Source of the DNA: Nitrospira sp.
Lineage (GTDB): Bacteria; Nitrospirota; Nitrospiria; Nitrospirales; Nitrospiraceae
Length of the DNA stretch: 64,000 nt
Reading direction: 5' to 3'
Assembly (NCBI GenBank): GCA_036984305.1
Contig: BQWY01000001.1
Span: 3,059,501 to 3,123,500 of the forward strand
Notes under the pieces: generated by a model
Database searches by the model: none
What the model was told of the DNA's origin: nothing
Seen by the model: the letters and a program-made list of their open reading frames with translations, nothing else
Shown here: positions 1-64,000 of the stretch, piece by piece
How positions within the stretch are numbered: the first letter of the stretch is position 1
Layout: each line of letters starts with the position of its first letter
Made by a program: the position numbers and the translations under genes

Positions 1-356
1 TAAAACGCCGGCTCGGACCACGCTCCGGTCTTCTCATCTCGAACCAACAGGACACCACTGCCGCCGGCTCCACCGAAGACGAATGCTCCCCGAACAAATT
101 GCGGCACGATGAAGAGCGCCTTGGTTTCCGACCTCAGTTTGCGAAGCGCACCGCCCATGCTGGGATCCGCCGCGAAGGCCTCCAGCGTGAGTCGTGCCTT
201 CTCGACCAGTTGCTTTTGTTCGGTCATGTCTTCTGCCGTAGCGGACCAGGGGATGGCCACTATCCAGAGCGCCAAGAGGAGAATTCCTCCAACCCTGTGG
301 CGTACGTACCTGAACCAAAACGTCCCACCACCGCTCGTGTCGTATCTCGATGTCAT
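1..356 (-). CDS. SYLF (YSC84-like) lipid-binding protein, 3' end beyond window
   Basis: The first 118 codons of a gene that runs off the left edge. The start is ATG at 354-356, preceded by a very strong ribosome site (AGGAGGAGG, plus-strand 363-371). The N-terminus has a basic stretch and a hydrophobic core ending in A-T-A, typical of a Sec signal peptide. The mature part carries the SYLF opening: QLVEKARLTLEAF, then DPSM, ALFIVPQFVRGAF and FGGAGGSGVLLVRD, which align with the SYLF proteins at 42721-43434 and 45300-46022. SYLF domains are known to bind lipids. In bacteria they are usually periplasmic proteins of unknown role. The visible part is in frame and intact; the C-terminal half cannot be judged. 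Confidence 0.85.
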   Translation of the reverse strand, partial: MTSRYDTSGGGTFWFRYVRHRVGGILLLALWIVAIPWSATAEDMTEQKQLVEKARLTLEAFAADPSMGGALRKLRSETKALFIVPQFVRGAFVFGGAGGSGVLLVRDEKTGAWSEPAF

Positions 357-897
357 CTGTGTCCTCCTCCTGTGATGTCGTCGGCCGGGGCATCCACGGC
401 CGATTTCCAGTGGGTTCCCTATCGCCTCGGGCTTCCCTGTCGGCGCATTTCCCGATAGCCGGGTCACAGCGGCAACGCGAGAGGGCATGAGCACATGCGT
501 CAACCAGCGTTCTCAACGCTGTGTGATCCTGCTGTCCCTAGGACATGAACCGAACGGCAATTAACGTACCGCTAATGTGTCCGAGGCGGCACAACCGCGA
601 ATTCCACGAAAGCCTTTTTCCAACACCCTGTTAAGGGGTTCTTTTTTATGAATTCCTCAGACGGAGTGTGTCGAATCGCTACAACTGAGACAGAGAGGGA
701 TGGCGCAAACTTCAGCAGGAGCGGCTTATCGATTGAGCAGCGTTCCGAAAGGACGAGGTCCGATACACACCAGCACTTCATGGTTGGACTTTCCAGTCAT
801 GGTCGAATGGACGATCTCCTCCGACCAGTCCGGTGCCTGTTCCGCAAAATAAATTTCCAACGCCGGTCGAAGCCGGGCGGTCGGAAACGACACGACC
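357..897. other. Intergenic region, no convincing gene
   Basis: These 541 bases separate the SYLF gene from the 3' end of the M48 protease gene. Short open frames occur on both strands but none has a ribosome site or a recognisable product. The only structure seen is the weak hairpin with a T-run at 622-647. The promoter of the SYLF gene should lie near 380-450, but I could not pick a clear -35/-10 pair. Confidence 0.5.
622..647 (+). terminator. Weak hairpin followed by T-run
   Basis: AAC-a-CCC pairs with GGGGTT (six pairs, one bulged A, loop TGTTAA), followed directly by C and six T. The geometry is that of an intrinsic terminator on the plus strand, but no plus-strand gene lies upstream within the window. 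It may stop antisense transcription or be chance. Confidence 0.25.
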
Positions 898-2385
898 TTA
901 CTTGTTCGAAGTATACGGTTCTGTTTTGGCAACCTTCAGCAGTTGCCCGCCACGAATCTTGTCAGAAACTTCCAGGCCGTTCGCCACGGCGATTTCCTCT
1001 TCGCTCCATGCCGATCCGGTACGTTGCTTGAGCGCTCCGATCGTTTCCCCTTCACGGCCTGTCACGAGCCGAATGCGTGTTTCCGTGATGCTTGACCGCT
1101 CCAATGCAGTCAGAGGTCTGAAGCTATCCGCAACACGATGGAAGATGGGCTTCAGTGTGTCGAACTGCTTGCTGGCAGCCAACGCTGCGACCTGATAGAC
1201 CACGCCCCCATAGGCAATCCACGTGAAATCGATCGTCACCTTGCTGTCTGCATGAAGCTGCGTCCGCGCCGCCGGCAATCCATTGATGGTCGTCAGGGTC
1301 GTCTGTGACACGATGCTCTTCTGTTTCGATTTTTTTTCGAGAAGGCGCGCACCTTCGATTGGATCATTGCCCTCCGCGACGGCACCCGTGACGACGGCGG
1401 CCTCCCCGTCGGGGGCGGCTGCGATAATCTTTTGCGGGGAGTTCTGTATTTTCCATCCTTCAGGAAATCCAATGAAAACATTCAGGTCAGGATGGAGAAA
1501 GCTGGTGCCGTGAACGATGCCGTTGGCGGCTCTTGGCCCAACCACAAGACCATCGAGCCGTCGGATAAAGTCCTCCGAGGAGGAACTGATGGGCGGAATG
1601 GACGCCTTGCTCAAATTCTTGGCATGTGCGGCGGTACGTTCCACACGATCGGGCGTGGGAGGATGGGTATCGAAGAAGCTCGGCCTTCGCTTCCCTCCTT
1701 CGTACAGTTTCACCTCTCGGTCCAAGGAGTGCAGCAACTTTGTCAAACCGGAAGGGTCCCAGCCGGCACGGGCAGCCATCTCCTGCCCTACCCGATCGGC
1801 TTCTGTTTCCTGGCTCCGGCTATAGGGCGAAAAGATCACGCTCTCCGTGATATCCCCGATGCCGCCGATGATGTTTCCCACAAAAGGACTCACGATCCCC
1901 GCCAAACCGGACGCGATTCCGAACACCACGGCGAACGGCGCCCGTTTGGACATGGCTTGCACGCTGTGCCGCCCGGCGACATGCCCGACCTCATGGCCGA
2001 CGACACCCGCCAGCTCATCCTCGGAATTCGCGAGCGTCAGGATTCCACGACTCACATAGATATGGCCTCCCGGAAGTGCAAACGCATTTGGCTCCACCAT
2101 GTCGGCCACATAAAAGCGGTACTCGAGCGCGGGTCGCGGCGAAGCCTCTGCCAGCCTCTTCCCCAATAGATTGAGATAGCTCGTGAATGCGACATCCGGC
2201 ACGAGGCCCATCTGTTGCTCGACCTTTTCGGCTTCCTCCGCCCCGATCTTCTTCTCCTGTTCCTCCGTGATCAGCATGACTTCCGGCCGTCCGCTGACAG
2301 GATTGATCGCGCAGCCAGAAGCTTGGAGCAGGAGTACGGCAGCGAAAATCACCCTCAGGATAGTGAAGGTCGACGCGGGGTTCAT
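898..2385 (-). CDS. M48-family metalloprotease lipoprotein (BepA-like)
   Basis: A 495-residue zinc protease of the M48 family, anchored to the envelope as a lipoprotein. The hydrophobic leader ends in the lipobox QASGC with Cys25. The zinc motif HEVGH is at about residues 131-135, and the third ligand lies in the ETEAD motif near 193-197. The flanking AFALPGGHIYVSRG segment is typical of periplasmic M48 proteases such as BepA/YfgC, which handle outer-membrane protein quality control. Where BepA has TPR repeats, this protein instead ends in a LysM-like stretch (GETIGALKQRT, VANGL, IRGGQLLKV), suggesting contact with peptidoglycan. The start at 2385 is chosen because it opens the signal peptide; no strong ribosome site precedes it, and an in-frame ATG at 2403 is possible. 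It is monocistronic as far as can be seen. Confidence 0.85.
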   Translation of the reverse strand: MNPASTFTILRVIFAAVLLLQASGCAINPVSGRPEVMLITEEQEKKIGAEEAEKVEQQMGLVPDVAFTSYLNLLGKRLAEASPRPALEYRFYVADMVEPNAFALPGGHIYVSRGILTLANSEDELAGVVGHEVGHVAGRHSVQAMSKRAPFAVVFGIASGLAGIVSPFVGNIIGGIGDITESVIFSPYSRSQETEADRVGQEMAARAGWDPSGLTKLLHSLDREVKLYEGGKRRPSFFDTHPPTPDRVERTAAHAKNLSKASIPPISSSSEDFIRRLDGLVVGPRAANGIVHGTSFLHPDLNVFIGFPEGWKIQNSPQKIIAAAPDGEAAVVTGAVAEGNDPIEGARLLEKKSKQKSIVSQTTLTTINGLPAARTQLHADSKVTIDFTWIAYGGVVYQVAALAASKQFDTLKPIFHRVADSFRPLTALERSSITETRIRLVTGREGETIGALKQRTGSAWSEEEIAVANGLEVSDKIRGGQLLKVAKTEPYTSNK

Positions 2386-2808
2386 ACCAAACCGACTATG
2401 CATATGTACGTCTGATCCAGTTGGACAGGTTACGATTCGAACTCTTGAACGCTCACTTACCTCGCCGGACCACGTTCGGCCGTGCAGTCTGCGCCGTCTT
2501 CTCATCCCTGCGACAAGGCGCAGCATACGTAATCAATCAGACAAAATCAAAGTGCCGGCGGCCGACCCTCGATGCTCACGAGCGGTTCTCCAGCAAACAA
2601 GGCACATGGACCGCGGTCTCTGAACGCAGATCGTCCAAGAGCACGGCAGGTCCAACACTCGGTGAAGCAGAGGTTCCCCGCAGCATTGCGGCCCCTTTTT
2701 CCTCCTTCGCCCCCGGGCGATGGTGACCGGCGCCGTCTGATTGCGCTATCCTACGTGCACCATCTGCGTCGATGGCTTCATCGGGTTGACCAGGGAGAGG
2801 AGAGCGTC

Positions 2809-5559
2809 ATGGCGGAAACAGCCGAACGACAACGATTACTACAAGACGGTCGGAACTGGAAGCGGTGGGGCCCGTACTTGAGCGAGCGCCAGTGGGGTAC
2901 GGTACGCGAAGATTACAGTTCATCGGGCGATGCCTGGGATTACTTTACACATGACCAATCCCGGTCGCGTGCCTATCGATGGGGCGAGGATGGGCTCGCC
3001 GGTATCTCGGACGACAAGCAGCGGCTCTGTTTCGCGATCGCCCTCTGGAACGGCTCCGACCCCATTTTGAAGGAGCGTGTCTTCGGCCTCACCAACAGCG
3101 AGGGCAACCACGGCGAAGACGTGAAAGAGTATTACTTTTACCTCGACAGCACGCCGACCCACTCCTACATGAAATATCTCTACAAATACCCACAGGCCGC
3201 GTATCCGTATGACGACCTCGTCTCGACGAATCGCCGGCGCAGTCGCGAGGAATTCGAGTATGAATTGATCGATACCGGGATCTTCGACGCGGATCGCTAT
3301 TTCGACGTGCTGGTCGAGTACGCCAAAGCATCGCCGGACGACATCCTGATCCAAATCAGCCTCTCGAATCGCGGCGACAGCCCGACAACCCTGCACGTCC
3401 TCCCCACCCTATGGTTTCGCAATACGTGGTCCTGGTCAAAGGGGGCCGTCAAACCCAGTCTCGAGCAAGTGGCAGGCTCTGACTCCATGGCGATCGTCGC
3501 GGCCCATCACCCCGAATTGGGCACGCGCTATTTGGCCTGCGAGGGACCCGTCCCCGTCTTGTTCACGGAAAATGAGACCAACCACGAGCGGCTCTTCAAC
3601 AGCCCGAATGCAAGCCCATACGTCAAGGATGGGATCAATGACTGTGTCGTCAACGGCCTGCACCAGGCCGTCAACCCCTATCGAACGGGGACGAAGGCGG
3701 CCGCGCATTACCAACTTCAGATCGAGGGAGGAGCGACGAAGGTCATCCGGCTTCGCCTCTCTGACGCACAACCGGCCGAGGCCTCTTCGGGCCGGTCCGC
3801 TACGGTGCTCGGCAAAGACTTCGAGGAGACGATGCGGAAGCGTCTCAAGGAAGCCGACGCCTTCTATACAGCGATCACGCCGCCCTCCCTCAGCAAAGAG
3901 GAAGCGTCGGTTCTGAGACAGGCCATGGCCGGGATGCTCTGGACCAAGCAGTTTTACTACTTCGACCTCGATAAATGGCTCGCGGAGCATGGCGCCGATC
4001 CGTTGATCCCCACCAAAGCCCAGCATCTCCGGAACCGGCATTGGTACCACATGGTCAACGAAGACGTCATTTCCATGCCGGATAAGTGGGAGTACCCGTG
4101 GTACGCGGCGTGGGACCTGGCGTTTCACTGCATCGCGCTCACCACCGTCGACGTGGACTTCGCCAAGCAACAGCTCGACCTGATGCTGCGCGATCTGTAC
4201 CTCCACCCCAATGGGCAAATGCCCGCGTACGAATGGAACTTCGGCGACGTCAATCCGCCCGTGCACGCCTGGGCGACCTGGTTCGTGTATCAGGCCGAGA
4301 AGCAAGCTCGCGGACGGGGCGATCTCGATTTCCTGAGAATCGCCTTCAACAAACTCGTCCTGAATTTCACCTGGTGGGTCAACAGAAAGGATCCGGGCGG
4401 CAGAAACGTCTTCGAGGGCGGATTCCTCGGATTGGACAATATCGGCGTGTTCGACCGAAGCGCCTCCCTGCCGACCGGCGGCCATCTCGAGCAGGCGGAC
4501 GGCACGGCGTGGATGGCATTGTTCAGTCAGAATATGTTGGACATTGCCCTGGAATTGGCCACGCACGATCCGACCTACGAAGAGATGGCCCTGAAGTTCG
4601 TGCAGCATTTCCTCTGGATCGCCGGGGCCATGGATCGGATCGGCGAGCAGCACGATGAAATGTGGGACGAGGAGGACGGTTTCTTTTACGATCTGCTGCG
4701 TCTCCCGGACGGCCAGGCCACCAGGCTCAAGGTTCGGTCCATGGTCGGATTGCTTCCGCTCTGCGCCTCCACGGTATTCGACAAGGATGTAGCGGAACGG
4801 CTGCCCGGGCTCCTCGAACGCACGCGCCGATTTTTGAGGCAGCATCCGGAATTGATCGCCAACATCGCCCCGCCGGCAAAACTCGGAGTGAAGGACCGGC
4901 GGCTGTTGTCCGTTTTGGACGAGCGCAAACTTCGCCGGGTCCTGTCGAGGATGCTCGACGAGAACGAATTCCTGAGCCCCTACGGGATCCGCTCGCTGTC
5001 CCGCGCTCACTTGGCGCACCCGTACGTCTTCCATGTTCATGGGGAGGAGTATCGGGTGGATTATTTGCCGGCTGAATCCAACACGGGCATGTTCGGAGGC
5101 AATTCGAACTGGCGCGGGCCGATCTGGATGCCGGTCAACGCCTTGATCATTCGAGCCCTGCTGAATCTCTACACGTATTACGGCAACGAATTCACGGTCG
5201 AATGCCCGACCGGTTCCGGCACACAGATGAACCTGTTCGAGGTAAGCCAGGACATCTCGAAACGCCTCGCCGCGATCTTTCTTCCCGATCGGGAGGGCCG
5301 GCGGCCGGTGCACGGCGGCTGCGGCAAGTTCCAGTCCGACCCGCACTGGCGCGACCATCTCCTCTTCTATGAATACTTCCACGGGGACAATGGAGCCGGA
5401 TTGGGCGCCAGTCATCAGACGGGGTGGACGGGCATTGTGGCCAAGCTCCTGCAAATTTTCGGAGCCCTGACCGCACAGGATACCTTGGAGGCAGGAAGAA
5501 CGGCGGCCGGCGGCCGCGCCGCCAAAGCCATTGCAGGTAAAGGGAAACGACGCACCTAG
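2809..5559 (+). CDS. GH63 / MGH1-type glycoside hydrolase (glucosidase-like)
   Basis: A 916-residue protein of the (alpha/alpha)6-barrel glycosidase group related to GH63 mannosyl-oligosaccharide glucosidase and mannosylglycerate hydrolase. An N-terminal beta-rich part contains WDYFTHDQSRSRAYRWGEDG and TNSEGNHGEDVKEYYFYLD. The barrel carries EWNFGDVNPPVHAWA, and near the end AESNTGMFGGNSNWRGPIW, where Glu756 and the WRGPIW block (from Trp768) match the family's conserved catalytic region. No signal peptide is visible, so it is probably cytoplasmic. The start at 2809 follows GGGAGAGGAGAG; the frame stays open upstream but without a better start. The substrate is unknown. Storage glycans or compatible-solute glycosides are plausible from the family alone. 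It is followed at 150 bp by the DUF748 gene on the same strand. Confidence 0.85.
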   Translation: MAETAERQRLLQDGRNWKRWGPYLSERQWGTVREDYSSSGDAWDYFTHDQSRSRAYRWGEDGLAGISDDKQRLCFAIALWNGSDPILKERVFGLTNSEGNHGEDVKEYYFYLDSTPTHSYMKYLYKYPQAAYPYDDLVSTNRRRSREEFEYELIDTGIFDADRYFDVLVEYAKASPDDILIQISLSNRGDSPTTLHVLPTLWFRNTWSWSKGAVKPSLEQVAGSDSMAIVAAHHPELGTRYLACEGPVPVLFTENETNHERLFNSPNASPYVKDGINDCVVNGLHQAVNPYRTGTKAAAHYQLQIEGGATKVIRLRLSDAQPAEASSGRSATVLGKDFEETMRKRLKEADAFYTAITPPSLSKEEASVLRQAMAGMLWTKQFYYFDLDKWLAEHGADPLIPTKAQHLRNRHWYHMVNEDVISMPDKWEYPWYAAWDLAFHCIALTTVDVDFAKQQLDLMLRDLYLHPNGQMPAYEWNFGDVNPPVHAWATWFVYQAEKQARGRGDLDFLRIAFNKLVLNFTWWVNRKDPGGRNVFEGGFLGLDNIGVFDRSASLPTGGHLEQADGTAWMALFSQNMLDIALELATHDPTYEEMALKFVQHFLWIAGAMDRIGEQHDEMWDEEDGFFYDLLRLPDGQATRLKVRSMVGLLPLCASTVFDKDVAERLPGLLERTRRFLRQHPELIANIAPPAKLGVKDRRLLSVLDERKLRRVLSRMLDENEFLSPYGIRSLSRAHLAHPYVFHVHGEEYRVDYLPAESNTGMFGGNSNWRGPIWMPVNALIIRALLNLYTYYGNEFTVECPTGSGTQMNLFEVSQDISKRLAAIFLPDREGRRPVHGGCGKFQSDPHWRDHLLFYEYFHGDNGAGLGASHQTGWTGIVAKLLQIFGALTAQDTLEAGRTAAGGRAAKAIAGKGKRRT

Positions 5560-5709
5560 GAGGGCCGGCCATCGGCTCGGAACGCCCCATTCGCACGAGC
5601 GCCCCTTGACTCTCTCCAGCGGAACGGGGTTTCATCACGGAGCCAAGGAGCGCATCGGGCAATTCGGGCGCCGTTTTAGGATGAATCGGACAGGCCAAAC
5701 CAGTATTCC

Positions 5710-8697
5710 ATGTCTCCGTCCTCGGGCAAAAAGTTGACTAGAGGTGCCAAATGGGCGCTCGCCGCAGCGGGCTGCATGGTCCTCTACGCCGTCATCGGAT
5801 TTCTGGTCGTCCCCCGCATCGTGCACTCCAAGCTCGAAACCGTCCTGACCGAGCAGCTTGGTCATCCGGTCAGCGTCAAGGAGGTCTCGTTCAACCCCCT
5901 CGCATTGTCGCTCACGCTACGCGAATTCGACGTACACGAAGAGGATCGCAGCCCCATCCTCGGTTTTGAAGAACTCTATATCAATGTTGAACTGGCCTCT
6001 GTCGTCAATCGGGCGCTGACGTTGTCCATGATTCGCGTGACGCACCCGTATGTGCTGGCGGTCGTCCGGAGTGACGGAGCTTTGAACCTCATGGACCTCC
6101 GCCCCAGCACTCCCCAGACGGAATCGACCGATCCACCAGCCTCCGGAGACTCACAGGACGCCGCTCCGCTTGGCGTGATCGTCGAACATTTGCTCGTGGA
6201 TCGAGGTATCCTTGAGTTCCATGATGAATCAAAACCGACTCCCTTCAGTACCGAGATCGTGCCGCTCACCTTCGCCCTGCAAAACTTCACGACACAGCCG
6301 AAGACGCTGGAGGATCATGAACTGAATTTCACCGCCGAGATCGGCCCGGGGGAAGGCATCGAATGGCGGGGCTCGCTCTACTTCCAGCCGATCCGGTCGG
6401 AAGGAACCATCAAGCTCACCGGAATTCGCACCCGCACGTTGTGGGAGTACATCAAGGACCTCGTCAACTTCGAAATTACGGACGGCATCATCAGCCTCAC
6501 CATTCCCTACGAATTCCGGTCCGACCCTGACGCGTTCCACGCGACGATTCAGGGGGCCGCCTTCATGCTGACGCAATTCGCTCTGGCGGAGAAAGGCCAG
6601 AGCGATCCGATCCTGTCTGTCCCTGGGTTTGCCATCAGCGGCATTGACGTCGATCTTGGGGCACGACAGGCACGAATTGCCGCCGTTCATTCGCGCGATG
6701 CTCGCATCAAGGGCTGGCTCAACAAGGACGGTTCGACGAATTTCCAGACACTGTTCGCGGGAGGGACAGCCACACCGCCGGTCGCGAAGGAAGAGCCTCG
6801 GCCCGAGTCTCCCTCCGAGCCCACTCCCTGGGACGTGACGCTTGATCGGATTGAAATCGAGAACTACGGGATCGCGATCGAGGATCGCACGCCATCCGAA
6901 CCGGTTCGCCTGGCCCTCAATCCACTCGTGATCACGGTCACCGACGTCACCAGCCGGCTCGATTCGAAAATCGGCCTGGACGTCTCCGTGCGGGTCAATG
7001 ACGCTGGTACCATCAAAGTGACCGGCGGGGTCACCGGCAAGCCGCTTGCTGCGGATCTCGACATCGATGTGTCCAATATCGCCTTCGTTCCATTCCAGCC
7101 CTATCTGGACTCCATCGCACAATTGCAACTCAAGAGCGGAGCCGCCAACCTCAAAGGCCATCTCGCCTATCGCGCGAAGGACGAACAGAAACCGCACCTC
7201 CAGTACGCCGGCAAGATCAGCATCACGAAGCTCCTGACACAGGATACCCTGTTGCACAAGGACTTCCTGAAATGGGATGAACTGGCCTTTAACCGCGTCA
7301 ACCTCGACCTCGAGCCCACACGGATCACGATCGCCGAGATCGTAGCCAAGAAGCCGTACCTTCGCTTCATTATCGGTCCCGATCGCAGTACGAACGTTCA
7401 AGAGATTTTTGCGAAACAATCAGACCCGTCCCCAACGTCTGCGGAGGCCAAACAACCCACCGACCAGGCAAAGGGTTCCTCGAAACCGGCACCTCCCATC
7501 CAGATCGGCGCGATTCGTCTCGTCGATGCGTCCACTCATTTTGCCGACTTCTCTCTCAAGCCGGTCATCGACACGGGAATCTTCGGGCTCAATGGCGCCA
7601 TCAAAGGACTGTCCTCGAAGGAGCTGTCGAGGGCGGACGTGTCGCTTCAGGGCAAGGTGGACAAGTACGCGCCCGTAGCCATCAAAGGGAAGATCAATCC
7701 ATTGACCAGCGACGCGTTCACGGATATCGCTCTGGCATTCAAGAACGTCGAACTGACGACGGTGTCGCCCTACGCGACCAAGTTCGCCGGCTATCCCATC
7801 AAGAAGGGAAAAGTTTCGGTGGATCTCCAATACAAGCTGTCGAAGCACATTCTCGAAGCCGAGAACAAAGTCGTCATCGAACAATTGACGCTCGGCGACC
7901 AGGTGGAGAGCCCTGACGCCACCTCATTACCCGTGAAACTGGCAATCGCCCTGTTGAAGGACCGTCATGGTGTCATCGACATTGATCTCCCTGTTCGCGG
8001 GGATCTGAACGATCCGGACTTCAAGTACGGTCGCGCGCTGCTCGGCGTGCTGGTGAACCTGGTGACGAAGGCGGTGACCGCTCCGTTCAATCTCATCGCG
8101 GGCCTGGTCGGTGGAGACAGCGAGGAGCTGGGCGTGGTGGAATTCCCGGTTGGCGGCGTCACCCTGACCCCGTCGGATCAAGAGAAGCTCTCCTCGCTCG
8201 CCAAGGCACTGAAGGAGCGCCCGGGACTTCAGTTGGAGGTGGCCGGCGCTGCGGATGCGGAGGCCGATCGTGCGGCCTTGGCCGAACTCAAGCTGCATCG
8301 CGAACTTCTTGCCGCTTCGACCAAACCGACGAAGTCTGAAGGAACACTCGCTCCCGAGATGGTCGACTTCGGTACGCTGCCACACGAAAAGCAGACTGAA
8401 CTGGTCGAGGCCCTCTACCGAAAAAAATACGGTCAATTACCGAAACCCCTTCAGGGCAAGGAAGACCAGCCCGCTTCACGCTCAATCGACACACTGAAGG
8501 AGCGACTCCTTGGCGACATCACGATCGACGACAGCGAAATCGTTCGACTGGGACGCGAGCGCGCGAAGCACATCCAAGACTATCTGGTGGCGGAAGGCGG
8601 CATCGCGCCCGAACGCATCTTCCTGCTCGATGTCAAGTTGGATGCAAAATCAATGGGTGGGACCGTGTCGACAAAATTGAATCTCGATGCCGCGTAA
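5710..8697 (+). CDS. DUF748 / AsmA-like envelope protein
   Basis: A 995-residue protein with a short basic N-terminus, one membrane helix at about residues 15-36 and a very long periplasmic part. The segment after the helix (LGHPVSVKEVSFNPLALSLT, then LREFDVHEEDRSPILGFEEL) is characteristic of DUF748. These proteins resemble AsmA and are thought to bridge the periplasm or move lipids. The C-terminal part contains GVTLTPSDQEKLSSLAKAL and a later EIVRLGRERAKHIQDYLV stretch that resemble OmpA-like domains. A Pro/Glu-rich linker lies around residues 355-375. The ATG at 5710 is the first start that opens the helix. No enzymatic motif is seen. A role in outer-membrane maintenance is inference from the family. 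Confidence 0.85.
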   Translation: MSPSSGKKLTRGAKWALAAAGCMVLYAVIGFLVVPRIVHSKLETVLTEQLGHPVSVKEVSFNPLALSLTLREFDVHEEDRSPILGFEELYINVELASVVNRALTLSMIRVTHPYVLAVVRSDGALNLMDLRPSTPQTESTDPPASGDSQDAAPLGVIVEHLLVDRGILEFHDESKPTPFSTEIVPLTFALQNFTTQPKTLEDHELNFTAEIGPGEGIEWRGSLYFQPIRSEGTIKLTGIRTRTLWEYIKDLVNFEITDGIISLTIPYEFRSDPDAFHATIQGAAFMLTQFALAEKGQSDPILSVPGFAISGIDVDLGARQARIAAVHSRDARIKGWLNKDGSTNFQTLFAGGTATPPVAKEEPRPESPSEPTPWDVTLDRIEIENYGIAIEDRTPSEPVRLALNPLVITVTDVTSRLDSKIGLDVSVRVNDAGTIKVTGGVTGKPLAADLDIDVSNIAFVPFQPYLDSIAQLQLKSGAANLKGHLAYRAKDEQKPHLQYAGKISITKLLTQDTLLHKDFLKWDELAFNRVNLDLEPTRITIAEIVAKKPYLRFIIGPDRSTNVQEIFAKQSDPSPTSAEAKQPTDQAKGSSKPAPPIQIGAIRLVDASTHFADFSLKPVIDTGIFGLNGAIKGLSSKELSRADVSLQGKVDKYAPVAIKGKINPLTSDAFTDIALAFKNVELTTVSPYATKFAGYPIKKGKVSVDLQYKLSKHILEAENKVVIEQLTLGDQVESPDATSLPVKLAIALLKDRHGVIDIDLPVRGDLNDPDFKYGRALLGVLVNLVTKAVTAPFNLIAGLVGGDSEELGVVEFPVGGVTLTPSDQEKLSSLAKALKERPGLQLEVAGAADAEADRAALAELKLHRELLAASTKPTKSEGTLAPEMVDFGTLPHEKQTELVEALYRKKYGQLPKPLQGKEDQPASRSIDTLKERLLGDITIDDSEIVRLGRERAKHIQDYLVAEGGIAPERIFLLDVKLDAKSMGGTVSTKLNLDAA

Positions 8698-8926
8698 AGC
8701 TCGCTACGCAGCCAATAGCGCGCGATCAAGGAAGAGGTTTTGGGGCGCCATGACAGGTCACACCTCTTGCCCTCGAGGCTGTGACAGATTCAAACATCGC
8801 GGACGGGCATCTGGGCCTGTTCGGGTTCAGCCGACCGGCGCGGGGCCAGATTCGAAGCCCGGTACATGCACTAAACAGGACGGCACGTCTTCCAGACGAT
8901 GCCCCATAATATCTAGGAGGTGGAGT

Positions 8927-9241
8927 ATGCGCACATCGACGTTCGCTGCGATGACCTTGGCTCTGGGATTGACTACTGCGACGTTCCCCGCACTCTCCGG
9001 AATGGCCCATGCTGAAGGCACGGCAACAGAAAAAAAAGCCCCTGTGAAGAGCGGAGGGAAATCCCTGTCCGAGGCAACCGGCAATCTGAAGACCGATGCC
9101 ACCCAGACGACCAAGGACGCCCAGTCGCTGAACATTGACAAGACAATGACGGGAGCAGGCCAGGTGAAAAAGGATGCGGGGGATGTGAAGGAGAGCGCAA
9201 CAAAAGCAATGGACAATCCGTTGGGCTTGATGAATAAATAG
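8927..9241 (+). CDS. Small secreted protein of unknown function
   Basis: A 104-residue protein. The start at 8927 has an excellent ribosome site (AGGAGGTGGAGT), which rules out the longer open frame upstream. Residues 1 to about 30 form a signal peptide ending in AHA. The mature protein is short, Lys/Thr/Asp/Ala-rich, and predicted disordered to helical, with DATQTTKDAQ and DAGDVKESATKA that could form a low-complexity amphipathic helix. I recognise no family. The gene lies 89 bp before the beta-barrel gene and may be co-transcribed with it. Confidence 0.75.
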   Translation: MRTSTFAAMTLALGLTTATFPALSGMAHAEGTATEKKAPVKSGGKSLSEATGNLKTDATQTTKDAQSLNIDKTMTGAGQVKKDAGDVKESATKAMDNPLGLMNK

Positions 9242-9330
9242 CGGCGCTCACAAGCGGACGTATGAGTGGCCGGTCTCGAGTGCCCGGCGGCATGTGCGCA
9301 ACTCTTCCGGATCGGACGGGAGGCTTTGAC

Positions 9331-10029
9331 ATGAGGAACCCGGGTCGAGTCTGCATGCGCATTGTGCTCGTGGTGATGGCCGCCGCTCAGGTCATCGCGG
9401 CATGGTACCCCTCCACCGCAGGAGCGGAGGAGTCCTATCGGTCGCATCGATGGGAAGTGCTGCTCTCGCCACAGTATACGCTGTCGCGCAACATCGGGTT
9501 CCAAGGCGGAACGAACGTCAAGATCGAGGACAGCTTCGGCTTCGGGATCCAGATCGGGTACAACTTCAACGACCACGTGAACCTGGGAGGGTTGTTTTCC
9601 TGGAGTCGACCTGATTATCAGGGGACCGCGCAGCCCGCGCCTCCGACTCCATTGGCCGGCACTCGCCCGATCAACGGAACGATTGAAACCAGCACATTCG
9701 GGATGGTACTGACCTACAATGTATTCAAAGGTCCGCTGACTCCGTACCTTGACGCATTGGTTGCGGGAACCTATGTCGACACGGACATCGTGTCAGGTCC
9801 ACCCGTCAACGGCTGCTTCTGGTATCCGTGGTACGGCTATATCTGCGGCCCGGTCTTTCCAACCAAGCACGATACGTTCCTCGCGTATGGATTCGGTGCC
9901 GGTCTTCGATGGGATGTCAACCCGATGTTTCTCGTCCGCGGAGGCTTCAGACAACAATTCGTCGACATCTCAAACACTGGGACCCCCAGTTTCTCAGTGT
10001 TCAGAGTTGATGTTGGCTTCAAGTTCTGA
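9331..10029 (+). CDS. Outer-membrane beta-barrel protein (OmpW/OmpA-type porin-like)
   Basis: 232 residues. The ATG at 9331 lies about 7 nt after GGGAGG and opens a signal peptide that ends around A-G-A-E-E. The mature part alternates polar and hydrophobic residues (HRWEVLLSPQYTLSRNIGF, FGFGIQIGYNFNDHVNLGGL). It ends in FRVDVGFKF, the terminal aromatic residue expected by the outer-membrane insertion machinery. A Cys pair lies in a loop (GCFWYPWYGYICG) and could form a disulphide. The size suggests an eight-stranded barrel. No specific substrate can be proposed. Confidence 0.75.
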   Translation: MRNPGRVCMRIVLVVMAAAQVIAAWYPSTAGAEESYRSHRWEVLLSPQYTLSRNIGFQGGTNVKIEDSFGFGIQIGYNFNDHVNLGGLFSWSRPDYQGTAQPAPPTPLAGTRPINGTIETSTFGMVLTYNVFKGPLTPYLDALVAGTYVDTDIVSGPPVNGCFWYPWYGYICGPVFPTKHDTFLAYGFGAGLRWDVNPMFLVRGGFRQQFVDISNTGTPSFSVFRVDVGFKF

Positions 10030-10155
10030 TCCGGCACTTCCATAGGATCCCCGTCACCGGTGCGTGTGCCTCGGGAGCGCGCCGCGACCCCTGAGAGAGA
10101 GCACGACCAGCCCGCTATCGGCCGGTGTTTGGGATGGCATCCGACGTCGAGCGTC

Positions 10156-10207
10156 AACAGGGTCGGTTCTGACCGCACACGTCTGCACCCAGACACCTGA
10201 CCCTGTT
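10156..10207. repeat. Nested inverted repeat between convergent genes
   Basis: Perfect 9-bp outer arms AACAGGGTC (10156-10164) and GACCCTGTT (10199-10207) enclose 34 bases that contain two further small hairpins, GGT-TCTG-ACC and GTCTG-CACC-CAGAC. The element sits between the convergent ends of the beta-barrel gene and pgi. It has no T-run. It could be a REP/BIME-like repeat or a bidirectional transcription-end structure. Confidence 0.55.
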
Positions 10208-10277
10208 CGTTGCTCATCCCTAGGTACATGGGTAGGTGGAGCGACTGCTTCGCGACCCAGGGACTCATGGACACCGC

Positions 10278-11927
10278 CTAGTCCGTACGGTTCCCTTTCC
10301 ATGCGCGATAGCGGCGGATGAGGGCATTCGTGGAACTGTCGTGGCCGAGTTGAGGTTCGGTCCGGCCCTCCAGTTCGGGGATGATTCGCTGGGACAACAC
10401 CTTGCCGAGTTCGACACCCCATTGATCGAACGAGTTGACGCCCCAGATGATACCTTGCGTAAAGACACTATGCTCATAGAGGGCGACCAATTTGCCGAGC
10501 GATTCCGGTGTGAGCCGGTCGAGCACCATCGTGTTGGATGGTCGATTTCCGTCGAAGATGCGGTGGGGCACCAGCAGATCCGCTGACCCTTCCGCGCGAA
10601 CTTCCTCAGCGGGCTTTCCGAATGCGAGCGCCTCACCCTGCGCCAACATGTTCGCAATCAGAATGTCGTGGTGACGTCCGAGTGGATTGAGTGGCTGACC
10701 GAACGCGATGAAATCGCAGGGGATGAGCTTCGTCCCCTGATGGATCAGCTGATAAAACGAGTGCTGTCCGTTCGTCCCCGGTTCCCCCCAATAGACGGGA
10801 CCCGTCTCGTACGTGACCTTCGTCCCGTTACGGGTCACACCCTTGCCGTTGCTCTCCATCGTCAATTGCTGTAGATAGGCCGGAAACCGCTTGAAGTATT
10901 GCTCGTAGGGCAGAACCGCGACAGTATCCGCGCCGAAAAAATTGTTGTACCACACCGTAAGCAGTCCCAGAAGCACCGGCAGATTGCGGTCGAACGGGGC
11001 CGTCCGAAAATGCTCGTCCATCTGCCGGAAGCCGGTCAACATATTCAGGAACTGCTCGGGGCCGATGGCCAGCATTGTGGACAGCCCGATCGCGGAATCC
11101 ATGGAGTAGCGGCCGCCGACCCAGTCCCAAAATTCGAACATATTCGCGGTGTCGATGCCGAATCGACGAACTTCGGCGGCATTCGTCGAAACCGCGACGA
11201 AATGTTTGGCTACCGCACGGGCATCACCACCCAACCCCTTGAGTGACCACTCGCGCGCGCTATGGGCGTTGGTCATGGTTTCGAGCGTCGTGAAGGTCTT
11301 TGAGGACACGACGAACAGCGTTTCCGCCGGATCGAGGTCCCGCACCGCCTCGGCCAGATCGGTCCCATCGACGTTAGACACGAAGCGAAACGTCATGCTT
11401 CGTTCGCTGTAGTGCTTCAACGCCTCGTACGCCATCACCGGCCCCAGGTCTGACCCGCCGATGCCGATATTGACAATGTGGCGGATACGCTTGCCCGTAT
11501 GTCCACTCCACGCTCCGCTTCGCACCCGCGTGCAGAAGTCAGCCATCTTATCCAGAACCGCATGGACCCCGGGCACGACATTGACCCCATCGACCACGAT
11601 GGACGAGTCTCTCGGTGCACGCAGCGCCACATGCAGGACGGCCCGGTTCTCCGTCACGTTGATTTTGTCGCCTCGGAACATCGCATCGATCCCGGCGCGC
11701 AATCCCAATTCTTCGGCCAACCGGATGAGGAGTCGCAGTGTCTCGTCCGTGATTCGATTTTTTGAATAATCCAGGAAGATTCCCACGGCCTCTACCGACA
11801 TGCGGGCCGCCCGATCATGGTCTTCGGCAAACAGAGTTCGAAGATGTATCCCACGAATCTGCTCCTGATGGGCCTCCAGGGCCTTCCAGGTCGGGTGTTC
11901 CGCAAGAGACCGTTCAGCTGTTGCCAT
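10278..11927 (-). CDS. pgi: Glucose-6-phosphate isomerase
   Basis: 549 residues when started at the ATG at 11927, a length typical of the long bacterial form. It interconverts glucose 6-phosphate and fructose 6-phosphate in the cytoplasm. Family signatures seen include [26 protein letters not shown] (phosphate binding), [32 protein letters not shown] with the catalytic His, and [13 protein letters not shown] with the C-terminal catalytic Lys. The open frame extends 63 bp further upstream, but that part looks non-coding. No strong ribosome site is visible before 11927. It lies downstream of the efflux operon on the same strand, with a 388-bp gap, so it is probably a separate unit. Confidence 0.95.
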
Positions 11928-12315
11928 CGCTGTCACACTCGATACGGGTTGAACATGCTCTGTCGGCCTACGCCGGGCTCCAGACCCCATCGGGGGGCAC
12001 CCACCTCGCCTGTGGCGCGTAGCGGCGAGTGCCTCGGCTCGGCCTCATCTTCATTCGTAAAGAATACGCGAAACACACCCGAAAATCGAGCCGCGGAAAC
12101 GACGACCGTCGCACGGCAGGTGCATCCCTGAATCAGACCGGATACGCCGCGGCGATCCCGTTCTCATCGTGAACTGCAGCAGGTCTGCGATCTGCCGCGA
12201 TCGAGCCTAAATCTTTACAGCAAGGCAGAGGCCAAGCTCCAAAGAATCCGTGGTGGGTACTCCATTGAGTTGGGCTGTGCTGTGTCGTTCGTTCTTGACG
12301 AGAACCACGCCTTGC
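11928..12315. other. Intergenic region upstream of pgi
   Basis: 388 bases between the start of pgi and the stop of the outer-membrane factor gene. It presumably holds the pgi promoter and the end of the efflux operon, but I found no convincing hairpin with T-run and no clear promoter pair. Confidence 0.4.
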
Positions 12316-13824
12316 TCAAAATGTCTTCCCGCGCAACTCAGAAGTATGTCGATCCTTAGAGGTCACCGCGGCGTCGCCGCCAAAGGACGGCGCCCCATCG
12401 TCCGACCCGGTTGAGGACCACCCACCTCCTAATGCCTTATAGAGTTGAACGACCGACACGAGCTGGGCGCGGCGAGTCCTTGCCAACGCGAGTTCCGCAT
12501 CGAACAGCGTTCGTTGGGCGGTCAGCACGTCCAGATAGCTGGCCCGGCCGCCTTGATACCGGGCATCCGCCAGCTCGTGAGCGGATTGCAAGGACGCCAC
12601 CTGCTGTTCTTGGGCGGAGCGCTGCTCTCCCGTCTTCTGTATGGCAATCAGAGCATCTTCGACTTCCTTGAACGCCGTCAGAATCGTCTTCTTGTATTGA
12701 GCCACTGCCGCATGGGCCTGGGCCTCCGTGACCTTCACTTGATATCCCAGCGCCGAAGCATTGAAGATCGGGCCGGTCACCACCGCCGAGCCTTTGAATA
12801 TGGCGAACGGGCCGATAGAGGACCCGTCCGTCTGAAATCCTGCTCCACCGGCCGCGCCCGTGAGCGCAAATTGCGGGAAGCGAGTCGCCTGGGCCACCCC
12901 GATCGTCGCTGTGGCTGCAACCAGATCCTGTTCAGCTTTGAGGATATCCGGACGCCGTTGAAGCAGATCGGACGGCAATCCCGGGGGAACCGACGGCGGC
13001 ATCACTTGTTTGGTGAGGTGAACGCCTCTCACAATCTCCGCCGGTTTGCGGCCGATGAGCAGGCTGAGCCTGTTTTCGGTTTGAACGACCTGTCGTTCGA
13101 GATCGGCCAAGTGCGCAGCAGTTCCCGCCCGTTCAGCCTCAAACCGATCGAGATCCAGTTTGGGAATACTCCCCTGCTTGAAGCGAAGGTTCGACAGCCG
13201 GACGGATTCCTCCCAGGATTGAAGCGTCTGTTTGGTAATCTCCACTTCGTAGTCCAACCCACGAAGATCGAAATACGCCTCGGCGACGTTGCTGACCAAT
13301 CCGAGCACCACTCCCCGCTGATTCTCCTCTCTTGACAAGAGTTGGGCGCGGGTCGCTTCGATCGATCGACGAATGCGGCCCCATAGGTCCACTTCCCACT
13401 TGAGCCCCACCTCGGCGCTCTCGCGCGCGAGGCTCAGGCCATCATTGCTTCCTCCAATTGGAATGGCACCGCCCTCGATGGGGAACACGTTGCTGTTCGT
13501 GTTTCGGAAGCCGAACGCGGCGGCCTTGTAGCTAACCGACGGAACCAGGTCATATTTAGCGATCATCAGCTGAGCTTGGTATTCCTCGATATTCGCAGCC
13601 GCAATGCGCAAATCCAGGTTGTCCTGCAGCGAGTCTTTAATCAATTCTTGTAGCGCCCTATCCTGCAACAATTCCCACCACGGCAGGTTCGCAATGGATT
13701 CCGCCGTCGGCTGATCCATCCGCCACCTGTCCGCCTCCGGCGTTTCCGGACGCGTATAATCAGGCCCCATCTTGCAGGCAAATGAATTCAGTACCAGAAG
13801 CCCGACGATCATCCAGCGAAGCAT
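12316..13824 (-). CDS. Outer-membrane efflux lipoprotein (OprM/NodT family)
   Basis: 502 residues, the outer-membrane channel of the tripartite pump encoded by this operon. The leader ends in the lipobox NSFAC and is followed by KMGPDYTRPETP, the usual NodT/OprM opening. Two TolC-type repeats follow, with DLRIAAANIEEYQAQL, VAEAYFDLRGLDYEV, LLQRRPDILKAEQDLVAA (the strongest family motif) and ARYQGGRASYLDVLTAQRTL. It starts at ATG 13824, 2 bp after the stop of the upstream RND gene, with GGGGGAC as ribosome site. It is the last gene of a four-gene minus-strand operon. Confidence 0.92.
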   Translation of the reverse strand: MLRWMIVGLLVLNSFACKMGPDYTRPETPEADRWRMDQPTAESIANLPWWELLQDRALQELIKDSLQDNLDLRIAAANIEEYQAQLMIAKYDLVPSVSYKAAAFGFRNTNSNVFPIEGGAIPIGGSNDGLSLARESAEVGLKWEVDLWGRIRRSIEATRAQLLSREENQRGVVLGLVSNVAEAYFDLRGLDYEVEITKQTLQSWEESVRLSNLRFKQGSIPKLDLDRFEAERAGTAAHLADLERQVVQTENRLSLLIGRKPAEIVRGVHLTKQVMPPSVPPGLPSDLLQRRPDILKAEQDLVAATATIGVAQATRFPQFALTGAAGGAGFQTDGSSIGPFAIFKGSAVVTGPIFNASALGYQVKVTEAQAHAAVAQYKKTILTAFKEVEDALIAIQKTGEQRSAQEQQVASLQSAHELADARYQGGRASYLDVLTAQRTLFDAELALARTRRAQLVSVVQLYKALGGGWSSTGSDDGAPSFGGDAAVTSKDRHTSELRGKTF

Positions 13825-13826
13825 GC

Positions 13827-16800
13827 CTAGTGTCCCCCTTGTACGCTATTCGACGATATCGGTCCACGGAGCGAGGCACGTGCACGGCTCCGCGGGCCAT
13901 TCATTCTCTCCACAACGTAGAAACACACGGGAATCAGGAAGATCGCCAGGGCCGTGGCGGCCATCATCCCCCCGAGCACCGTCACCCCGAGAATAATCCG
14001 GGCATGGGCACCCGATCCCGACGCCAGCACGAGCGGCAGGACGCCGAGAATGAACGCGCACGCCGTCATCAGGATCGGCCGCAACCGCAGCCGCGCCGCT
14101 TCGAGCGCCGCCTGCATGAGCGGCACCTGCATCTCGACTTTCATCTTGGCAAATTCCACGATCAGGATCGCGTTCTTGGCGCTGAGTCCGATCAGCATGA
14201 CCAGCCCGATCTGAGAATAGACGTCGTTTTCCAGCCCCAACCCCCACAGAGCCGCGAATGCGCCGAACACGGCGACGGGGGTCGCCAGCAACACACTGAC
14301 CGGCAACGCCCAGCTTTCGTATTGCGCCGCCAGGATCAGGAAGACGAAGAGCAGCGACAGGCCGAAGATGAACGCGGGCGGCACCCCTTCCGCCGCCACC
14401 TTTTCCTGGTAGGCCATCCCCATGTAATCGAAGCCCATCCCTTCCGGCATCGTGTCGGCAAAGACCTCCTCCAGCGCGGCCATGACTTGCCGGGAACTGT
14501 AGCCCGGTGCGGCCATGGCCGTAATCTGGGCCGCCCGATACTCGTTGAACCGGACGGTGAATTCCGGACCGGATACCGGCTGCATCGTCACGAGTGTCGA
14601 GAGCGGCACCATCCCCCCCTCGAGGTTGCGCACATAAAACTCGCCGACCTGCTCGGCCTTGGTCCGGTACCCGGGCTCGGCCTCTACGTACACTTGCCAC
14701 ACCCGTCCGAATCGATTGAAGTAGTTGACGAAGGACCCGCCCATGAACGTCTGGAGCGTGCGATAGACATTGCGGATTTCGACACCCTGTTTCAGTGTCT
14801 TGTCGCGATCGACGGCCGCGAAGTATTGAGGGGTGCTTGGAATCAGTGTCGTCACGACGCGCGCCATCTCCGACCGTTTCTGCACGGCGTCGAGAAACCG
14901 TTCGTGCTGCTCGGCCAAAAACTCGAACGAGCGGCCGCCTCGATCCTCCAACATGAAGGTCACGCCTCCGCTCGTCCCGACACCGGGAATCGCCGGAGGC
15001 GGGAAGGCAAACGCCAGAGCGCCCGGCAGCTCGTGTAGCCTCTTGTTGAGCGTGAGTAGGATCGAACGGTAGCTTGTCTGCTTCGTCTTCCGCTCATCCC
15101 AGGGATCCAACGCGACGAACACCACGGCATTGTACGTCGTAAAGGCCAGACTCAAAACGCTGTATCCGGAGACGGAGGTGTAGTATCGCACCCCCGGCGT
15201 CTCGGCAAGAATCGCGTTGATCTGTTTCACCACTTCCTCGGTTCGTTGCAACGACGCCGCGGGGGGCAACTGGACGTTGAGCAGGAAATACCCAACGTCC
15301 TCCAACGGAATGAAGCCGCCCGGCAATCGGGCACCCATCAGCACGGCCAGGCCGGTCATCAGGACCAGCATGGCCATCGTCCGGCCGGATTTTCTCATCA
15401 GCAGACCGCAGACACCGACGTAGCGCTCGGTCAGCCGATCGAACGAGCGGTTGAACCAGCCGAAGAACCGCCCGCGTGTCGGCGGTTTCGGCCGCAACAA
15501 CAAGGCCGCCAGCGCCGGGCTCAACGTCAGCGCGTTGAACGCCGACAGCAACACGGAGACCGCGATCGTCACGGCAAACTGCTGGTAGAGCCGCCCCGTA
15601 ATTCCCGGAATGAGCGCCGTCGGAATAAAGACCGCCGCCAAGATCAGTGCAATGGCCACCACCGGGCCGGACACCTCCCGCATCGCCGTGAGCGTGGCCT
15701 CGCGCGGAGACAGGCCTTGCTCCAAATGGTGCTCCACCGCCTCGACCACCACGATCGCGTCGTCGACGACCAGGCCGATGGCGAGCACCAATCCGAACAA
15801 CGAGAGGGTATTGACGGAAAACCCCAGCAATGGAAAGAGGGCGAAGGTCCCGATGAGGGATACTGGAACGGCCATGAGGGGGATGAGCGTGGCGCGCCAG
15901 CTCTGGAGAAACAGAAATACGACCAGGATCACCAGCAGAATGGCTTCCCACAGCGTATGAATGATTTCACGAATCCCTTCGGTCACCGGAAGGGTGGTAT
16001 CCAACGATACGACGTATTCCATGTCGTCGGGAAAACGCTCCTTCATCTGCTGCATCAGGTGCTGCAACCGGCCAACGGTGTCGATCGCGTTGGACCCGGC
16101 CAACTGATACACGGCGATGGCCGCGGTCGGCTTGCGGTTGAAGTGCGAGGCGAAATTGTAGAGCTGCGCTCCCAGTTCCGCACGGCCGACGTCACGGAGA
16201 CGGACGAACGACCCGTCCGAATTCGCACGCACGATGAGCTGATCGAACTCCTCTTCGGTACGCAAGCGTCCCTGTGTCCGCACGGTATAGGAGAATTCCT
16301 GTCCCGCGGGAACCGGTTCCGCGCCAATCTGACCGACCGGACGGACGTCGTTCTGCCGTTCCACGGCATCCAGCACTTCGTTGGCGGTGATGCCCAATTT
16401 GGCAAGGCGGTCCGGCTGAACCCAGAGGCGCATCGCATACTGCCCCGCCCCGAAGACGGTCACCTGGCTCACGCCGGGTACGCGCGCGATGGGGTCGGCC
16501 AGATTGATATAGGCGTAATTCGCCAAAAATCGCGCGTCGAAGGTGCCGTTCGGCGAATAGAGCGAGAAGAGAACCATCGGCACGCCGGACGATTTCCGAA
16601 TCGTGACTCCGTAACTCCGCACTTCGTTCGGCAACTGCGATTCGGCCTGCGCGTACCGCATTTGCGTCAACAATTGATCGACGTTGGGATCGGAGGCGAC
16701 GTCGAAGGCGACGCGGAGATTGGTCTGGCCGTTGCTGCCGTTGACCGAGTACATGTACAGCATTTGGTCCACGCCGCTCATCTGTTGCTCGAGCGGCGTC

Positions 16801-16985
16801 GCCACCGATTGCTCGACCGTGAGCGCATCCGCGCCGACGTAATTGGCCTGCAACATGACCTCCGGAGGCGCGATGTTGGGAAACTGCGCAACCGGGAGAC
16901 GGAGGATGGATACCCCGCCTAACAACACGGTACTGATGGCAATGACGATGGCGACGATCGGGCGGTCGACAAAGAATCGGGCCAT
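13827..16985 (-). CDS. RND efflux pump, HAE1 (AcrB/MexB) family, second copy
   Basis: 1052 residues, an inner-membrane proton-driven drug or hydrophobe exporter. It opens with ARFFVDRPIVAIVIAIS, the standard HAE1 start, and shows FPNIAPPEVMLQANYVGADA, then LVVDDAIVVVEAVEHH in TM4 with the Asp-Asp pair that carries protons in AcrB, and SAKNAILIVEFAKM in TM10. The ATG at 16985 overlaps the TGA of the preceding RND gene by one base (TGATG); a GTG at 16988 is the alternative start. The protein is clearly paralogous to the neighbour at 16985-20152, so the pair looks like a tandem duplication. It may form a heterotrimer with the other pump, as MdtB and MdtC do. Confidence 0.93.
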   Translation of the reverse strand: MARFFVDRPIVAIVIAISTVLLGGVSILRLPVAQFPNIAPPEVMLQANYVGADALTVEQSVATPLEQQMSGVDQMLYMYSVNGSNGQTNLRVAFDVASDPNVDQLLTQMRYAQAESQLPNEVRSYGVTIRKSSGVPMVLFSLYSPNGTFDARFLANYAYINLADPIARVPGVSQVTVFGAGQYAMRLWVQPDRLAKLGITANEVLDAVERQNDVRPVGQIGAEPVPAGQEFSYTVRTQGRLRTEEEFDQLIVRANSDGSFVRLRDVGRAELGAQLYNFASHFNRKPTAAIAVYQLAGSNAIDTVGRLQHLMQQMKERFPDDMEYVVSLDTTLPVTEGIREIIHTLWEAILLVILVVFLFLQSWRATLIPLMAVPVSLIGTFALFPLLGFSVNTLSLFGLVLAIGLVVDDAIVVVEAVEHHLEQGLSPREATLTAMREVSGPVVAIALILAAVFIPTALIPGITGRLYQQFAVTIAVSVLLSAFNALTLSPALAALLLRPKPPTRGRFFGWFNRSFDRLTERYVGVCGLLMRKSGRTMAMLVLMTGLAVLMGARLPGGFIPLEDVGYFLLNVQLPPAASLQRTEEVVKQINAILAETPGVRYYTSVSGYSVLSLAFTTYNAVVFVALDPWDERKTKQTSYRSILLTLNKRLHELPGALAFAFPPPAIPGVGTSGGVTFMLEDRGGRSFEFLAEQHERFLDAVQKRSEMARVVTTLIPSTPQYFAAVDRDKTLKQGVEIRNVYRTLQTFMGGSFVNYFNRFGRVWQVYVEAEPGYRTKAEQVGEFYVRNLEGGMVPLSTLVTMQPVSGPEFTVRFNEYRAAQITAMAAPGYSSRQVMAALEEVFADTMPEGMGFDYMGMAYQEKVAAEGVPPAFIFGLSLLFVFLILAAQYESWALPVSVLLATPVAVFGAFAALWGLGLENDVYSQIGLVMLIGLSAKNAILIVEFAKMKVEMQVPLMQAALEAARLRLRPILMTACAFILGVLPLVLASGSGAHARIILGVTVLGGMMAATALAIFLIPVCFYVVERMNGPRSRARASLRGPISSNSVQGGH

Positions 16986-19900
16986 CACCGCCCCTCGTCG
17001 AGCGCACCGGTCATCGACGCCTGAGGCACGACATGGCCGGCCGATCCGCGACCGCGCGCCAACTTCTCCACCACGTAGAACGACACGGGGATCAAGAAGA
17101 TCGCGATGAGACTGGCCGCGAGCATGCCGCCCATCACGGTGGTGCCGAGAATGATTCTGGCCTCCGCGCCGGCGCCGGCCGCCACGGCCAGCGGCGTGAC
17201 GCCGAGAATGAATGCAAAGGCCGTCATCAGAATCGGCCGCAATCGTAGTCGCGCGGCCGTCAGCGCCGCCTCGACCAGCGGGCGCCCCTTCTCGACCTCC
17301 AGCTTGGCGAACTCGACGATGAGGATCGCGTTCTTGGCCCCGAGTCCGATCAGCATCACCAGGCCGATCTGGAGATAGACGTCGCTTTCGACGCCGCGCA
17401 TCCAGGCTGCCGCAAAGGCCCCGAAGACGGACACCGGCGTGGCAAGCAGCACACTGAACGGCAGCGCCCAGCTCTCGTACTGGGCGGCCAGAATGAGGAA
17501 GACGAAGAGCAGCGAGAATGCGAAAATCACAGCGGGGGGCACTCCTTCCGCCGCGACCTTCTCCTGGTAGGACATGCCCATGTAGTCATAGCCCATCTCC
17601 TGCGGCATCGTGTCGGCGAAGACGGACTCCAAGGCCTGCATGACCTGGCCGGTGCTATACCCGTGCGCCGGCGTCGCATTGATCTGCGCCGTTCGATACT
17701 CGTTGAACCGCATGGAGAACTCCGGTCCGGAGGTCGACTCGATCGAGACGAGCGTCGAGAGCGGGACCATCTGGCCGTCTCCATTCCGGACGTAGAACTG
17801 CCCGACGTTTTCCGCCCTGTTCCGGTACTCTCCTTCGCTCAGCAGATACACCTGCCACTGCCGACCGAACCGGTTGAAGTAGTTGACGAACGGGCCGCCC
17901 ATGAATACCTGGAGGGTCTGATAGACATCGGACAGGGAGACGCCTTGCTTCATGACTTTTTCGTGATCGACGCGGGCGAACAGCTGGGGGACGTTCGCCA
18001 AGAGCGTAGTCGAGATGTTGGTGATCTCCGGACGCGTGCGTGCCGCATCCAGGAACCGGGTCGTATGCTCGCCAAGAAACTCGATGCCGCGCCCCGCACG
18101 GTCCTCCAGCATAAAGGTCACTCCGCCCGCCACACCGATCCCCGGGATCGGCGGCGGCGAGAACGCCCTTGCCTTGGCCTCCGGCAGCATCGCCAGCGTC
18201 CGATTGAGCCGGTCGAGGAGGACGTCATACTGTTCCTCTGGACGCGTCCGTTCGTGCCACGGTTTGAGATTGACCGAAAAGTACGCGTTGTAGCTGGTAT
18301 TGACCTGGCTCAGGATGGAATATCCGATGGTGGCCGTGAAGGAGGCGACACCGGGCGTGGCGGCAAGGATCTGCTCCACCTTCCGAGCGACCGTGTCGGT
18401 CCGTTGAAGGGACGCGGCTTCCGGCAACTGGACGTTGACGTAGAAGAAACCCTGATCCTCTTCGGGAATGAACCCTCCAGGCAATCGTGCACCCAACAAC
18501 GCGGCGACAAGCGTCATTCCCAACAGCAGCACCATCGTCCGGCCGGCTTTTCCGATCAGACCGCCGCACAGCCCGACATACCGGTCCGTCAAGGCGGCAA
18601 ACGTCCGGTTGAACCAACCGAAGAAACGCCCGACGACTCCCTGTGACGGGGATTTCGGTTTCAACAGCATGGCGGCCAGCGCTGGACTCAAGGTCAAGGC
18701 GTTCACGGCCGAGAGCACGACGGACACGGCAATGGTGACGGCGAATTGTTGATACAGTCTGCCGGTAATCCCAGGGATAAACGCCGTCGGAACAAACACC
18801 GCCACCAAGATGAGGGCGATCGCGACCACCGGTCCGGACACTTCGTCCATCGCCTTCAACGTCGCTTCGCGCGGCGCCATCCCCTGTTCGATATGATGTT
18901 CGACCGCCTCGACCACGACAATCGCATCGTCGACGACCAACCCGATCGCGAGCACCAATCCAAAGAGCGACAGCGTATTGATGGAAAAGCCCATCAGAGG
19001 AAAAAAAATGAACGTGCCAATCAGCGAGACCGGCACCGCCAACAGGGGAATAAGGGTCGCTCGCCAGCTCTGGAGGAACACAAAGACGACGAGGATGACC
19101 AGCAGAATCGCCTCCCAGAGGGTGTGAACGATTTCCTTGACCCCCTCCTTCACCGCGAGCGTCGTGTCGAGCGAGACGACATAGTCGAGGTCGTCCGGGA
19201 ACCGCTGCTTCATCTCGTCCATGAGCGTGCGAAGTCGCCCGACCGTGTCGATCGCATTTGAACCCGGCAATTGGTACACGGCCAGCACCGCCGCCGGCGC
19301 GCCGTTCAATCGGCCGAGGACGTTATAGACCTGTGCTCCCAATTCGGCACGCGCGACGTCGCGCAGGCGGACGAACGATCCGTCGGGATTGGCCCGGACG
19401 ACGATGTTGCCAAAGTCCTCCTCCGTCACGAGTCGCCCCTGCGCTCTCACTGAATAGGTAAACTCCTGCCCGGACGGGACCGGTTCCGCTCCCACTTGGC
19501 CGGCCGGATTGACCGTGTTCTGTGCGTTGACCGCATTCATCACATCGGTCACGGTGAGACCGAGTTTCGCCAACTGGTCCGGCTTGATCCAGAGCCGCAT
19601 CGCATATTGTCCGGCGCCAAAGAGCTGGACCTGACCGACGCCCGGCACGCGCGTCAACGGATCGTTGATATTGATGAAGGCGTAGTTCGCGAGGAAGGTC
19701 GCGTCGAAGGTGCCCTTGGGTGAATACAGGGAAAACAGGATCAGCGGACTGCTGAGCGCTTTCGGGTTGGTAATACCGAACTGCTGGACGGCATCCGGCA
19801 GCTGCGGCTCAGCGATGGCCTGCCGCATTTGCGTCAGGACTTGATCGATGTTCGGGTCCGTCTCCAGATTGAACGCCACTCGCAGCGTCATTTGACCGCT

Positions 19901-20152
19901 GCCGGCGCTGGTCGAGTACATGTAGAGCATGTGATCGACCCCGTTGATCTGCTGTTCCAGCGGAGTCGCCACGGCCTGCTCGACGGAAAGCGCGTCCGCG
20001 CCCAGGTACGTGGTCTGGACTTGCACTTCCGGCGGAACCAAGTTGGGGAATTGCGCGACCGGGAGCCGAAAGATCGCGACGATGCCCATCAGCATCGTGA
20101 CGATGGAGATGACCATAGCCACGATCGGCCGGTGGACGAAAAACTTGACCAT
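16985..20152 (-). CDS. RND efflux pump, HAE1 (AcrB/MexB) family, first copy
   Basis: 1055 residues. The ATG at 20152 opens VKFFVHRPIVAMVISIV; the longer open frame upstream overlaps the adaptor gene and is rejected. The protein has FPNLVPPEVQVQTTYLGADA, the TM4 proton-relay motif LVVDDAIVVVEAVEHH, and GAKNAILIVEFAKLEVEKGR in TM10. The large periplasmic porter loops are full length, so it should be functional. It starts 4 bp after the adaptor's stop and its own stop overlaps the start of the second pump, implying translational coupling. Substrates cannot be deduced from sequence. Confidence 0.93.
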   Translation of the reverse strand: MVKFFVHRPIVAMVISIVTMLMGIVAIFRLPVAQFPNLVPPEVQVQTTYLGADALSVEQAVATPLEQQINGVDHMLYMYSTSAGSGQMTLRVAFNLETDPNIDQVLTQMRQAIAEPQLPDAVQQFGITNPKALSSPLILFSLYSPKGTFDATFLANYAFININDPLTRVPGVGQVQLFGAGQYAMRLWIKPDQLAKLGLTVTDVMNAVNAQNTVNPAGQVGAEPVPSGQEFTYSVRAQGRLVTEEDFGNIVVRANPDGSFVRLRDVARAELGAQVYNVLGRLNGAPAAVLAVYQLPGSNAIDTVGRLRTLMDEMKQRFPDDLDYVVSLDTTLAVKEGVKEIVHTLWEAILLVILVVFVFLQSWRATLIPLLAVPVSLIGTFIFFPLMGFSINTLSLFGLVLAIGLVVDDAIVVVEAVEHHIEQGMAPREATLKAMDEVSGPVVAIALILVAVFVPTAFIPGITGRLYQQFAVTIAVSVVLSAVNALTLSPALAAMLLKPKSPSQGVVGRFFGWFNRTFAALTDRYVGLCGGLIGKAGRTMVLLLGMTLVAALLGARLPGGFIPEEDQGFFYVNVQLPEAASLQRTDTVARKVEQILAATPGVASFTATIGYSILSQVNTSYNAYFSVNLKPWHERTRPEEQYDVLLDRLNRTLAMLPEAKARAFSPPPIPGIGVAGGVTFMLEDRAGRGIEFLGEHTTRFLDAARTRPEITNISTTLLANVPQLFARVDHEKVMKQGVSLSDVYQTLQVFMGGPFVNYFNRFGRQWQVYLLSEGEYRNRAENVGQFYVRNGDGQMVPLSTLVSIESTSGPEFSMRFNEYRTAQINATPAHGYSTGQVMQALESVFADTMPQEMGYDYMGMSYQEKVAAEGVPPAVIFAFSLLFVFLILAAQYESWALPFSVLLATPVSVFGAFAAAWMRGVESDVYLQIGLVMLIGLGAKNAILIVEFAKLEVEKGRPLVEAALTAARLRLRPILMTAFAFILGVTPLAVAAGAGAEARIILGTTVMGGMLAASLIAIFLIPVSFYVVEKLARGRGSAGHVVPQASMTGALDEGR

Positions 20153-20156
20153 CGCG

Positions 20157-21368
20157 TCAGGTTCCGGAGGGGGGGCTTGGAGCGGGAGAAGCAGAAGGCG
20201 AAGCCGAGAGAGCCTCGGACAGTTCTTTTGGAGCCACCATCTGGCCGCTTCTGATTTTCTGAAGTCCTTCCACGACGATCTTGTCGCCGGCCGACAATCC
20301 CTGGGTGATGATCCAATCTTGACCGACACGCGGTCCGGTGGTCACGGGCCGAATCGCCACACGATTGTCCGGGTCCACCACGGCCACCCGATAGGTACCT
20401 TGCAATTCTTGGACAGCACGCTGCGGCACGAGTAACGCCCCGTTGTGCTTTTCGACCTCAGCCCGTACCCTGGCATACTGGCCGGGTCTCAAGATGTTGC
20501 CCGGATTGGGAAAGTAACTGACGATCGTAATCGTCCCGGTCTTCACATCGATCTGCCGGTCCGGCAACGCCGCCTTCCCACGGTGTGGATGGACGCTGCC
20601 GTCTGCCAGGATCAGTTCGAGCTTCATGCCTCCGGCTCGTGCCAGATCGGGGTTCGCAGCCCCAATTTGGATCCGCTCCGCGAATCGCAGATACATTTTT
20701 TCGCTGATCGGGAAGAGGACTTTGATCGGATCCACCTGAGAGACCGTGGTCATCACTGTATTTTCCATGATCAGGTCGCCGATCTGAGCGTTGGCAATTC
20801 CGGCCACGCCGTCGACCGGTGCGGTGATGTTGCTCCAATCGAGGCTGAGCTTGGCCTTTTCGAGATTCGCGCGGGCGGAGAACACGGCCGCCTTGTTGGC
20901 TTCGTTCGCTTGAACGGAATCGTCGAGTTCCTTCTGACTGACGGCCCCTTGCTTGACCAACGGTGTGTCCCGCGCCACATCGAGTTGGGTCTTCTTGTAG
21001 GCGGCTTCGGCACGCGCCAACTCGCCCTTCATCTGGTCGAACGAGGCCTGGTACGGTCTCGGATCGATTTTGAACAGGATATCGCCCGCTTTGACGAACG
21101 CTCCCTCCGTGTAGTGCCGGGACAGGAGGTACCCCTGTACCTTGGCTCGGATCTGTGCATCCACGTTGCCGGCCGTGGTGCCGATCCCTTCGGCATAGAT
21201 AGGCACGTCACGCTGAACGACTTCCGTCACGAAGACTTCCGGCACGGGAGCCGAATCGGCTTCCTTCCGGTCACAGGCGGAGAGAACGCTGAGGAGGAGC
21301 CCGGGAAGCAGGCTCCATGAAAGGACGAACTGGTGGAGTGTCGATCGTGTCGTCGCCAAGGGCTTCAC
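20157..21368 (-). CDS. RND periplasmic adaptor lipoprotein (MexA/AcrA family)
   Basis: 403 residues, the membrane-fusion subunit linking the RND pumps to the outer-membrane factor. The leader ends in the lipobox SVLSAC (Cys32), as in AcrA and MexA. The order of segments is standard: an N-terminal beta part, a lipoyl half-motif (KVQGYLLSRHYTEGAFVKAG), a helical hairpin (YKKTQLDVARDTPLVKQGAV), a second lipoyl half (LDWSNITAPVDGVAG), then the beta-barrel and membrane-proximal domains (GQYARVRAEVE). The C-terminus is Ser/Pro-rich. The start is uncertain: GTG at 21368 (used here) or TTG at 21359, the latter better spaced after AAGGGTG. First gene of the operon. Confidence 0.92.
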   Translation of the reverse strand: MKPLATTRSTLHQFVLSWSLLPGLLLSVLSACDRKEADSAPVPEVFVTEVVQRDVPIYAEGIGTTAGNVDAQIRAKVQGYLLSRHYTEGAFVKAGDILFKIDPRPYQASFDQMKGELARAEAAYKKTQLDVARDTPLVKQGAVSQKELDDSVQANEANKAAVFSARANLEKAKLSLDWSNITAPVDGVAGIANAQIGDLIMENTVMTTVSQVDPIKVLFPISEKMYLRFAERIQIGAANPDLARAGGMKLELILADGSVHPHRGKAALPDRQIDVKTGTITIVSYFPNPGNILRPGQYARVRAEVEKHNGALLVPQRAVQELQGTYRVAVVDPDNRVAIRPVTTGPRVGQDWIITQGLSAGDKIVVEGLQKIRSGQMVAPKELSEALSASPSASPAPSPPSGT

Positions 21369-21386
21369 CCTTGCTGATAGCGGGCT

Positions 21387-21416
21387 ACTCTATCGTCTGC
21401 AGAAACGAAGCGTCAA
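21387..21416 (-). promoter_or_regulatory. Possible sigma-70-type promoter of the efflux operon
   Basis: On the minus strand TTGACG (plus 21411-21416) lies 18 bp before TAGAGT (plus 21387-21392), reasonable matches to -35 and -10 boxes. The predicted start point would leave only a very short leader before the adaptor's start codon, which fits better if the TTG at 21359 is used. Confidence 0.3.
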
Positions 21417-21510
21417 GACGAATATCGCCGGCCTTGTCATTGTACCCGTGTTGGGCTAGGCTCCCCGCGGGCCTACCGGCTCTTCGTCGATGTTCTACAG
21501 GGAGGTCTTT

Positions 21511-22221
21511 ATGTGGAAAGCTTCGCTCGCGCTGGCCCTGCTCGTCGCGTTCCCAGTTGGGTGCGCTCCAACGAAACAGGCACGTTCCGTCAAAACCGCC
21601 GGATTCTTGGGCGACATCTACGGGTCCATGCACAAGGGTGGCGACGGAGAAGCGTTGATGGTCTATCGGAATCCAAAGAACGCGACGATCCCTCGCGGCA
21701 CCTATAAGAAGATGTTGTTAGACCATATCCAGGTGTGGGGACCACCCACAACGGACGTCACGAAGCAGAAAAATGCCCAGCGTGTCGCCGATCTCTTTTA
21801 CGCGCTCTTGTACCAGGAACTTTCCAAGGACTATGAAATGGTGGCTCTATCCGGTCCCGGCACACTCCACGTGCAAGCCGCGATTACCAAAGCCGACCCA
21901 ACCATGGTCATCCTGCGGGCCGTCTCGACGATTCCCGCTCCCCTGAACGCCCTGGCCGTCGCTTCGGCTCTCAAAAACCTCGGGACCGGGAAGCCGCTGT
22001 TCGTCGGAGAGGTCTCCATCGAGGGCAAAGTGTCGGATGCACAAACGGGAGAGATTCTCGCCGCGACAGTCGACGACCGTGTCGGCAGGAAGCGGCTCGA
22101 CGCGGACGCATTCGACTCGTGGGACGATGTTTACAAGGCGCTTGAGTACTGGTCGCAACTGTCCCGCTTCAGGTTCTGTGAAGCGCGTGGCAGTAAGGAG
22201 TGCGTGGCACCCAAGGAGTGA
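21511..22221 (+). CDS. DUF3313-family lipoprotein
   Basis: 236 residues. The ATG at 21511 follows AGGGAGG at good spacing. The signal ends in the lipobox FPVGC, so the protein is lipid-anchored. The body (IPRGTYKKMLLDHIQVWGPP, VADLFYALLYQELSKDYEMV, PGTLHVQAAITKADPTMVIL, VGEVSIEGKVSDAQTGEIL) matches the DUF3313 pattern. The function of this family is unknown. The Cys residues near the C-terminus (RFCEARGSKEC) could form a disulphide. It is transcribed divergently from the efflux operon. Confidence 0.7.
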   Translation: MWKASLALALLVAFPVGCAPTKQARSVKTAGFLGDIYGSMHKGGDGEALMVYRNPKNATIPRGTYKKMLLDHIQVWGPPTTDVTKQKNAQRVADLFYALLYQELSKDYEMVALSGPGTLHVQAAITKADPTMVILRAVSTIPAPLNALAVASALKNLGTGKPLFVGEVSIEGKVSDAQTGEILAATVDDRVGRKRLDADAFDSWDDVYKALEYWSQLSRFRFCEARGSKECVAPKE

Positions 22222-22240
22222 GCCTCGCCGGCGGAGCCGA

Positions 22241-22576
22241 TTACGGCTTGTGCGCCGGCGGAGCCACCGCCTCGCGGCAACCCGGTGCGAGTTCGGCGTC
22301 ATGCTGGCGCAGGCACTGGAGAATGCGCCCGCCGCCCGGCTTCACGTCAGGACAAAACCGTCTGGCATCGGCCTCGCAGGCACTCTTGATCCGCATCATG
22401 TTTCTGAATCCGCCGGCCGCTTGTTCGGGCGTTTGCTCAGGCCGCCCGGATTCACTCTGAGACTGCGCTCCGCCTGTCTCGGCAGCCCGCGACATCGAGA
22501 CTTCCCCCACAGTGAGCCAGACGAATCCCACGAGAGCCCAGAGGAATACGCCGAGCACCGCTCGTCGAACACACAT
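22241..22576 (-). CDS. Small secreted Cys-rich-repeat (GLG1-like) protein
   Basis: 111 residues. The ATG at 22576 follows GAGAGGTG, and the first 33 residues form a signal peptide ending S-R-A-A. The mature protein has a Gln/Glu/Ser-rich linker and then SACEADARRFCPDVKPGGGR, ILQCLRQHDAELAPGCREAV. This four-cysteine pattern (C-x7-C-x12-C-x11-C) is that of the cysteine-rich GLG1 repeat, found as small periplasmic proteins in many proteobacteria. The cysteines probably form two disulphides. The function is unknown. It converges with the DUF3313 gene, leaving a 19-bp gap. Confidence 0.75.
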   Translation of the reverse strand: MCVRRAVLGVFLWALVGFVWLTVGEVSMSRAAETGGAQSQSESGRPEQTPEQAAGGFRNMMRIKSACEADARRFCPDVKPGGGRILQCLRQHDAELAPGCREAVAPPAHKP

Positions 22577-22761
22577 GATCACACCTCTCAGAAATGGCTG
22601 TCGGAAGCCTACCGCCACCACCGCGAAATTACAACCGAAGCGACGTGCTTTCTTTTCGCGCCCATTCTTGACACGGGGCTGCAACGTTTCGGTCGCGCTG
22701 AGATGATGCCTCGCGCAGCACATCGGCTGCATGAGGTCGTCCCCCCCCGAACGGTAGCCGC

Positions 22762-24303
22762 CTAACGCCACTCCACCGCTCCAAACGCCGAATCTCCCAG
22801 GAGGACGTACATCACGCTCACGGTGCCAATCGCCTGATCCCGATAGTCGACTCCGGGGTACTGTGCGTTGCGATGAGAGTACCAATAGCGCAAGGCCACA
22901 CCGTGGCGTCCCACCACACGCCAGGTCAGCGAAGATTCCACGCGCGCGATATGTTCCCAACCGCCCTGTTCGGGAGACAGCACGTCGCTCACATAGTAGT
23001 CCCGACCCGTGACATCCCACATGACCCGATCACCGACCATCAGCCGTAGATTGAGCATGCCCTGAGGGGTAAGGCCATAATGATAGTCCCGCTCCCCGGT
23101 TTGTTGAATTCGCCCGGCCGCGCCATATCCAGTGCCGGCCAGCGCCGTGCCCTGGAGCGCAACCGTGTGCGACAGCCATGTTTGCCACGTCGTTCCGAGC
23201 GCCAATGCGGTGCTTGAGACGCGAAATACTTGCGGCGAAATATAATCGTAGCTGCCATAGAGCCCCCAGATGCCTCGGGTCGTCTTCCCGGACGCGTACG
23301 TGGTGCCCACGAGAAGTCCATAGCTGTTGATGCTTTCCAATACATTGGCCGTGACGGCGGTGAGGTGAAAATCGAAAAAGTCGAACGGACGGGCATAGGT
23401 ATAGCCGGGCTTTCCGGGGAGCCCATGGGTGAACGTGAAATCCCCCACCGCTCCGTTCTCTTCGACGTTGGAAGACACATTTCGGCTGCTGGAGGAGATG
23501 GAACCTCCGACCTCCAGACGTAGAAACGTGGCGGGCTGGTGGCTGGGATACACGGCGTCGAACTTGTTGCCGAAGACGAACCGGTTGAACCCTGTCGGTG
23601 GTGAAATGACCGCTGCGCCAAGCTCTCGCCAGAACCCTGGCTTTCCGTTACTGTCCTCGAGCACCAGATTGGCCATTCTGAAAAACGGCTCTCCGAGAAA
23701 CGTCCCGCCGATGGGAGTGGCAATCATGTCATTGATGGAAGGGTTGGTCGTCTCACCGGCGATTTCCCAGACAAAGCTCCCGCCGACGCTGTAGAGGAAG
23801 GATTCCCAGAAATTCAACCCGGTCGATCGCGCCAAACCATAATAGATGCTGCCGCCATACGGGTGGAGGAACTGGTTGACCTTGAACTGGTCGTCGTCGA
23901 TGACCCATTTCGAATCGGTTAGATTTTTCCAGATGGTGTTCCAATTCGTTCGGTAGGCCTCCTGAGGTTCGACAAAGTTTCGGTCGAAGAGATTGAGCAG
24001 AAATTCATAGAGTAGGATCTCTCCAGCGGGCAGGAGATAGCTGCGACCGGCTCCAGTCTCCCACACCAGCTTGTCCTGCTGCCAGGTTCGGGCCGCGTGA
24101 ATGACTCTGTCCACGACGGACCCGGAGGGTTGCTCGGGCGGGGCCGCATCGAAGGGGGAAGGAGGACCGTGAACCGGAGAGGGAGCGCCAGCAGGTTCCT
24201 CGGCAACAGCGGCGGGAGTGGGCAGACAGGGTGGAACGCCAAGCGCGGTCAGCAGCAGGATCCCTCGCCAAATACCGGCCGTGCGATAGGACCGCCTTAA
24301 CAT
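22762..24303 (-). CDS. DUF3943-domain envelope protein
   Basis: 513 residues with an N-terminal signal peptide (hydrophobic residues 13-32) and a Pro/Ala-rich linker up to about residue 60. The conserved region includes GEILLYEFLLNLFDRNF, DDDQFKVNQFLHPYGGSIYY, RSTGLNFWESFLYSVGGSFV, WEIAGETTNPSINDMIATPI and GGTFLGEPFFRMANLVLED, which is the DUF3943 signature. The remainder is rich in alternating strands, consistent with an outer-membrane or membrane-associated barrel. The function of the family is unknown. It starts at ATG 24303 without an obvious strong ribosome site. Confidence 0.75.
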   Translation of the reverse strand: MLRRSYRTAGIWRGILLLTALGVPPCLPTPAAVAEEPAGAPSPVHGPPSPFDAAPPEQPSGSVVDRVIHAARTWQQDKLVWETGAGRSYLLPAGEILLYEFLLNLFDRNFVEPQEAYRTNWNTIWKNLTDSKWVIDDDQFKVNQFLHPYGGSIYYGLARSTGLNFWESFLYSVGGSFVWEIAGETTNPSINDMIATPIGGTFLGEPFFRMANLVLEDSNGKPGFWRELGAAVISPPTGFNRFVFGNKFDAVYPSHQPATFLRLEVGGSISSSSRNVSSNVEENGAVGDFTFTHGLPGKPGYTYARPFDFFDFHLTAVTANVLESINSYGLLVGTTYASGKTTRGIWGLYGSYDYISPQVFRVSSTALALGTTWQTWLSHTVALQGTALAGTGYGAAGRIQQTGERDYHYGLTPQGMLNLRLMVGDRVMWDVTGRDYYVSDVLSPEQGGWEHIARVESSLTWRVVGRHGVALRYWYSHRNAQYPGVDYRDQAIGTVSVMYVLLGDSAFGAVEWR

Positions 24304-24454
24304 CCGGTTACGTACGGCCTCGCCGGTGTGTCCGGTTCCGTCCTCGAGGAGAATCCATTGACACGATTCCGCCGATTCTTCTCGTCTACACGAGACACGC
24401 CGCGTTACGGGAGCGAGAGGCAGCTGGTGCTCTCCATCACGTCATCATGGCCGT

Positions 24455-24841
24455 TCATACAGGCATCGGCCGACCTTCGCCGAGCGTGATCCAGCCGCGA
24501 ATGATCCGGTACATGAACCACAATCCCAGTATGGCCATCGGCAGCCACGCGATCAAGAGACCGATTCCCAAGGTCGCGAAGATGAACACCACGCACAGCG
24601 CAATCCATAATAGTCCGAACCAAAACGTCCGAATCTGCCATCGAAAGTGCGATTCGAGCCACGTGTTCCTTGCCTGGCCGCGTTTCAGATAATTGAGAAT
24701 CACCGCAATGATCGATGGCCAACCGGTGAGAAAGGCGCCGACGACGGTGGCAGTGCCGATGATGCCGGTCAGCAGACTGAACGCATGCAGGGCGTACACG
24801 ACTTGCGTCCAGGTGACCAGAGAATCCGATGTGCGATTCAT
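24455..24841 (-). CDS. Small membrane protein, DUF4870-like
   Basis: 128 residues with three hydrophobic helices, at about 12-38, 40-52 (weaker) and 72-108. The ATG at 24841 follows GGAGGGCGGC. Conserved-looking stretches are YALHAFSLLTGIIGTATVVG, SHFRWQIRTFWFGLLWIAL and FMYRIIRGW, which match the small proteins annotated near DUF4870. Function unknown. It is separated by 99 bp from the downstream end of the next minus-strand gene. Confidence 0.65.
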   Translation of the reverse strand: MNRTSDSLVTWTQVVYALHAFSLLTGIIGTATVVGAFLTGWPSIIAVILNYLKRGQARNTWLESHFRWQIRTFWFGLLWIALCVVFIFATLGIGLLIAWLPMAILGLWFMYRIIRGWITLGEGRPMPV

Positions 24842-24940
24842 GCCGCCCTCCGCCACTCACCTTAGTTGTGTGTCGGCCGACTCCACCGGCAAGCCGGTTC
24901 CCTTGGTATCGGCGGCGGACATCCAGGTCGCACTCGTCGA

Positions 24941-25909
24941 TTAGAACGATCCGAACATATAGCGGATGCCGACCTCGATATTCCAGTCGTAGGCGCCGAC
25001 CAACTGACGCCCCCAGATGCCCACGCCGGGACGCACGAACGCACCCAATCGGCCTACTACATTGCGCCCGACCTCGAACTCGAGCGTCATGCTGCTCTTG
25101 GCGTTTTGTTCCCAATCTATTTGCCAGATGGACTGCACAAGGGTCCACAATCGATCATCCCATATGGTATTGAGTTGAGCCACAAAGCGGGAGACCTCGA
25201 CGCTCTGCCGAGTGGCATCCCCGCCCACCGAACTTTGGTGCTGGAAGACTCCGAACAGAAGCGAGTCCAGGTGTGGCAGGAATCGGCCGGTGGCGAGGAA
25301 GGGACCGAGCGTATACTTTCCCAGGCCTAAGGTATTTTGGTCAGCCGTCGGGTAGGTGGACTGGACGCCGAGGAAAATAGCGTACTCGGGAGTATTATAG
25401 GCGCGCCATCCCGCCGTTACCGCGACATCGCTCATTCCTCTGGCACTCGTGGCTCCTGGTCGATCTGGAATATTCCATCTCAAGAACGGAACGTCCGCAC
25501 GGACGACGAAGTTATGCCGGTACGGCAGGTCGGTGCGAAACACCGTCGCCACGCCCTGCCCTCCCTGGGGCAAGTTCAGATATTGAGACGTTAGTTGTAC
25601 CCGTCCCACGATCGCCGTGGGATCGGTTCCAAACTTCCGCGCGAGTTTTCTGACGCGCACCGCCTCCTCGTGTTGTTCCTCGGTCAGCGGTTGAGGGCCC
25701 ACACGAGGGAACACGCGGCGCCGGGATTTGACATCGGGCTCCTCAGATGCCTCCCCGGGCTCCGGGCTGGCAGAAGAACCACTGGTTGGAGATACCTCCG
25801 ACACCGAGGTCTGCCCCGGTGCCGCGGAGACATCGAGCACGAGCAGGCCCACCGCTGCCAACAGGCACAGACCGCCAAGCCGGATCGTCACAGCGGGTAA
25901 CGTGTTCAT
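24941..25909 (-). CDS. Predicted outer-membrane beta-barrel (transporter-like)
   Basis: 322 residues with a signal peptide (to about residue 33) and a Ser/Pro/Glu-rich linker. From about residue 100 it has barrel-like strands, such as AIVGRVQLTSQYLNLPQGGQ, FVVRADVPFLRWNIPD, DVAVTAGWRAY and SMTLEFEVGRNVVGRLGAFV. It ends in VGIRYMFGSF with a terminal Phe, as outer-membrane barrels do. The layout resembles the loose 'MetA-pathway/transporter' barrel group. The substrate is unknown. ATG at 25909. Confidence 0.6.
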   Translation of the reverse strand: MNTLPAVTIRLGGLCLLAAVGLLVLDVSAAPGQTSVSEVSPTSGSSASPEPGEASEEPDVKSRRRVFPRVGPQPLTEEQHEEAVRVRKLARKFGTDPTAIVGRVQLTSQYLNLPQGGQGVATVFRTDLPYRHNFVVRADVPFLRWNIPDRPGATSARGMSDVAVTAGWRAYNTPEYAIFLGVQSTYPTADQNTLGLGKYTLGPFLATGRFLPHLDSLLFGVFQHQSSVGGDATRQSVEVSRFVAQLNTIWDDRLWTLVQSIWQIDWEQNAKSSMTLEFEVGRNVVGRLGAFVRPGVGIWGRQLVGAYDWNIEVGIRYMFGSF

Positions 25910-25955
25910 CTGCGTCTAGCTTGCACAGACGATGCCGCCACGCCCCACCCATCAG

Positions 25956-26447
25956 CTACTGCGATGCCGAATCCAGATTGAGATCGACCTCCCCATTCTC
26001 GTCGAACGGAATGGTGAAGCTGCTTGGGGCCTCCGCAAAGGCTTTGCCTTTGAGGCGGTAGCGGACCTTGGTAACGCCGGAACTCATCCCCTGGGCCTGA
26101 CGCAGGAAACTACCGAGTCCGGTGATGACCTCTCCCGTCACGACTTCTGATCCAAAGCGCGGAACGGTCACTTTTTGACCGGACATGCCGTTGCCAAATT
26201 CCTTGTCATTGAGGTCGATATCGAAGCGAACGCCATTGATATCCAGATCGAAATTGTTCGGATTCTGGATTCGGAGTTGTACGTCAAAACGCTGTTCGAA
26301 GACAGCCACCTCCTTGGGTGCAATGTTGGCAACCGAAAACTTGGGGGTCTCGAAATCGCGCGGGAGGGTCGAACAGGCGGGGATCACAACAAGCGCCCAT
26401 GCCAGTGCCAGCATAGATATTCGCCCGCTCGCAAAGCGTCTGAGCAT
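25956..26447 (-). CDS. LEA type 2 (WHy-domain) lipoprotein
   Basis: 163 residues. The ATG at 26447 is preceded by GAAAGGAGACC. The signal ends in the lipobox VIPAC, followed by STLPRDFETPKFSVANIAPK. The single domain, with VFEQRFDVQLRIQNPNNFDL and DINGVRFDIDLNDKEFGNGM, is a LEA14-like water-stress/hypersensitive fold. Bacterial members are small periplasmic lipoproteins, often near envelope genes, with no settled function. The next minus-strand gene downstream starts 46 bp away, so the two may be co-transcribed. Confidence 0.8.
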   Translation of the reverse strand: MLRRFASGRISMLALAWALVVIPACSTLPRDFETPKFSVANIAPKEVAVFEQRFDVQLRIQNPNNFDLDINGVRFDIDLNDKEFGNGMSGQKVTVPRFGSEVVTGEVITGLGSFLRQAQGMSSGVTKVRYRLKGKAFAEAPSSFTIPFDENGEVDLNLDSASQ

Positions 26448-26560
26448 CGGTGGTCTCCTTTCCCAATCAGGACATTGGCTCATGTCCGTTCGCGCCCTGA
26501 GTCCGTCATGGACCACAACCAACAACGAGCGCTCCGAACCCGTGTTCCTCTCTGAATGGG

Positions 26561-28933
26561 TCACTCGAGAGCGAACGTGATTTTCTCGATCCGCCCGGTA
26601 AACTCGAACTTCCCTTTGTCCTTGTACGCGGGCTCGACTGCGGTGATCGAGTCGCGGCCCACTTCGAATGGTTCGAGCCCATGACGGAATATCGACCGTT
26701 TCAGCCGTCCCTCCCCCGCCGGTGCTCCGTCGACGAAGAGCCTGAGCGTGCCCCCGCCTTGTGGTCCATCCGGCGTAAAGATGGTCTTGAGGGTAACCTT
26801 CCCAGGAGGCAACGCCACCGTCCCGGGGATGGTCACATTGGCGAGGTCAAAGAATGTATACCGGAAGTTCGGCTTTCCATCTTTGACATACAGCGACCAA
26901 CCCGCAGAGAACGCGCCCGCACAGGTCACGACCCCCTCAACTCCGTCCTCGGGAATCGTCAGCTCTGCCGTGATACTATGCCCCCGCGGGAAGAGCTGGG
27001 GGCCGACGGGCTCCGGAAGCCACACGGAGTTTCCAAAATAGGTCCAACTCGTCGGCGGTTGGCCACCAACCCTCAATTTTGGATCGAACCGCTCGGCCAT
27101 CCGTGAATCGAGCGGCAGCACGTCGTACTTCTTCGCCTCTTCGAGAAACAAGTCCTGCAGCTCTTTCAACTTCGCCGGTTGCGCGGCGGCAAGGTTGTCG
27201 GCCTCGCTAAAGTCTTTGTCGATGTGGTACAGCTCCCACGGTGCATTGAGAAAATCGCCCGTGCGGTTCGCTGTATCCCAGGGAACGCCGAAACGGCTGG
27301 CCGCCACCCAGCCGTCGTGGTAGATCGCCCGGTTGGTGAACATTTCGAAGTATTGTGTGGTTCGGCGGTCTTTGGCTTTGGCGTTCTCAAAGGTATACGC
27401 CATCGAGACGCCCTCGATCGGCTTCTGTTGGATGCCGTCGACGACCTTCGGCGCCGCGAGGTGAGCCGCCTCCAGGATGGTCGGCACCACGTCGATCACA
27501 TGATGAAATTGGGTTCGTGACTCGCCTTTCGCCTTGATGCCTTTGGGCCAGTGGATGACCATCGGGTTGCGTGTGCCCCCGAAGTGGCTCGCCACCTGCT
27601 TGGTCCATTGGAACGGTGCATCCATGGCCCAGGCCCAGGCGACCGGAACGTGCGGTTCGCTCGAAGGGCCGCCGATCTCATCCAATCGATTGATCGTGCT
27701 CTCGAGGCCCAGCTGCACGCCGAGCAGACTGGCCAGTTCGCTAAAGGTGCCTTCCAATCCTCCTTCGGCGCTCGCGCCGTTGTCCCCGACAATGTAGATG
27801 ACCATGGTATTGTCGAGCTCGCCTGAGGCTTCCAGGCTCTCGATCAAGCGGCCCACATGAAAGTCGGTATGGGCCATGTAGGCGGCATAGTTTTCCATCA
27901 GGCGCACATACACCTTCCGCGCGTCGGCCCGCACCTCGTCCCAAGCCGGAATATCGGCCGGTCGGGGTGTGAGCTTCGTGCCCTCCGGGATGATCCCCAT
28001 CTCCAATTGTTTGGCATGCGTCAGCTCCCGCTGCTTGTCCCAGCCGTGGTCGAATTGTCCCTTGAATTTGTCCTGCCATTCCTTTGTCACGTGGTGCGGC
28101 GCATGGACGGCCCCCGTGCTGAAATACACGAACCACGGCTTGTCAGGATTGGCCGCCCGCACGTTGCGTGTCCACGCAATGGTCTCGTCGGTCATGTCCT
28201 CTGTGAAGTGGTACCCCTGCTCAGGGGTCGCCGGTGGCGGGACAGGGACCGTATTCCGGTACAACGTCGGATAGTACTGATGGGCCTCACCCTGGTTGAA
28301 ACCGTAGAAATAATCGAATCCCAAGCCGGTGGGCCAGCGATCGAACGGACCGGCTGGACTGATCTCCGGCTCCGGCGTGTTGTGCCACTTGCCGAACATG
28401 GCCGTGGCATAGCCGTTGCCCCGCAAGATCTCCGAAATCAGCGCCGTGCTTCTCGGAATAATGCCGGTGTAGCCGGGATATCCGGTCCCCATTTCGATAA
28501 TGACACCGGTCCCGACACTGTGGTGATTGCGACCGGCCAGCAAGGCGGCCCGGGTTGGGCTGCAGAGCGCCGTGGTATGGAATCGTGTATACTTCAATCC
28601 GTTCTTTGCGAGCGTATCCAAATTCGGGGTCGGCACCGGGCCACCAAACGTAGAGGTCATGCCGAAGCCGACATCGTCTAACAGAATGAGCAGCACGTTC
28701 GGGGCTCCCTTCGGGGCCTTGATCGGCTGCGGATAGTTGGCGGTGGAGTCCTTGTACGTCTTGCCGATCTTCCCTGTAAACGCGGGATCGGGTTTGGGCA
28801 ATTGGGCACCCGCCCCAACACTGCTCTCAGATTTCTTCTCACCTGCCTCGGCGGCCTGTCCCAACATCAGGGTGTAGCCGAACAGCGCGACGATTGCAGC
28901 CGCTCGCACACAGCGCCCTTGTTCTCTTAGCAT
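26561..28933 (-). CDS. Arylsulfatase, long form with CSPTR motif
   Basis: 790 residues, about the size of mycobacterial AtsA. The ATG at 28933 follows GGAGG and opens a signal peptide, so the enzyme is exported. It hydrolyses sulfate esters. Metal ligands DD are at about 86-87 (LILLDDVGFGM), the nucleophile Cys124 lies in CSPTR (converted to formylglycine in active sulfatases) and GKWH follows. The C-terminal 150 residues (AELTIPEDGVEGVV, GGTLRLFVDGAPAGEGRLKR, FEFTGRIEKITFAL) look like a lectin/LamG-like beta-sandwich. It is the first of four sulfatases in this island and the only one with the canonical Pro at +2. Nearest upstream gene: the SYLF-like lipoprotein, 112 bp away. Confidence 0.92.
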   Translation of the reverse strand: MLREQGRCVRAAAIVALFGYTLMLGQAAEAGEKKSESSVGAGAQLPKPDPAFTGKIGKTYKDSTANYPQPIKAPKGAPNVLLILLDDVGFGMTSTFGGPVPTPNLDTLAKNGLKYTRFHTTALCSPTRAALLAGRNHHSVGTGVIIEMGTGYPGYTGIIPRSTALISEILRGNGYATAMFGKWHNTPEPEISPAGPFDRWPTGLGFDYFYGFNQGEAHQYYPTLYRNTVPVPPPATPEQGYHFTEDMTDETIAWTRNVRAANPDKPWFVYFSTGAVHAPHHVTKEWQDKFKGQFDHGWDKQRELTHAKQLEMGIIPEGTKLTPRPADIPAWDEVRADARKVYVRLMENYAAYMAHTDFHVGRLIESLEASGELDNTMVIYIVGDNGASAEGGLEGTFSELASLLGVQLGLESTINRLDEIGGPSSEPHVPVAWAWAMDAPFQWTKQVASHFGGTRNPMVIHWPKGIKAKGESRTQFHHVIDVVPTILEAAHLAAPKVVDGIQQKPIEGVSMAYTFENAKAKDRRTTQYFEMFTNRAIYHDGWVAASRFGVPWDTANRTGDFLNAPWELYHIDKDFSEADNLAAAQPAKLKELQDLFLEEAKKYDVLPLDSRMAERFDPKLRVGGQPPTSWTYFGNSVWLPEPVGPQLFPRGHSITAELTIPEDGVEGVVTCAGAFSAGWSLYVKDGKPNFRYTFFDLANVTIPGTVALPPGKVTLKTIFTPDGPQGGGTLRLFVDGAPAGEGRLKRSIFRHGLEPFEVGRDSITAVEPAYKDKGKFEFTGRIEKITFALE

Positions 28934-29045
28934 ACTGACCTCCACGCACCACTGTGCGTTCAACACACGCGATATTCGCTACGCCAACTTCTGGGATGAT
29001 ACCGTTCTCGGTCTCCCCGACCGGGGTCGCTCCATACCAGGCAAC

Positions 29046-29621
29046 CTAGTCGATGGAATAGGGCTGTGCTCGCATAACGGCGATTGTGGCCGTAGCCGAG
29101 ACTCCAGCATCGGTGAGGACGTAGGTCGTAAATCCCTTCTTCATCAGATCTCCCGTTCCGCCACCACCTGCAGCTCCCACGTCTCCGGCCTTGGCCGCCG
29201 CCTCGGCCTGCACGCCAGCTCTCCACGTACCGTCTGCGAGATCACGTAGCTTCTCGATGTCCTGGAAGATCAGGACGATTTTTTCTGCTCGTCCTCCCCA
29301 TCCCGCACCGAACTGGATCTCGGGGATTCGCAGATATGATCGCTTGTGGGTTGCCTTTTCCACCACTACCCCCGCACCTCCCCCGCCACCAACCAGAGGA
29401 AGCTTGACGACCTTCTTTTCCGCTACAGCATAGCCAACGGACTCCGCCAATTCATGTTCGGCTTGGGGATGTTGCTTGACCAGTTCTGCCAATGTGTCCT
29501 TTTCGAGCTCTTCGAAATAGGCACGTTTCTCATCTTTAGTCCCGAACAGACCGCCGGCACAGGCGCCGAGCATGAGCAGCACCAGCGCGCTCGCGACGCT
29601 CGTCATCATGGGTTTGTGCAT
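29046..29621 (-). CDS. SYLF-like lipoprotein
   Basis: 191 residues with the lipobox LMLGAC and a long Glu/Lys-rich helical region. The core (GYAVAEKKVVKLPLVGGGGG, AGVVVEKATHKRSYLRIPEI, QFGAGWGGRAEKIVLIFQD) has the glycine turn and strand order of the SYLF domain, but more divergent than the other four copies in this window. A Gly/Ala-rich insertion lies near residue 150. The lipid-binding role is inferred from the family. The gene lies 48 bp downstream of a sulfatase and 112 bp upstream of another, so co-expression with them is likely. Confidence 0.6.
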   Translation of the reverse strand: MHKPMMTSVASALVLLMLGACAGGLFGTKDEKRAYFEELEKDTLAELVKQHPQAEHELAESVGYAVAEKKVVKLPLVGGGGGAGVVVEKATHKRSYLRIPEIQFGAGWGGRAEKIVLIFQDIEKLRDLADGTWRAGVQAEAAAKAGDVGAAGGGGTGDLMKKGFTTYVLTDAGVSATATIAVMRAQPYSID

Positions 29622-29669
29622 GTCCTACCTCATCGTCGTCAGTGGGTCAACGTGTTCTTGCGGAGTCAC

Positions 29670-31268
29670 CTAATGGGCACCCCCCGTCCGCAACTGCTCC
29701 TCAATCTTGCTCAGGTTGAAGGAACCGGGAGATTGACTCGGCGGATATTCCTTCATGGTTAACAGAAACTTGGCGGCCAAACCTTGAATCGGCACGATCA
29801 CAAAGGGGCGATCAAGGAACCAGTCGTTATAGGTGTTCGAATTGTGCTGAGCCTTCTCGAAGGGGTCTCGTCGTAAATTGAAGAGGAGCGGCACGCGCAG
29901 TTCTGTGAACGGCTCGCGCCAGACGCCAAACGCCACGCCACGGTTCTCCAGAAACACCACTTTCCAATCCGTGTATCGCGCGGCCACGACCTGACCGTCG
30001 TCGTTCACATACCAGAATTCCTTGCGTGGCGACTCTTTCGACTTTCCGCTGAGATAGTCGAGCTGGTTGTAGCCGTCGAGATAATTCCGATACATGCGTC
30101 CGTTCAGCTCTACTCCGGCTCTCAGCTTCTGGGACACATCCGGCGCCCCGGCGGCAGCCGCGAACGTCGGCAGCCAGTCTTCATGCGCCACGATCCCATT
30201 GAGCGTCACCCCCGAAAGAAAGTGACCGGGCCAACGGACAAACGCCGGCACGCGGTACGCGCCCTCCCAGTTGGAGTTCTTCTCGCTTCGGAATGGTGTG
30301 GTCCCGGCATCCGGCCAGGTATTGTAGTGTGGACCGTTGTCGGTGGAGTAGAACACGATGGTATCCTTCGTGATCCCCAACTCATCCAAGAGGCTGAGCA
30401 GCTCGCCGACGTGTCCGTCGTGCTCCACCATGCCGTCGTGATAGTCATCGCCGGAGGGTCCGGCTATTCCGCGATGCTGGTCCTTCACATGCGTGCGAAA
30501 GTGCATGCGGGTGGCATTCCACCAGGTGAAGAAGGGTCTGCCGGCTTTATGCTGGCGCTGGATGAATTCCTTTGCGGCCGCCAGAGTTTCTTCGTCCACC
30601 GTTTCCATCCGCTTCTTGGTGAGCGGACCGGTGTCCTCGATCGTCTGACCACCCTTTCCATCAGCCTTCGACCGGATGACGCCGCGTGGACCGAACTGCT
30701 GAAGAAAGGTCTTGCCGTTGGCCAGGACGAGGTCTTTGGGGTAATCCCGATTCTCCGGCTCTTCTTCAGCATTCAGGTGATAGAGGTTCCCGAAAAACTC
30801 ATCGAACCCGTGCATGGTGGGCAGATGTTCATCACGATCACCCTGATGGTTTTTGCCGAACTGGCCTGTCACGTAGCCGAGACTCTTCATCACCGTGGCC
30901 ATGGTCACATCGGTCTTTTGCCAGCCCTCCTTGGCTCCAGGCAATCCGACCTTGGTCATTCCGGTGCGCACCGGCACGTTGCCCCCGATAAATGCGGCAC
31001 GACCGGCGGTACAGCTTTGTTGACCATAGTAGTCCGTGAAGGCAATGCCTTCGCGGGCAATCCGGTCGATGTTCGGTGTGCGGTAGCCCATCACCCCGCG
31101 ATTGTTATGACTGATATTCCACGTACCGATATCATCGCCCCAAATGACAAGAATGTTGGGCTTGTCGGCACCGGCAAATGCAGGTGCGGAAAGGGCCTGG
31201 AGGAGAAACACACCCGCACAGACGTTGAGCCATTGCCGGCCACTTCGTGCAAACATTGTTTTCATCAT
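29670..31268 (-). CDS. Arylsulfatase with CTAGR motif (copy A)
   Basis: 532 residues. The ATG at 31268 follows GGAAGGTGG. A signal peptide ends near A-F-A-G-A. The sulfatase core starts with KPNILVIWGDDIGTWNISH (Asp45, Asp46). The modification site is CTAGR with Cys86 instead of the usual C-x-P-S-R, and the later Lys/His motif reads GKNHQGD where classical sulfatases have GKWHLG. The whole protein is collinear with the sulfatases at 36509-38083 and 38225-39808. It probably acts in the periplasm on sulfate esters; the substrate is unknown. The Spy-like lipoprotein gene ends 27 bp upstream, so an operon is likely. Confidence 0.9.
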   Translation of the reverse strand: MMKTMFARSGRQWLNVCAGVFLLQALSAPAFAGADKPNILVIWGDDIGTWNISHNNRGVMGYRTPNIDRIAREGIAFTDYYGQQSCTAGRAAFIGGNVPVRTGMTKVGLPGAKEGWQKTDVTMATVMKSLGYVTGQFGKNHQGDRDEHLPTMHGFDEFFGNLYHLNAEEEPENRDYPKDLVLANGKTFLQQFGPRGVIRSKADGKGGQTIEDTGPLTKKRMETVDEETLAAAKEFIQRQHKAGRPFFTWWNATRMHFRTHVKDQHRGIAGPSGDDYHDGMVEHDGHVGELLSLLDELGITKDTIVFYSTDNGPHYNTWPDAGTTPFRSEKNSNWEGAYRVPAFVRWPGHFLSGVTLNGIVAHEDWLPTFAAAAGAPDVSQKLRAGVELNGRMYRNYLDGYNQLDYLSGKSKESPRKEFWYVNDDGQVVAARYTDWKVVFLENRGVAFGVWREPFTELRVPLLFNLRRDPFEKAQHNSNTYNDWFLDRPFVIVPIQGLAAKFLLTMKEYPPSQSPGSFNLSKIEEQLRTGGAH

Positions 31269-31295
31269 TCCACCTTCCTTTCTCATAGCTCCCGG

Positions 31296-31826
31296 CTAGT
31301 AGGCCAACGGAATCCCGCGAGCCAAACCGAACTTCAAGGCCGAACGGATCTTGTTTTCGATTTGCAAATAACGCGCGACCTTTGAGGCGGGCAACACTTG
31401 GCTGAGCCGCTCGGCATGTGATTGTCTCAGCGCGAGTTCGGCCTCTTCGATCGCCAACGACTCCTCGAGCAGAGCCTCGGCGGTTTTGTCCGTCAACGGG
31501 CCCTGTTCAAGCTCCTCGGCATAGGTCGAAATCGTGCGGGCGAGCCGTTCGTTGATCAAGTCGAGGTTTTCTTGGTAGGAGTCATAGAGTGGCCAAAATT
31601 GCTTGCCCTCTGTGGCCGTGAGATTCATGTTGGCCGCCACCATTTGCTTCTTCTCCGATTTGATTTTGGTCAGGAGAGCTTCGACATCGGCTTCCATCGC
31701 CCGCTCAGATGCTGATGGTGAAGTCGTGCTCGTGGTGACCGCCCCTGACGGCTTCGATTCCGACGCACAAGCGGTCAGTGCGATCAGGCCCGCCAGTGCC
31801 CATAATGATGTCGCTGTGTTTCGCAT
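31296..31826 (-). CDS. Small lipoprotein, Spy/CpxP-like helical protein
   Basis: 176 residues. The ATG at 31826 follows GAAGGAGGGAAGG. The lipobox is LTAC. After a Ser/Thr-rich linker the protein is wholly helical. KQFWPLYDSYQENLDLINER and LPASKVARYLQIENKIRSAL resemble small periplasmic helical chaperones or metal-response proteins of the Spy/CpxP type, though the LTxxQ motif is not clear. It is placed between an alginate-export-type porin and a sulfatase, on the same strand. A chaperone role for exported proteins is a guess. Confidence 0.55.
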   Translation of the reverse strand: MRNTATSLWALAGLIALTACASESKPSGAVTTSTTSPSASERAMEADVEALLTKIKSEKKQMVAANMNLTATEGKQFWPLYDSYQENLDLINERLARTISTYAEELEQGPLTDKTAEALLEESLAIEEAELALRQSHAERLSQVLPASKVARYLQIENKIRSALKFGLARGIPLAY

Positions 31827-32128
31827 GCCTTCCCTCCTTCGACGAAAACGGTGACACACAACAGTGCGCGATGCGACACAGACCATGATGGATTGGACGC
31901 GCAACCGCAAACCCCATCCAGGTTCTGTGCACCAAATGGCAACGGACCACCGTAGAGCGTGGACCGCATCGAACGGCGCGCGGGCGATAGGGGATGGCAT
32001 GCTACACCCCCTCACATAGGTATTCAAGATTGGACGGTTGTACTGAGGTTCGTACGAAGTGCCGGCTTCGGGCCCTCGCCGATGCCGAGGAAGCGCTGAC
32101 GGTCCAACGTCGACGATCCTTCCTCCTG
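31827..32128. other. Intergenic region upstream of the Spy-like lipoprotein
   Basis: 302 bases with no plausible gene. Short open frames on both strands lack ribosome sites. It should contain the promoter for the lipoprotein-sulfatase pair, but no clear box pair was found. Confidence 0.35.
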
Positions 32129-33703
32129 TCAGAACCGCATTTCGGTTTGGATGTAGAAGAACTCGCTGTTTTGAGCCGATGGGTTACCGGGAATTTCAGC
32201 CTGACGCTGAACATATGAGCCTTTGAAGAAGTAATCGTAACCCACCTCGATCTCGATCAACCTCGGGTCGGTGATCCATTGCCACGAGACACGCAATTCG
32301 AGATCCTGCCCCAGGAAATTCCCCGAGGCTCCGGTCGGATCCTGGAGACCCGATCCGACCCAGGCATCCTTCGCTTGTGCAAGGTACCAGGCCCGGTATT
32401 TCAGACTGACCGACGTGTCGGCGCGGGGCTGAAATCCCGCCCGCACGCCGGGAGAGCTGATGTTGGATCGAAAAAACGGGCCGAAGACACCAGTCGGGTT
32501 GTATTCGAACCGCCGCGCTCCAAAGAGCGTGTCAAACGTTTGGTTTGATTGTCCGTTGGGATCGACGGTTCCGCTGGCATAGTCGTATTGAAGCGCGACA
32601 CGGGGCCGCCAGGGTACATTAAAGGTATAGCCGAGCTCGGCATGCTCGAAGTGAGCGAAATGGTCTCGTCCGGTTTTCGTGCCCGCCTGAAATGCGGCCT
32701 CAGTCTCATAGTCCCACCAGCCCGGTGCGGCATACCGGAATACCCGCAGGCCATAGGTTCCAAACCTACGCTCTTCATCGACGTTCTGTCCGCCATTGAT
32801 GCCGAAGTAATACAGATCGAGATTCAGCCAGGGATGCTGACGGGTCTCATATTGGGTCCCCCAAAACAGCGTGTCACGGACCGGGACGAGCACGCCAAAC
32901 GTGTCTGAAACAGGCTTTCCGATGAACGCCCGAATGCGCCAATCCTGGGCTTGTGCCAGATTCCAATGGACAGCGTTGAAGGTGTTAGTGGTGTTGCGAA
33001 ACTCGTTTCTGGCAATCAAGCGCCGGCTTCCAAAGTCGAAGGTCATGCGGCCCACGTGCAGATCCGCGCGTAACCCGGCTCCGAAGAGATTGTCGAGTCG
33101 AATGGCGATAAATGCCTGTAGGAGGCGGTCTTGATCGAACAGCGAGGAATTGATGGTCCCAAGGAGTGCTGAGCTGGTGCCGACATCGGAGGAGTTCTGC
33201 GCCTCAGCGAAGAACCGGAACATCTTCCAGTCGAGCCCGAAGCGCAGACGCGTACGGAACGCGCCGCCGTCGACATCCGAGGGCAGTCCTTGGCGGAAAT
33301 TGTTGGTGAGGTTTTCGTAGCGCATCCGGTGATGCAGGCCCACGTCAAGCCAGCGGGGCGCATTCGTCAACGCCACGATATACCGATTCCAGCGGACTTG
33401 TGAGTCGTTGATCAGAATTTGGTCCGCTGTTTCCCGCCACGGCGTGGTTTGCGCTCGCTTGAGTTTTTCCATCGTATACTTGTGAACTTCCTTCGGAGCT
33501 TCACCGGCTTTCTCAAGCACCTTGTGGGTTCCTTCAATGAACGAGCCGCCCTGTGATTCTTGACCGCCGTTCTCTTCAGCCAAAGCCGGCCGTATCGAGA
33601 TGATACATTGCAGAATGAGAGCCGGCACGATAAACGACGGGCGGAGCAGAACTGGTTGAGAGTCGAGACTGGGATCGCGTACTGAAAGCATAAAGAGAAC
33701 CAT
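32129..33703 (-). CDS. Alginate-export-type outer-membrane porin
   Basis: 524 residues if started at ATG 33703; ATG 33691 is equally possible, and neither has a strong ribosome site. A signal peptide ends in R-P-A-L-A. The barrel region (VGLHHRMRYENLTNNFRQGL, GGAFRTRLRFGLDWKMFRFF, ADLHVGRMTFDFGSRRLIAR) matches the alginate_exp family, whose model AlgE exports alginate across the outer membrane of Pseudomonas. It ends in FFYIQTEMRF, with a terminal Phe. Genes of this family also occur in bacteria without alginate, so the substrate here is open. The neighbourhood of sulfatases suggests anionic or sulfated compounds (inference). Confidence 0.75.
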   Translation of the reverse strand: MVLFMLSVRDPSLDSQPVLLRPSFIVPALILQCIISIRPALAEENGGQESQGGSFIEGTHKVLEKAGEAPKEVHKYTMEKLKRAQTTPWRETADQILINDSQVRWNRYIVALTNAPRWLDVGLHHRMRYENLTNNFRQGLPSDVDGGAFRTRLRFGLDWKMFRFFAEAQNSSDVGTSSALLGTINSSLFDQDRLLQAFIAIRLDNLFGAGLRADLHVGRMTFDFGSRRLIARNEFRNTTNTFNAVHWNLAQAQDWRIRAFIGKPVSDTFGVLVPVRDTLFWGTQYETRQHPWLNLDLYYFGINGGQNVDEERRFGTYGLRVFRYAAPGWWDYETEAAFQAGTKTGRDHFAHFEHAELGYTFNVPWRPRVALQYDYASGTVDPNGQSNQTFDTLFGARRFEYNPTGVFGPFFRSNISSPGVRAGFQPRADTSVSLKYRAWYLAQAKDAWVGSGLQDPTGASGNFLGQDLELRVSWQWITDPRLIEIEVGYDYFFKGSYVQRQAEIPGNPSAQNSEFFYIQTEMRF

Positions 33704-33752
33704 GAACGAGCATGTTGGGAGAACAAACGCCGGGATGGATCCGGTTTGCTCA

Positions 33753-34379
33753 TCAATTCCTTCGCGCCTCTGAGTCTTCTCGATCACGACCCGATGGCCG
33801 GCCGTAGGCGTTTTTAGGGGAATGTGGTCCGGGAGGGTAATCAGTGAAAGCTTGCCCCACGGCTTCAATCGCCAGGTCCAGATTCTTCGTCCGCCTCTCC
33901 TTCAACGGAGCCATGATCGTGGCTCGCCAGACCAGTTTTTTGTTGGCCGATTCGACCAGATCCAGCACAAGCGTGCCCTCCCGCTACGAATAACTCGAGG
34001 TGGCTCCGCCGTACGTTGGACCATGTCCATATCCATTCTGCCAGGCTCTTTTCCACGTTGTAATCACATCGACCCAATAATAGACGGATAGATCCGCAAC
34101 CCGGTCCGCACCAACCTGTCGAAGGTCCTTGGCTTGAAGCTGCTGCGAGATGGCAGGCTCGATTCGATCTTTCAATGCGGCTTCGTCGGGCGTTCGCTTC
34201 TCACCGATTTCAGCCGGGTCGACGAAGGAAAAGGTCTTGTGCCGGGAAAAATCCACGGAAGGATCATGTTCGATACCGACTTCGAGGGTTGTGCATGCAG
34301 AGCACCAGCAGACGAAAAGAACCAGAATCCACTCCGTTCTTCGAAAAGACGTCACGAATAGATTCCCCAATCGACGCAT
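33753..34379 (-). pseudogene. DUF4136 lipoprotein gene with an in-frame TAG
   Basis: Read through, this is a DUF4136 lipoprotein of about 208 codons, like those at 54258-54839 and 55901-56473. It begins at ATG 34379, has the lipobox CSAC and the conserved VDFSRHKTFSFVD and DLSVYYWVDV. One TAG (plus 33984-33986) interrupts it in the segment ..SSYS-stop-REGTLVLDLV. The intact paralogues have a Tyr (YEYKEGTLIVDLV) at that place, and TAC or TAT needs only one base change to TAG. The frame continues past the stop to LVWRATIMAPL and the typical AIEAVGQAFTDYPP ending, without a frameshift. It is probably a recent nonsense mutation, a sequencing error, or a short product plus restart at GTG 33968. 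Confidence 0.8.
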
Positions 34380-34866
34380 AGGAGGAAGCCCGTCGTTTCG
34401 AGCCCGGAGGGTGCAACGGCGGCGCCCCGATGAGACGGGCTCGTTCGTGATTTGTAGACGAGGCCTCGTACATGAAGCGGTGGAGCAACGATATCGTGTC
34501 CTTCAGAATCACGTTGGAATCTGCACATCGAAGCCCCAGCCAGTCCGGTCGTTCCGTGCACATCCATGAATACATCTGGCATATGCCCTCTTAGGATAGA
34601 TCGAGTGAGGGCCGCAATCGATCGGTCCTTGTCGGTCGTCCCGTTCGCTGCTGCTGGAACCACTCACCCGGTAAGATCTGGCCGGCGCCCATGGCGCGAC
34701 ATGTCAAATGACCAACCCTAAGACACCCTTCGACGTCGACCTATCGGGGTCCAAGGGCTGGCGTTCACCCTGCACGCCCTGGGCAGCCTACATGATCGCG
34801 AAGAATCCTCTGAGCGCTCACGCATCAACGTCAAGCAACGGGGCAGCTTCGACATGCGTGACGAAT
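34380..34866. other. Intergenic region, no convincing gene
   Basis: 487 bases between the interrupted DUF4136 gene and the stop of the OprB-type porin. Several overlapping short frames exist on both strands, none with a ribosome site or recognisable motif. No repeat seen. Confidence 0.4.
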
Positions 34867-36306
34867 TTACAGTTTCACGTTGACGCGCAATCCGAATAGG
34901 AACGCCTCATCGGCGATCGCCCCCGCCCCGGGTCGGATGTATTGGAGGTCGGGCGTGACAATGAGCCATGGCGTGGCTTGAAAATTGTAGAACAACTCCA
35001 CGCCAGTCCCGTTCCGAATCCCGAACAAGTTCTGTGGAACCGGACCGAACTCGGTGCTGGCGCCGGTGTAGTACCAGCCCAGGCCGAACGTATCGCCACG
35101 ATTCCACTTAAACGGGCTGTCGCCGCCGATACCGGCGCTGAGAAAATACCTGACCGGAGTCGGATTCCCGTCACTCAATGAGACACGCCCGAAAACCCCC
35201 CATCCGCGCTCCTCATCGTCAGAATACCGCATGACGAATTGGTCGAATCCATAAAACACCGTATACCCCTGGGAGAGGGTCGGTGATGAAGCACCCCCTA
35301 TGTTCGGGTACTCCGGAGGCGGCGACAGGAGAAGATTGAGATTTCTCTGGTCGAAACGCTTCCAAATGACTCCGACGTGTTGGTCACCGGGCAGACCAAA
35401 AAGATTGGTCTTGAGTGTCACTTCACCAGCCACAATGACGCCCTTCGAATAGAGGTTGCTCAGCCCGACGGTGTCCGTCGTTCGGTCCTCGGGATCGCGG
35501 AAGGAAACGGCCATCCGGCCCCACTTCTGTGGGCTGACAACGCCCGCTATGAAGGAACTATAGGGGAGCCCTAATAAAAACGCCGGATTTGCCACGAGTG
35601 CCTGGTTCATAAACTGTTGTGTACCGTTGCCGCCGGCAAAGCGGTCCTGGTCCATCTCGCCGACCACGACTTTCTTACCGGCGACCACGACTAGATTTTT
35701 CGACAACGGTTGCACCAAAAAGAAGTTGGTGAGGTACGGAACACCCTGGTTGTTCGGCGTCGGCGGAAGGGCGGCCCCGAACACAGCCGGTGCCCCCGCC
35801 CCCGTTGACAGCGAGACGTTTCCGTAATCTCCCCACCACTGTTCCGCAGTGACCACCAGCTTGCCTTTGGGCAAATGGACGATCTTTTCAAGGTCAAAGT
35901 GTAAACTGTAATCGCCGCGTCCCGTGTACGCAAACCTGTCCCCTTGGGTTAAAGGTGGCGGAACCGGGGCGTTAATACCGCCTCGGATCCCAAAGCCAAA
36001 CTGTGTGATGTTACTGATGAACGTAACCCCAAGTTCCTGCAGACGGGATCGATACCCGCCCCAATCACCTGTCAGGGTAGGACGAATCCACAGATCGCAG
36101 AACGCGCAGCCTGCACCTTCCGACTGGTCGGCTGCTCCCTGCTGACGCGGATGATCGGTGCCATCTTGTGCAGACACCGGCTGTACGGTGACCACCATCG
36201 TCACTATCGCTAGGGCGGGAAAAAGCCCGCAAAAGAGCCTGAACCTTCCTCTCCTTTTGCGCCTCCATCGCCAGGATTCACCGACCCGTTCCCGAGGGTG
36301 ACGCAT
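34867..36306 (-). CDS. Carbohydrate-selective porin, OprB family
   Basis: 479 residues from ATG 36306, which follows GAGAAGG; the frame is open further upstream without a better start. A basic N-region and a hydrophobic core form a signal peptide ending VSAQDG. The mature protein begins with a CAFCDLWIRPTLTGDWGG segment and GYRSRLQELGVTF, the latter typical of OprB, and continues as a barrel. OprB proteins let sugars or other small polar solutes through the outer membrane. Lying 202 bp downstream of one sulfatase gene and in the same island as three others, it could import desulfated products (inference). The C-terminus is FGLRVNVKL. Confidence 0.8.
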   Translation of the reverse strand: MRHPRERVGESWRWRRKRRGRFRLFCGLFPALAIVTMVVTVQPVSAQDGTDHPRQQGAADQSEGAGCAFCDLWIRPTLTGDWGGYRSRLQELGVTFISNITQFGFGIRGGINAPVPPPLTQGDRFAYTGRGDYSLHFDLEKIVHLPKGKLVVTAEQWWGDYGNVSLSTGAGAPAVFGAALPPTPNNQGVPYLTNFFLVQPLSKNLVVVAGKKVVVGEMDQDRFAGGNGTQQFMNQALVANPAFLLGLPYSSFIAGVVSPQKWGRMAVSFRDPEDRTTDTVGLSNLYSKGVIVAGEVTLKTNLFGLPGDQHVGVIWKRFDQRNLNLLLSPPPEYPNIGGASSPTLSQGYTVFYGFDQFVMRYSDDEERGWGVFGRVSLSDGNPTPVRYFLSAGIGGDSPFKWNRGDTFGLGWYYTGASTEFGPVPQNLFGIRNGTGVELFYNFQATPWLIVTPDLQYIRPGAGAIADEAFLFGLRVNVKL

Positions 36307-36508
36307 GCGCCTTCTCAAGCACAACCTTGTCAGCGGATCCGATATCGCTCTGCTCATGACCCAAGGCTGGCTGCGCCACCAGCGAAGCAACGCAACAAGC
36401 GACGGCAACGAACGGCGCGCCAGAAAGGTTCCTTTCCATGGTGTCTCCTCCCATCCGTCATGTGCATGCACCCGACATCGCGACTCGCCGGGCCTTGTCC
36501 AGCGTGTA

Positions 36509-38083
36509 TCAGCCTCCGCCGGCTCCCCTCCGGAGCATCTCCAAGGCCTGATCGACGGTGAAGCTGGCGGCCTTCTGACGTGGGGGGTAGTCTTTGAAGG
36601 TCATGAGAAAGTGGCCGACGTAGTGCTGGGCCGGCACCAACAGGAAGGCATGATCGATCATCCAATCCCAGTAGGTATTGGAGGTGATCGTGGCCTTCTC
36701 ATACGGGTCGGTGCGTAAGTTGTAGATATAGGGAAGCCGCGTAGTCACAAACGGCTCTGCCCAGACTCCTAAAGTGCCTGCCATTCGCTGCTGCGCAAAG
36801 ACGAGCTTCCAGTTATCGTAGCGCAATCCCAAGAGATCGCCGTCGTCGGAGAAGTAGAAGAAAGACTCACGCGGTCCCTTCTTCTCCTGGCCGGTCAAAC
36901 TTGGCAGCAGGTTGAAGCCGTCCAGGTGCACCTTGTACGTCATCTTCCCCGCCTGATATCCCTTCAGCAGCTTCTCTTTGACGTCGGGGGCACCGGCGGC
37001 CGCCAGGAACGTTGGCGCCCAATCCATGTGGGAGACCATCTCGTTGGACACGGTGCCGGGTTTGATGTGCCCAGGCCAGCGCACCATGGCCGGCACGCGA
37101 AACGCCCCTTCCCAGTTGGTGTTCTTTTCGCTGCGGAACGGCGTCATGGCGCCGTCGGGCCAGGAGTTCATGTGCGGTCCATTGTCGGTGCTGTACAGCA
37201 CGATCGTGTTGTCCGCGATGCCGAGTTCATCCAATTTGTTGAGCACAGTGCCGACGTTCTTGTCGTGGTCGATCATGGTGTCGTGATACGGACTCTGCCA
37301 GCGCCCCGCCTGACCAATGCTTTCAGGTTTGGTATGGGTGCGGAAATGCATGTGGGTGAAGTTCACCCAGACAAACATCGGTGTGCCTGCCTTGGCCTGC
37401 TGCTCGATGAACGCCGCAGCACGGGCGGCGATGTCGTCGTCGATTGTTTCCATGCGCTTCTTCGTCAAGGGGCCGGTATCTTCAATCTTTTGCGTGCCGT
37501 CAGAATTCGCAACGCTATGGATGACGCCGCGCGGACCGAATTTCTTGCGGAAGTTCGGAAAATCGGATTCTTTGGGATAGTCCGGCAGTTCCGGTTCTTC
37601 TTCGGCATTGAGATGGTAGAGGTTTCCGTAGAACTCGTCGAAGCCGTGGGCCGTGGGCAACATGTTGTCTTTATCGCCCAGGTGGTTCTTGCCGAACTGG
37701 CCGGTGGCGTACCCCTGCGCCTTGAGCAGCTCGGCGATCGTCGGATCTTCTTTCTTGATACCGAGATCGGCGCCTGGCAACCCGACCTTGCTCAAGCCGG
37801 TGCGGAAGACGCTCTGCCCCGTGATGAAGGCAGAGCGCCCGGCGGTGCAACTCTGCTCGCCGTAATAATCGGTGAAAATCAGGCCTTCGTTGGCAATCCG
37901 ATCGATGTTGGGAGTCCGATAGCCCATCAGGCCTTTGGTATAGGCGCTGATGTTGCTTTGCCCAATATCATCGCCCCAGATCACGACGATATTGGGCTTC
38001 TTGTCCGCGGCAACTGCTGGCAGTGCGCTGCACACAAGCGCGATCGCGCCTACAAAAATGGAGCATTTAAGCAAATACCTCAT
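36509..38083 (-). CDS. Arylsulfatase with CTAGR motif (copy B)
   Basis: 524 residues. The ATG at 38083 follows AAAGGAGAGCG. The signal peptide ends in A-V-A-A. KPNIVVIWGDDIGQSNISA provides the metal ligands (Asp38, Asp39). Cys79 sits in CTAGR, followed by GKNHLGDKDNMLPTAHGFDE. The C-terminal region (RYDNWKLVFAQQ, YNLRTDPYEKA, HFLMTFKDYPPRQK) is shared with copies A and C. The enzyme should be periplasmic. It is 141 bp from the neighbouring sulfatase copy C upstream, so the two could share a transcript. Confidence 0.9.
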   Translation of the reverse strand: MRYLLKCSIFVGAIALVCSALPAVAADKKPNIVVIWGDDIGQSNISAYTKGLMGYRTPNIDRIANEGLIFTDYYGEQSCTAGRSAFITGQSVFRTGLSKVGLPGADLGIKKEDPTIAELLKAQGYATGQFGKNHLGDKDNMLPTAHGFDEFYGNLYHLNAEEEPELPDYPKESDFPNFRKKFGPRGVIHSVANSDGTQKIEDTGPLTKKRMETIDDDIAARAAAFIEQQAKAGTPMFVWVNFTHMHFRTHTKPESIGQAGRWQSPYHDTMIDHDKNVGTVLNKLDELGIADNTIVLYSTDNGPHMNSWPDGAMTPFRSEKNTNWEGAFRVPAMVRWPGHIKPGTVSNEMVSHMDWAPTFLAAAGAPDVKEKLLKGYQAGKMTYKVHLDGFNLLPSLTGQEKKGPRESFFYFSDDGDLLGLRYDNWKLVFAQQRMAGTLGVWAEPFVTTRLPYIYNLRTDPYEKATITSNTYWDWMIDHAFLLVPAQHYVGHFLMTFKDYPPRQKAASFTVDQALEMLRRGAGGG

Positions 38084-38224
38084 CGCCGCTCTCCTTTCGT
38101 CGTGCCACGATACGGGCACCAGCTGGCTCAACGCTTTTTTAATGGCCCGAGTCACGAAAGGCCGTGCGGTCTCTGAATATGACCTCGCCTCACGTCAGCC
38201 TTTTCATGCGCGTGACTGGTATTG

Positions 38225-39808
38225 TCAGTTCCCCGGAGCCGAGAAGCTCTCCATCTCCTGCAATTTCTTTAACGCCGCTGCGGCCTTCAGTGTGTTGTAG
38301 TTGATGTTGCCCGCGTTGAGGCTGGCTCCTTCCTGGAACGGATACCGCGGAATGCTGGATAGGAAGCCCTTCAGCTTTTGCTGAACCGGGACGAAGAGCC
38401 AGATATTATCGGCATACCAGCGTAAATACAGGCCTGATTCATGGGGCGCCTTCTCGTAGGGATCGGCGCGAAGGTTGACAATTTCCGGCCAGCCGGGCAC
38501 ATCGCGAACACCTGTGGCAATGTTGCCGTTCACGACGGCGAAGGACACCTTCCAGTCGTTCCAGCGCACCGCATTCAGTTCGCCGCCTTGACCGAAATAT
38601 AAGATCTCCTCGCGGGGGCCTTTTTCCGCGTCACCCTTGAGATAGGGTATGAAGTTGTACCCGTCGAGATGGGCCTTGAACGTTTTGCCATTGGCGGCAT
38701 AGCCCTCTTTCACCTTCTCGACGATGTCGCGCTCGCCTGCCGCCGCCAACAGTGTCGGCAGCCAATCTTCCTGCGAGAAAATCTCGTTGACGATAGTCCC
38801 CGGCTTGATGACACCCGGCCAACGGACAAGCATCGGCACACGGAAGCCGCCTTCCCAGGTTGTGCCCTTTTCGCCATGGAACGGCGTCACGCCGCCGTCC
38901 GGCCACGTGCCGGTTTCCGCCCCGTTGTCGGTGCCATAGACGACGATGGTGTTGTCCGCAATGCCGAGCTCATCCAACTGCTTCAACACGACGCCGACCA
39001 TATCATCGTGTTCGGCCATGCCGTCGGGATAGAGCCCGATTCCGGTGCGTCCCTGAGAGGATTTTTTCAAGTGCGTCCAGACGTGCATGCGCGTGGTGTT
39101 GAACCAAATGAAGAACGGTTTGCCTTCCTTGGTCGCCTTCGCCACGAACTTCTGCTCTGCGCCCAAGATCTCCTCGTCCACTGTTTTCATACGCTGCCTG
39201 GTCAGGGGGCCGGTGTCTTCAATTTTTTGACCCCCCTTGCCGTTGGACCATGTATGGAGCACGCCCCGGGGGCCGTATTTCTTCCTGAATTCCGGATCCT
39301 TCGGATAGTAATAGGTTTCCGGTTCCTCTTCCGCGTTCAGATGGTAGAGGTTGCCAAAGAACTCATCGAAGCCGTGCACCGTCGGCAGGTGAGAGTCCTG
39401 GTCGCCGAGATGGTTTTTGCCGAACTGTCCGGTGGTATAGCCTTGTCCCTTGAGCAGATCGGCAATGGTCGGTGCCCACACAGGAATGCCATGCGGCGAA
39501 CCCGGCATACCGATGGTCAACAGCCCCGTGCGGAACGGATGTTGACCGAGAATGAACGAGGCACGGCCCGCCGTGCAACTTTGTTGGGCGTAGGCGTCGG
39601 TGAAGAGGGCCCCTTCTTTGGCGATCCGGTCGATGTGGGGGGTTCTGTAGCCCATGATGCCGTGGTTGTAGGCAGAGATGTTGTGGACGCCGATGTCGTC
39701 GCCCCAGATGACGAGTATGTTGGGCTTCTTGTCTGCGGCCTGCGTCGCCGGCAGTCCGGCGAAAACGAGCCCAACGGTCAGTACTAGAATGGCAAGCGCG
39801 TTCTTCAT
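38225..39808 (-). CDS. Arylsulfatase with CTAGR motif (copy C)
   Basis: 527 residues. The ATG at 39808 lies after AAGGGG; a GTG two codons upstream (39814) is less likely. The signal peptide ends A-T-Q-A-A. Features are KPNILVIWGDDIGVHNISA (Asp37, Asp38), Cys78 in CTAGR, and GKNHLGDQDSHLPT. It differs from copies A and B in the C-terminus, where a helical tail (LKAAAALKKLQEMESF) replaces the usual end. It is the upstream-most sulfatase of the island and probably carries the island's main promoter in the 750-bp gap to its right. Confidence 0.9.
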   Translation of the reverse strand: MKNALAILVLTVGLVFAGLPATQAADKKPNILVIWGDDIGVHNISAYNHGIMGYRTPHIDRIAKEGALFTDAYAQQSCTAGRASFILGQHPFRTGLLTIGMPGSPHGIPVWAPTIADLLKGQGYTTGQFGKNHLGDQDSHLPTVHGFDEFFGNLYHLNAEEEPETYYYPKDPEFRKKYGPRGVLHTWSNGKGGQKIEDTGPLTRQRMKTVDEEILGAEQKFVAKATKEGKPFFIWFNTTRMHVWTHLKKSSQGRTGIGLYPDGMAEHDDMVGVVLKQLDELGIADNTIVVYGTDNGAETGTWPDGGVTPFHGEKGTTWEGGFRVPMLVRWPGVIKPGTIVNEIFSQEDWLPTLLAAAGERDIVEKVKEGYAANGKTFKAHLDGYNFIPYLKGDAEKGPREEILYFGQGGELNAVRWNDWKVSFAVVNGNIATGVRDVPGWPEIVNLRADPYEKAPHESGLYLRWYADNIWLFVPVQQKLKGFLSSIPRYPFQEGASLNAGNINYNTLKAAAALKKLQEMESFSAPGN

Positions 39809-40561
39809 GCTCACGGCCCCTTGTGTGTGAGTGATGCGATCGTCGCATCAACCGAGTGTTCAATGCCCACCCTTGTGAGGACCAAACCATGGGTAGACGG
39901 TCGATCCAGCTATGACGAAGTTCCAGGTCTCTGTCACTTCAAAGCATAACTTTCGTATAGCGATATACATACGGTACTCCTCAATCAGGCAAGGGAGAGA
40001 AGTAGTATCCTCCGTGCCGGTTTTACATATTCCGTGCCTGTCGCACCCGGAGTAGATTGACATGGATCACGTTGGTTTCAACGAAGAGGAAGAAAAGTCG
40101 AGCGTGATTCTGGCGAATTTAGCCTCAAGAGAACAGTCATCGTTGGGGCCTATCGCCACACGCTCGAAAGTATCGAAGGATTAGTGGGACAGGTTCGATC
40201 ATCGGGTACGCTTGTCGACAGGAAGCTGCTCCTCATCCACGGCCGAGCTGCGGATCGGCCACTGGCGGCCATAAGCCGGACCACGTATATAGAGACAGTC
40301 GTGAACTTTGTCCATACTCAACCATCGCAATTTACTAATATTTCATTCGAATTCCCGTCGGTTGCTCCGATCTCCTCGCCTTGGCGAAAGAACGAGGGGA
40401 ATTATGCTACACTCCCTCACCTGCTCATCAGCGTATCCCAGATCCTACCGTCGCACTGGACGCGTTCCCCCGGCGTCAGAAGAGTGAAGGCGATCAGCAT
40501 TGCGCCCATTTACTTGACCCATTTATTTGATGATAGGATGCGCCACTGCGCAGAGGGTTTG
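39809..40561. other. Long intergenic region with divergent promoters expected
   Basis: 753 bases between the divergent sulfatase copy C and a SYLF gene. It is AT-richer than its surroundings, notably around 40325-40355. An open plus-strand frame runs through from 40184 into the SYLF gene, but it has no ribosome site before 40562 and no recognisable sequence. A small dyad lies at 39955-39968. It is the most likely place for regulation of the sulfatase island. Confidence 0.45.
39955..39968. repeat. Short dyad GTATA-GCGA-TATAC
   Basis: Five-base perfect arms around a GCGA loop, 147 bp upstream of the sulfatase copy C start. It could be an operator half-site pair or a small GNRA-loop hairpin. 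It is short enough to be chance. Confidence 0.25.
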
Positions 40562-41344
40562 ATGATCGATCGGAAACCAATCAGCACTTCGTCACCATCC
40601 AGCGCTCTTCCCGATACTGTCCGCATCACATCCGATGGCAGGCAGACCTCTCTTCTACTTCTCCTCGTGTGTCTGGTTCAGTTGATGTGGCCGCTTCGAG
40701 CCGGAGCCGTAGAGCTCGAGCACGTGGAAGAGATCATCGATGAGAGTCGCCTCACCTTCGCCCGCATGGTAGGACATCCTCACTTGGGTTGGTTCAGGGA
40801 CCACGTCCGCAACGCTCGCGCCATTTTCATCGTGCCTCGCCTGACACGGGCAAGCTACCTGTTCGGTGGCGCGTGGGGTACCGGTGTACTCCTGGTCAGA
40901 AACCAGTCCGACAACGGTTGGAGCGAGCCGGCCTTTTATTCGGTTCTCGGCGCGAGCTTCGGCTTGCAGATCGGTGCCTTGACATCAGAAATCGTCGCGG
41001 TGACGACCAGCCACGACGGAGCGTCCGAGATGGCCGATGGGGTGTTTACGCTCGGACTCGACGGAATCGTCGCGATCGGACGAATGGGAGGAGGCGTCAA
41101 AGGATCCTTGGACGTCGCCTCCGGAGCCGGGTATATCGCGCTGAGCACCAATGAGGGCTTCTTCGCGGGTCTGGCGATGGAAAGTACGTTGGTCTTTGTA
41201 AGGAGCGGCGCGAACGAGACCTACTATGGCCGTCCGGTCGAACTGGCCGATCTGAGAGAACGGCGCGCGCTGCAGTGGTACTCCAAGCGGCTGAAAAAAG
41301 CCGTTGCACAGGCGACCGCAGAAACGGGGGAGCACACGCAATGA
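40562..41344 (+). CDS. SYLF-domain protein, coupled to an EEP-fold hydrolase
   Basis: 260 residues. The ATG at 40562 has AGAGGG upstream. A late hydrophobic stretch (LLLLLVCLVQLMWPL, residues about 31-45) is the signal or anchor. The domain shows the SYLF pattern: ARAIFIVPRLTRASYLFGGA, WGTGVLLVRN, PAFYSVLGASFGLQIGALTS, FAGLAMESTLVFV and the closing YYGRPVELADL. Its TGA overlaps the ATG of the following gene (ATGA), so the two are translated together. SYLF domains bind lipids, and the partner belongs to a superfamily that includes lipid phosphodiesterases; this pairing is the best clue to its role. Confidence 0.8.
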   Translation: MIDRKPISTSSPSSALPDTVRITSDGRQTSLLLLLVCLVQLMWPLRAGAVELEHVEEIIDESRLTFARMVGHPHLGWFRDHVRNARAIFIVPRLTRASYLFGGAWGTGVLLVRNQSDNGWSEPAFYSVLGASFGLQIGALTSEIVAVTTSHDGASEMADGVFTLGLDGIVAIGRMGGGVKGSLDVASGAGYIALSTNEGFFAGLAMESTLVFVRSGANETYYGRPVELADLRERRALQWYSKRLKKAVAQATAETGEHTQ

Positions 41345-42567
41345 CGGGCACGCCGACAACCTGGATGGTCGCGTTCTGGGTCATGCTCGGCTGTGCCTGC
41401 GCCCCTATGACCGCGCCTTTGTATGACACTGGACCGCTCACCGTTCCGCACGGGGAAGGCCCCGCGAGCTTCACCGTCCTCAATTACAATGCATGGCACG
41501 GACTCGATACGGGCGAATTCTGGGTGACAGCCAGCCAAACAGCCGAGCAAAGTCAGGCCCGGCTGGAATTCCAGGTCGACCTGATCACCGCCGCTCGGCC
41601 CGACCTCATCCTGCTCCAAGAGGTCAATCCCTTGCCCAACCAAGCCGCACGGTACGTGCAGGCCCTGGCCGAACGCGGCTTGGCCTACGACGCCATCCAC
41701 CAGGTCGACGCCTGTGGGATACGGATCCGTGGTAACGCCGCCCTGATCCCCGGCCTCAACAATGGCCTGGCCATCCTCGCTCGACGTGAGCTGCATCTGC
41801 GCAGGTTGACCGGACTCAAATTGAGTGGCGAGATCGGCAGTTGCGAGAGCGTCTCGGGACTCCAATTCGAGGAACTTCGCTACGCCCTGATCGGGGACAT
41901 CACCCTCCCCGAAACGGGACAGCACTTTTTGGTGACCAGCACGCATCTCCATTCGGGCATTGAGGCAGGGGCCGCCTTTCTCACCACGCTCGAGCGGGCA
42001 CACCGCGCAGGCCATCTCCCCCAATACCCGGAATTTGAATGGGAGGTCAAACAGGACCGGCTTCGCCGGATCGGCGAGTTGGATCTCCTCGTGCGATCCC
42101 TGCGGGTGTTTCGACGACAGGGTGTCTATGCCGGGTTTGCCGTCGGCGGCGACTTCAACTTCGAGTCCGACTTTCCGGAATATGAGGAGGCCGTTCACCT
42201 ACACATAGAAGACGCCTACATGCGCGCCGCTTCTCACCACGCCTATTACACGGCAGACCCCGGAAACAATGCCTGGATCGGGAGCGGAGAGGAGCCGGGC
42301 TTTCCGCCTCAGCTCGACCACATCTTCAAACACCTGCCGAAAGATCTGGCGAGCAAGGCCCACGAGGTGTACCGCCTGGAAACCGCACGACCCAGGCGCA
42401 TTGATTATCTCTGGGTGGAATCGTTCCTCCCAGGCTATTGTGTGAACCAGACGTTGTTCGGTACGGAGACGAATACAGATGGAATGCCGGGCTCCGACCA
42501 CTTTGGGGTGCTGACGACATTCACCCGCGGTCCCGAGCCATGCGAACGCGCCCGTGCCTCACAATGA
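41341..42567 (+). CDS. Exported endonuclease/exonuclease/phosphatase (EEP) family protein
   Basis: 408 residues from ATG 41341. The hydrophobic N-terminus ends in a lipobox-like MLGCAC, so it is probably a lipoprotein or secreted. EEP signatures in order are VLNYNAWHG (metal-binding Asn), ILLQEVNP (metal-binding Glu), TSTHLHSGI (catalytic His), FAVGGDFNFESDFPEYEEAV (Asp/Asn pair), YLWVESFLP and GSDHFGVLTTF (final Asp-His). All catalytic positions look intact. The superfamily covers DNases, sphingomyelinases and inositol phosphatases; the activity here is open. Export plus coupling with a lipid-binding SYLF protein favours a lipid or phosphodiester substrate outside the cytoplasm (inference). 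Confidence 0.8.
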   Translation: MTGTPTTWMVAFWVMLGCACAPMTAPLYDTGPLTVPHGEGPASFTVLNYNAWHGLDTGEFWVTASQTAEQSQARLEFQVDLITAARPDLILLQEVNPLPNQAARYVQALAERGLAYDAIHQVDACGIRIRGNAALIPGLNNGLAILARRELHLRRLTGLKLSGEIGSCESVSGLQFEELRYALIGDITLPETGQHFLVTSTHLHSGIEAGAAFLTTLERAHRAGHLPQYPEFEWEVKQDRLRRIGELDLLVRSLRVFRRQGVYAGFAVGGDFNFESDFPEYEEAVHLHIEDAYMRAASHHAYYTADPGNNAWIGSGEEPGFPPQLDHIFKHLPKDLASKAHEVYRLETARPRRIDYLWVESFLPGYCVNQTLFGTETNTDGMPGSDHFGVLTTFTRGPEPCERARASQ

Positions 42568-42720
42568 CGCATCGGTACCCACCAAGTCGCCTGCGGCGAT
42601 CCTTCAGGCGGCTCTCTTCAATCGCGACGCATTATCGTAACCATATCGGACGCTGGACGACTGGAATGCCGCCCCCCTGCCAAGGTACAGCGACTGTCAC
42701 GGCTGGCCTTTGTTCGGTAG

Positions 42721-43434
42721 TTACTTGATCAGCTTGGCCGACGCCTCACGCAGATCGCGCGACCCGGGATTGCTGACGGTGCCGTTGACGATGTCACGCG
42801 GTTCGACCGGCTTTCCATAGTAGGCACGATTGGACTCGGCGGACACCGTGACGACGGCGCCGTCCAGTGCAATCCCTGCAAAGACACCTTTCTTACGGGC
42901 ATAGGCAACCAGATCCGCGTGTATTCCATGGGCCGAGGCGCCTTGACCCTCTGGGCCAACCGCCAAGCCTGCGCCCACTCCCAGTGTGAATTCACTGCTC
43001 TGAAACTCCTTGAGCCCTCTCTCGCTCTTGACGATGACGATGATTTCCGATGCGTCCGCACCGATCTGCAGTCCGAAGCTGGCCGACCCAACACCGTAAA
43101 ACGCCGGGCCTGTCCAGTCGCCGGTTTTGGGGTCTCGTGCGATCAGCACACCGCTCCCCCCTGCGCCTCCCACGACGAATGCGCCTCTCAAAAGCTGCGG
43201 CATGATGAAGAGCGCCCGGGCCTCCGATCCGAGATCCTCCAATAAGTGTTTCATGCTGGGATCGGTGCTAAACGCCTCCACCGTCACACGCGCCTTGTCG
43301 ACGAGTTGTTGCTGGGGGGAGTCTTCAGCGGCCTGGGAATCGGAGAGGCTCCATCCAACGACGGCACTCAGCACCAAGCCGGCCAGCACGATTCTCTGCG
43401 CGTCCCGGTTGCGCAGCATCAGATACGTCTCCAT
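42721..43434 (-). CDS. SYLF-domain (YSC84-like) periplasmic protein
   Basis: 237 residues. The ATG at 43434 follows GGAGG. A signal peptide ends near S-Q-A-A. The single SYLF domain is complete: QQLVDKARVTVEAFSTDPSM, ARALFIMPQLLRGAFVVGGA, GGSGVLIARD, FGLQIGADASEIIVIVKSER, FAGIALDGAVVTV, and the closing YYGKPVEPRDIVNG. It is closely similar to the copy at 45300-46022 and to the truncated copy at the left window edge. It converges with the EEP gene (153-bp gap without a visible terminator). Confidence 0.85.
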   Translation of the reverse strand: METYLMLRNRDAQRIVLAGLVLSAVVGWSLSDSQAAEDSPQQQLVDKARVTVEAFSTDPSMKHLLEDLGSEARALFIMPQLLRGAFVVGGAGGSGVLIARDPKTGDWTGPAFYGVGSASFGLQIGADASEIIVIVKSERGLKEFQSSEFTLGVGAGLAVGPEGQGASAHGIHADLVAYARKKGVFAGIALDGAVVTVSAESNRAYYGKPVEPRDIVNGTVSNPGSRDLREASAKLIK

Positions 43435-43969
43435 TGCAGTACCTCCATTCGCCGCACCCCGTCTCGTTCGGAAGCCCGTCCTTCCTCAGGCCACAGGCCT
43501 ATCTCTCCGATCCTGACCTGGCGCTTCTGACACTAGAACCTATCTCAACATTGTATTGAGAGCCTGACACCGAGACGGAGACTCCGAGCGTGGACAAGCT
43601 TTCGAGCGGTGGCATCCCGACCAAGCTTGCTAGTCCCGCGGGCTCTTCCGGCGAAGCCGTCTTCCTCGCGCCCGCGGAAAAACACCGCAATGGTTCTCCT
43701 CTGGAACCTCGCTTCCCCGGTGTCGGTACACGAGAATGGACTCCCGCGCGCTGCGGGTCGCCGATCCGACCTGCTCCCGAAAGGCGACCAGCCAATCCGA
43801 GCACGTCAGGTGGCGTGCCCAACATCAACGCATCAGGGCGAGGCTGGCGCGGCTCACCACTCGCCAGCCGACCGGGTTTCACGACACCATCCCACCACTG
43901 TTGATGTAGCAATTTTGAGATATATTCTAGTACGCAGATCGCCCCTGCGAATTATCTTTCGCAGTGACG
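43435..43969. other. Intergenic region, no convincing gene
   Basis: 535 bases between the SYLF gene and the FGE gene, both minus-strand. It includes an AT-rich segment at about 43905-43960. Several overlapping frames are present, but none has a ribosome site or motif. The promoter of the SYLF gene is presumably here. Confidence 0.4.
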
Positions 43970-45139
43970 TCAGCCGGCATCGCGCACCAGACGAAACCCG
44001 AGATGGTTGGTACCGGTGTCGGGTTCGCCCTTGCCACGGCCTCCAGCAATATACCGGGCGCAATACTGATCGGTGCACAGAAATGAGCCTCCCTTGTGCA
44101 CCTTCTTTTTCACGCCGGGTTCGCTCGGGTCGACACTATCGGCTGGACCTTGTGGATCGTGTGCAATCGGCCCCTGCGATAGGAGCGTCCGATAATAATC
44201 GTGTCGGTACCAATCGCTCGTCCACTCCCATACGTTTCCCGCCATGTCGTACAACCCATATCCGTTTGGAGGAAATGATCCGACAGGGGCAGCATGGGCA
44301 TAGCCATCCTCCTGGGTATTCCGATCCGGGAAATGGCCCTGAAACGTGTTGGCCATGATGTTTCCCTCCGGCGTGAATTCGCTCCCCCAGGCATAGGGTT
44401 GACGGTCGAGTCCCCCGCGCTGCGCGTATTCGAATTCAGCTTCCGTGGGCAGCCGTTTCCCGGCCCACTTTGCATAGGCCTGGGCGTCCTCGTAGGCGAT
44501 ATGGACGACCGGCTCTCGACCGCGGCTCTTGATACTGCTCTGCGGTCCTTCCGGATGGCGCCAATCGGCCCCCTTCACATAGCTCCACCACTGAAAATGA
44601 TCGTGCAATTTCACGGGGTGATCGGGCGGAGTGAACACGACCGAGCCGGCCACAAGGTTTTCCGGCGGCGCGCCTGGGAAATCCTCGGCACGCGGGGTAC
44701 GTTCCGCGACCGTCACGTACTTGGTTGCACCCACGAATCGCTCGAACTGTGAATTCGTCACTTCCGTGCGGTCTATCCAAAAGCCATGGACCGCGACGCG
44801 ATGCCAGGGTTGCGCATCCGGAAAGTCATCGGCCCCCATCCAGAACTCTCCTCCAGGAATCCACACCATACCCTCCGGCGATGGGCCGGGGGGCGGGGCC
44901 GCGTCCGCGGAAGCAGGCCCAGGGATGGCTCCGTCAGGAAGAGAGCCCGTCCGCGCACCTTCTGGCTTAATTCCGCGACCGGCTTTTGCCGATGCAATCC
45001 CCATGTCACAGGTCATCTTCGGATCTCCTGGGCGGGAGACCGAAGATCCCGATTGGACCGCATACCACCAACCGACCGCGCTCGCACCGGCCAAGAGCAC
45101 AATTGCCAGCCCTGCCGTGATCAACTTCCGCCTCATCAT
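43970..45139 (-). CDS. Membrane-anchored formylglycine-generating enzyme (FGE/SUMF1)
   Basis: 389 residues. The N-terminus (basic, then hydrophobic residues about 7-27) is a membrane anchor or signal, followed by a Pro/Gly/Ala linker to about residue 90. The FGE fold then shows MVWIPGGEFWMGADDFPDAQ, RLPTEAEFEYAQRGG, GLYDMAGNVWEWTSDWY and KVHKGGSFLCTDQYCARY. Cys355 and Cys360 have the spacing and context of the copper-binding active-site pair of human FGE (C336/C341). It should therefore oxidise a sulfatase cysteine to formylglycine. The ATG at 45139 is preferred; a TTG three codons upstream is also open. Four sulfatases lie 4-19 kb away on the same strand and are its likely substrates (inference). 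Confidence 0.88.
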   Translation of the reverse strand: MMRRKLITAGLAIVLLAGASAVGWWYAVQSGSSVSRPGDPKMTCDMGIASAKAGRGIKPEGARTGSLPDGAIPGPASADAAPPPGPSPEGMVWIPGGEFWMGADDFPDAQPWHRVAVHGFWIDRTEVTNSQFERFVGATKYVTVAERTPRAEDFPGAPPENLVAGSVVFTPPDHPVKLHDHFQWWSYVKGADWRHPEGPQSSIKSRGREPVVHIAYEDAQAYAKWAGKRLPTEAEFEYAQRGGLDRQPYAWGSEFTPEGNIMANTFQGHFPDRNTQEDGYAHAAPVGSFPPNGYGLYDMAGNVWEWTSDWYRHDYYRTLLSQGPIAHDPQGPADSVDPSEPGVKKKVHKGGSFLCTDQYCARYIAGGRGKGEPDTGTNHLGFRLVRDAG

Positions 45140-45299
45140 GACGTTCAACTCGCCGGTATCGGCTCAGAGGTTCCACTTCCAATCATGCAACGCTCAATGA
45201 TGCGAGCGATACACTAATTCGTTCAGTAACCAGACGAGCGCAGCCGGTACATGCGAACGACGGGTCTTTCGGTCGCATTAGTTGGTGCCTGTCTTGCTC

Positions 45300-46022
45300 T
45301 CACTCGAGCAACGCACGTGCTGCCTCGCGCAAGGCGGATGTTCCTGGATTTTTCACCCGGCCTTCAATAATGTCACGGGGCGATACCGGCTTCCCATAGT
45401 AGGTGCCGTTCGCGTGTTCCCCAATCGTCACAAGAGCTCCTCCGAAGGCCACCCCGGCGAAGAGCCCGGTTTCACGGGCATACGCCACCACCTCCGCGGG
45501 GATCCCATGAGCAGACGTTCCTTTGCCGCTCGACCCAGCTGCTAATCCAGCGCTCCCGCCTAGCTTGAAATTCGCCTCATAGAAATCCCGCACGACTTGG
45601 TCCGATCTGATGACGACGACGATTTCGGATACATTGGCTCCCACCTGTGGCCCCAAGTTGAGGGAACTGACATTATAGAAGGCAGGCTGAGACCAGTATC
45701 CGGTGTGCTCCTCACGAACCATCAACACCCCGGTCCCGCTTGCGCCGCCAACGACCAACCCCCATCGAAAATAATCCGGCAGGATCAACAGCGCTTTCGC
45801 CTGAGGCGCCAGCTCGTGGAATACGGTTTTCATCTTAGGATCCGCCGTAAACGCCTCCAATGTGGCTCGTGCCTGATCCACCATCTGCTGCTGAGCCCGG
45901 TCAGCCGCATGGCCGACAACAGGGCTCACGTGAACGAGCAAGGCCAACAGGAGTACCATCTCGGGGGCGCGTGGCCGAGGCGACATCAATACGGACCCTC
46001 TCCACACCAGTTGATGAATCAT
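45300..46022 (-). CDS. SYLF-domain (YSC84-like) periplasmic protein
   Basis: 240 residues. The ATG at 46022 follows GGGGAG. The leader includes a hydrophobic stretch (MVLLLALLVHVSPVVG) ending V-V-G-H-A-A. The domain is complete: QQMVDQARATLEAFTADPKM, AKALLILPDYFRWGLVVGGA, SGTGVLMVRE, LGPQVGANVSEIVVVIRSD, GVAFGGALVTI and YYGKPVSPRDIIEG. It lies 160 bp upstream of the FGE gene on the same strand. Function unknown; lipid binding is inferred from the family. Confidence 0.83.
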   Translation of the reverse strand: MIHQLVWRGSVLMSPRPRAPEMVLLLALLVHVSPVVGHAADRAQQQMVDQARATLEAFTADPKMKTVFHELAPQAKALLILPDYFRWGLVVGGASGTGVLMVREEHTGYWSQPAFYNVSSLNLGPQVGANVSEIVVVIRSDQVVRDFYEANFKLGGSAGLAAGSSGKGTSAHGIPAEVVAYARETGLFAGVAFGGALVTIGEHANGTYYGKPVSPRDIIEGRVKNPGTSALREAARALLE

Positions 46023-46211
46023 TGATTCTCCCCGCCTACGCCTCCGCTCATAGCCCATGTCCATTGACGCCAGCACTTTCTTCCATCCAAGTCAGCGTGA
46101 CCCAGTCGTGAATTGAGCGATGCGCCCATTGAGATTTCCCCGTCGAGATGGGCCTCCGTCTCCTCGTTGAGCCATGGCCGGCCATATCGCCCTGCTCCCG
46201 AATGATTCCGT

Positions 46212-46505
46212 TCACTTACCTGGCATCGGCGATCGTTCCCCCCTGAGTGAGCCTCCATAGTAAAAGTAGGAAGAGACGGCCAAGGCATTAATGGCGACCG
46301 CGAGCACGTTCCACAGGATCACCGGTCTCGACTCGATCAGATATCCATAATAAACCCAGACGATCTGAAAGGTTCCCATGATGGCGGCCATGGTGGGATT
46401 CATACCGACGGCGGAGCGTCGCCGCAGCATGGCAACCACGTCCGGCATGGCGGCAAACGTGGTGCCGAATCCTGCGACGAAGCCAATGATCTCGGTCATC
46501 GACAT
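46212..46505 (-). CDS. SemiSWEET-like PQ-loop membrane protein
   Basis: 97 residues, three membrane helices, the size of bacterial SemiSWEET half-transporters that dimerise to move sugars. The ATG at 46505 follows AAGGAGGCGATC. Helix 1 and its end (IIGFVAGFGTTFAAMPDVVA, then MLRRRSAVGMNPT) have a Pro where the PQ motif stands, but with Asp instead of Gln. Helix 2 contains FQIVWVYYGYLI and helix 3 NVLAVAINALAVSSYFYY. A sugar-transport role is known for the family; the substrate here is unknown. Confidence 0.65.
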   Translation of the reverse strand: MSMTEIIGFVAGFGTTFAAMPDVVAMLRRRSAVGMNPTMAAIMGTFQIVWVYYGYLIESRPVILWNVLAVAINALAVSSYFYYGGSLRGERSPMPGK

Positions 46506-46902
46506 CGGGATCGCCTCCTTGTTTCCGCACGCATGCCACATCCACAGCCGGACCCGGCCTTGCCCGGGTGGAATGATACCGTCCTCATCAGACATTCTCA
46601 ACGTAACCTCGTCCAGAACCGTGCGGTTCGGCGATTAGGAAGATGCTACATGGACGGTCGAGCCCCATCGCACGCCGGTCCTCCGACCTCAGAGATGGTG
46701 TGTTGAAGGCACAACGTAGAGAGGGCCCGCATCAATCACATGCGGAGCGGCACACACAAACCTCGTGTCAGGAGGATTGGCTGCGGGCAATCCCAACCCT
46801 GGACGCGCCGAGCCAGAGGGTTTTGTCCTGACACGGTCCGTCGTCGATGTCACCCCGTAACGGGGTGTATCGGAACGTTCACCCGCCGAGACCACGTTGG
46901 GG
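46506..46902. other. Intergenic region with one GC-rich hairpin
   Basis: 397 bases without a plausible gene. It contains CACCCCG-TAA-CGGGGTG at 46851-46867, a 7-bp perfect hairpin 36 bp downstream of the DUF3015 gene's stop on the minus strand. It lacks a T-run, so it would be at most a transcript-end stabiliser. Confidence 0.4.
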
Positions 46903-47319
46903 CTATCGAGCCGCTCCGGCGATCGGGTTGTTTCGTAACACGAGCCAATTCTGGCGAAGCGCGATGACAATTGCATCGGGCTCTTGCCGTTCGGCGGACG
47001 CAATCTCACGACTCCGCTGCTGCGCAACCGCAAAGAATTCCTGTTCACGGGAAACCGGCACCCCTAGCAGCTCCCCCATCGATGCCAAATATTCCCCGTT
47101 CCCGCGCGCCATGTCCTGCAACAAGTTCTCCCTGTTCACCCGTGCGAATGCCACCGCTTTGTATTCCTCCCTGAGCATCCCATCGTGATACCAGTCGCCC
47201 GGAGTGGTGCTCGACAAGATGTCATTGATCGTTTCGGTAAAGGAACAGGAAACGGCCGACAGGCCCACACACGCCAGCGCGAGACTTCTGAAAAAAGTGC
47301 GGACGTTATCGGGTGTCAT
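46903..47319 (-). CDS. DUF3015-like small lipoprotein
   Basis: 138 residues. The ATG at 47319 follows AAGGAGG. Lipobox SAVSC. The mature part begins SFTETINDILSSTTPGDWYH and has NRENLLQDMARGNGEYLASM followed by GELLGVPVSREQEFF, the pattern of DUF3015 proteins. It is paralogous to the protein at 55135-55575. Function unknown; a periplasmic location is expected. Confidence 0.6.
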   Translation of the reverse strand: MTPDNVRTFFRSLALACVGLSAVSCSFTETINDILSSTTPGDWYHDGMLREEYKAVAFARVNRENLLQDMARGNGEYLASMGELLGVPVSREQEFFAVAQQRSREIASAERQEPDAIVIALRQNWLVLRNNPIAGAAR

Positions 47320-47570
47320 GGTCGGGACCTCCTTATCGCGTGGCAACAGTGCCTGGCACAGACCCGAGCATCTCACTCGGAGACGATCGAGCCCCGGCGG
47401 TCGCCCACCGCCTCCTCTCTCACAGGGAGCCAAGGCTGCCCGATTACAGGCGTGCCGTCAACCCCGGTCCTTGCCGACAAGGCCCCCTCACGACTTACCC
47501 GCTCATGGCGTGTCTGCATGGCAATGCCTTGTTCGAACTCCACGGCCGGCCGCGAGATTGCCCCCAGCAA

Positions 47571-50012
47571 TCAACGGTTCTCGTACCGGCTCAGGTCGAA
47601 GATCCCCGCATGGACGGGCCGGTCACGCCCGTACTTTGCATTGAACCAGTCGGCGCGTTCCCAGAAGCGTGGATTGCTCCGGCGGATGCCATACATATCG
47701 ATGAAGGCGTCGTATCGTTCGAGGCTGTCGATCGCCACATACTCGTCGACAAAGACCTGAAGATCCTCGAGGCGAAGTTCGAGGAAGAAATTCGGGTAGG
47801 CTCCGACGAAGCCCTTGAGGACGTCGATGCTGTCCTCGGGCCGAAAGCGGGTTCCCTCCGATGGAACCAGCGACATCGTGTTGAGGTACGCTTTGTTCCG
47901 CACCAGGCTATAGACCAAGTCACCCTCCAGTGATCCGTCCACGATGACTCGCACGAAGGTGACGTTGGGAAACACGTCCGTGATTTTCCCCTTCGTATTA
48001 CTCAGCTCCCGAAATGCCGTCTCTACCGCCTGTGTCCTCGGATCCTGCTTCAAGGCGGCACAGTGGACCGGAAATGCCCGACACCAATTGATGGTATCCG
48101 GTGATGAACGGGCGTTCCCGAGGTATTCGTAGACCTTGACGAAAAATTCCTTCTTGCCGTCCTCGGTCTCATACACGATCGCTGGAGTCCGCACACCATA
48201 TTTCTTGACACTCTCGCCGATCAGGCGTTCCAGCTTTTCCGGCTGATTGGTCTTGCGATACCAGTGACGATAGAGTGGCAGCCGTTGTTCGCGCGGTAAA
48301 AATAGGAGAAAGTTCAACTCCGCTTCCATGCGCAAGAAGTCCATGTAGGTTCGGGTCGCCAACTGGTGACCGGCGGCGCCATACACGTTAAACCCCGCGA
48401 CCAGCAAATAATGGATGCGCTCGAACAGCGGATAATCGAGCACCCAACCGGTCTTTGGAATCTCACCGACGAACCCCTGCACCACCGTGGCGCTATCGAA
48501 ATGCCGATACACGGTCAGCGCGGCATCACGGTTCGTCTTGCCGCCATCCCAGATTTGCTCGAGCCCCACCCCTTGTCCTTTAGGGTAGACTCGGTCCCAA
48601 TAATCCAACTTGGCCAAAAAGTACCGGCGTGCATAGTCGAAATAGGCATGCCAGGCGTCGATCAGGCCGATATGCTCTTCGCGCTCGGAGGGAATGCGCA
48701 GGTTAACACTCTCCTGTGACTGGAAATCTCCATCGTGGCTGACTGGATCGTGATCCGGATCGGTAAAGAGGACCCAAAAGTGATCGTCGATCACGCTGAG
48801 AGCAACTGATCCGTTACAGACCGGCCCCTTGATGAATCCGGACATGATGAAATGCGCTTCATCCAACATGAATTGATAGCGGCTGCGCGGAGGAATCGCC
48901 GCAAAAGTCTTGAACGGATTCGCGGCCAACTCCGGCTCATAGGGCGGCAGCTCCGCGACCGCGTAGTCCGGCTTCAGAAACAATTCCTCCAATCGACTCA
49001 GACGCCGATCGTTGAGGGCGTAGGGCATGTGGGTTTTATCGACAATGGCGCGGTCATACCGCTGGAGGCGATAATAGAACCGGTCCACGCCAGGCTCGTC
49101 ATACGGCCGCACCGAGGCAATCACGTCGATCGGGGCGCCGGGTGCCGTGCGCGAACGCACCAGCATGAAATACCGACTTTGATCGACCTCGTCGAAGTAC
49201 AGGTGCCCGAGAAACAGATGCTCATAGAGGTACCTGGCCATAAGGCGTTGTTTGTTCGATCCGCCGTTCAAAAACGCTTCCCATTTGGCGATTTCGCTCT
49301 GCAGGGCGACCGAAAGCGGCTGTATCGGCTCCACGGGAGCACCCTGGGCCAACCAGGATTCGATGGTCGTGAATTCTTTATCGCTCACCCCAGGAAAGCC
49401 GAATGGCATGCCCCATTGTGGATGGCTCTTGGCGAAGGCTTCATAGCCTTCGCTGACCGGACACTGATTCGCCGAGGAGGTTGAATTCCGATCCGTCTCC
49501 AGTTCGGACCCGATCGCATACGATTCGGGCAATCGACCACTGGTGGGAAACGGGTCGGCACGTTTGAGTTGCAAGGCCTTGTAGAGCAGCGAGTTGTCTA
49601 GATTTGCTTCCCGCGTGTCGGCCCGTTCGTTCAGGACCGGATGAAAACCCAGTTCGCGCCACCGGGTCGTCGTGTGAGCATCGATACCGAGACGTGTCGG
49701 TCTGGCAGTGGACAACCGGGCGCCGTTATACACCGGCTCGCGGCTCGCTCCACGATCGAGCCCTTCATAGGAGGTTAAATTCAACTGACAGGGCGCGTCA
49801 TAGCAGCTATGGCAGACGATGCAGCGGCGGGTGAGGATCGGCCTGACCTGTTGCTCGAAGGACACATACCCCGCGGCGGCCATCTTCTCGGAAGATACGA
49901 TTCGATCTTTGGGGGCCGCGGGACCATAGAGCTGTTCATAATTCGGACCGAGGAGGGCGCAGCCCATCACTGCGGCCAGCCCAGCCATAACGCACATTCG
50001 GTAGCGTTTCAC
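47571..50012 (-). CDS. cti: Fatty acid cis/trans isomerase with haem-c site
   Basis: 813 residues. Cti converts cis to trans unsaturated fatty acids in membrane phospholipids, a rapid adaptation to solvents and heat known from Pseudomonas. The start is a GTG at 50012 behind AGGAGGGAG, with in-frame ATG 49997 as alternative. A hydrophobic leader places it in the periplasm. The haem-c motif is CIVCH (Cys64, Cys67, His68) within RRCIVCHSCYDAPCQLNLTS, very close to other Cti proteins. The rest is collinear with the family (YEHLFLGHLYFDE, FINVYGAAGHQL-like segments, LNFLLFLPREQRLPLYRHWY). It appears to be a single-gene unit. Confidence 0.9.
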   Translation of the reverse strand: MKRYRMCVMAGLAAVMGCALLGPNYEQLYGPAAPKDRIVSSEKMAAAGYVSFEQQVRPILTRRCIVCHSCYDAPCQLNLTSYEGLDRGASREPVYNGARLSTARPTRLGIDAHTTTRWRELGFHPVLNERADTREANLDNSLLYKALQLKRADPFPTSGRLPESYAIGSELETDRNSTSSANQCPVSEGYEAFAKSHPQWGMPFGFPGVSDKEFTTIESWLAQGAPVEPIQPLSVALQSEIAKWEAFLNGGSNKQRLMARYLYEHLFLGHLYFDEVDQSRYFMLVRSRTAPGAPIDVIASVRPYDEPGVDRFYYRLQRYDRAIVDKTHMPYALNDRRLSRLEELFLKPDYAVAELPPYEPELAANPFKTFAAIPPRSRYQFMLDEAHFIMSGFIKGPVCNGSVALSVIDDHFWVLFTDPDHDPVSHDGDFQSQESVNLRIPSEREEHIGLIDAWHAYFDYARRYFLAKLDYWDRVYPKGQGVGLEQIWDGGKTNRDAALTVYRHFDSATVVQGFVGEIPKTGWVLDYPLFERIHYLLVAGFNVYGAAGHQLATRTYMDFLRMEAELNFLLFLPREQRLPLYRHWYRKTNQPEKLERLIGESVKKYGVRTPAIVYETEDGKKEFFVKVYEYLGNARSSPDTINWCRAFPVHCAALKQDPRTQAVETAFRELSNTKGKITDVFPNVTFVRVIVDGSLEGDLVYSLVRNKAYLNTMSLVPSEGTRFRPEDSIDVLKGFVGAYPNFFLELRLEDLQVFVDEYVAIDSLERYDAFIDMYGIRRSNPRFWERADWFNAKYGRDRPVHAGIFDLSRYENR

Positions 50013-50745
50013 AACCGGCTCCCTCCTGCCACTTCCGAGACACTCCCCTCTCTCACCTGGCCCCCGCAAAGGCCTTGCCGGTGTATCACGTCAGCCGTGG
50101 AAGTGCAAAGAACTCAGGCGACCCAAATCGTGGCACGGGAATCGAGAGATGCAGTGTTCATTCCTTGGGCCGTCAATGCCGTAGCAGAAATACGTGTAAT
50201 CGCATGAATTACCGTTCACGAGATACGGTGTCGTACACCTTGCTATCCGTGTAGCCTTACGCGACAGCCCGCTCGTACCGGCGCGACCCAAGATGCCACA
50301 GCTCATGCCGCGATGCTGGAACTTCAAAATCAGGGACTCTGGCCGGTGGCCTAGCGACGCTTACTGCGTTTTATACTTCGCTCTACTCATAGCCAAACAA
50401 CTTCCGCTTAGGGTCAATCACAAACCAGGACTCGCCAGGCATGGCACACAAGAGCGCTTACGGATCCTACCTTGCTAGAAACCTGGAACCCAGGCGGTGG
50501 AGTTGATTATCAACTGCCAATCAACACGCACCTCGCTCTTCACTGCATGTCAGCGGTATGACCTCCAGACTTGTTACCGGCGAATACTGGGTACCAGCGT
50601 GCCACTGACGAAGGTGCTACTCCGCGAAGCTGGACCAAACATTGCAGCCATATGGCTAACCGGGAATGTGCAGACCCACCAGGTATGCGAAAGATGATTT
50701 GGCACAATTGTACCCATCCAGCGCACTTAAGAAAGGAGGAATGCC
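50013..50745. other. Long intergenic region, AT-richer, no gene found
   Basis: 733 bases between the cti start and the SUMF1-like gene. Base composition is less GC-rich than the flanks, and the short open frames have no ribosome sites or recognisable sequence. No tRNA-like cloverleaf or direct repeat was seen. It must hold the promoters of both divergent genes. A decayed gene or an unannotated small RNA cannot be excluded. Confidence 0.45.
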
Positions 50746-51549
50746 ATGAACCTGAGACAGAAGAACCTGGCATCGAGCTTCTTTGTGGTGCTGATGATCG
50801 GCGTTGCGGGGTCGGGAATGGCGGTGCGAGCAGATGCTCAACAAGAGGGTAGTACGCAGAACGATGGAGCGCCGATGGTAGAGGTCCCCGGTGGCGAATT
50901 CATCATGGGCAGCATCTCTGGTGGCAAGGACGAGCTGCCAGCCAGCCGCGTTCAGTTAGATGCATTCTCCATCGACAAGCACGAGGTGACAGTCGGACAG
51001 TACGCCAAATTTCTGGAGGCGAAGAGCGCCCAACCGCCAAAAGAGTGGAATGTGTTGAATCAGCCCCAGCATCAGCGACGTCCAATGGTATATGTCGATT
51101 GGACGGATGCCGACCGCTATTGCCAGTGGGCGGGCAAGCGCCTGCCGACCGAGGCCGAGTGGGAAAAGGCGGCACGAGGGCCGTACGCACGGACGTACCC
51201 CTGGGGCAGCGAAGAACCAACGTCCGTTCGGGCGAACTTTGGGCAGACGAATTGGGACCATCACATGGCATTGATACCCGTCGACATGCCGAATGAGGGC
51301 GGAAGCCCCTATGGCATTGAGGACATGGCAGGAAATGTGTGGGAGTGGACAAGTGACTGGTACGATGGAAACTATTACCAGACGCGACCCGCCACAAATC
51401 CCAAGGGGCCATCCAGTGGCGAACTCAGGGTCCTTCGTGGCGGATCCTGGTTGTCCGGCCCCGATTCCCTGCGCTCAGCGACACGGCTCGCGTATGCCCC
51501 ATCGACCCGCTTTGCGGACGTCGGGTTCCGATGCGCGAAAGGTGGATAG
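50746..51549 (+). CDS. SUMF1-fold protein lacking FGE cysteines
   Basis: 267 residues with a signal peptide (to about residue 31). The ATG at 50746 follows AAAGGAGG. The C-type-lectin-like FGE fold is complete: MVEVPGGEFIMGS, KRLPTEAEWEKAARG, GIEDMAGNVWEWTSDWY and RVLRGGSWLSGPDSLRSATR, ending GFRCAKGG. In the catalytic strand the two active-site cysteines of true FGE are replaced by Ser237 and Leu242, so formylglycine formation is unlikely. Such proteins bind ligands, act on other substrates (EgtB- or PvdO-type) or are structural. It is monocistronic, closed by a strong terminator. Confidence 0.85.
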   Translation: MNLRQKNLASSFFVVLMIGVAGSGMAVRADAQQEGSTQNDGAPMVEVPGGEFIMGSISGGKDELPASRVQLDAFSIDKHEVTVGQYAKFLEAKSAQPPKEWNVLNQPQHQRRPMVYVDWTDADRYCQWAGKRLPTEAEWEKAARGPYARTYPWGSEEPTSVRANFGQTNWDHHMALIPVDMPNEGGSPYGIEDMAGNVWEWTSDWYDGNYYQTRPATNPKGPSSGELRVLRGGSWLSGPDSLRSATRLAYAPSTRFADVGFRCAKGG

Positions 51550-51587
51550 AGCGTGGTCTTCGACACGCGGACTCTGGGCTGAGAAGA

Positions 51588-51632
51588 GTGCCCTCTCCTT
51601 GGTTCAAAGCGAACGAGAGGGCACCTTTTTTT
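51588..51632 (+). terminator. Rho-independent terminator of the SUMF1-fold gene
   Basis: Perfect 10-bp arms GTGCCCTCTC (51588-51597) and GAGAGGGCAC (51615-51624), a 17-base loop, then C and seven T. It begins 39 bp after the stop codon of the SUMF1-fold gene. This is the clearest terminator in the window. Confidence 0.9.
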
Positions 51633-51745
51633 CGGAGGAATGTGTGTCGTTATTCGTCACCACTCCGTCAATCACACAAGAGAGTCCGAAGTCGTTGTGG
51701 TCTGCAGCGTAATCCAAGCCATCCATTTCATTCCTTCGAGGAGGG

Positions 51746-54007
51746 TTACGGTATGCCGAGAAGAAAATATACGGACTCTTGGCCACCTTCGCTAAACGCC
51801 TGCCCGTAGGCGACATACACAGGCCCCAGGATCGTATCGGCACCGATGAACAGGCTGCCCGACGGACGGATGAGACGATCGTTTATTTGGGTGATGCCAA
51901 GCGTCGCACGCGTGCCTTCAATCGATCCACCCACGTACACTGCCCTGCCGATGACCGACGGTAGTGACGTGACCTTGTACATATACACCCCCCGCGCGAG
52001 AGCCGCTTCCGTGCCTAGCAGCTCGCCGATGCGGTACCCGGACCCCCGCTGGAAGCCGCCGAGGAGAAACGGGTCATAGGGCGGAAGATCCCCATAGAGG
52101 GTCTTGCCGTAGTACCCGGCCACTTCGAAAGAGTGATCGCCGAGGGTCTTTGCCGCCATGACGAGGACCTCGGTCTTGTTGTAGTTATCTTGCGATCCGA
52201 GACTTTGGCTGGTGCCGAAGGTTCTGACTCGAGCTAGCAGGCCATTGCGCTCGAATTGAGGACCGTCGATCCGGTCGAGGGTTGCGCTTCCGGTATAGCC
52301 GACTTGCGTTCGATTGAGATTCGGGATGACTTGCAGGACTCCGAAATCTTCCTCGGCACGGAGCACTCCTCCGAAGCCCCCCACGCGCAGCTCGCCGTAC
52401 TCATTCTGCACACCCAGATCGTAGTGCCCACGTGCATACTCTACCCGGTATTCGCCGATTCTTCTCCCTTGGAGGAATAGCACGATGGGCTCGTCTTGGA
52501 GTTCAATACGTGGCGCCATAAATGCGTGTCCCCGCGGTGAGACAGGCTGATAGAATTCGCTGGCCAGACGTTTCCGGAAGCCCAGCTGCAGGTCATTCCG
52601 CCACTCGGCTCCAAGCGAGTTAATCCACGTCATGCGATGACTGACACTCACATTGAAGCGGGTCTGCTGCGAATCGGAGGCGAGCCCAAGCCCAAACCTG
52701 ACATAGTTTGGTCCCCACGACTTCTCGACCCCCCGGACGTCGACGGTGCGCGACCCTTGTTGGTCCAAGACTTGATAGTCCAATCGCTCGAAATCGCCAC
52801 GACCATAAATGGTGGCGAGCCGTTTGTGGAGGGTTTCGAGACTGAACTCGTGTTCCGGCAGGTGCTTCGGGTCCAGACCTGGTACGCCAGTCAACTCCCG
52901 CTCGATGACCTCGGCATTCACACGCCCCTGGGTCGTCGCCACCCGCACGTCGATTACGGAAGGGACAACGGGCAATCGAGCAGCCACCGACTCACGCCAG
53001 GCACGGTAGGCCGTGTCGGACACTGAAAATTTGCTCAGCGCTTCCACCTTTCCCCGCGCGGCGGCCTCGCCTTTGGGAATCAGTGTCATGGCCTCAGCAA
53101 AATTCGCGGCGTTGAAATCTCCGAGTTGCGGTTCAATCAGCACGTCCGTTGGCCGCAGGGAGGCCAGGGATTGATGGACGTTTTGCTCGGTGAGCACATT
53201 GAACGTCTGAAGCAAGATGCCCGTGGGTGAGCTGAGTTCCTCGCGCCGGAGCAGCCCGCTGCCCAGATTGACGGCAATGACGACGTCCGCACAGGTCGTG
53301 CGTGCCGATGCGACGGGCAGGTTCATCACCAAGCCGCCGTCGACATAGAGCACGCCGTCGATCTCGACGGGGGCCAGGACGCCGGGCACCGACATGCTGG
53401 CGCGCATCGCCTTGACCAGATCACCACGCCGGAACTCCTTGATCGCCCCGGACTCGAAATCCGTGGCCACGGCCCGGTACGGGATCGGGAGATCGTCAAA
53501 ATCTTGATCGGCGAAGTTCCCCGCCTGCGCGACCATCTCGCGCAATTTGAATTCGACCTTGAATCCAGCCGTCAGGGCGTTTGGCAAGAGGACCCCGATG
53601 CCCCTCTGCCCTAACTCCCAGGGAAACTGATTTTCGAACTCCAGGCGGAACAGGTTTTCGTACTCATCGCGTTTTGCTTTCGAGGGGATCTCGGATCGCG
53701 GCGGATCATCCGAAAACAGATCATCCCAATCGATTTGCCCAAGCTGATGGGTCATCTGATCGAGCGGGACCCCCGCTGCGTAGACCCCACCGACGAGCGC
53801 GCCCATACTGGTGCCGGCAATGCAGGCGATCGGAACCCGCATCTCCTCGAGCACCTTGAGCACCCCGATGTGGGCGACGCCCCGCGCACCCCCTCCACTC
53901 AGGACGAGGCCCACGCGAGGAGACTGTGCATCAGAATGCGCGTGGCGGGGGACAACCAGTATGAGGAGGAGGAACAGCGTGATGAACGTGCGTAATCGGA
54001 TAATCAC
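51746..54007 (-). CDS. Patatin-like phospholipase with C-terminal barrel (PlpD-like)
   Basis: 753 residues. A signal peptide is followed by a patatin domain: glycine-rich oxyanion loop GGGARG (about 38-43), nucleophile elbow GTSMG with Ser67, and the catalytic Asp223 in YVDGGLVMNLP. From about residue 350 a POTRA-like segment (RVNAEVIERELTGVPGLDPK) leads into a 16-strand-type surface-antigen (BamA/TpsB-like) barrel that ends YFLLGIP. This arrangement is that of type Vd autotransporters such as Pseudomonas PlpD, a phospholipase A exposed at or released from the surface. The start is a GTG at 54007; no strong ribosome site is visible. Transcribed toward the SUMF1-fold gene. Confidence 0.87.
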   Translation of the reverse strand: MIIRLRTFITLFLLLILVVPRHAHSDAQSPRVGLVLSGGGARGVAHIGVLKVLEEMRVPIACIAGTSMGALVGGVYAAGVPLDQMTHQLGQIDWDDLFSDDPPRSEIPSKAKRDEYENLFRLEFENQFPWELGQRGIGVLLPNALTAGFKVEFKLREMVAQAGNFADQDFDDLPIPYRAVATDFESGAIKEFRRGDLVKAMRASMSVPGVLAPVEIDGVLYVDGGLVMNLPVASARTTCADVVIAVNLGSGLLRREELSSPTGILLQTFNVLTEQNVHQSLASLRPTDVLIEPQLGDFNAANFAEAMTLIPKGEAAARGKVEALSKFSVSDTAYRAWRESVAARLPVVPSVIDVRVATTQGRVNAEVIERELTGVPGLDPKHLPEHEFSLETLHKRLATIYGRGDFERLDYQVLDQQGSRTVDVRGVEKSWGPNYVRFGLGLASDSQQTRFNVSVSHRMTWINSLGAEWRNDLQLGFRKRLASEFYQPVSPRGHAFMAPRIELQDEPIVLFLQGRRIGEYRVEYARGHYDLGVQNEYGELRVGGFGGVLRAEEDFGVLQVIPNLNRTQVGYTGSATLDRIDGPQFERNGLLARVRTFGTSQSLGSQDNYNKTEVLVMAAKTLGDHSFEVAGYYGKTLYGDLPPYDPFLLGGFQRGSGYRIGELLGTEAALARGVYMYKVTSLPSVIGRAVYVGGSIEGTRATLGITQINDRLIRPSGSLFIGADTILGPVYVAYGQAFSEGGQESVYFLLGIP

Positions 54008-54257
54008 GAGTCCGTCTACGATTTTCGATCTGAATAGATTAAGCGCGTTCGTGTACCTTCATGACGGTTCGACCGTTAATACGTTGTGAAGGATACCGAC
54101 TTTCTGGATTGCGTTGATCGGGTCGATTTGTACACACGAATCTATTCTGGCGGCTACCCCATGTACGTCACTCACGTTAGGCCATCCTCGTCCGCGTCGT
54201 GAATCGCCGAAGCCGTGCGGACGGCCGTCGCGCACTACCGTTCGAGCGACCTTCAAC

Positions 54258-54839
54258 CTATGGTGTGTTGGTTCTTGGAGGATAGTTCTCAAATGCCATG
54301 GCGATGCCCTCGTTCGTCAACTGTAGCTTTTTCTCTCTGGAACCTGTCAACGGTCCGAAGATGATCCCACGCCACACCAACTCATTTCGAAACCGACTGA
54401 CAAGATCTACAATGAGGGTGCCCTCAGTGTACGCATACGTTCTCAGTCCGCCATCGCCTACACCCTGCGCATACCCGCTCCTCCACCCGTAAAATCCACC
54501 AGTCGGGGCCGTACTTTCTCCTGCATGCTTTTTCTTCATTCCCACCCAGTAATGCACCAACAGATCCGGATGTACGCCCGCCTCGACACGGGTGAGGCCC
54601 TTCATTGACAACTGCTCATGGAGCATCGATTCCAGTCGTCTGCGGATCTCGGAATCGTTCAAGACGCTGCCTTCATCGGGGTCTGTGAAGGCGGCAAACG
54701 CATAGGTTCGAAATGCCGTGAAATCTGCCACCGAGTCGAAGTCGGTCCGCACCGTCGGTTTCTGACATCCCCAGGTCAGGAGCGCGAGGATCATGATCGT
54801 CATTATTCTCGATCGCATGATTATCGACGCCTTGTTCAT
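54258..54839 (-). CDS. DUF4136-family lipoprotein
   Basis: 193 residues from ATG 54839; ATG 54818 is possible. Lipobox LLTWGC. The conserved DUF4136 features are VRTDFDSVADFTAFRTYAF, LHEQLSMKGLTRV, DLLVHYWVGMKKK, YTEGTLIVDLVSRFRNELVW and IAMAFENYPP. Members are periplasmic lipoproteins of unknown function. A close paralogue lies at 55901-56473 and an interrupted one at 33753-34379. Confidence 0.82.
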   Translation of the reverse strand: MNKASIIMRSRIMTIMILALLTWGCQKPTVRTDFDSVADFTAFRTYAFAAFTDPDEGSVLNDSEIRRRLESMLHEQLSMKGLTRVEAGVHPDLLVHYWVGMKKKHAGESTAPTGGFYGWRSGYAQGVGDGGLRTYAYTEGTLIVDLVSRFRNELVWRGIIFGPLTGSREKKLQLTNEGIAMAFENYPPRTNTP

Positions 54840-55134
54840 GAGATCTGATCGTGCCACGTTGCGCGACACTGGTACCGACCCCATGCGGCGCGACCGTACC
54901 CTTCCTCCTGCGGAGAAAATCCGCCGAGTTGGCCTCTGATGGGCGGCGAGCTGAATCCGTAAGGCGGTGGGCAGCCGTATCTCAAGTTATTCGGCCTTCT
55001 TCCGGTAAGGCACCCAATTTTGAGACAGCTTTAGAAGGGAGGTCGGATCGAGATGACCCACACCTCCCCTCTTACGTGCACGAGATACGCATTCGACGGG
55101 TACCCCATCGTCATGTGAGCCCACGTGGTACCGA

Positions 55135-55575
55135 TTAGTCCATGCGCCACTTTGCCAACCGACCGTCTTTGCTTAACTCTTCCTCTAACATGGCGACAGT
55201 CGACAAATGTGCCGTTCGATCAATCGACAAATCAGAAGCAAACAACGTCTCGTAGTGCTGTTGAGCAAAATTGGCAAATTCAGCATGGTGGTTCGGCGTG
55301 ATGCCCAGCAACCGCTCCAAGGAGACGAGGTACTCGCCTTGGCCCCTTGCGATGTCTTGCTGCAGGCTATCAAACCCGACACCGACGAAGAAATTCACTT
55401 TTTGGTCCTCTGCAAGTACGCCATCCTCAGTAAAGATCTCGCCAGGCGTCGTACTCGAGAAAAATTTGGCGATCGTGTCGCTCGTGGCCTTGGTGGTGTT
55501 GCATGCAGACGTTACCAGACACATAGAGAGCACGACCATCATCCTACTGAACCGACGCACGCTCGCTGCGTTCAT
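55135..55575 (-). CDS. DUF3015-like small lipoprotein
   Basis: 146 residues. The ATG at 55575 follows GAGGAGG. Lipobox TSAC. The mature part has SDTIAKFFSSTTPGEIFTED, then FDSLQQDIARGQGEYLVSLE and RLLGITPNHHAEFANFAQQH, the same layout as the protein at 46903-47319. Function unknown. It lies between the two intact DUF4136 genes on the same strand, with gaps of about 300 bp each. Confidence 0.6.
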   Translation of the reverse strand: MNAASVRRFSRMMVVLSMCLVTSACNTTKATSDTIAKFFSSTTPGEIFTEDGVLAEDQKVNFFVGVGFDSLQQDIARGQGEYLVSLERLLGITPNHHAEFANFAQQHYETLFASDLSIDRTAHLSTVAMLEEELSKDGRLAKWRMD

Positions 55576-55900
55576 GGAAGCCTCCTCGGTAGGAACAACG
55601 TTGTCAGCCTTACCCTCACCCGTTTTGCGAGGCATTATACTCACTTCCCAGGTGTTGGCAAGACGTGCGGTGGCAATGGGGACACAGCATCTTGGACTGG
55701 CTGGTCAGCTGCGGGAGCCTTCGAAGTCGGACAGCGAAGCAGGGTTTGCACAGGGTGCGGGGAGGATCGCCCCTCGAGCATCCAAGTAGACAGAAAGACG
55801 CGACAGACTACGCACAACTATCAGAAGCAGAAAGAGCACGGCTGAGCAGGGCGACTTGAAAACGAATCTCCGACGTTGGTGACAGGTAATAGATCGTCGT
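55576..55900. other. Intergenic region between DUF3015 and DUF4136 genes
   Basis: 325 bases with no plausible gene; short plus-strand frames here have no ribosome site. Presumably the DUF3015 promoter region. Confidence 0.35.
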
Positions 55901-56473
55901 TCACGGTGTCTTGGGTTTTGGAGGATAATTCTCAAACGCCTTGACAATGCCCTCGTTCGCCAACTGGATGTTTTCCTCCCTGGAATCGGCCAGCGTTTCA
56001 ACGATGGTCCCACGCCAGACCAGCTCGTTCCGGCTCGGGGTCACGAGGTCCACAATAAGCGTGCCTTCCTTATACTCGTACGTGCTCACCCCGCCATAGC
56101 CCATCCCCCACGCGTATCCGGGATACCCGCCTCGCATTCCGTAGAACCCTCCATAAGGCCCAGTGCTCTCCACCTGCTGCTTTTCTTTCACCCCAACCCA
56201 GTAATGGACCAGGAGATCCGGGTTGTCGCGCACCTCGACCTCGGTGAGACCTTTCTTCGACAGTTGCTCTCGGACCATCGACTCCAGCCGTTTACGAATC
56301 AGCGAGTTGTTCAACACGCCACCCTGGTTGACGTCCGTCACACCGCCAAACGCATAGGTTCGAAACGCCGTGAAATCGGCCGACGAGTCAAAATCGGTCC
56401 GCACCGTCGGTCCTCCGCATCCAACGACGACGGTGAGAGCCAGGAGTGTCATGACAGCATGCCAACGTTTCAT
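55901..56473 (-). CDS. DUF4136-family lipoprotein
   Basis: 190 residues. The ATG at 56473 follows AAGGAGG at good spacing. Lipobox VVVGC. Features: VRTDFDSSADFTAFRTYAFG, REQLSKKGLTEVEVRDNPDL, LVHYWVGVKEK, a Gly/Tyr-rich loop (FYGMRGGYPGYAWGMGYGG), YKEGTLIVDLVTPSRNELVW and IVKAFENYPPKP. It is the best-preserved member of the three in this window and the reference for the interrupted copy. Confidence 0.85.
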   Translation of the reverse strand: MKRWHAVMTLLALTVVVGCGGPTVRTDFDSSADFTAFRTYAFGGVTDVNQGGVLNNSLIRKRLESMVREQLSKKGLTEVEVRDNPDLLVHYWVGVKEKQQVESTGPYGGFYGMRGGYPGYAWGMGYGGVSTYEYKEGTLIVDLVTPSRNELVWRGTIVETLADSREENIQLANEGIVKAFENYPPKPKTP

Positions 56474-56783
56474 ACACGCCTCCTTGTCGGGCGCGTATTG
56501 TGCCACTTCATACGCCGCATCGTCACCACGAAACTACCTGCCCGGCAGGGTGGACGATCCGGTCCGGGGCCGACAGATGCATTCCCTGCCCCATCACCGA
56601 ACCTCTGCGATTGTGCTCGAGGTATCTCCGGTGGTAAGTAGGAGGGCCTGAGGCTAACGGTTTGTCGTCCGTGCCGGGCCTCGATCCTTCTGGCCGTTCT
56701 ACTTGAATTCTCCGCCCGTCCGACAGAGTCGGCCCGCGTGGGAGGCTTGAACACGGCAACGGGTACGGATCTGGGAGGTGTCT
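56474..56783. other. Divergent intergenic region
   Basis: 310 bases between the divergently transcribed DUF4136 and MscS genes. It should carry both promoters, but no clear box pair, dyad or gene was found. Confidence 0.35.
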
Positions 56784-58709
56784 ATGAATCCGATCCGACC
56801 GAACGAGTCCGCTCCCGTGGACCCATCCTGGGCATGTCTTCTCGCCCGACCCCGTGCCTTCTTGCGATTCGTGTTCATCGCGATGGGTGTCACCATCGGC
56901 TCGTCGCCTGCAGCATGGGCCGCTAATCCTACGTTCAGTCCGCTCGAACCGCCGGATACCTCTAGTCCGCAGGCCACCATGCGGAGCTATCTCGTTGCCA
57001 TGGAGGGGGCCTCGGAATCCTTTCGGTCCCTGATGGAGCGATACCGGGAGGAACCGGGATACTCATTCAGTCCAGCGGCCCAAGAACACTTCGAACGGCT
57101 CGGTCTGCAACTGAACCGAGCACGACGCTGCCTCAATCTTAGGGGTGTCTCCCCCCAGCTCACCAGCAAAGTCGGACTGGAATCCACACTCCTGCTCAAG
57201 GAAATTTTCGATCGAATAGACCTTCCCGCGCTCGATTCGGTCCCTGACACGCAAACCGTGGAAGAACGTCACGTGGAGCGCTGGCGAATCCCTCACACGG
57301 AAATCGTCATCGCCAAGGTGACGGAAGGAGACCTGGCCGAGGAATTTCTTTTTTCGCCCGAGACGATTGAACGGCTACCTGAATTTTACGACGCGATCCG
57401 CTCTCGCCCGTACAAGCCCGGGGCCTGGGAAGGTGTCTATGAATTTTACGGATCCATCGGACGCCAAACCGCGATTCCATGGAAACTGACCGATGGGCTT
57501 CCCGCCTGGGCCAAGACGCAAGTCTTGGAGCAGGCGCTCTGGCGCTGGGTCGTGCTCGGCTTGTCGCTCGTCCTCATCGTAGCCGGCCTGATCGCCCTAT
57601 CCCGGTGGAGCCGGCGAGGATCCCTCGAGCATCCGATTCTGCGATACGGTCGCCGTATCGTCATGCCCGCCACAGTCAGCGCCGCTGCGTGGCTGTTGCG
57701 TTTCCTGGTCGACGCCATCAATGTCACTGGTCATGCCAACATCTTCATCATGACCATGCTGGGCACGACACAGTTCATCGCGGCAGCCTGGGCCATCGCG
57801 TTGCTCGGGAACGTGCTTGCGGAAATCGTCGTGTCCGCGCCTCAAATCCGGAAGCGCAGCTTGGATGAAGCGATGGCCCGGCTGGCAACACGACTCGGAG
57901 CGTTCGTGATGGCCGCCCTCGTGTTGCTCTACGGCGCCCACACACTCGGACTGCCTGTGGTTCCATTGGTCGCCGGACTCGGCGTCGGCAGTTTGGCCTT
58001 GGCGCTGGCCGCACAGCCCACCATCGAGAATTTCATTGCGGGCCTGACACTGTATGCCGATCGACAGGTTCGGGTGGGGGACTTTTGCCGATTCGGCGAG
58101 ACGCTCGGCACGGTGGAGGAGATCGGCATGCGGTCCACTCGAATTCGGACGCTCGATCATACCGTGGTATCGGTCCCGAATGCTGATTTCTCCAAAGCGC
58201 GGTTGGAGAATTATTCGGCGCGCAAGAAGATCTGGTACCACCCCCGTATCCATTTGCCCTACGAGGTGTCGCCGGATCAACTGCGCTGCATTCTGCTGGA
58301 GGCGCACCACATGCTGCGCACGCATCCCCACGTCGTGCAGGATTCGCCACGTATTCGATTTGCTGAATTCGGCGAATATTCGCTTGATCTCGATATCTTT
58401 GCTTATATCGATACGACGGATTACGCGCGCTATCTCGAGATCGCCGAGGACCTGAATCTTCGGGTGATGGACATCGTGGCCTCCGCCGGTACCCATCTGG
58501 CGATTCCGGTTCAGATCGAATATCAAGCGGAGTCGCCACCATCGGATGCCGAACGCAAGCGACAGGCTGAAGAACGGGCGCGTGAGTGGAGTGCACGCGG
58601 CACACCGATGCCGCAGGGTTCCCGAGCAACGCCGACCGGGACCGGAGGATCGTCGGACCGATCTGCGTCCGGATCTCTGCCCCCCACAGGAGAATCGAAG
58701 CGTGTCTAA
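56784..58709 (+). CDS. MscS-family mechanosensitive channel, large
   Basis: 641 residues. The ATG at 56784 follows GGGAGG; a GTG two codons earlier is also open. A signal or first helix ends in A-A-W-A-A, followed by a periplasmic domain of about 200 residues. Then come about five membrane helices (WVVLGLSLVLIVAGLIAL, IVMPATVSAAAWLLRFLVDA, IAAAWAIALLGNVLAEIVV, AFVMAALVLLYGAHTLGL and the pore helix). The pore segment LVAGLGVGSLALALAAQPTI with NFIAGLTLYADRQVRVGDFC and GTVEEIGMRSTRIRTLDHTV is the MscS signature. The C-terminus is a charged, Pro/Ser-rich tail. It should release solutes on hypo-osmotic shock. Confidence 0.92.
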   Translation: MNPIRPNESAPVDPSWACLLARPRAFLRFVFIAMGVTIGSSPAAWAANPTFSPLEPPDTSSPQATMRSYLVAMEGASESFRSLMERYREEPGYSFSPAAQEHFERLGLQLNRARRCLNLRGVSPQLTSKVGLESTLLLKEIFDRIDLPALDSVPDTQTVEERHVERWRIPHTEIVIAKVTEGDLAEEFLFSPETIERLPEFYDAIRSRPYKPGAWEGVYEFYGSIGRQTAIPWKLTDGLPAWAKTQVLEQALWRWVVLGLSLVLIVAGLIALSRWSRRGSLEHPILRYGRRIVMPATVSAAAWLLRFLVDAINVTGHANIFIMTMLGTTQFIAAAWAIALLGNVLAEIVVSAPQIRKRSLDEAMARLATRLGAFVMAALVLLYGAHTLGLPVVPLVAGLGVGSLALALAAQPTIENFIAGLTLYADRQVRVGDFCRFGETLGTVEEIGMRSTRIRTLDHTVVSVPNADFSKARLENYSARKKIWYHPRIHLPYEVSPDQLRCILLEAHHMLRTHPHVVQDSPRIRFAEFGEYSLDLDIFAYIDTTDYARYLEIAEDLNLRVMDIVASAGTHLAIPVQIEYQAESPPSDAERKRQAEERAREWSARGTPMPQGSRATPTGTGGSSDRSASGSLPPTGESKRV

Positions 58710-58865
58710 CCCATCATCGCGTAGGTAAGCTGCTACGCCGTGGGTGGGGCTCTGGTGTGGAACCCGTCCACACCTAGCCCGATCCTGCGGCCGTCGCTTG
58801 CCCGTCCGAATCGAATCTCTGACCAAACCTGTCGCCTCCCCGCCTTTGCATAAGCCCCGCGAGGC

Positions 58866-60254
58866 GTGTATAGGTTGAGGGTGCACCTCTCGGACTCACC
58901 CTGTGGCCGGCGGCCAGGCAGGAAGCCGCCTGACCTTCCTGCCGCAGCGCGTGCTGCGCTGTGCTGTGCCCTGCTGGCCTCGACCTTCATCTCCAGCTCG
59001 GCGCTCGGCGGTGCCGCTGACAGCGGTTCTCCGTCTCCGCCAGTCATCCTACGCTTCGTGTCATGGAAACCGGATCACCCTGCGGTCTGGGATGAGGCCA
59101 TCCAGGCGTTTACGGAGCGATATCCCCACGTCCGGATCGAACGCGAAATCGCGCCGCATTCGTCCACGGCCTACCACGACCTGCTCACGCAAAAGCTCAA
59201 GAACCAGGACGCGTCGGTGGACGTCTATTTCATGGACGTCATCTGGGTGCCGGAGTTCGCCGCAGCGGGATGGACGCGGCCGCTGGACGACCGCTTCTCC
59301 GACGCCATGCAGGCCGAGTTCCTCCCCTCCACATTGCAGGTCGGCCGGTATCGCTCCCAACTCTACGGGATTCCCAGCCGGATCGACGCGGGCATGCTCT
59401 ACTACCGAACGGATCTCCTGGCGAAATACGGATTTGAGCCGCCCCGTACGTGGAGAGACCTCGTCCATCAGGGGGAAACGATCCTCGTGGGGGAGCAGTC
59501 GGCGACGCCCACGCTGCGCGGCTATTCGGCGCAATTCAAGCAGTACGAAGGGCTTGTCTGCAACATGTTGGAAATCATCGGCAGCTACGGCGGCGCGTTG
59601 ATCGACGAGCAGAGCGACACCGCACGACTCTCGTCGCCGGAGACCCTGGCCGCCATCCAATTCGCCCGTACACAACTGCTGGGCCCGATGGCCTCGCGCG
59701 CGACCCTGACGTATCAGGAACCGGAATCGCTGGCCGCCTTCGTCCGCGGGAACGCCGTCTTTCATCGGAACTGGCCGTATGCGTGGGAGATCGCGAACAA
59801 TCCCGAGCGCTCGTCGATCGCGGGCCGTGTGGGTGTCACGTCGCTGCCGGGAAGCGACGGCCATCAGGGAGTGGCGGCGCTCGGCGGTTGGTTGATGGGC
59901 ATCAGTACGCTGTCCGAACATCCCGACGAAGCCTGGGACTTCATCGCCTTTCTCACCAGCCATGCGATGCAGCGCTACTTTGCACTCCAGGCGGGAATCG
60001 CCCCGTCACGAACCCGTCTGTACAACGATCCCGAATTGCTGGCGGCGAACCCCCAGTGGCGCAGTCAGTTTGCCGTCCTCCAATCGGCCACGGCACGCCC
60101 GCGAAGCCCCGTGTACCCGGCGCTCTCGCACATCATGCAACGCTTCTTCAGCCGGGCGCTGGCATATCCCGATCTGGACCTCCTGCCAGAGGCCCGCCGG
60201 GCGGAACAGAATATGAACCGCCTCTTGGACCTGACACGGAGCGAGGCGTCATGA
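58866..60254 (+). CDS. Sugar ABC-transporter substrate-binding protein
   Basis: 462 residues if the GTG at 58866 is used. The true start is uncertain because no ATG opens the signal peptide and several GTG/TTG codons lie near. The hydrophobic leader (ALCCALLASTFISSSALGG) is followed by ILRFVSWKPDHPAVWDEAIQ, FTERYPHVRIE and YFMDVIWVPEFAAAGWTRPL, typical of family-1 binding proteins for maltose, trehalose and related sugars. The later VAALGGWLMGISTLSEHPDE is also characteristic. Its TGA overlaps the ATG of the first permease, so it heads the importer operon. Confidence 0.88.
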   Translation: MYRLRVHLSDSPCGRRPGRKPPDLPAAARAALCCALLASTFISSSALGGAADSGSPSPPVILRFVSWKPDHPAVWDEAIQAFTERYPHVRIEREIAPHSSTAYHDLLTQKLKNQDASVDVYFMDVIWVPEFAAAGWTRPLDDRFSDAMQAEFLPSTLQVGRYRSQLYGIPSRIDAGMLYYRTDLLAKYGFEPPRTWRDLVHQGETILVGEQSATPTLRGYSAQFKQYEGLVCNMLEIIGSYGGALIDEQSDTARLSSPETLAAIQFARTQLLGPMASRATLTYQEPESLAAFVRGNAVFHRNWPYAWEIANNPERSSIAGRVGVTSLPGSDGHQGVAALGGWLMGISTLSEHPDEAWDFIAFLTSHAMQRYFALQAGIAPSRTRLYNDPELLAANPQWRSQFAVLQSATARPRSPVYPALSHIMQRFFSRALAYPDLDLLPEARRAEQNMNRLLDLTRSEAS

Positions 60255-61171
60255 GCGGCGGGGCCTCGATCGGTCAGATGCCCGAGAACCGGGAACGCGT
60301 CACCGCGTGGGCCATGGTGATGCCGGCGCTGGCGATCACGCTCGCCTTCGCGCTCTACCCCGTCGTGCAATCGCTTCTGCTGAGCCTGCGCCGACAATTC
60401 CTCGGCGTGCCGGCGCTCGGCGACACCTTCGTCGGCCTCGAAAACTTTCTCCTTCTGGCACAAGACCCCGTCGCCCGGGACGCCTTCCTCCGTACGCTGG
60501 GATTTGTTCTCTGCTCCACGATCCTGGAGGTTGGGCTCGGCATCGGCATTGCTCTCGTCCTGCACGAACATTTTCGGGGGCGCGGCTGGGTACGCGCGGC
60601 GGCCTTGATTCCATGGGCCATTCCGACAGTCGTCGCCTCCCAAATGTGGCGCTATATCTTCAACGATCAATTTGGCCTCGCCAACTTGGTGTTGTACGGC
60701 GACGAGGTGGCACGGTATCACCCCTGGCTGGCCTCACCCACCTGGGCGTTCGTGATCATTATTTTTGCCGACGTGTGGAAGACGGCCTCCTTCGCCGGCT
60801 TGCTGGTATTGGCCGGGCTCCAGGTGATTCCCGACGATCTCTACGATGCGGCCAAGATCGACGGCGCCAACGCATGGCAACGGTTCTGGCACATCACCCT
60901 GCCGCTCCTGAAACCGGCGCTGCTGCTGGCACTCTTGTTCCGAACCATGGATGCGTTTCGCGTCTTCGACCTCGTCTTCGTCATGACTCAAGGCGGCCCG
61001 GGCGACGCCACGCAAGTGTTGCAGTTTTACGGATACAAGACGCTGTTCACCGAAGGGCGGATCGGGTACGGCACCGCGATCTCGGTGAGCGTCTTTCTGG
61101 CGATCTTTTCCCTGTCGCTCGTCTATCTGCGGCTGGTCGGATCGGGGCTCCTGGGAAAGGACGCGCGATGA
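60251..61171 (+). CDS. Sugar ABC-transporter permease (MalF/UgpA type)
   Basis: 306 residues, six membrane helices, first inner-membrane subunit of the importer. The ATG at 60251 overlaps the previous stop (ATGA). The ATPase-docking EAA loop reads DLYDAAKIDGANAWQRFWHI followed by TLPLLKP, the conserved permease motif. The C-terminal ThrGlnGlyGlyPro stretch (VMTQGGPGDATQVLQFYGY) is typical of MalF-like subunits. Confidence 0.93.
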   Translation: MSGGASIGQMPENRERVTAWAMVMPALAITLAFALYPVVQSLLLSLRRQFLGVPALGDTFVGLENFLLLAQDPVARDAFLRTLGFVLCSTILEVGLGIGIALVLHEHFRGRGWVRAAALIPWAIPTVVASQMWRYIFNDQFGLANLVLYGDEVARYHPWLASPTWAFVIIIFADVWKTASFAGLLVLAGLQVIPDDLYDAAKIDGANAWQRFWHITLPLLKPALLLALLFRTMDAFRVFDLVFVMTQGGPGDATQVLQFYGYKTLFTEGRIGYGTAISVSVFLAIFSLSLVYLRLVGSGLLGKDAR

Positions 61172-61983
61172 AGCCGCGACCTTTGCTTGCCATCGGGATC
61201 GGCGGAATTGTGGTGGGCAGTCTGCTGCCGTTCGTGTGGTTTCTCATCACGTCGCTCAAGTCGCAAGGCGAAATCGAAGCGGTGCCGCCGACGTGGTGGC
61301 CCTCCGGGGGGTTCGAGTTTTACCGCTCGGCTCTTATCGAGCATCACCTTCTCGATTACGTCGTCAACAGCCTGATCGTCGCCGGCGGGACGACCCTGCT
61401 CGCCCTGCTGGTCGGCACGCCGGCCGCCTATGCGCTGGCTCGGCTTCGCTTGCCGGGCAAGCGATGGCTCATGGGGGGACTGCTGTGTATTTCGATGTTT
61501 CCGCAAATCGCCATTGCGGGGCCCGTCTGGCAGATCCTCAACGTCCTAGGCGGACTGAACACGCATTGGGGGCTGGTGCTGCCGTACGTCACGCTGACGC
61601 TGCCGTTGGCGATCTGGATTCTCGCCAGTTTTTTTGCCGAACTGCCCGTCGAATTGGAAGAGGCCGCCCAGATCGACGGATGCTCTCCCTGGACCGCCAT
61701 GTGGCGCATCATGTTGCCGTTGGCGACCCCCGGCATCTTTACGGCCGCCATCCTGGTATTCATCTACGCGTGGAACGAGTTCTTTTTTGCCTTGCTCATT
61801 TTGACCCAGCCCGAAAAACAAACGCTGCCGGTTGGCATCGCCCTCTTCCAAGGAGAATTTACGATGCCCTGGGGCGAACTGGCCGCCGCGTCCGTGTTGG
61901 CCACGCTGCCGTTGGTGCTCTTGGTCATCCTGTTTCAGCGCTGGATCGTGAGCGGCTTATCGGCGGGAGCCGTAAAGGGGTAA
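61168..61983 (+). CDS. Sugar ABC-transporter permease (MalG/UgpE type)
   Basis: 271 residues, six membrane helices. The ATG at 61168 overlaps the stop of the first permease by 4 bp. The EAA loop is ELEEAAQIDGCSPWTAMWRI followed by MLPLATPGI. IYAWNEFFFALLIL near the end is the usual MalG motif. It pairs with the preceding permease in the membrane channel. Confidence 0.93.
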   Translation: MKPRPLLAIGIGGIVVGSLLPFVWFLITSLKSQGEIEAVPPTWWPSGGFEFYRSALIEHHLLDYVVNSLIVAGGTTLLALLVGTPAAYALARLRLPGKRWLMGGLLCISMFPQIAIAGPVWQILNVLGGLNTHWGLVLPYVTLTLPLAIWILASFFAELPVELEEAAQIDGCSPWTAMWRIMLPLATPGIFTAAILVFIYAWNEFFFALLILTQPEKQTLPVGIALFQGEFTMPWGELAAASVLATLPLVLLVILFQRWIVSGLSAGAVKG

Positions 61984-61986
61984 CCG

Positions 61987-63072
61987 ATGGCGAATTTGGA
62001 ACTTCGCTCGATCAGGAAGATGTTTGGCGACGTACGTGTCCTCGACGACATTACGATTCGTGTGCCGGACGGCAGCTTTACGATTCTGCTTGGCTCATCC
62101 GGATGCGGCAAATCGACGCTGTTGCGAACGATCGCGGGACTCGAACTTCAGACGTCCGGCCACGTGGTCATCGACGGGCGGATCGTGGACGACCTCCCCC
62201 CGAGAGATCGGGACATCGCCATGGTCTTTCAGCAGTACGCCCTCTATCCGCACCTATCGGTCCGCGAGAACATGGCCTTCGGCCTCCGCATGCACGGCAC
62301 GCCACAGAACGAGATCGAGGCCCGCACCGCTGACGCCGCCCGGCTCCTTGGAATCGAACCCCTGCTCGACCGCAAGCCGAAAGCGCTGTCCGGAGGACAA
62401 CGGCAGCGAGTGGCGATGGGACGGGCCATCGTCCGAAAGCCCAAATTATTCTTGTTCGATGAGCCGCTTTCCAATCTGGACGCTCAGCTTCGCAGCGCCA
62501 TGCGGCTCGAACTGAAGCGCCTGCACGAGCGGTTGAAAGCCACCATGATCTACGTGACGCACGATCAGGTGGAGGCCATGACACTGGGCGACACGATCGC
62601 ACTCCTTGACCGTGGCCATCTCCGCCAGTGCGACACCCCGCAACGGCTGTATCGGGAGCCGGCCGATCCCTTCGTCGCCGGTTTTCTCGGCACCCCTCCA
62701 ATGAACCTCTGGAAAGGCACCGTAGCCCATGAGACCGGACGCTGGCACTTCCGATCAGATTCATTAGATCTCACCCTTCCCCCCTTGAATGGAACGGACA
62801 CGACGTCGCAGGTGCCGGCGACTTTCGGCATTCGCCCGGAACACGTCCTCCTCGAACGCCCCCCCACGGATTCGCTCGCGCTTGACGCGGAACCCGAAGT
62901 CGTCGAAGATCTCGGATCGGACGTGGTCATCCACTGCCTTGTCAGAGGGCACCGTCTGGTCGTGCGCCTCTCTCCGGGCCAGAACGTCGAAGTCGGGCGA
63001 CGCGTGCCGGTTTTTTTGCCCCATGACAAACTCCATCTTTTCATCGACCACCGTCGAGTCGGGTGGGCCTAG
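61987..63072 (+). CDS. Sugar ABC-transporter ATPase (MalK/UgpC type)
   Basis: 361 residues, starting 3 bp after the second permease. Walker A is GSSGCGKST (36-44), the Q-loop is VFQQYALYPHLSVREN, the signature is LSGGQRQRVAMGRAIVRKP, Walker B is LFLFDEPLSNLDAQLR and the switch His is in YVTHDQVEAM. After about residue 240 comes the OB/TOBE regulatory domain of MalK-type ATPases (TFGIRPEHVLLE). It energises import and probably serves only this transporter. Its 3' end is overlapped by the next gene. Confidence 0.95.
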   Translation: MANLELRSIRKMFGDVRVLDDITIRVPDGSFTILLGSSGCGKSTLLRTIAGLELQTSGHVVIDGRIVDDLPPRDRDIAMVFQQYALYPHLSVRENMAFGLRMHGTPQNEIEARTADAARLLGIEPLLDRKPKALSGGQRQRVAMGRAIVRKPKLFLFDEPLSNLDAQLRSAMRLELKRLHERLKATMIYVTHDQVEAMTLGDTIALLDRGHLRQCDTPQRLYREPADPFVAGFLGTPPMNLWKGTVAHETGRWHFRSDSLDLTLPPLNGTDTTSQVPATFGIRPEHVLLERPPTDSLALDAEPEVVEDLGSDVVIHCLVRGHRLVVRLSPGQNVEVGRRVPVFLPHDKLHLFIDHRRVGWA

Positions 63073-63871
63073 GACCCAAGCGGGGGCTGCCACGCAGCGA
63101 CGCATCGCGGTGGCGCAGCTGGACATTCGCGCCGGCCAGATGTCGGCCAATCTGGCTAAGGTCCGCCGCACGATACGGGAGCATCGATCCGCCGATCTGC
63201 TCGTGTTCCCGGAATTGGTCCTGCAGGGCCACCTCTACAGCACGGCCCCTCGTCACGAGATCATACGAGCGATCCAACGCACGCGCTCGGACGTGAACAA
63301 AAAGATGTACGCGTACGCCAGGCGGTTCGATTGCCGGTTGATCTTCGGCGAACTCTTCCAGGAGGGCGAACGCCTCTATAATTCAGCCGCCTACATCGAT
63401 CGCACACACATCCAGCGTTACCACAAAACTCATGTGCACTGGACGGAACCATTCGATCCGGGCGACACGCTTCCCGTATTCGGGCAGGGATCTGACGCCC
63501 TGGGCATCCTGATTTGCTTCGATTCGGCGTTTCCCGAAGCCGCGCGAGTCTTGGCCTTGTCGGGTGCTCAGACCATCGTCGTGATTGCGGCCATACCCCG
63601 TCAGTTTCCCTGGCGATACGTGCTTCGCCGACTCACTTCAATTGCGCTCGACAATCAAGTGTTCGTCATCTTTGCCAATCGAGCGGGACGCGACTACTAC
63701 GGGAATAGCATCGTGATCGATCCATACGGTGATGTGGTGGCCTGCGCCGGCGAAGAGGAGAAGGTCCTCCAAGCGACGATCGATCTCGAAGCCGTGACGA
63801 CCTGGAGAAACAACGAACCATTGTCTCGTCACCGGCGCCCTGAACTGTATCGATCGCTGACCGTACGGTAG
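63023..63871 (+). CDS. Carbon-nitrogen hydrolase (nitrilase superfamily)
   Basis: 282 residues from ATG 63023, which overlaps the ATPase gene by 50 bp; GTG 63110 is an alternative. The catalytic triad of the superfamily is visible: Glu64 in LVFPELVLQGH, Lys135 in RYHKTHVHW and Cys165 in ILICFDSAFPE. The fold is otherwise complete (FANRAGRDYYGNSIVIDPYG). Members cleave C-N bonds in nitriles, amides or carbamoyl compounds. Overlap with the sugar importer suggests it acts on something that importer brings in, for example an amide- or N-carbamoyl-bearing sugar derivative (inference). No signal peptide, so cytoplasmic. Confidence 0.87.
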   Translation: MTNSIFSSTTVESGGPRTQAGAATQRRIAVAQLDIRAGQMSANLAKVRRTIREHRSADLLVFPELVLQGHLYSTAPRHEIIRAIQRTRSDVNKKMYAYARRFDCRLIFGELFQEGERLYNSAAYIDRTHIQRYHKTHVHWTEPFDPGDTLPVFGQGSDALGILICFDSAFPEAARVLALSGAQTIVVIAAIPRQFPWRYVLRRLTSIALDNQVFVIFANRAGRDYYGNSIVIDPYGDVVACAGEEEKVLQATIDLEAVTTWRNNEPLSRHRRPELYRSLTVR

Positions 63872-64000
63872 CCCATCTTCCCCGTCTCCGCCGCTTCAGC
63901 GGGCACGCCCCGCATCGCTCCCGATCGGAAATTCTCTCGATGGCTTGCACTGCAGCTGCGGAGTTCGTAGACTGAGAGCACATTGGAAACTTCTGCTCTA

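Follow-up and report, generated by a model that had tools for sequence, protein, structure and literature searches.

A gene for a SYLF (Ysc84) domain protein and a gene for a putative phosphodiesterase of the EEP superfamily were found to form a conserved functional pair in Nitrospiria. This conclusion is well supported, and the two-part module proposed by the initial annotation of this DNA agrees with the same overlap at 10 of 10 junctions, with the matching trees of both proteins and with the finding that no other gene set is common to all ten neighbourhoods. The window, a stretch of 64,000 nucleotides from a Nitrospira sp. genome of 4.35 Mb (11 contigs), carries the pair with the following features:

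40553-40557, + strand: GAGGG, Shine-Dalgarno-like, 4 nt before the SYLF start (by reading the sequence)
40562-41344, + strand: SYLF (Ysc84) gene, upstream member of the pair; 260 aa, PF04366 match, signal-peptide-like N-terminus
41326-41332, + strand: GGGGGAG, Shine-Dalgarno-like, within the SYLF gene, 8 nt before the EEP start (by reading the sequence)
41341-41344, + strand: ATGA stop/start overlap of SYLF and EEP; 4 nt, equivalent overlap in 10/10 direct pairs
41341-42567, + strand: predicted EEP-superfamily phosphodiesterase-like lipoprotein gene, downstream member of the pair; 408 aa, PF03372 match

The ATGA overlap had been noticed before and its coordinates proved correct. Since the same 4-nt stop/start overlap was present in all ten directly paired loci (ATGA in seven, GTGA in three), it is not due to chance.

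Distribution and inheritance of the pair

The EEP family was detected in 23 of 269 genomes of the class (A2 profile, E up to 1e-10) and in 18 of 175 genomes of the family (A2 profile, 1e-20), and no strong match from beyond the class turned up in a 395-genome sample of the phylum. The named relatives were Nitrospira and Nitrospirota MAGs. Coverage beyond Nitrospirota consisted of a plasmid tblastn with P0002, which gave no match, of viral contigs, among which no relative of EEP profile A2 was found, and of one scan of genome contigs with a single protein, which returned four loci, all from Nitrospirota. Full-length EEPs amounted to 19 copies in 17 genomes, a count that leaves out truncated second copies (G012, G299) and six genomes that hold nothing but fragments (G048, G052, G137, G144, G296, G466). 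G296 and G466 contain short remnants of EEP (L078:8183-8404, L089:8251-8969), which are probably decayed copies, and G293 holds three full-length copies of the family (L070, L071, L072), one of them paired with a SYLF gene.

Ten of the 19 full-length copies, in ten genomes, were located directly behind a same-strand SYLF gene (G000, which is the window genome, G001, G022, G044, G293, G302, G343, G363, G436 and G451; judged by length, L021, L022 and L023 are contigs of G436, G302 and G343 and were counted once). The adjacency search thus showed the pair to be conserved in relatives, the lack of which had been named beforehand as an argument against the module. Identity went down to about 40% among paired EEPs and to 30% among their SYLFs. 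No SYLF-EEP fusion was noticed in the loci read. A 4-nt overlap as a general habit of SYLF genes was considered and rejected, since it is missing between closely spaced neighbours of the SYLF-FGE (3 loci) and SYLF-MGH (2 loci) types; in G363 and G293 (L101:7760-11486, L097:18263-19898), a short gap separates a SYLF gene from the MGH1-like glycoside hydrolase gene that directly follows it.

The other nine full-length copies had no directly adjacent SYLF gene and one EEP genome, G074, had no PF04366 match at all, so that related EEPs can do without SYLF. Both genes are present in G130, about 80 kb apart. A different SYLF-type protein lies about 0.44 kb upstream of the unpaired EEP in G139 (Ysc84 3.4e-6). 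In G032, a SYLF-type protein without Pfam match, alike to that encoded at window positions 29046-29621, is found one BON-domain gene upstream. The product of the latter window gene, an additional SYLF-like lipoprotein, has no Pfam match but one to the BPSL1445 family (3.3e-8).

The EEP tree placed the ten paired copies within an 11-row group (support 93/97) in which G130 was the only unpaired row, and the paired/unpaired label required 2 changes versus a shuffled mean of 6.5. Likewise, the paired SYLFs made up one side of a 100/100 branch opposite 14 further SYLFs from the same or related genomes. A larger SYLF tree, with 12 best-scoring other SYLFs of the class added (a small part of the many non-paired SYLFs at 200-254 bits) and 7 of the 'other' kind kept, grouped the ten partners and the G130 SYLF in 11 rows (100/99). 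G130 occupied the same place in both trees (97/94 for EEP; 84/73 for SYLF, with a long-branch warning). Assignment of its SYLF to the pair type by a two-profile score was dropped, as its 239 bits resembled many unpaired SYLFs in the class scan. That scan used the paired-SYLF profile and gave 357-408 bits for the ten partners and 254 for the next best protein, the former scores being inflated by the presence of the partners in the profile.

Species of genus g6 were split into two pair lineages in both the EEP and SYLF trees, suggesting that the pair was inherited or transferred as a unit. The identity matrices of both proteins were correlated (r=0.974, a raw value that includes species history). 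Five pairwise comparisons gave dN/dS values of 0.10-0.33 for EEP and 0.12-0.41 for SYLF, which indicates purifying selection on both.

Features of the SYLF and EEP proteins

The SYLF protein matched Pfam Ysc84/SYLF (PF04366) at 7.7e-16 and 58.4 bits, above the gathering cut-off of 25.1, and the solved SYLF structure of BPSL1445 (7OFN) at 3.7e-6. The match to the BPSL1445 equivalog NF049970 of NCBIfam (5.1e-14, 52.2 bits) stayed under its 200-bit cut-off. By reading of the sequence, the N-terminus is signal-peptide-like and ends with AGA, and the paired SYLF protein is probably exported. Export signals had been attributed initially to both proteins; this view can be retained for SYLF, while EEP looks like a lipoprotein rather than a simply exported protein. 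The lipobox-type Cys at the end of its signal (C20) was kept in 19 of 19 aligned copies, even if the window protein's own lipobox (GCAC) is not a textbook one. From these features, EEP would be a lipoprotein anchored in the outer membrane.

The EEP protein matched Pfam Exo_endo_phos (PF03372) at 1.9e-8 and 34.8 bits (gathering cut-off 24.5), as did all 12 members of the profile alignment A2 (E up to 1). Residues N50, E94, D271, N273, D386 and H387 were kept in 19 of 19 aligned copies, as were H202, H204, D306, N310, D355 and cysteines 125, 168 and 367; Cys 401 aligned in 15 of 19 copies and, in the smaller alignment, in all 12. The set of metal-binding and catalytic residues (N, E, D-x-N, D-H and His), assigned by motif, was thus complete. 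PMC10704324 (section 8) names the metal ligands of B. cereus sphingomyelinase and of GlcNAc-PDase, and the first six residues above, mapped by motif, are equal in kind to them. Together with H202/H204, these invariant positions suggest that EEP is a metal-dependent phosphodiesterase.

In the profile search, the solved proteins nearest to EEP were sphingomyelinases, namely staphylococcal beta-hemolysin (3.9e-6, covering about 130 of 403 profile positions only) and Listeria sphingomyelinase-c (0.0013). Between these two ranked a bacterial EEP without a named function (1.9e-4), and TDP2 came after them (2.6e-3); another search of this kind gave a similar outcome. The single window sequence had no match in the PDB. 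Two AlphaFold2 models (5 sequences each) were poor, with pLDDT values of 47.6 and 48.3, and placement of the substrate pocket from them was dropped for this reason. Foldseek, run on the first model only, returned EEP folds with the DNA-repair protein TDP2 first and human neutral sphingomyelinase 16th, a ranking on a poor model that serves only to recognize an EEP fold. NCBIfam models placed neither the single EEP sequence nor the family members. The curated sphingomyelinase C model TIGR03395 was matched by one of 12 members at E 0.14, about as weakly as nuclease models (PRK05421 EEP model 0.014, CdtB-type 0.064, xth 0.13; one of 12 members each). 'Sphingomyelinase-like' therefore denotes a weak lean of EEP and not a placement. 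As to the other argument raised in advance against the module, a clear DNase-like active site, no DNase-specific family placed EEP in the NCBIfam scan of 12 members.

Genomic setting and possible function

The comparison of neighbourhoods covered ORFs up to 5 kb from each of the ten pairs, or less where a locus ended sooner. Recurrence in 9-10 of the ten loci was limited to SYLF, EEP and the antisense shadow ORFs over both. Next came FGE and sulfatase clusters in four loci, those of the window's lineage. Three loci, all from one genus (g2), shared patatin and some other clusters, and G293, G363 and G451 had other neighbour clusters. SYLF and EEP thus stay together in three different settings. 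The main neighbours in the window are:

42721-43434, - strand: second SYLF gene (Ysc84 2.1e-29), convergent neighbour outside the overlap pair
43970-45148, - strand: gene for an FGE-type sulfatase-modifying enzyme (2.6e-78)
45300-46076, - strand: third SYLF gene (Ysc84 3e-25), before the FGE gene
51746-54007: patatin-like phospholipase with an attached Omp85-type domain, some 9 kb away from the pair

Sulfatases, FGE and porins dominate over phospholipases around the window pair, the nearest lipid-active genes being that of a fatty-acid cis/trans isomerase and, about 9 kb on, that of the patatin-Omp85 protein. The FGE gene, four sulfatase genes and the genes for two porins, one OprB and one of alginate-export type (26561-39814 and 43970-45148), can be regarded as a sulfatase set with its own maturation enzyme. 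The G436 locus displays SYLF3, FGE, sulfatase, SYLF and EEP in succession on one strand. A different setting was found in G001, G022 and G044, where a same-strand patatin-like phospholipase gene lies upstream of the pair (Pfam matches 1.8e-13 in G001 and 2.7e-14 in G022; the G044 protein is 92% identical to that of G001) and a 129-137 aa protein is encoded just before SYLF; in G044, a glycerophosphodiester phosphodiesterase (GDPD) gene adjoins the patatin gene (3.7e-29).

All six PF04366 genes of the 4.35 Mb window genome are clustered within about 70 kb (G000:C1:3036357-3105162, which corresponds to window 1-46076 and about 23 kb before the window), and similar SYLF clusters exist in G293 and G363. 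These two genomes also carry, directly upstream of the pair, two tandem relatives of an exported protein family without Pfam match that is represented at window positions 31296-32027.

On balance, we tentatively favour an envelope-anchored phosphodiesterase with a dedicated lipid-binding SYLF partner, acting on phosphodiester lipids, and give it a chance a little short of even. A lipid substrate is favoured on account of the weak affinity of EEP to sphingomyelinase C and because one genus has phospholipase and GDPD genes near the pair. Through the overlap, translation of both genes would be coupled, and they would be co-translated and co-inherited as an envelope module. The SYLF protein, probably exported, may bind a membrane lipid and present or loosen it for EEP, itself predicted to be exported and lipid-anchored, and the tethered enzyme might cut this phosphodiester-linked lipid in the fashion of a sphingomyelinase or phospholipase C, for turnover or scavenging of phospholipid. 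That the substrate is a lipid and that SYLF presents it are inferences. Lipid or phosphodiester processing had already been suggested by the initial annotation; the conserved residues and the two lines of evidence above lend it some weight, while the rank of TDP2 above sphingomyelinase on the poor model counts against it, as do the nine EEPs without adjacent SYLF, the absence of PF04366 in G074, the lack of a curated sphingomyelinase assignment and the sulfatases and porins of the window. In the most specific form of this view, a sphingomyelinase-like phosphodiesterase tethered to the membrane would receive a lipid of the envelope that SYLF extracts or presents, both proteins making up a periplasmic or surface system of phospholipase C/D type with an obligate SYLF partner, encoded as one translational unit in Nitrospiria; this precise version is rather unlikely.

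Glycan phosphodiesters are the main rival to lipids because of the sulfatase setting and of the GlcNAc-PDase precedent. It is possible, if rather improbable, that EEP works with the sulfatase, FGE, OprB and alginate-porin set and strips glycans, on the surface or in the environment, of groups attached by phosphodiester links (phosphocholine or phosphoethanolamine, for instance), with SYLF keeping it at the membrane. The OprB and alginate-export porins of the window, the sulfatase and FGE clusters within 5 kb in 4/10 loci and the existence of an EEP group that acts on GlcNAc-6-phosphocholine and clusters near sphingomyelinases (according to the part of PMC10704324 available) are in line with this explanation. 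However, six of the ten paired loci lack such a cluster within 5 kb, three of them having a phospholipase instead, and one would less expect an enzyme acting on glycans to have a partner that binds lipids. Another explanation, which we regard as unlikely, is mere co-expression of two envelope-stress proteins with separate jobs on one transcript. Other envelope or stress genes (MscS, LEA_2, MGH glycoside hydrolase, M48) occur nearby in several genomes, and G130 has kept both genes at a distance, but the exact overlap was retained in three different neighbourhoods and, among the SYLFs tested, this SYLF clade was found with this EEP clade only. The EEP superfamily is rich in nucleases, and this, the first rank of TDP2 in Foldseek and the single-member matches to PRK05421, CdtB-type and xth models would fit a nuclease or nucleotide phosphatase that scavenges phosphorus at the cell surface or in the periplasm, with SYLF co-expressed for envelope reasons, yet such a role is quite unlikely given that sphingomyelinase surpassed TDP2 by profile (3.9e-6 versus 2.6e-3) and that phospholipases are neighbours in one genus.

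Relation to known systems

The module is real and conserved, is built from two known families and seems to be undescribed: the literature searched, with most subscription papers outside its scope, held no description of a SYLF-EEP pair, in agreement with the initial impression that this was not a described system. A bacterial SYLF protein locked to one enzyme provides a concrete handle on what SYLF proteins do. If the favoured lipid-processing reading is true, bacterial SYLF proteins would gain an enzymatic partner and lipid processing would join the envelope biology of Nitrospira-type bacteria.

Staphylococcal and Listeria sphingomyelinase C share with the window EEP the EEP fold and a similar motif around GGDxN and T-x-D-P-x-x-N. 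The window protein differs by being a predicted lipoprotein, by extra conserved cysteines and by a helical insert before the R-I-D-Y motif. The GlcNAc-phosphodiesterase group (PMC10704324, available part) comprises exported bacterial EEPs with the same kinds of metal residues, likened here by description; its members are mostly 219-357 aa long, use a sugar-phosphocholine substrate and, unlike the window EEP, come with no mention of a SYLF partner in that part of the source.

Regarding SYLF, BefA is another bacterial member, which acts on animal beta cells and can be likened to the window protein by description only (PMC5154760, available part). The Brucella envelope integrity protein EipA is structurally SYLF-like according to the accessible portion of PMC10787603, which mentions no EEP partner for this alphaproteobacterial protein; in the window, only the second SYLF (42721-43434) matched EipA, at a sub-threshold 0.039. 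A further comparison is with the BPSL1445-family SYLF lipoprotein (PDB 7OFN; NF049970), whose SYLF fold is reported in the same portion of PMC10787603 to bind lipids and phosphoinositides. The window SYLF shares with it the SYLF domain and an export signal, but is far below the equivalog cut-off of that family and is locked to an enzyme gene.
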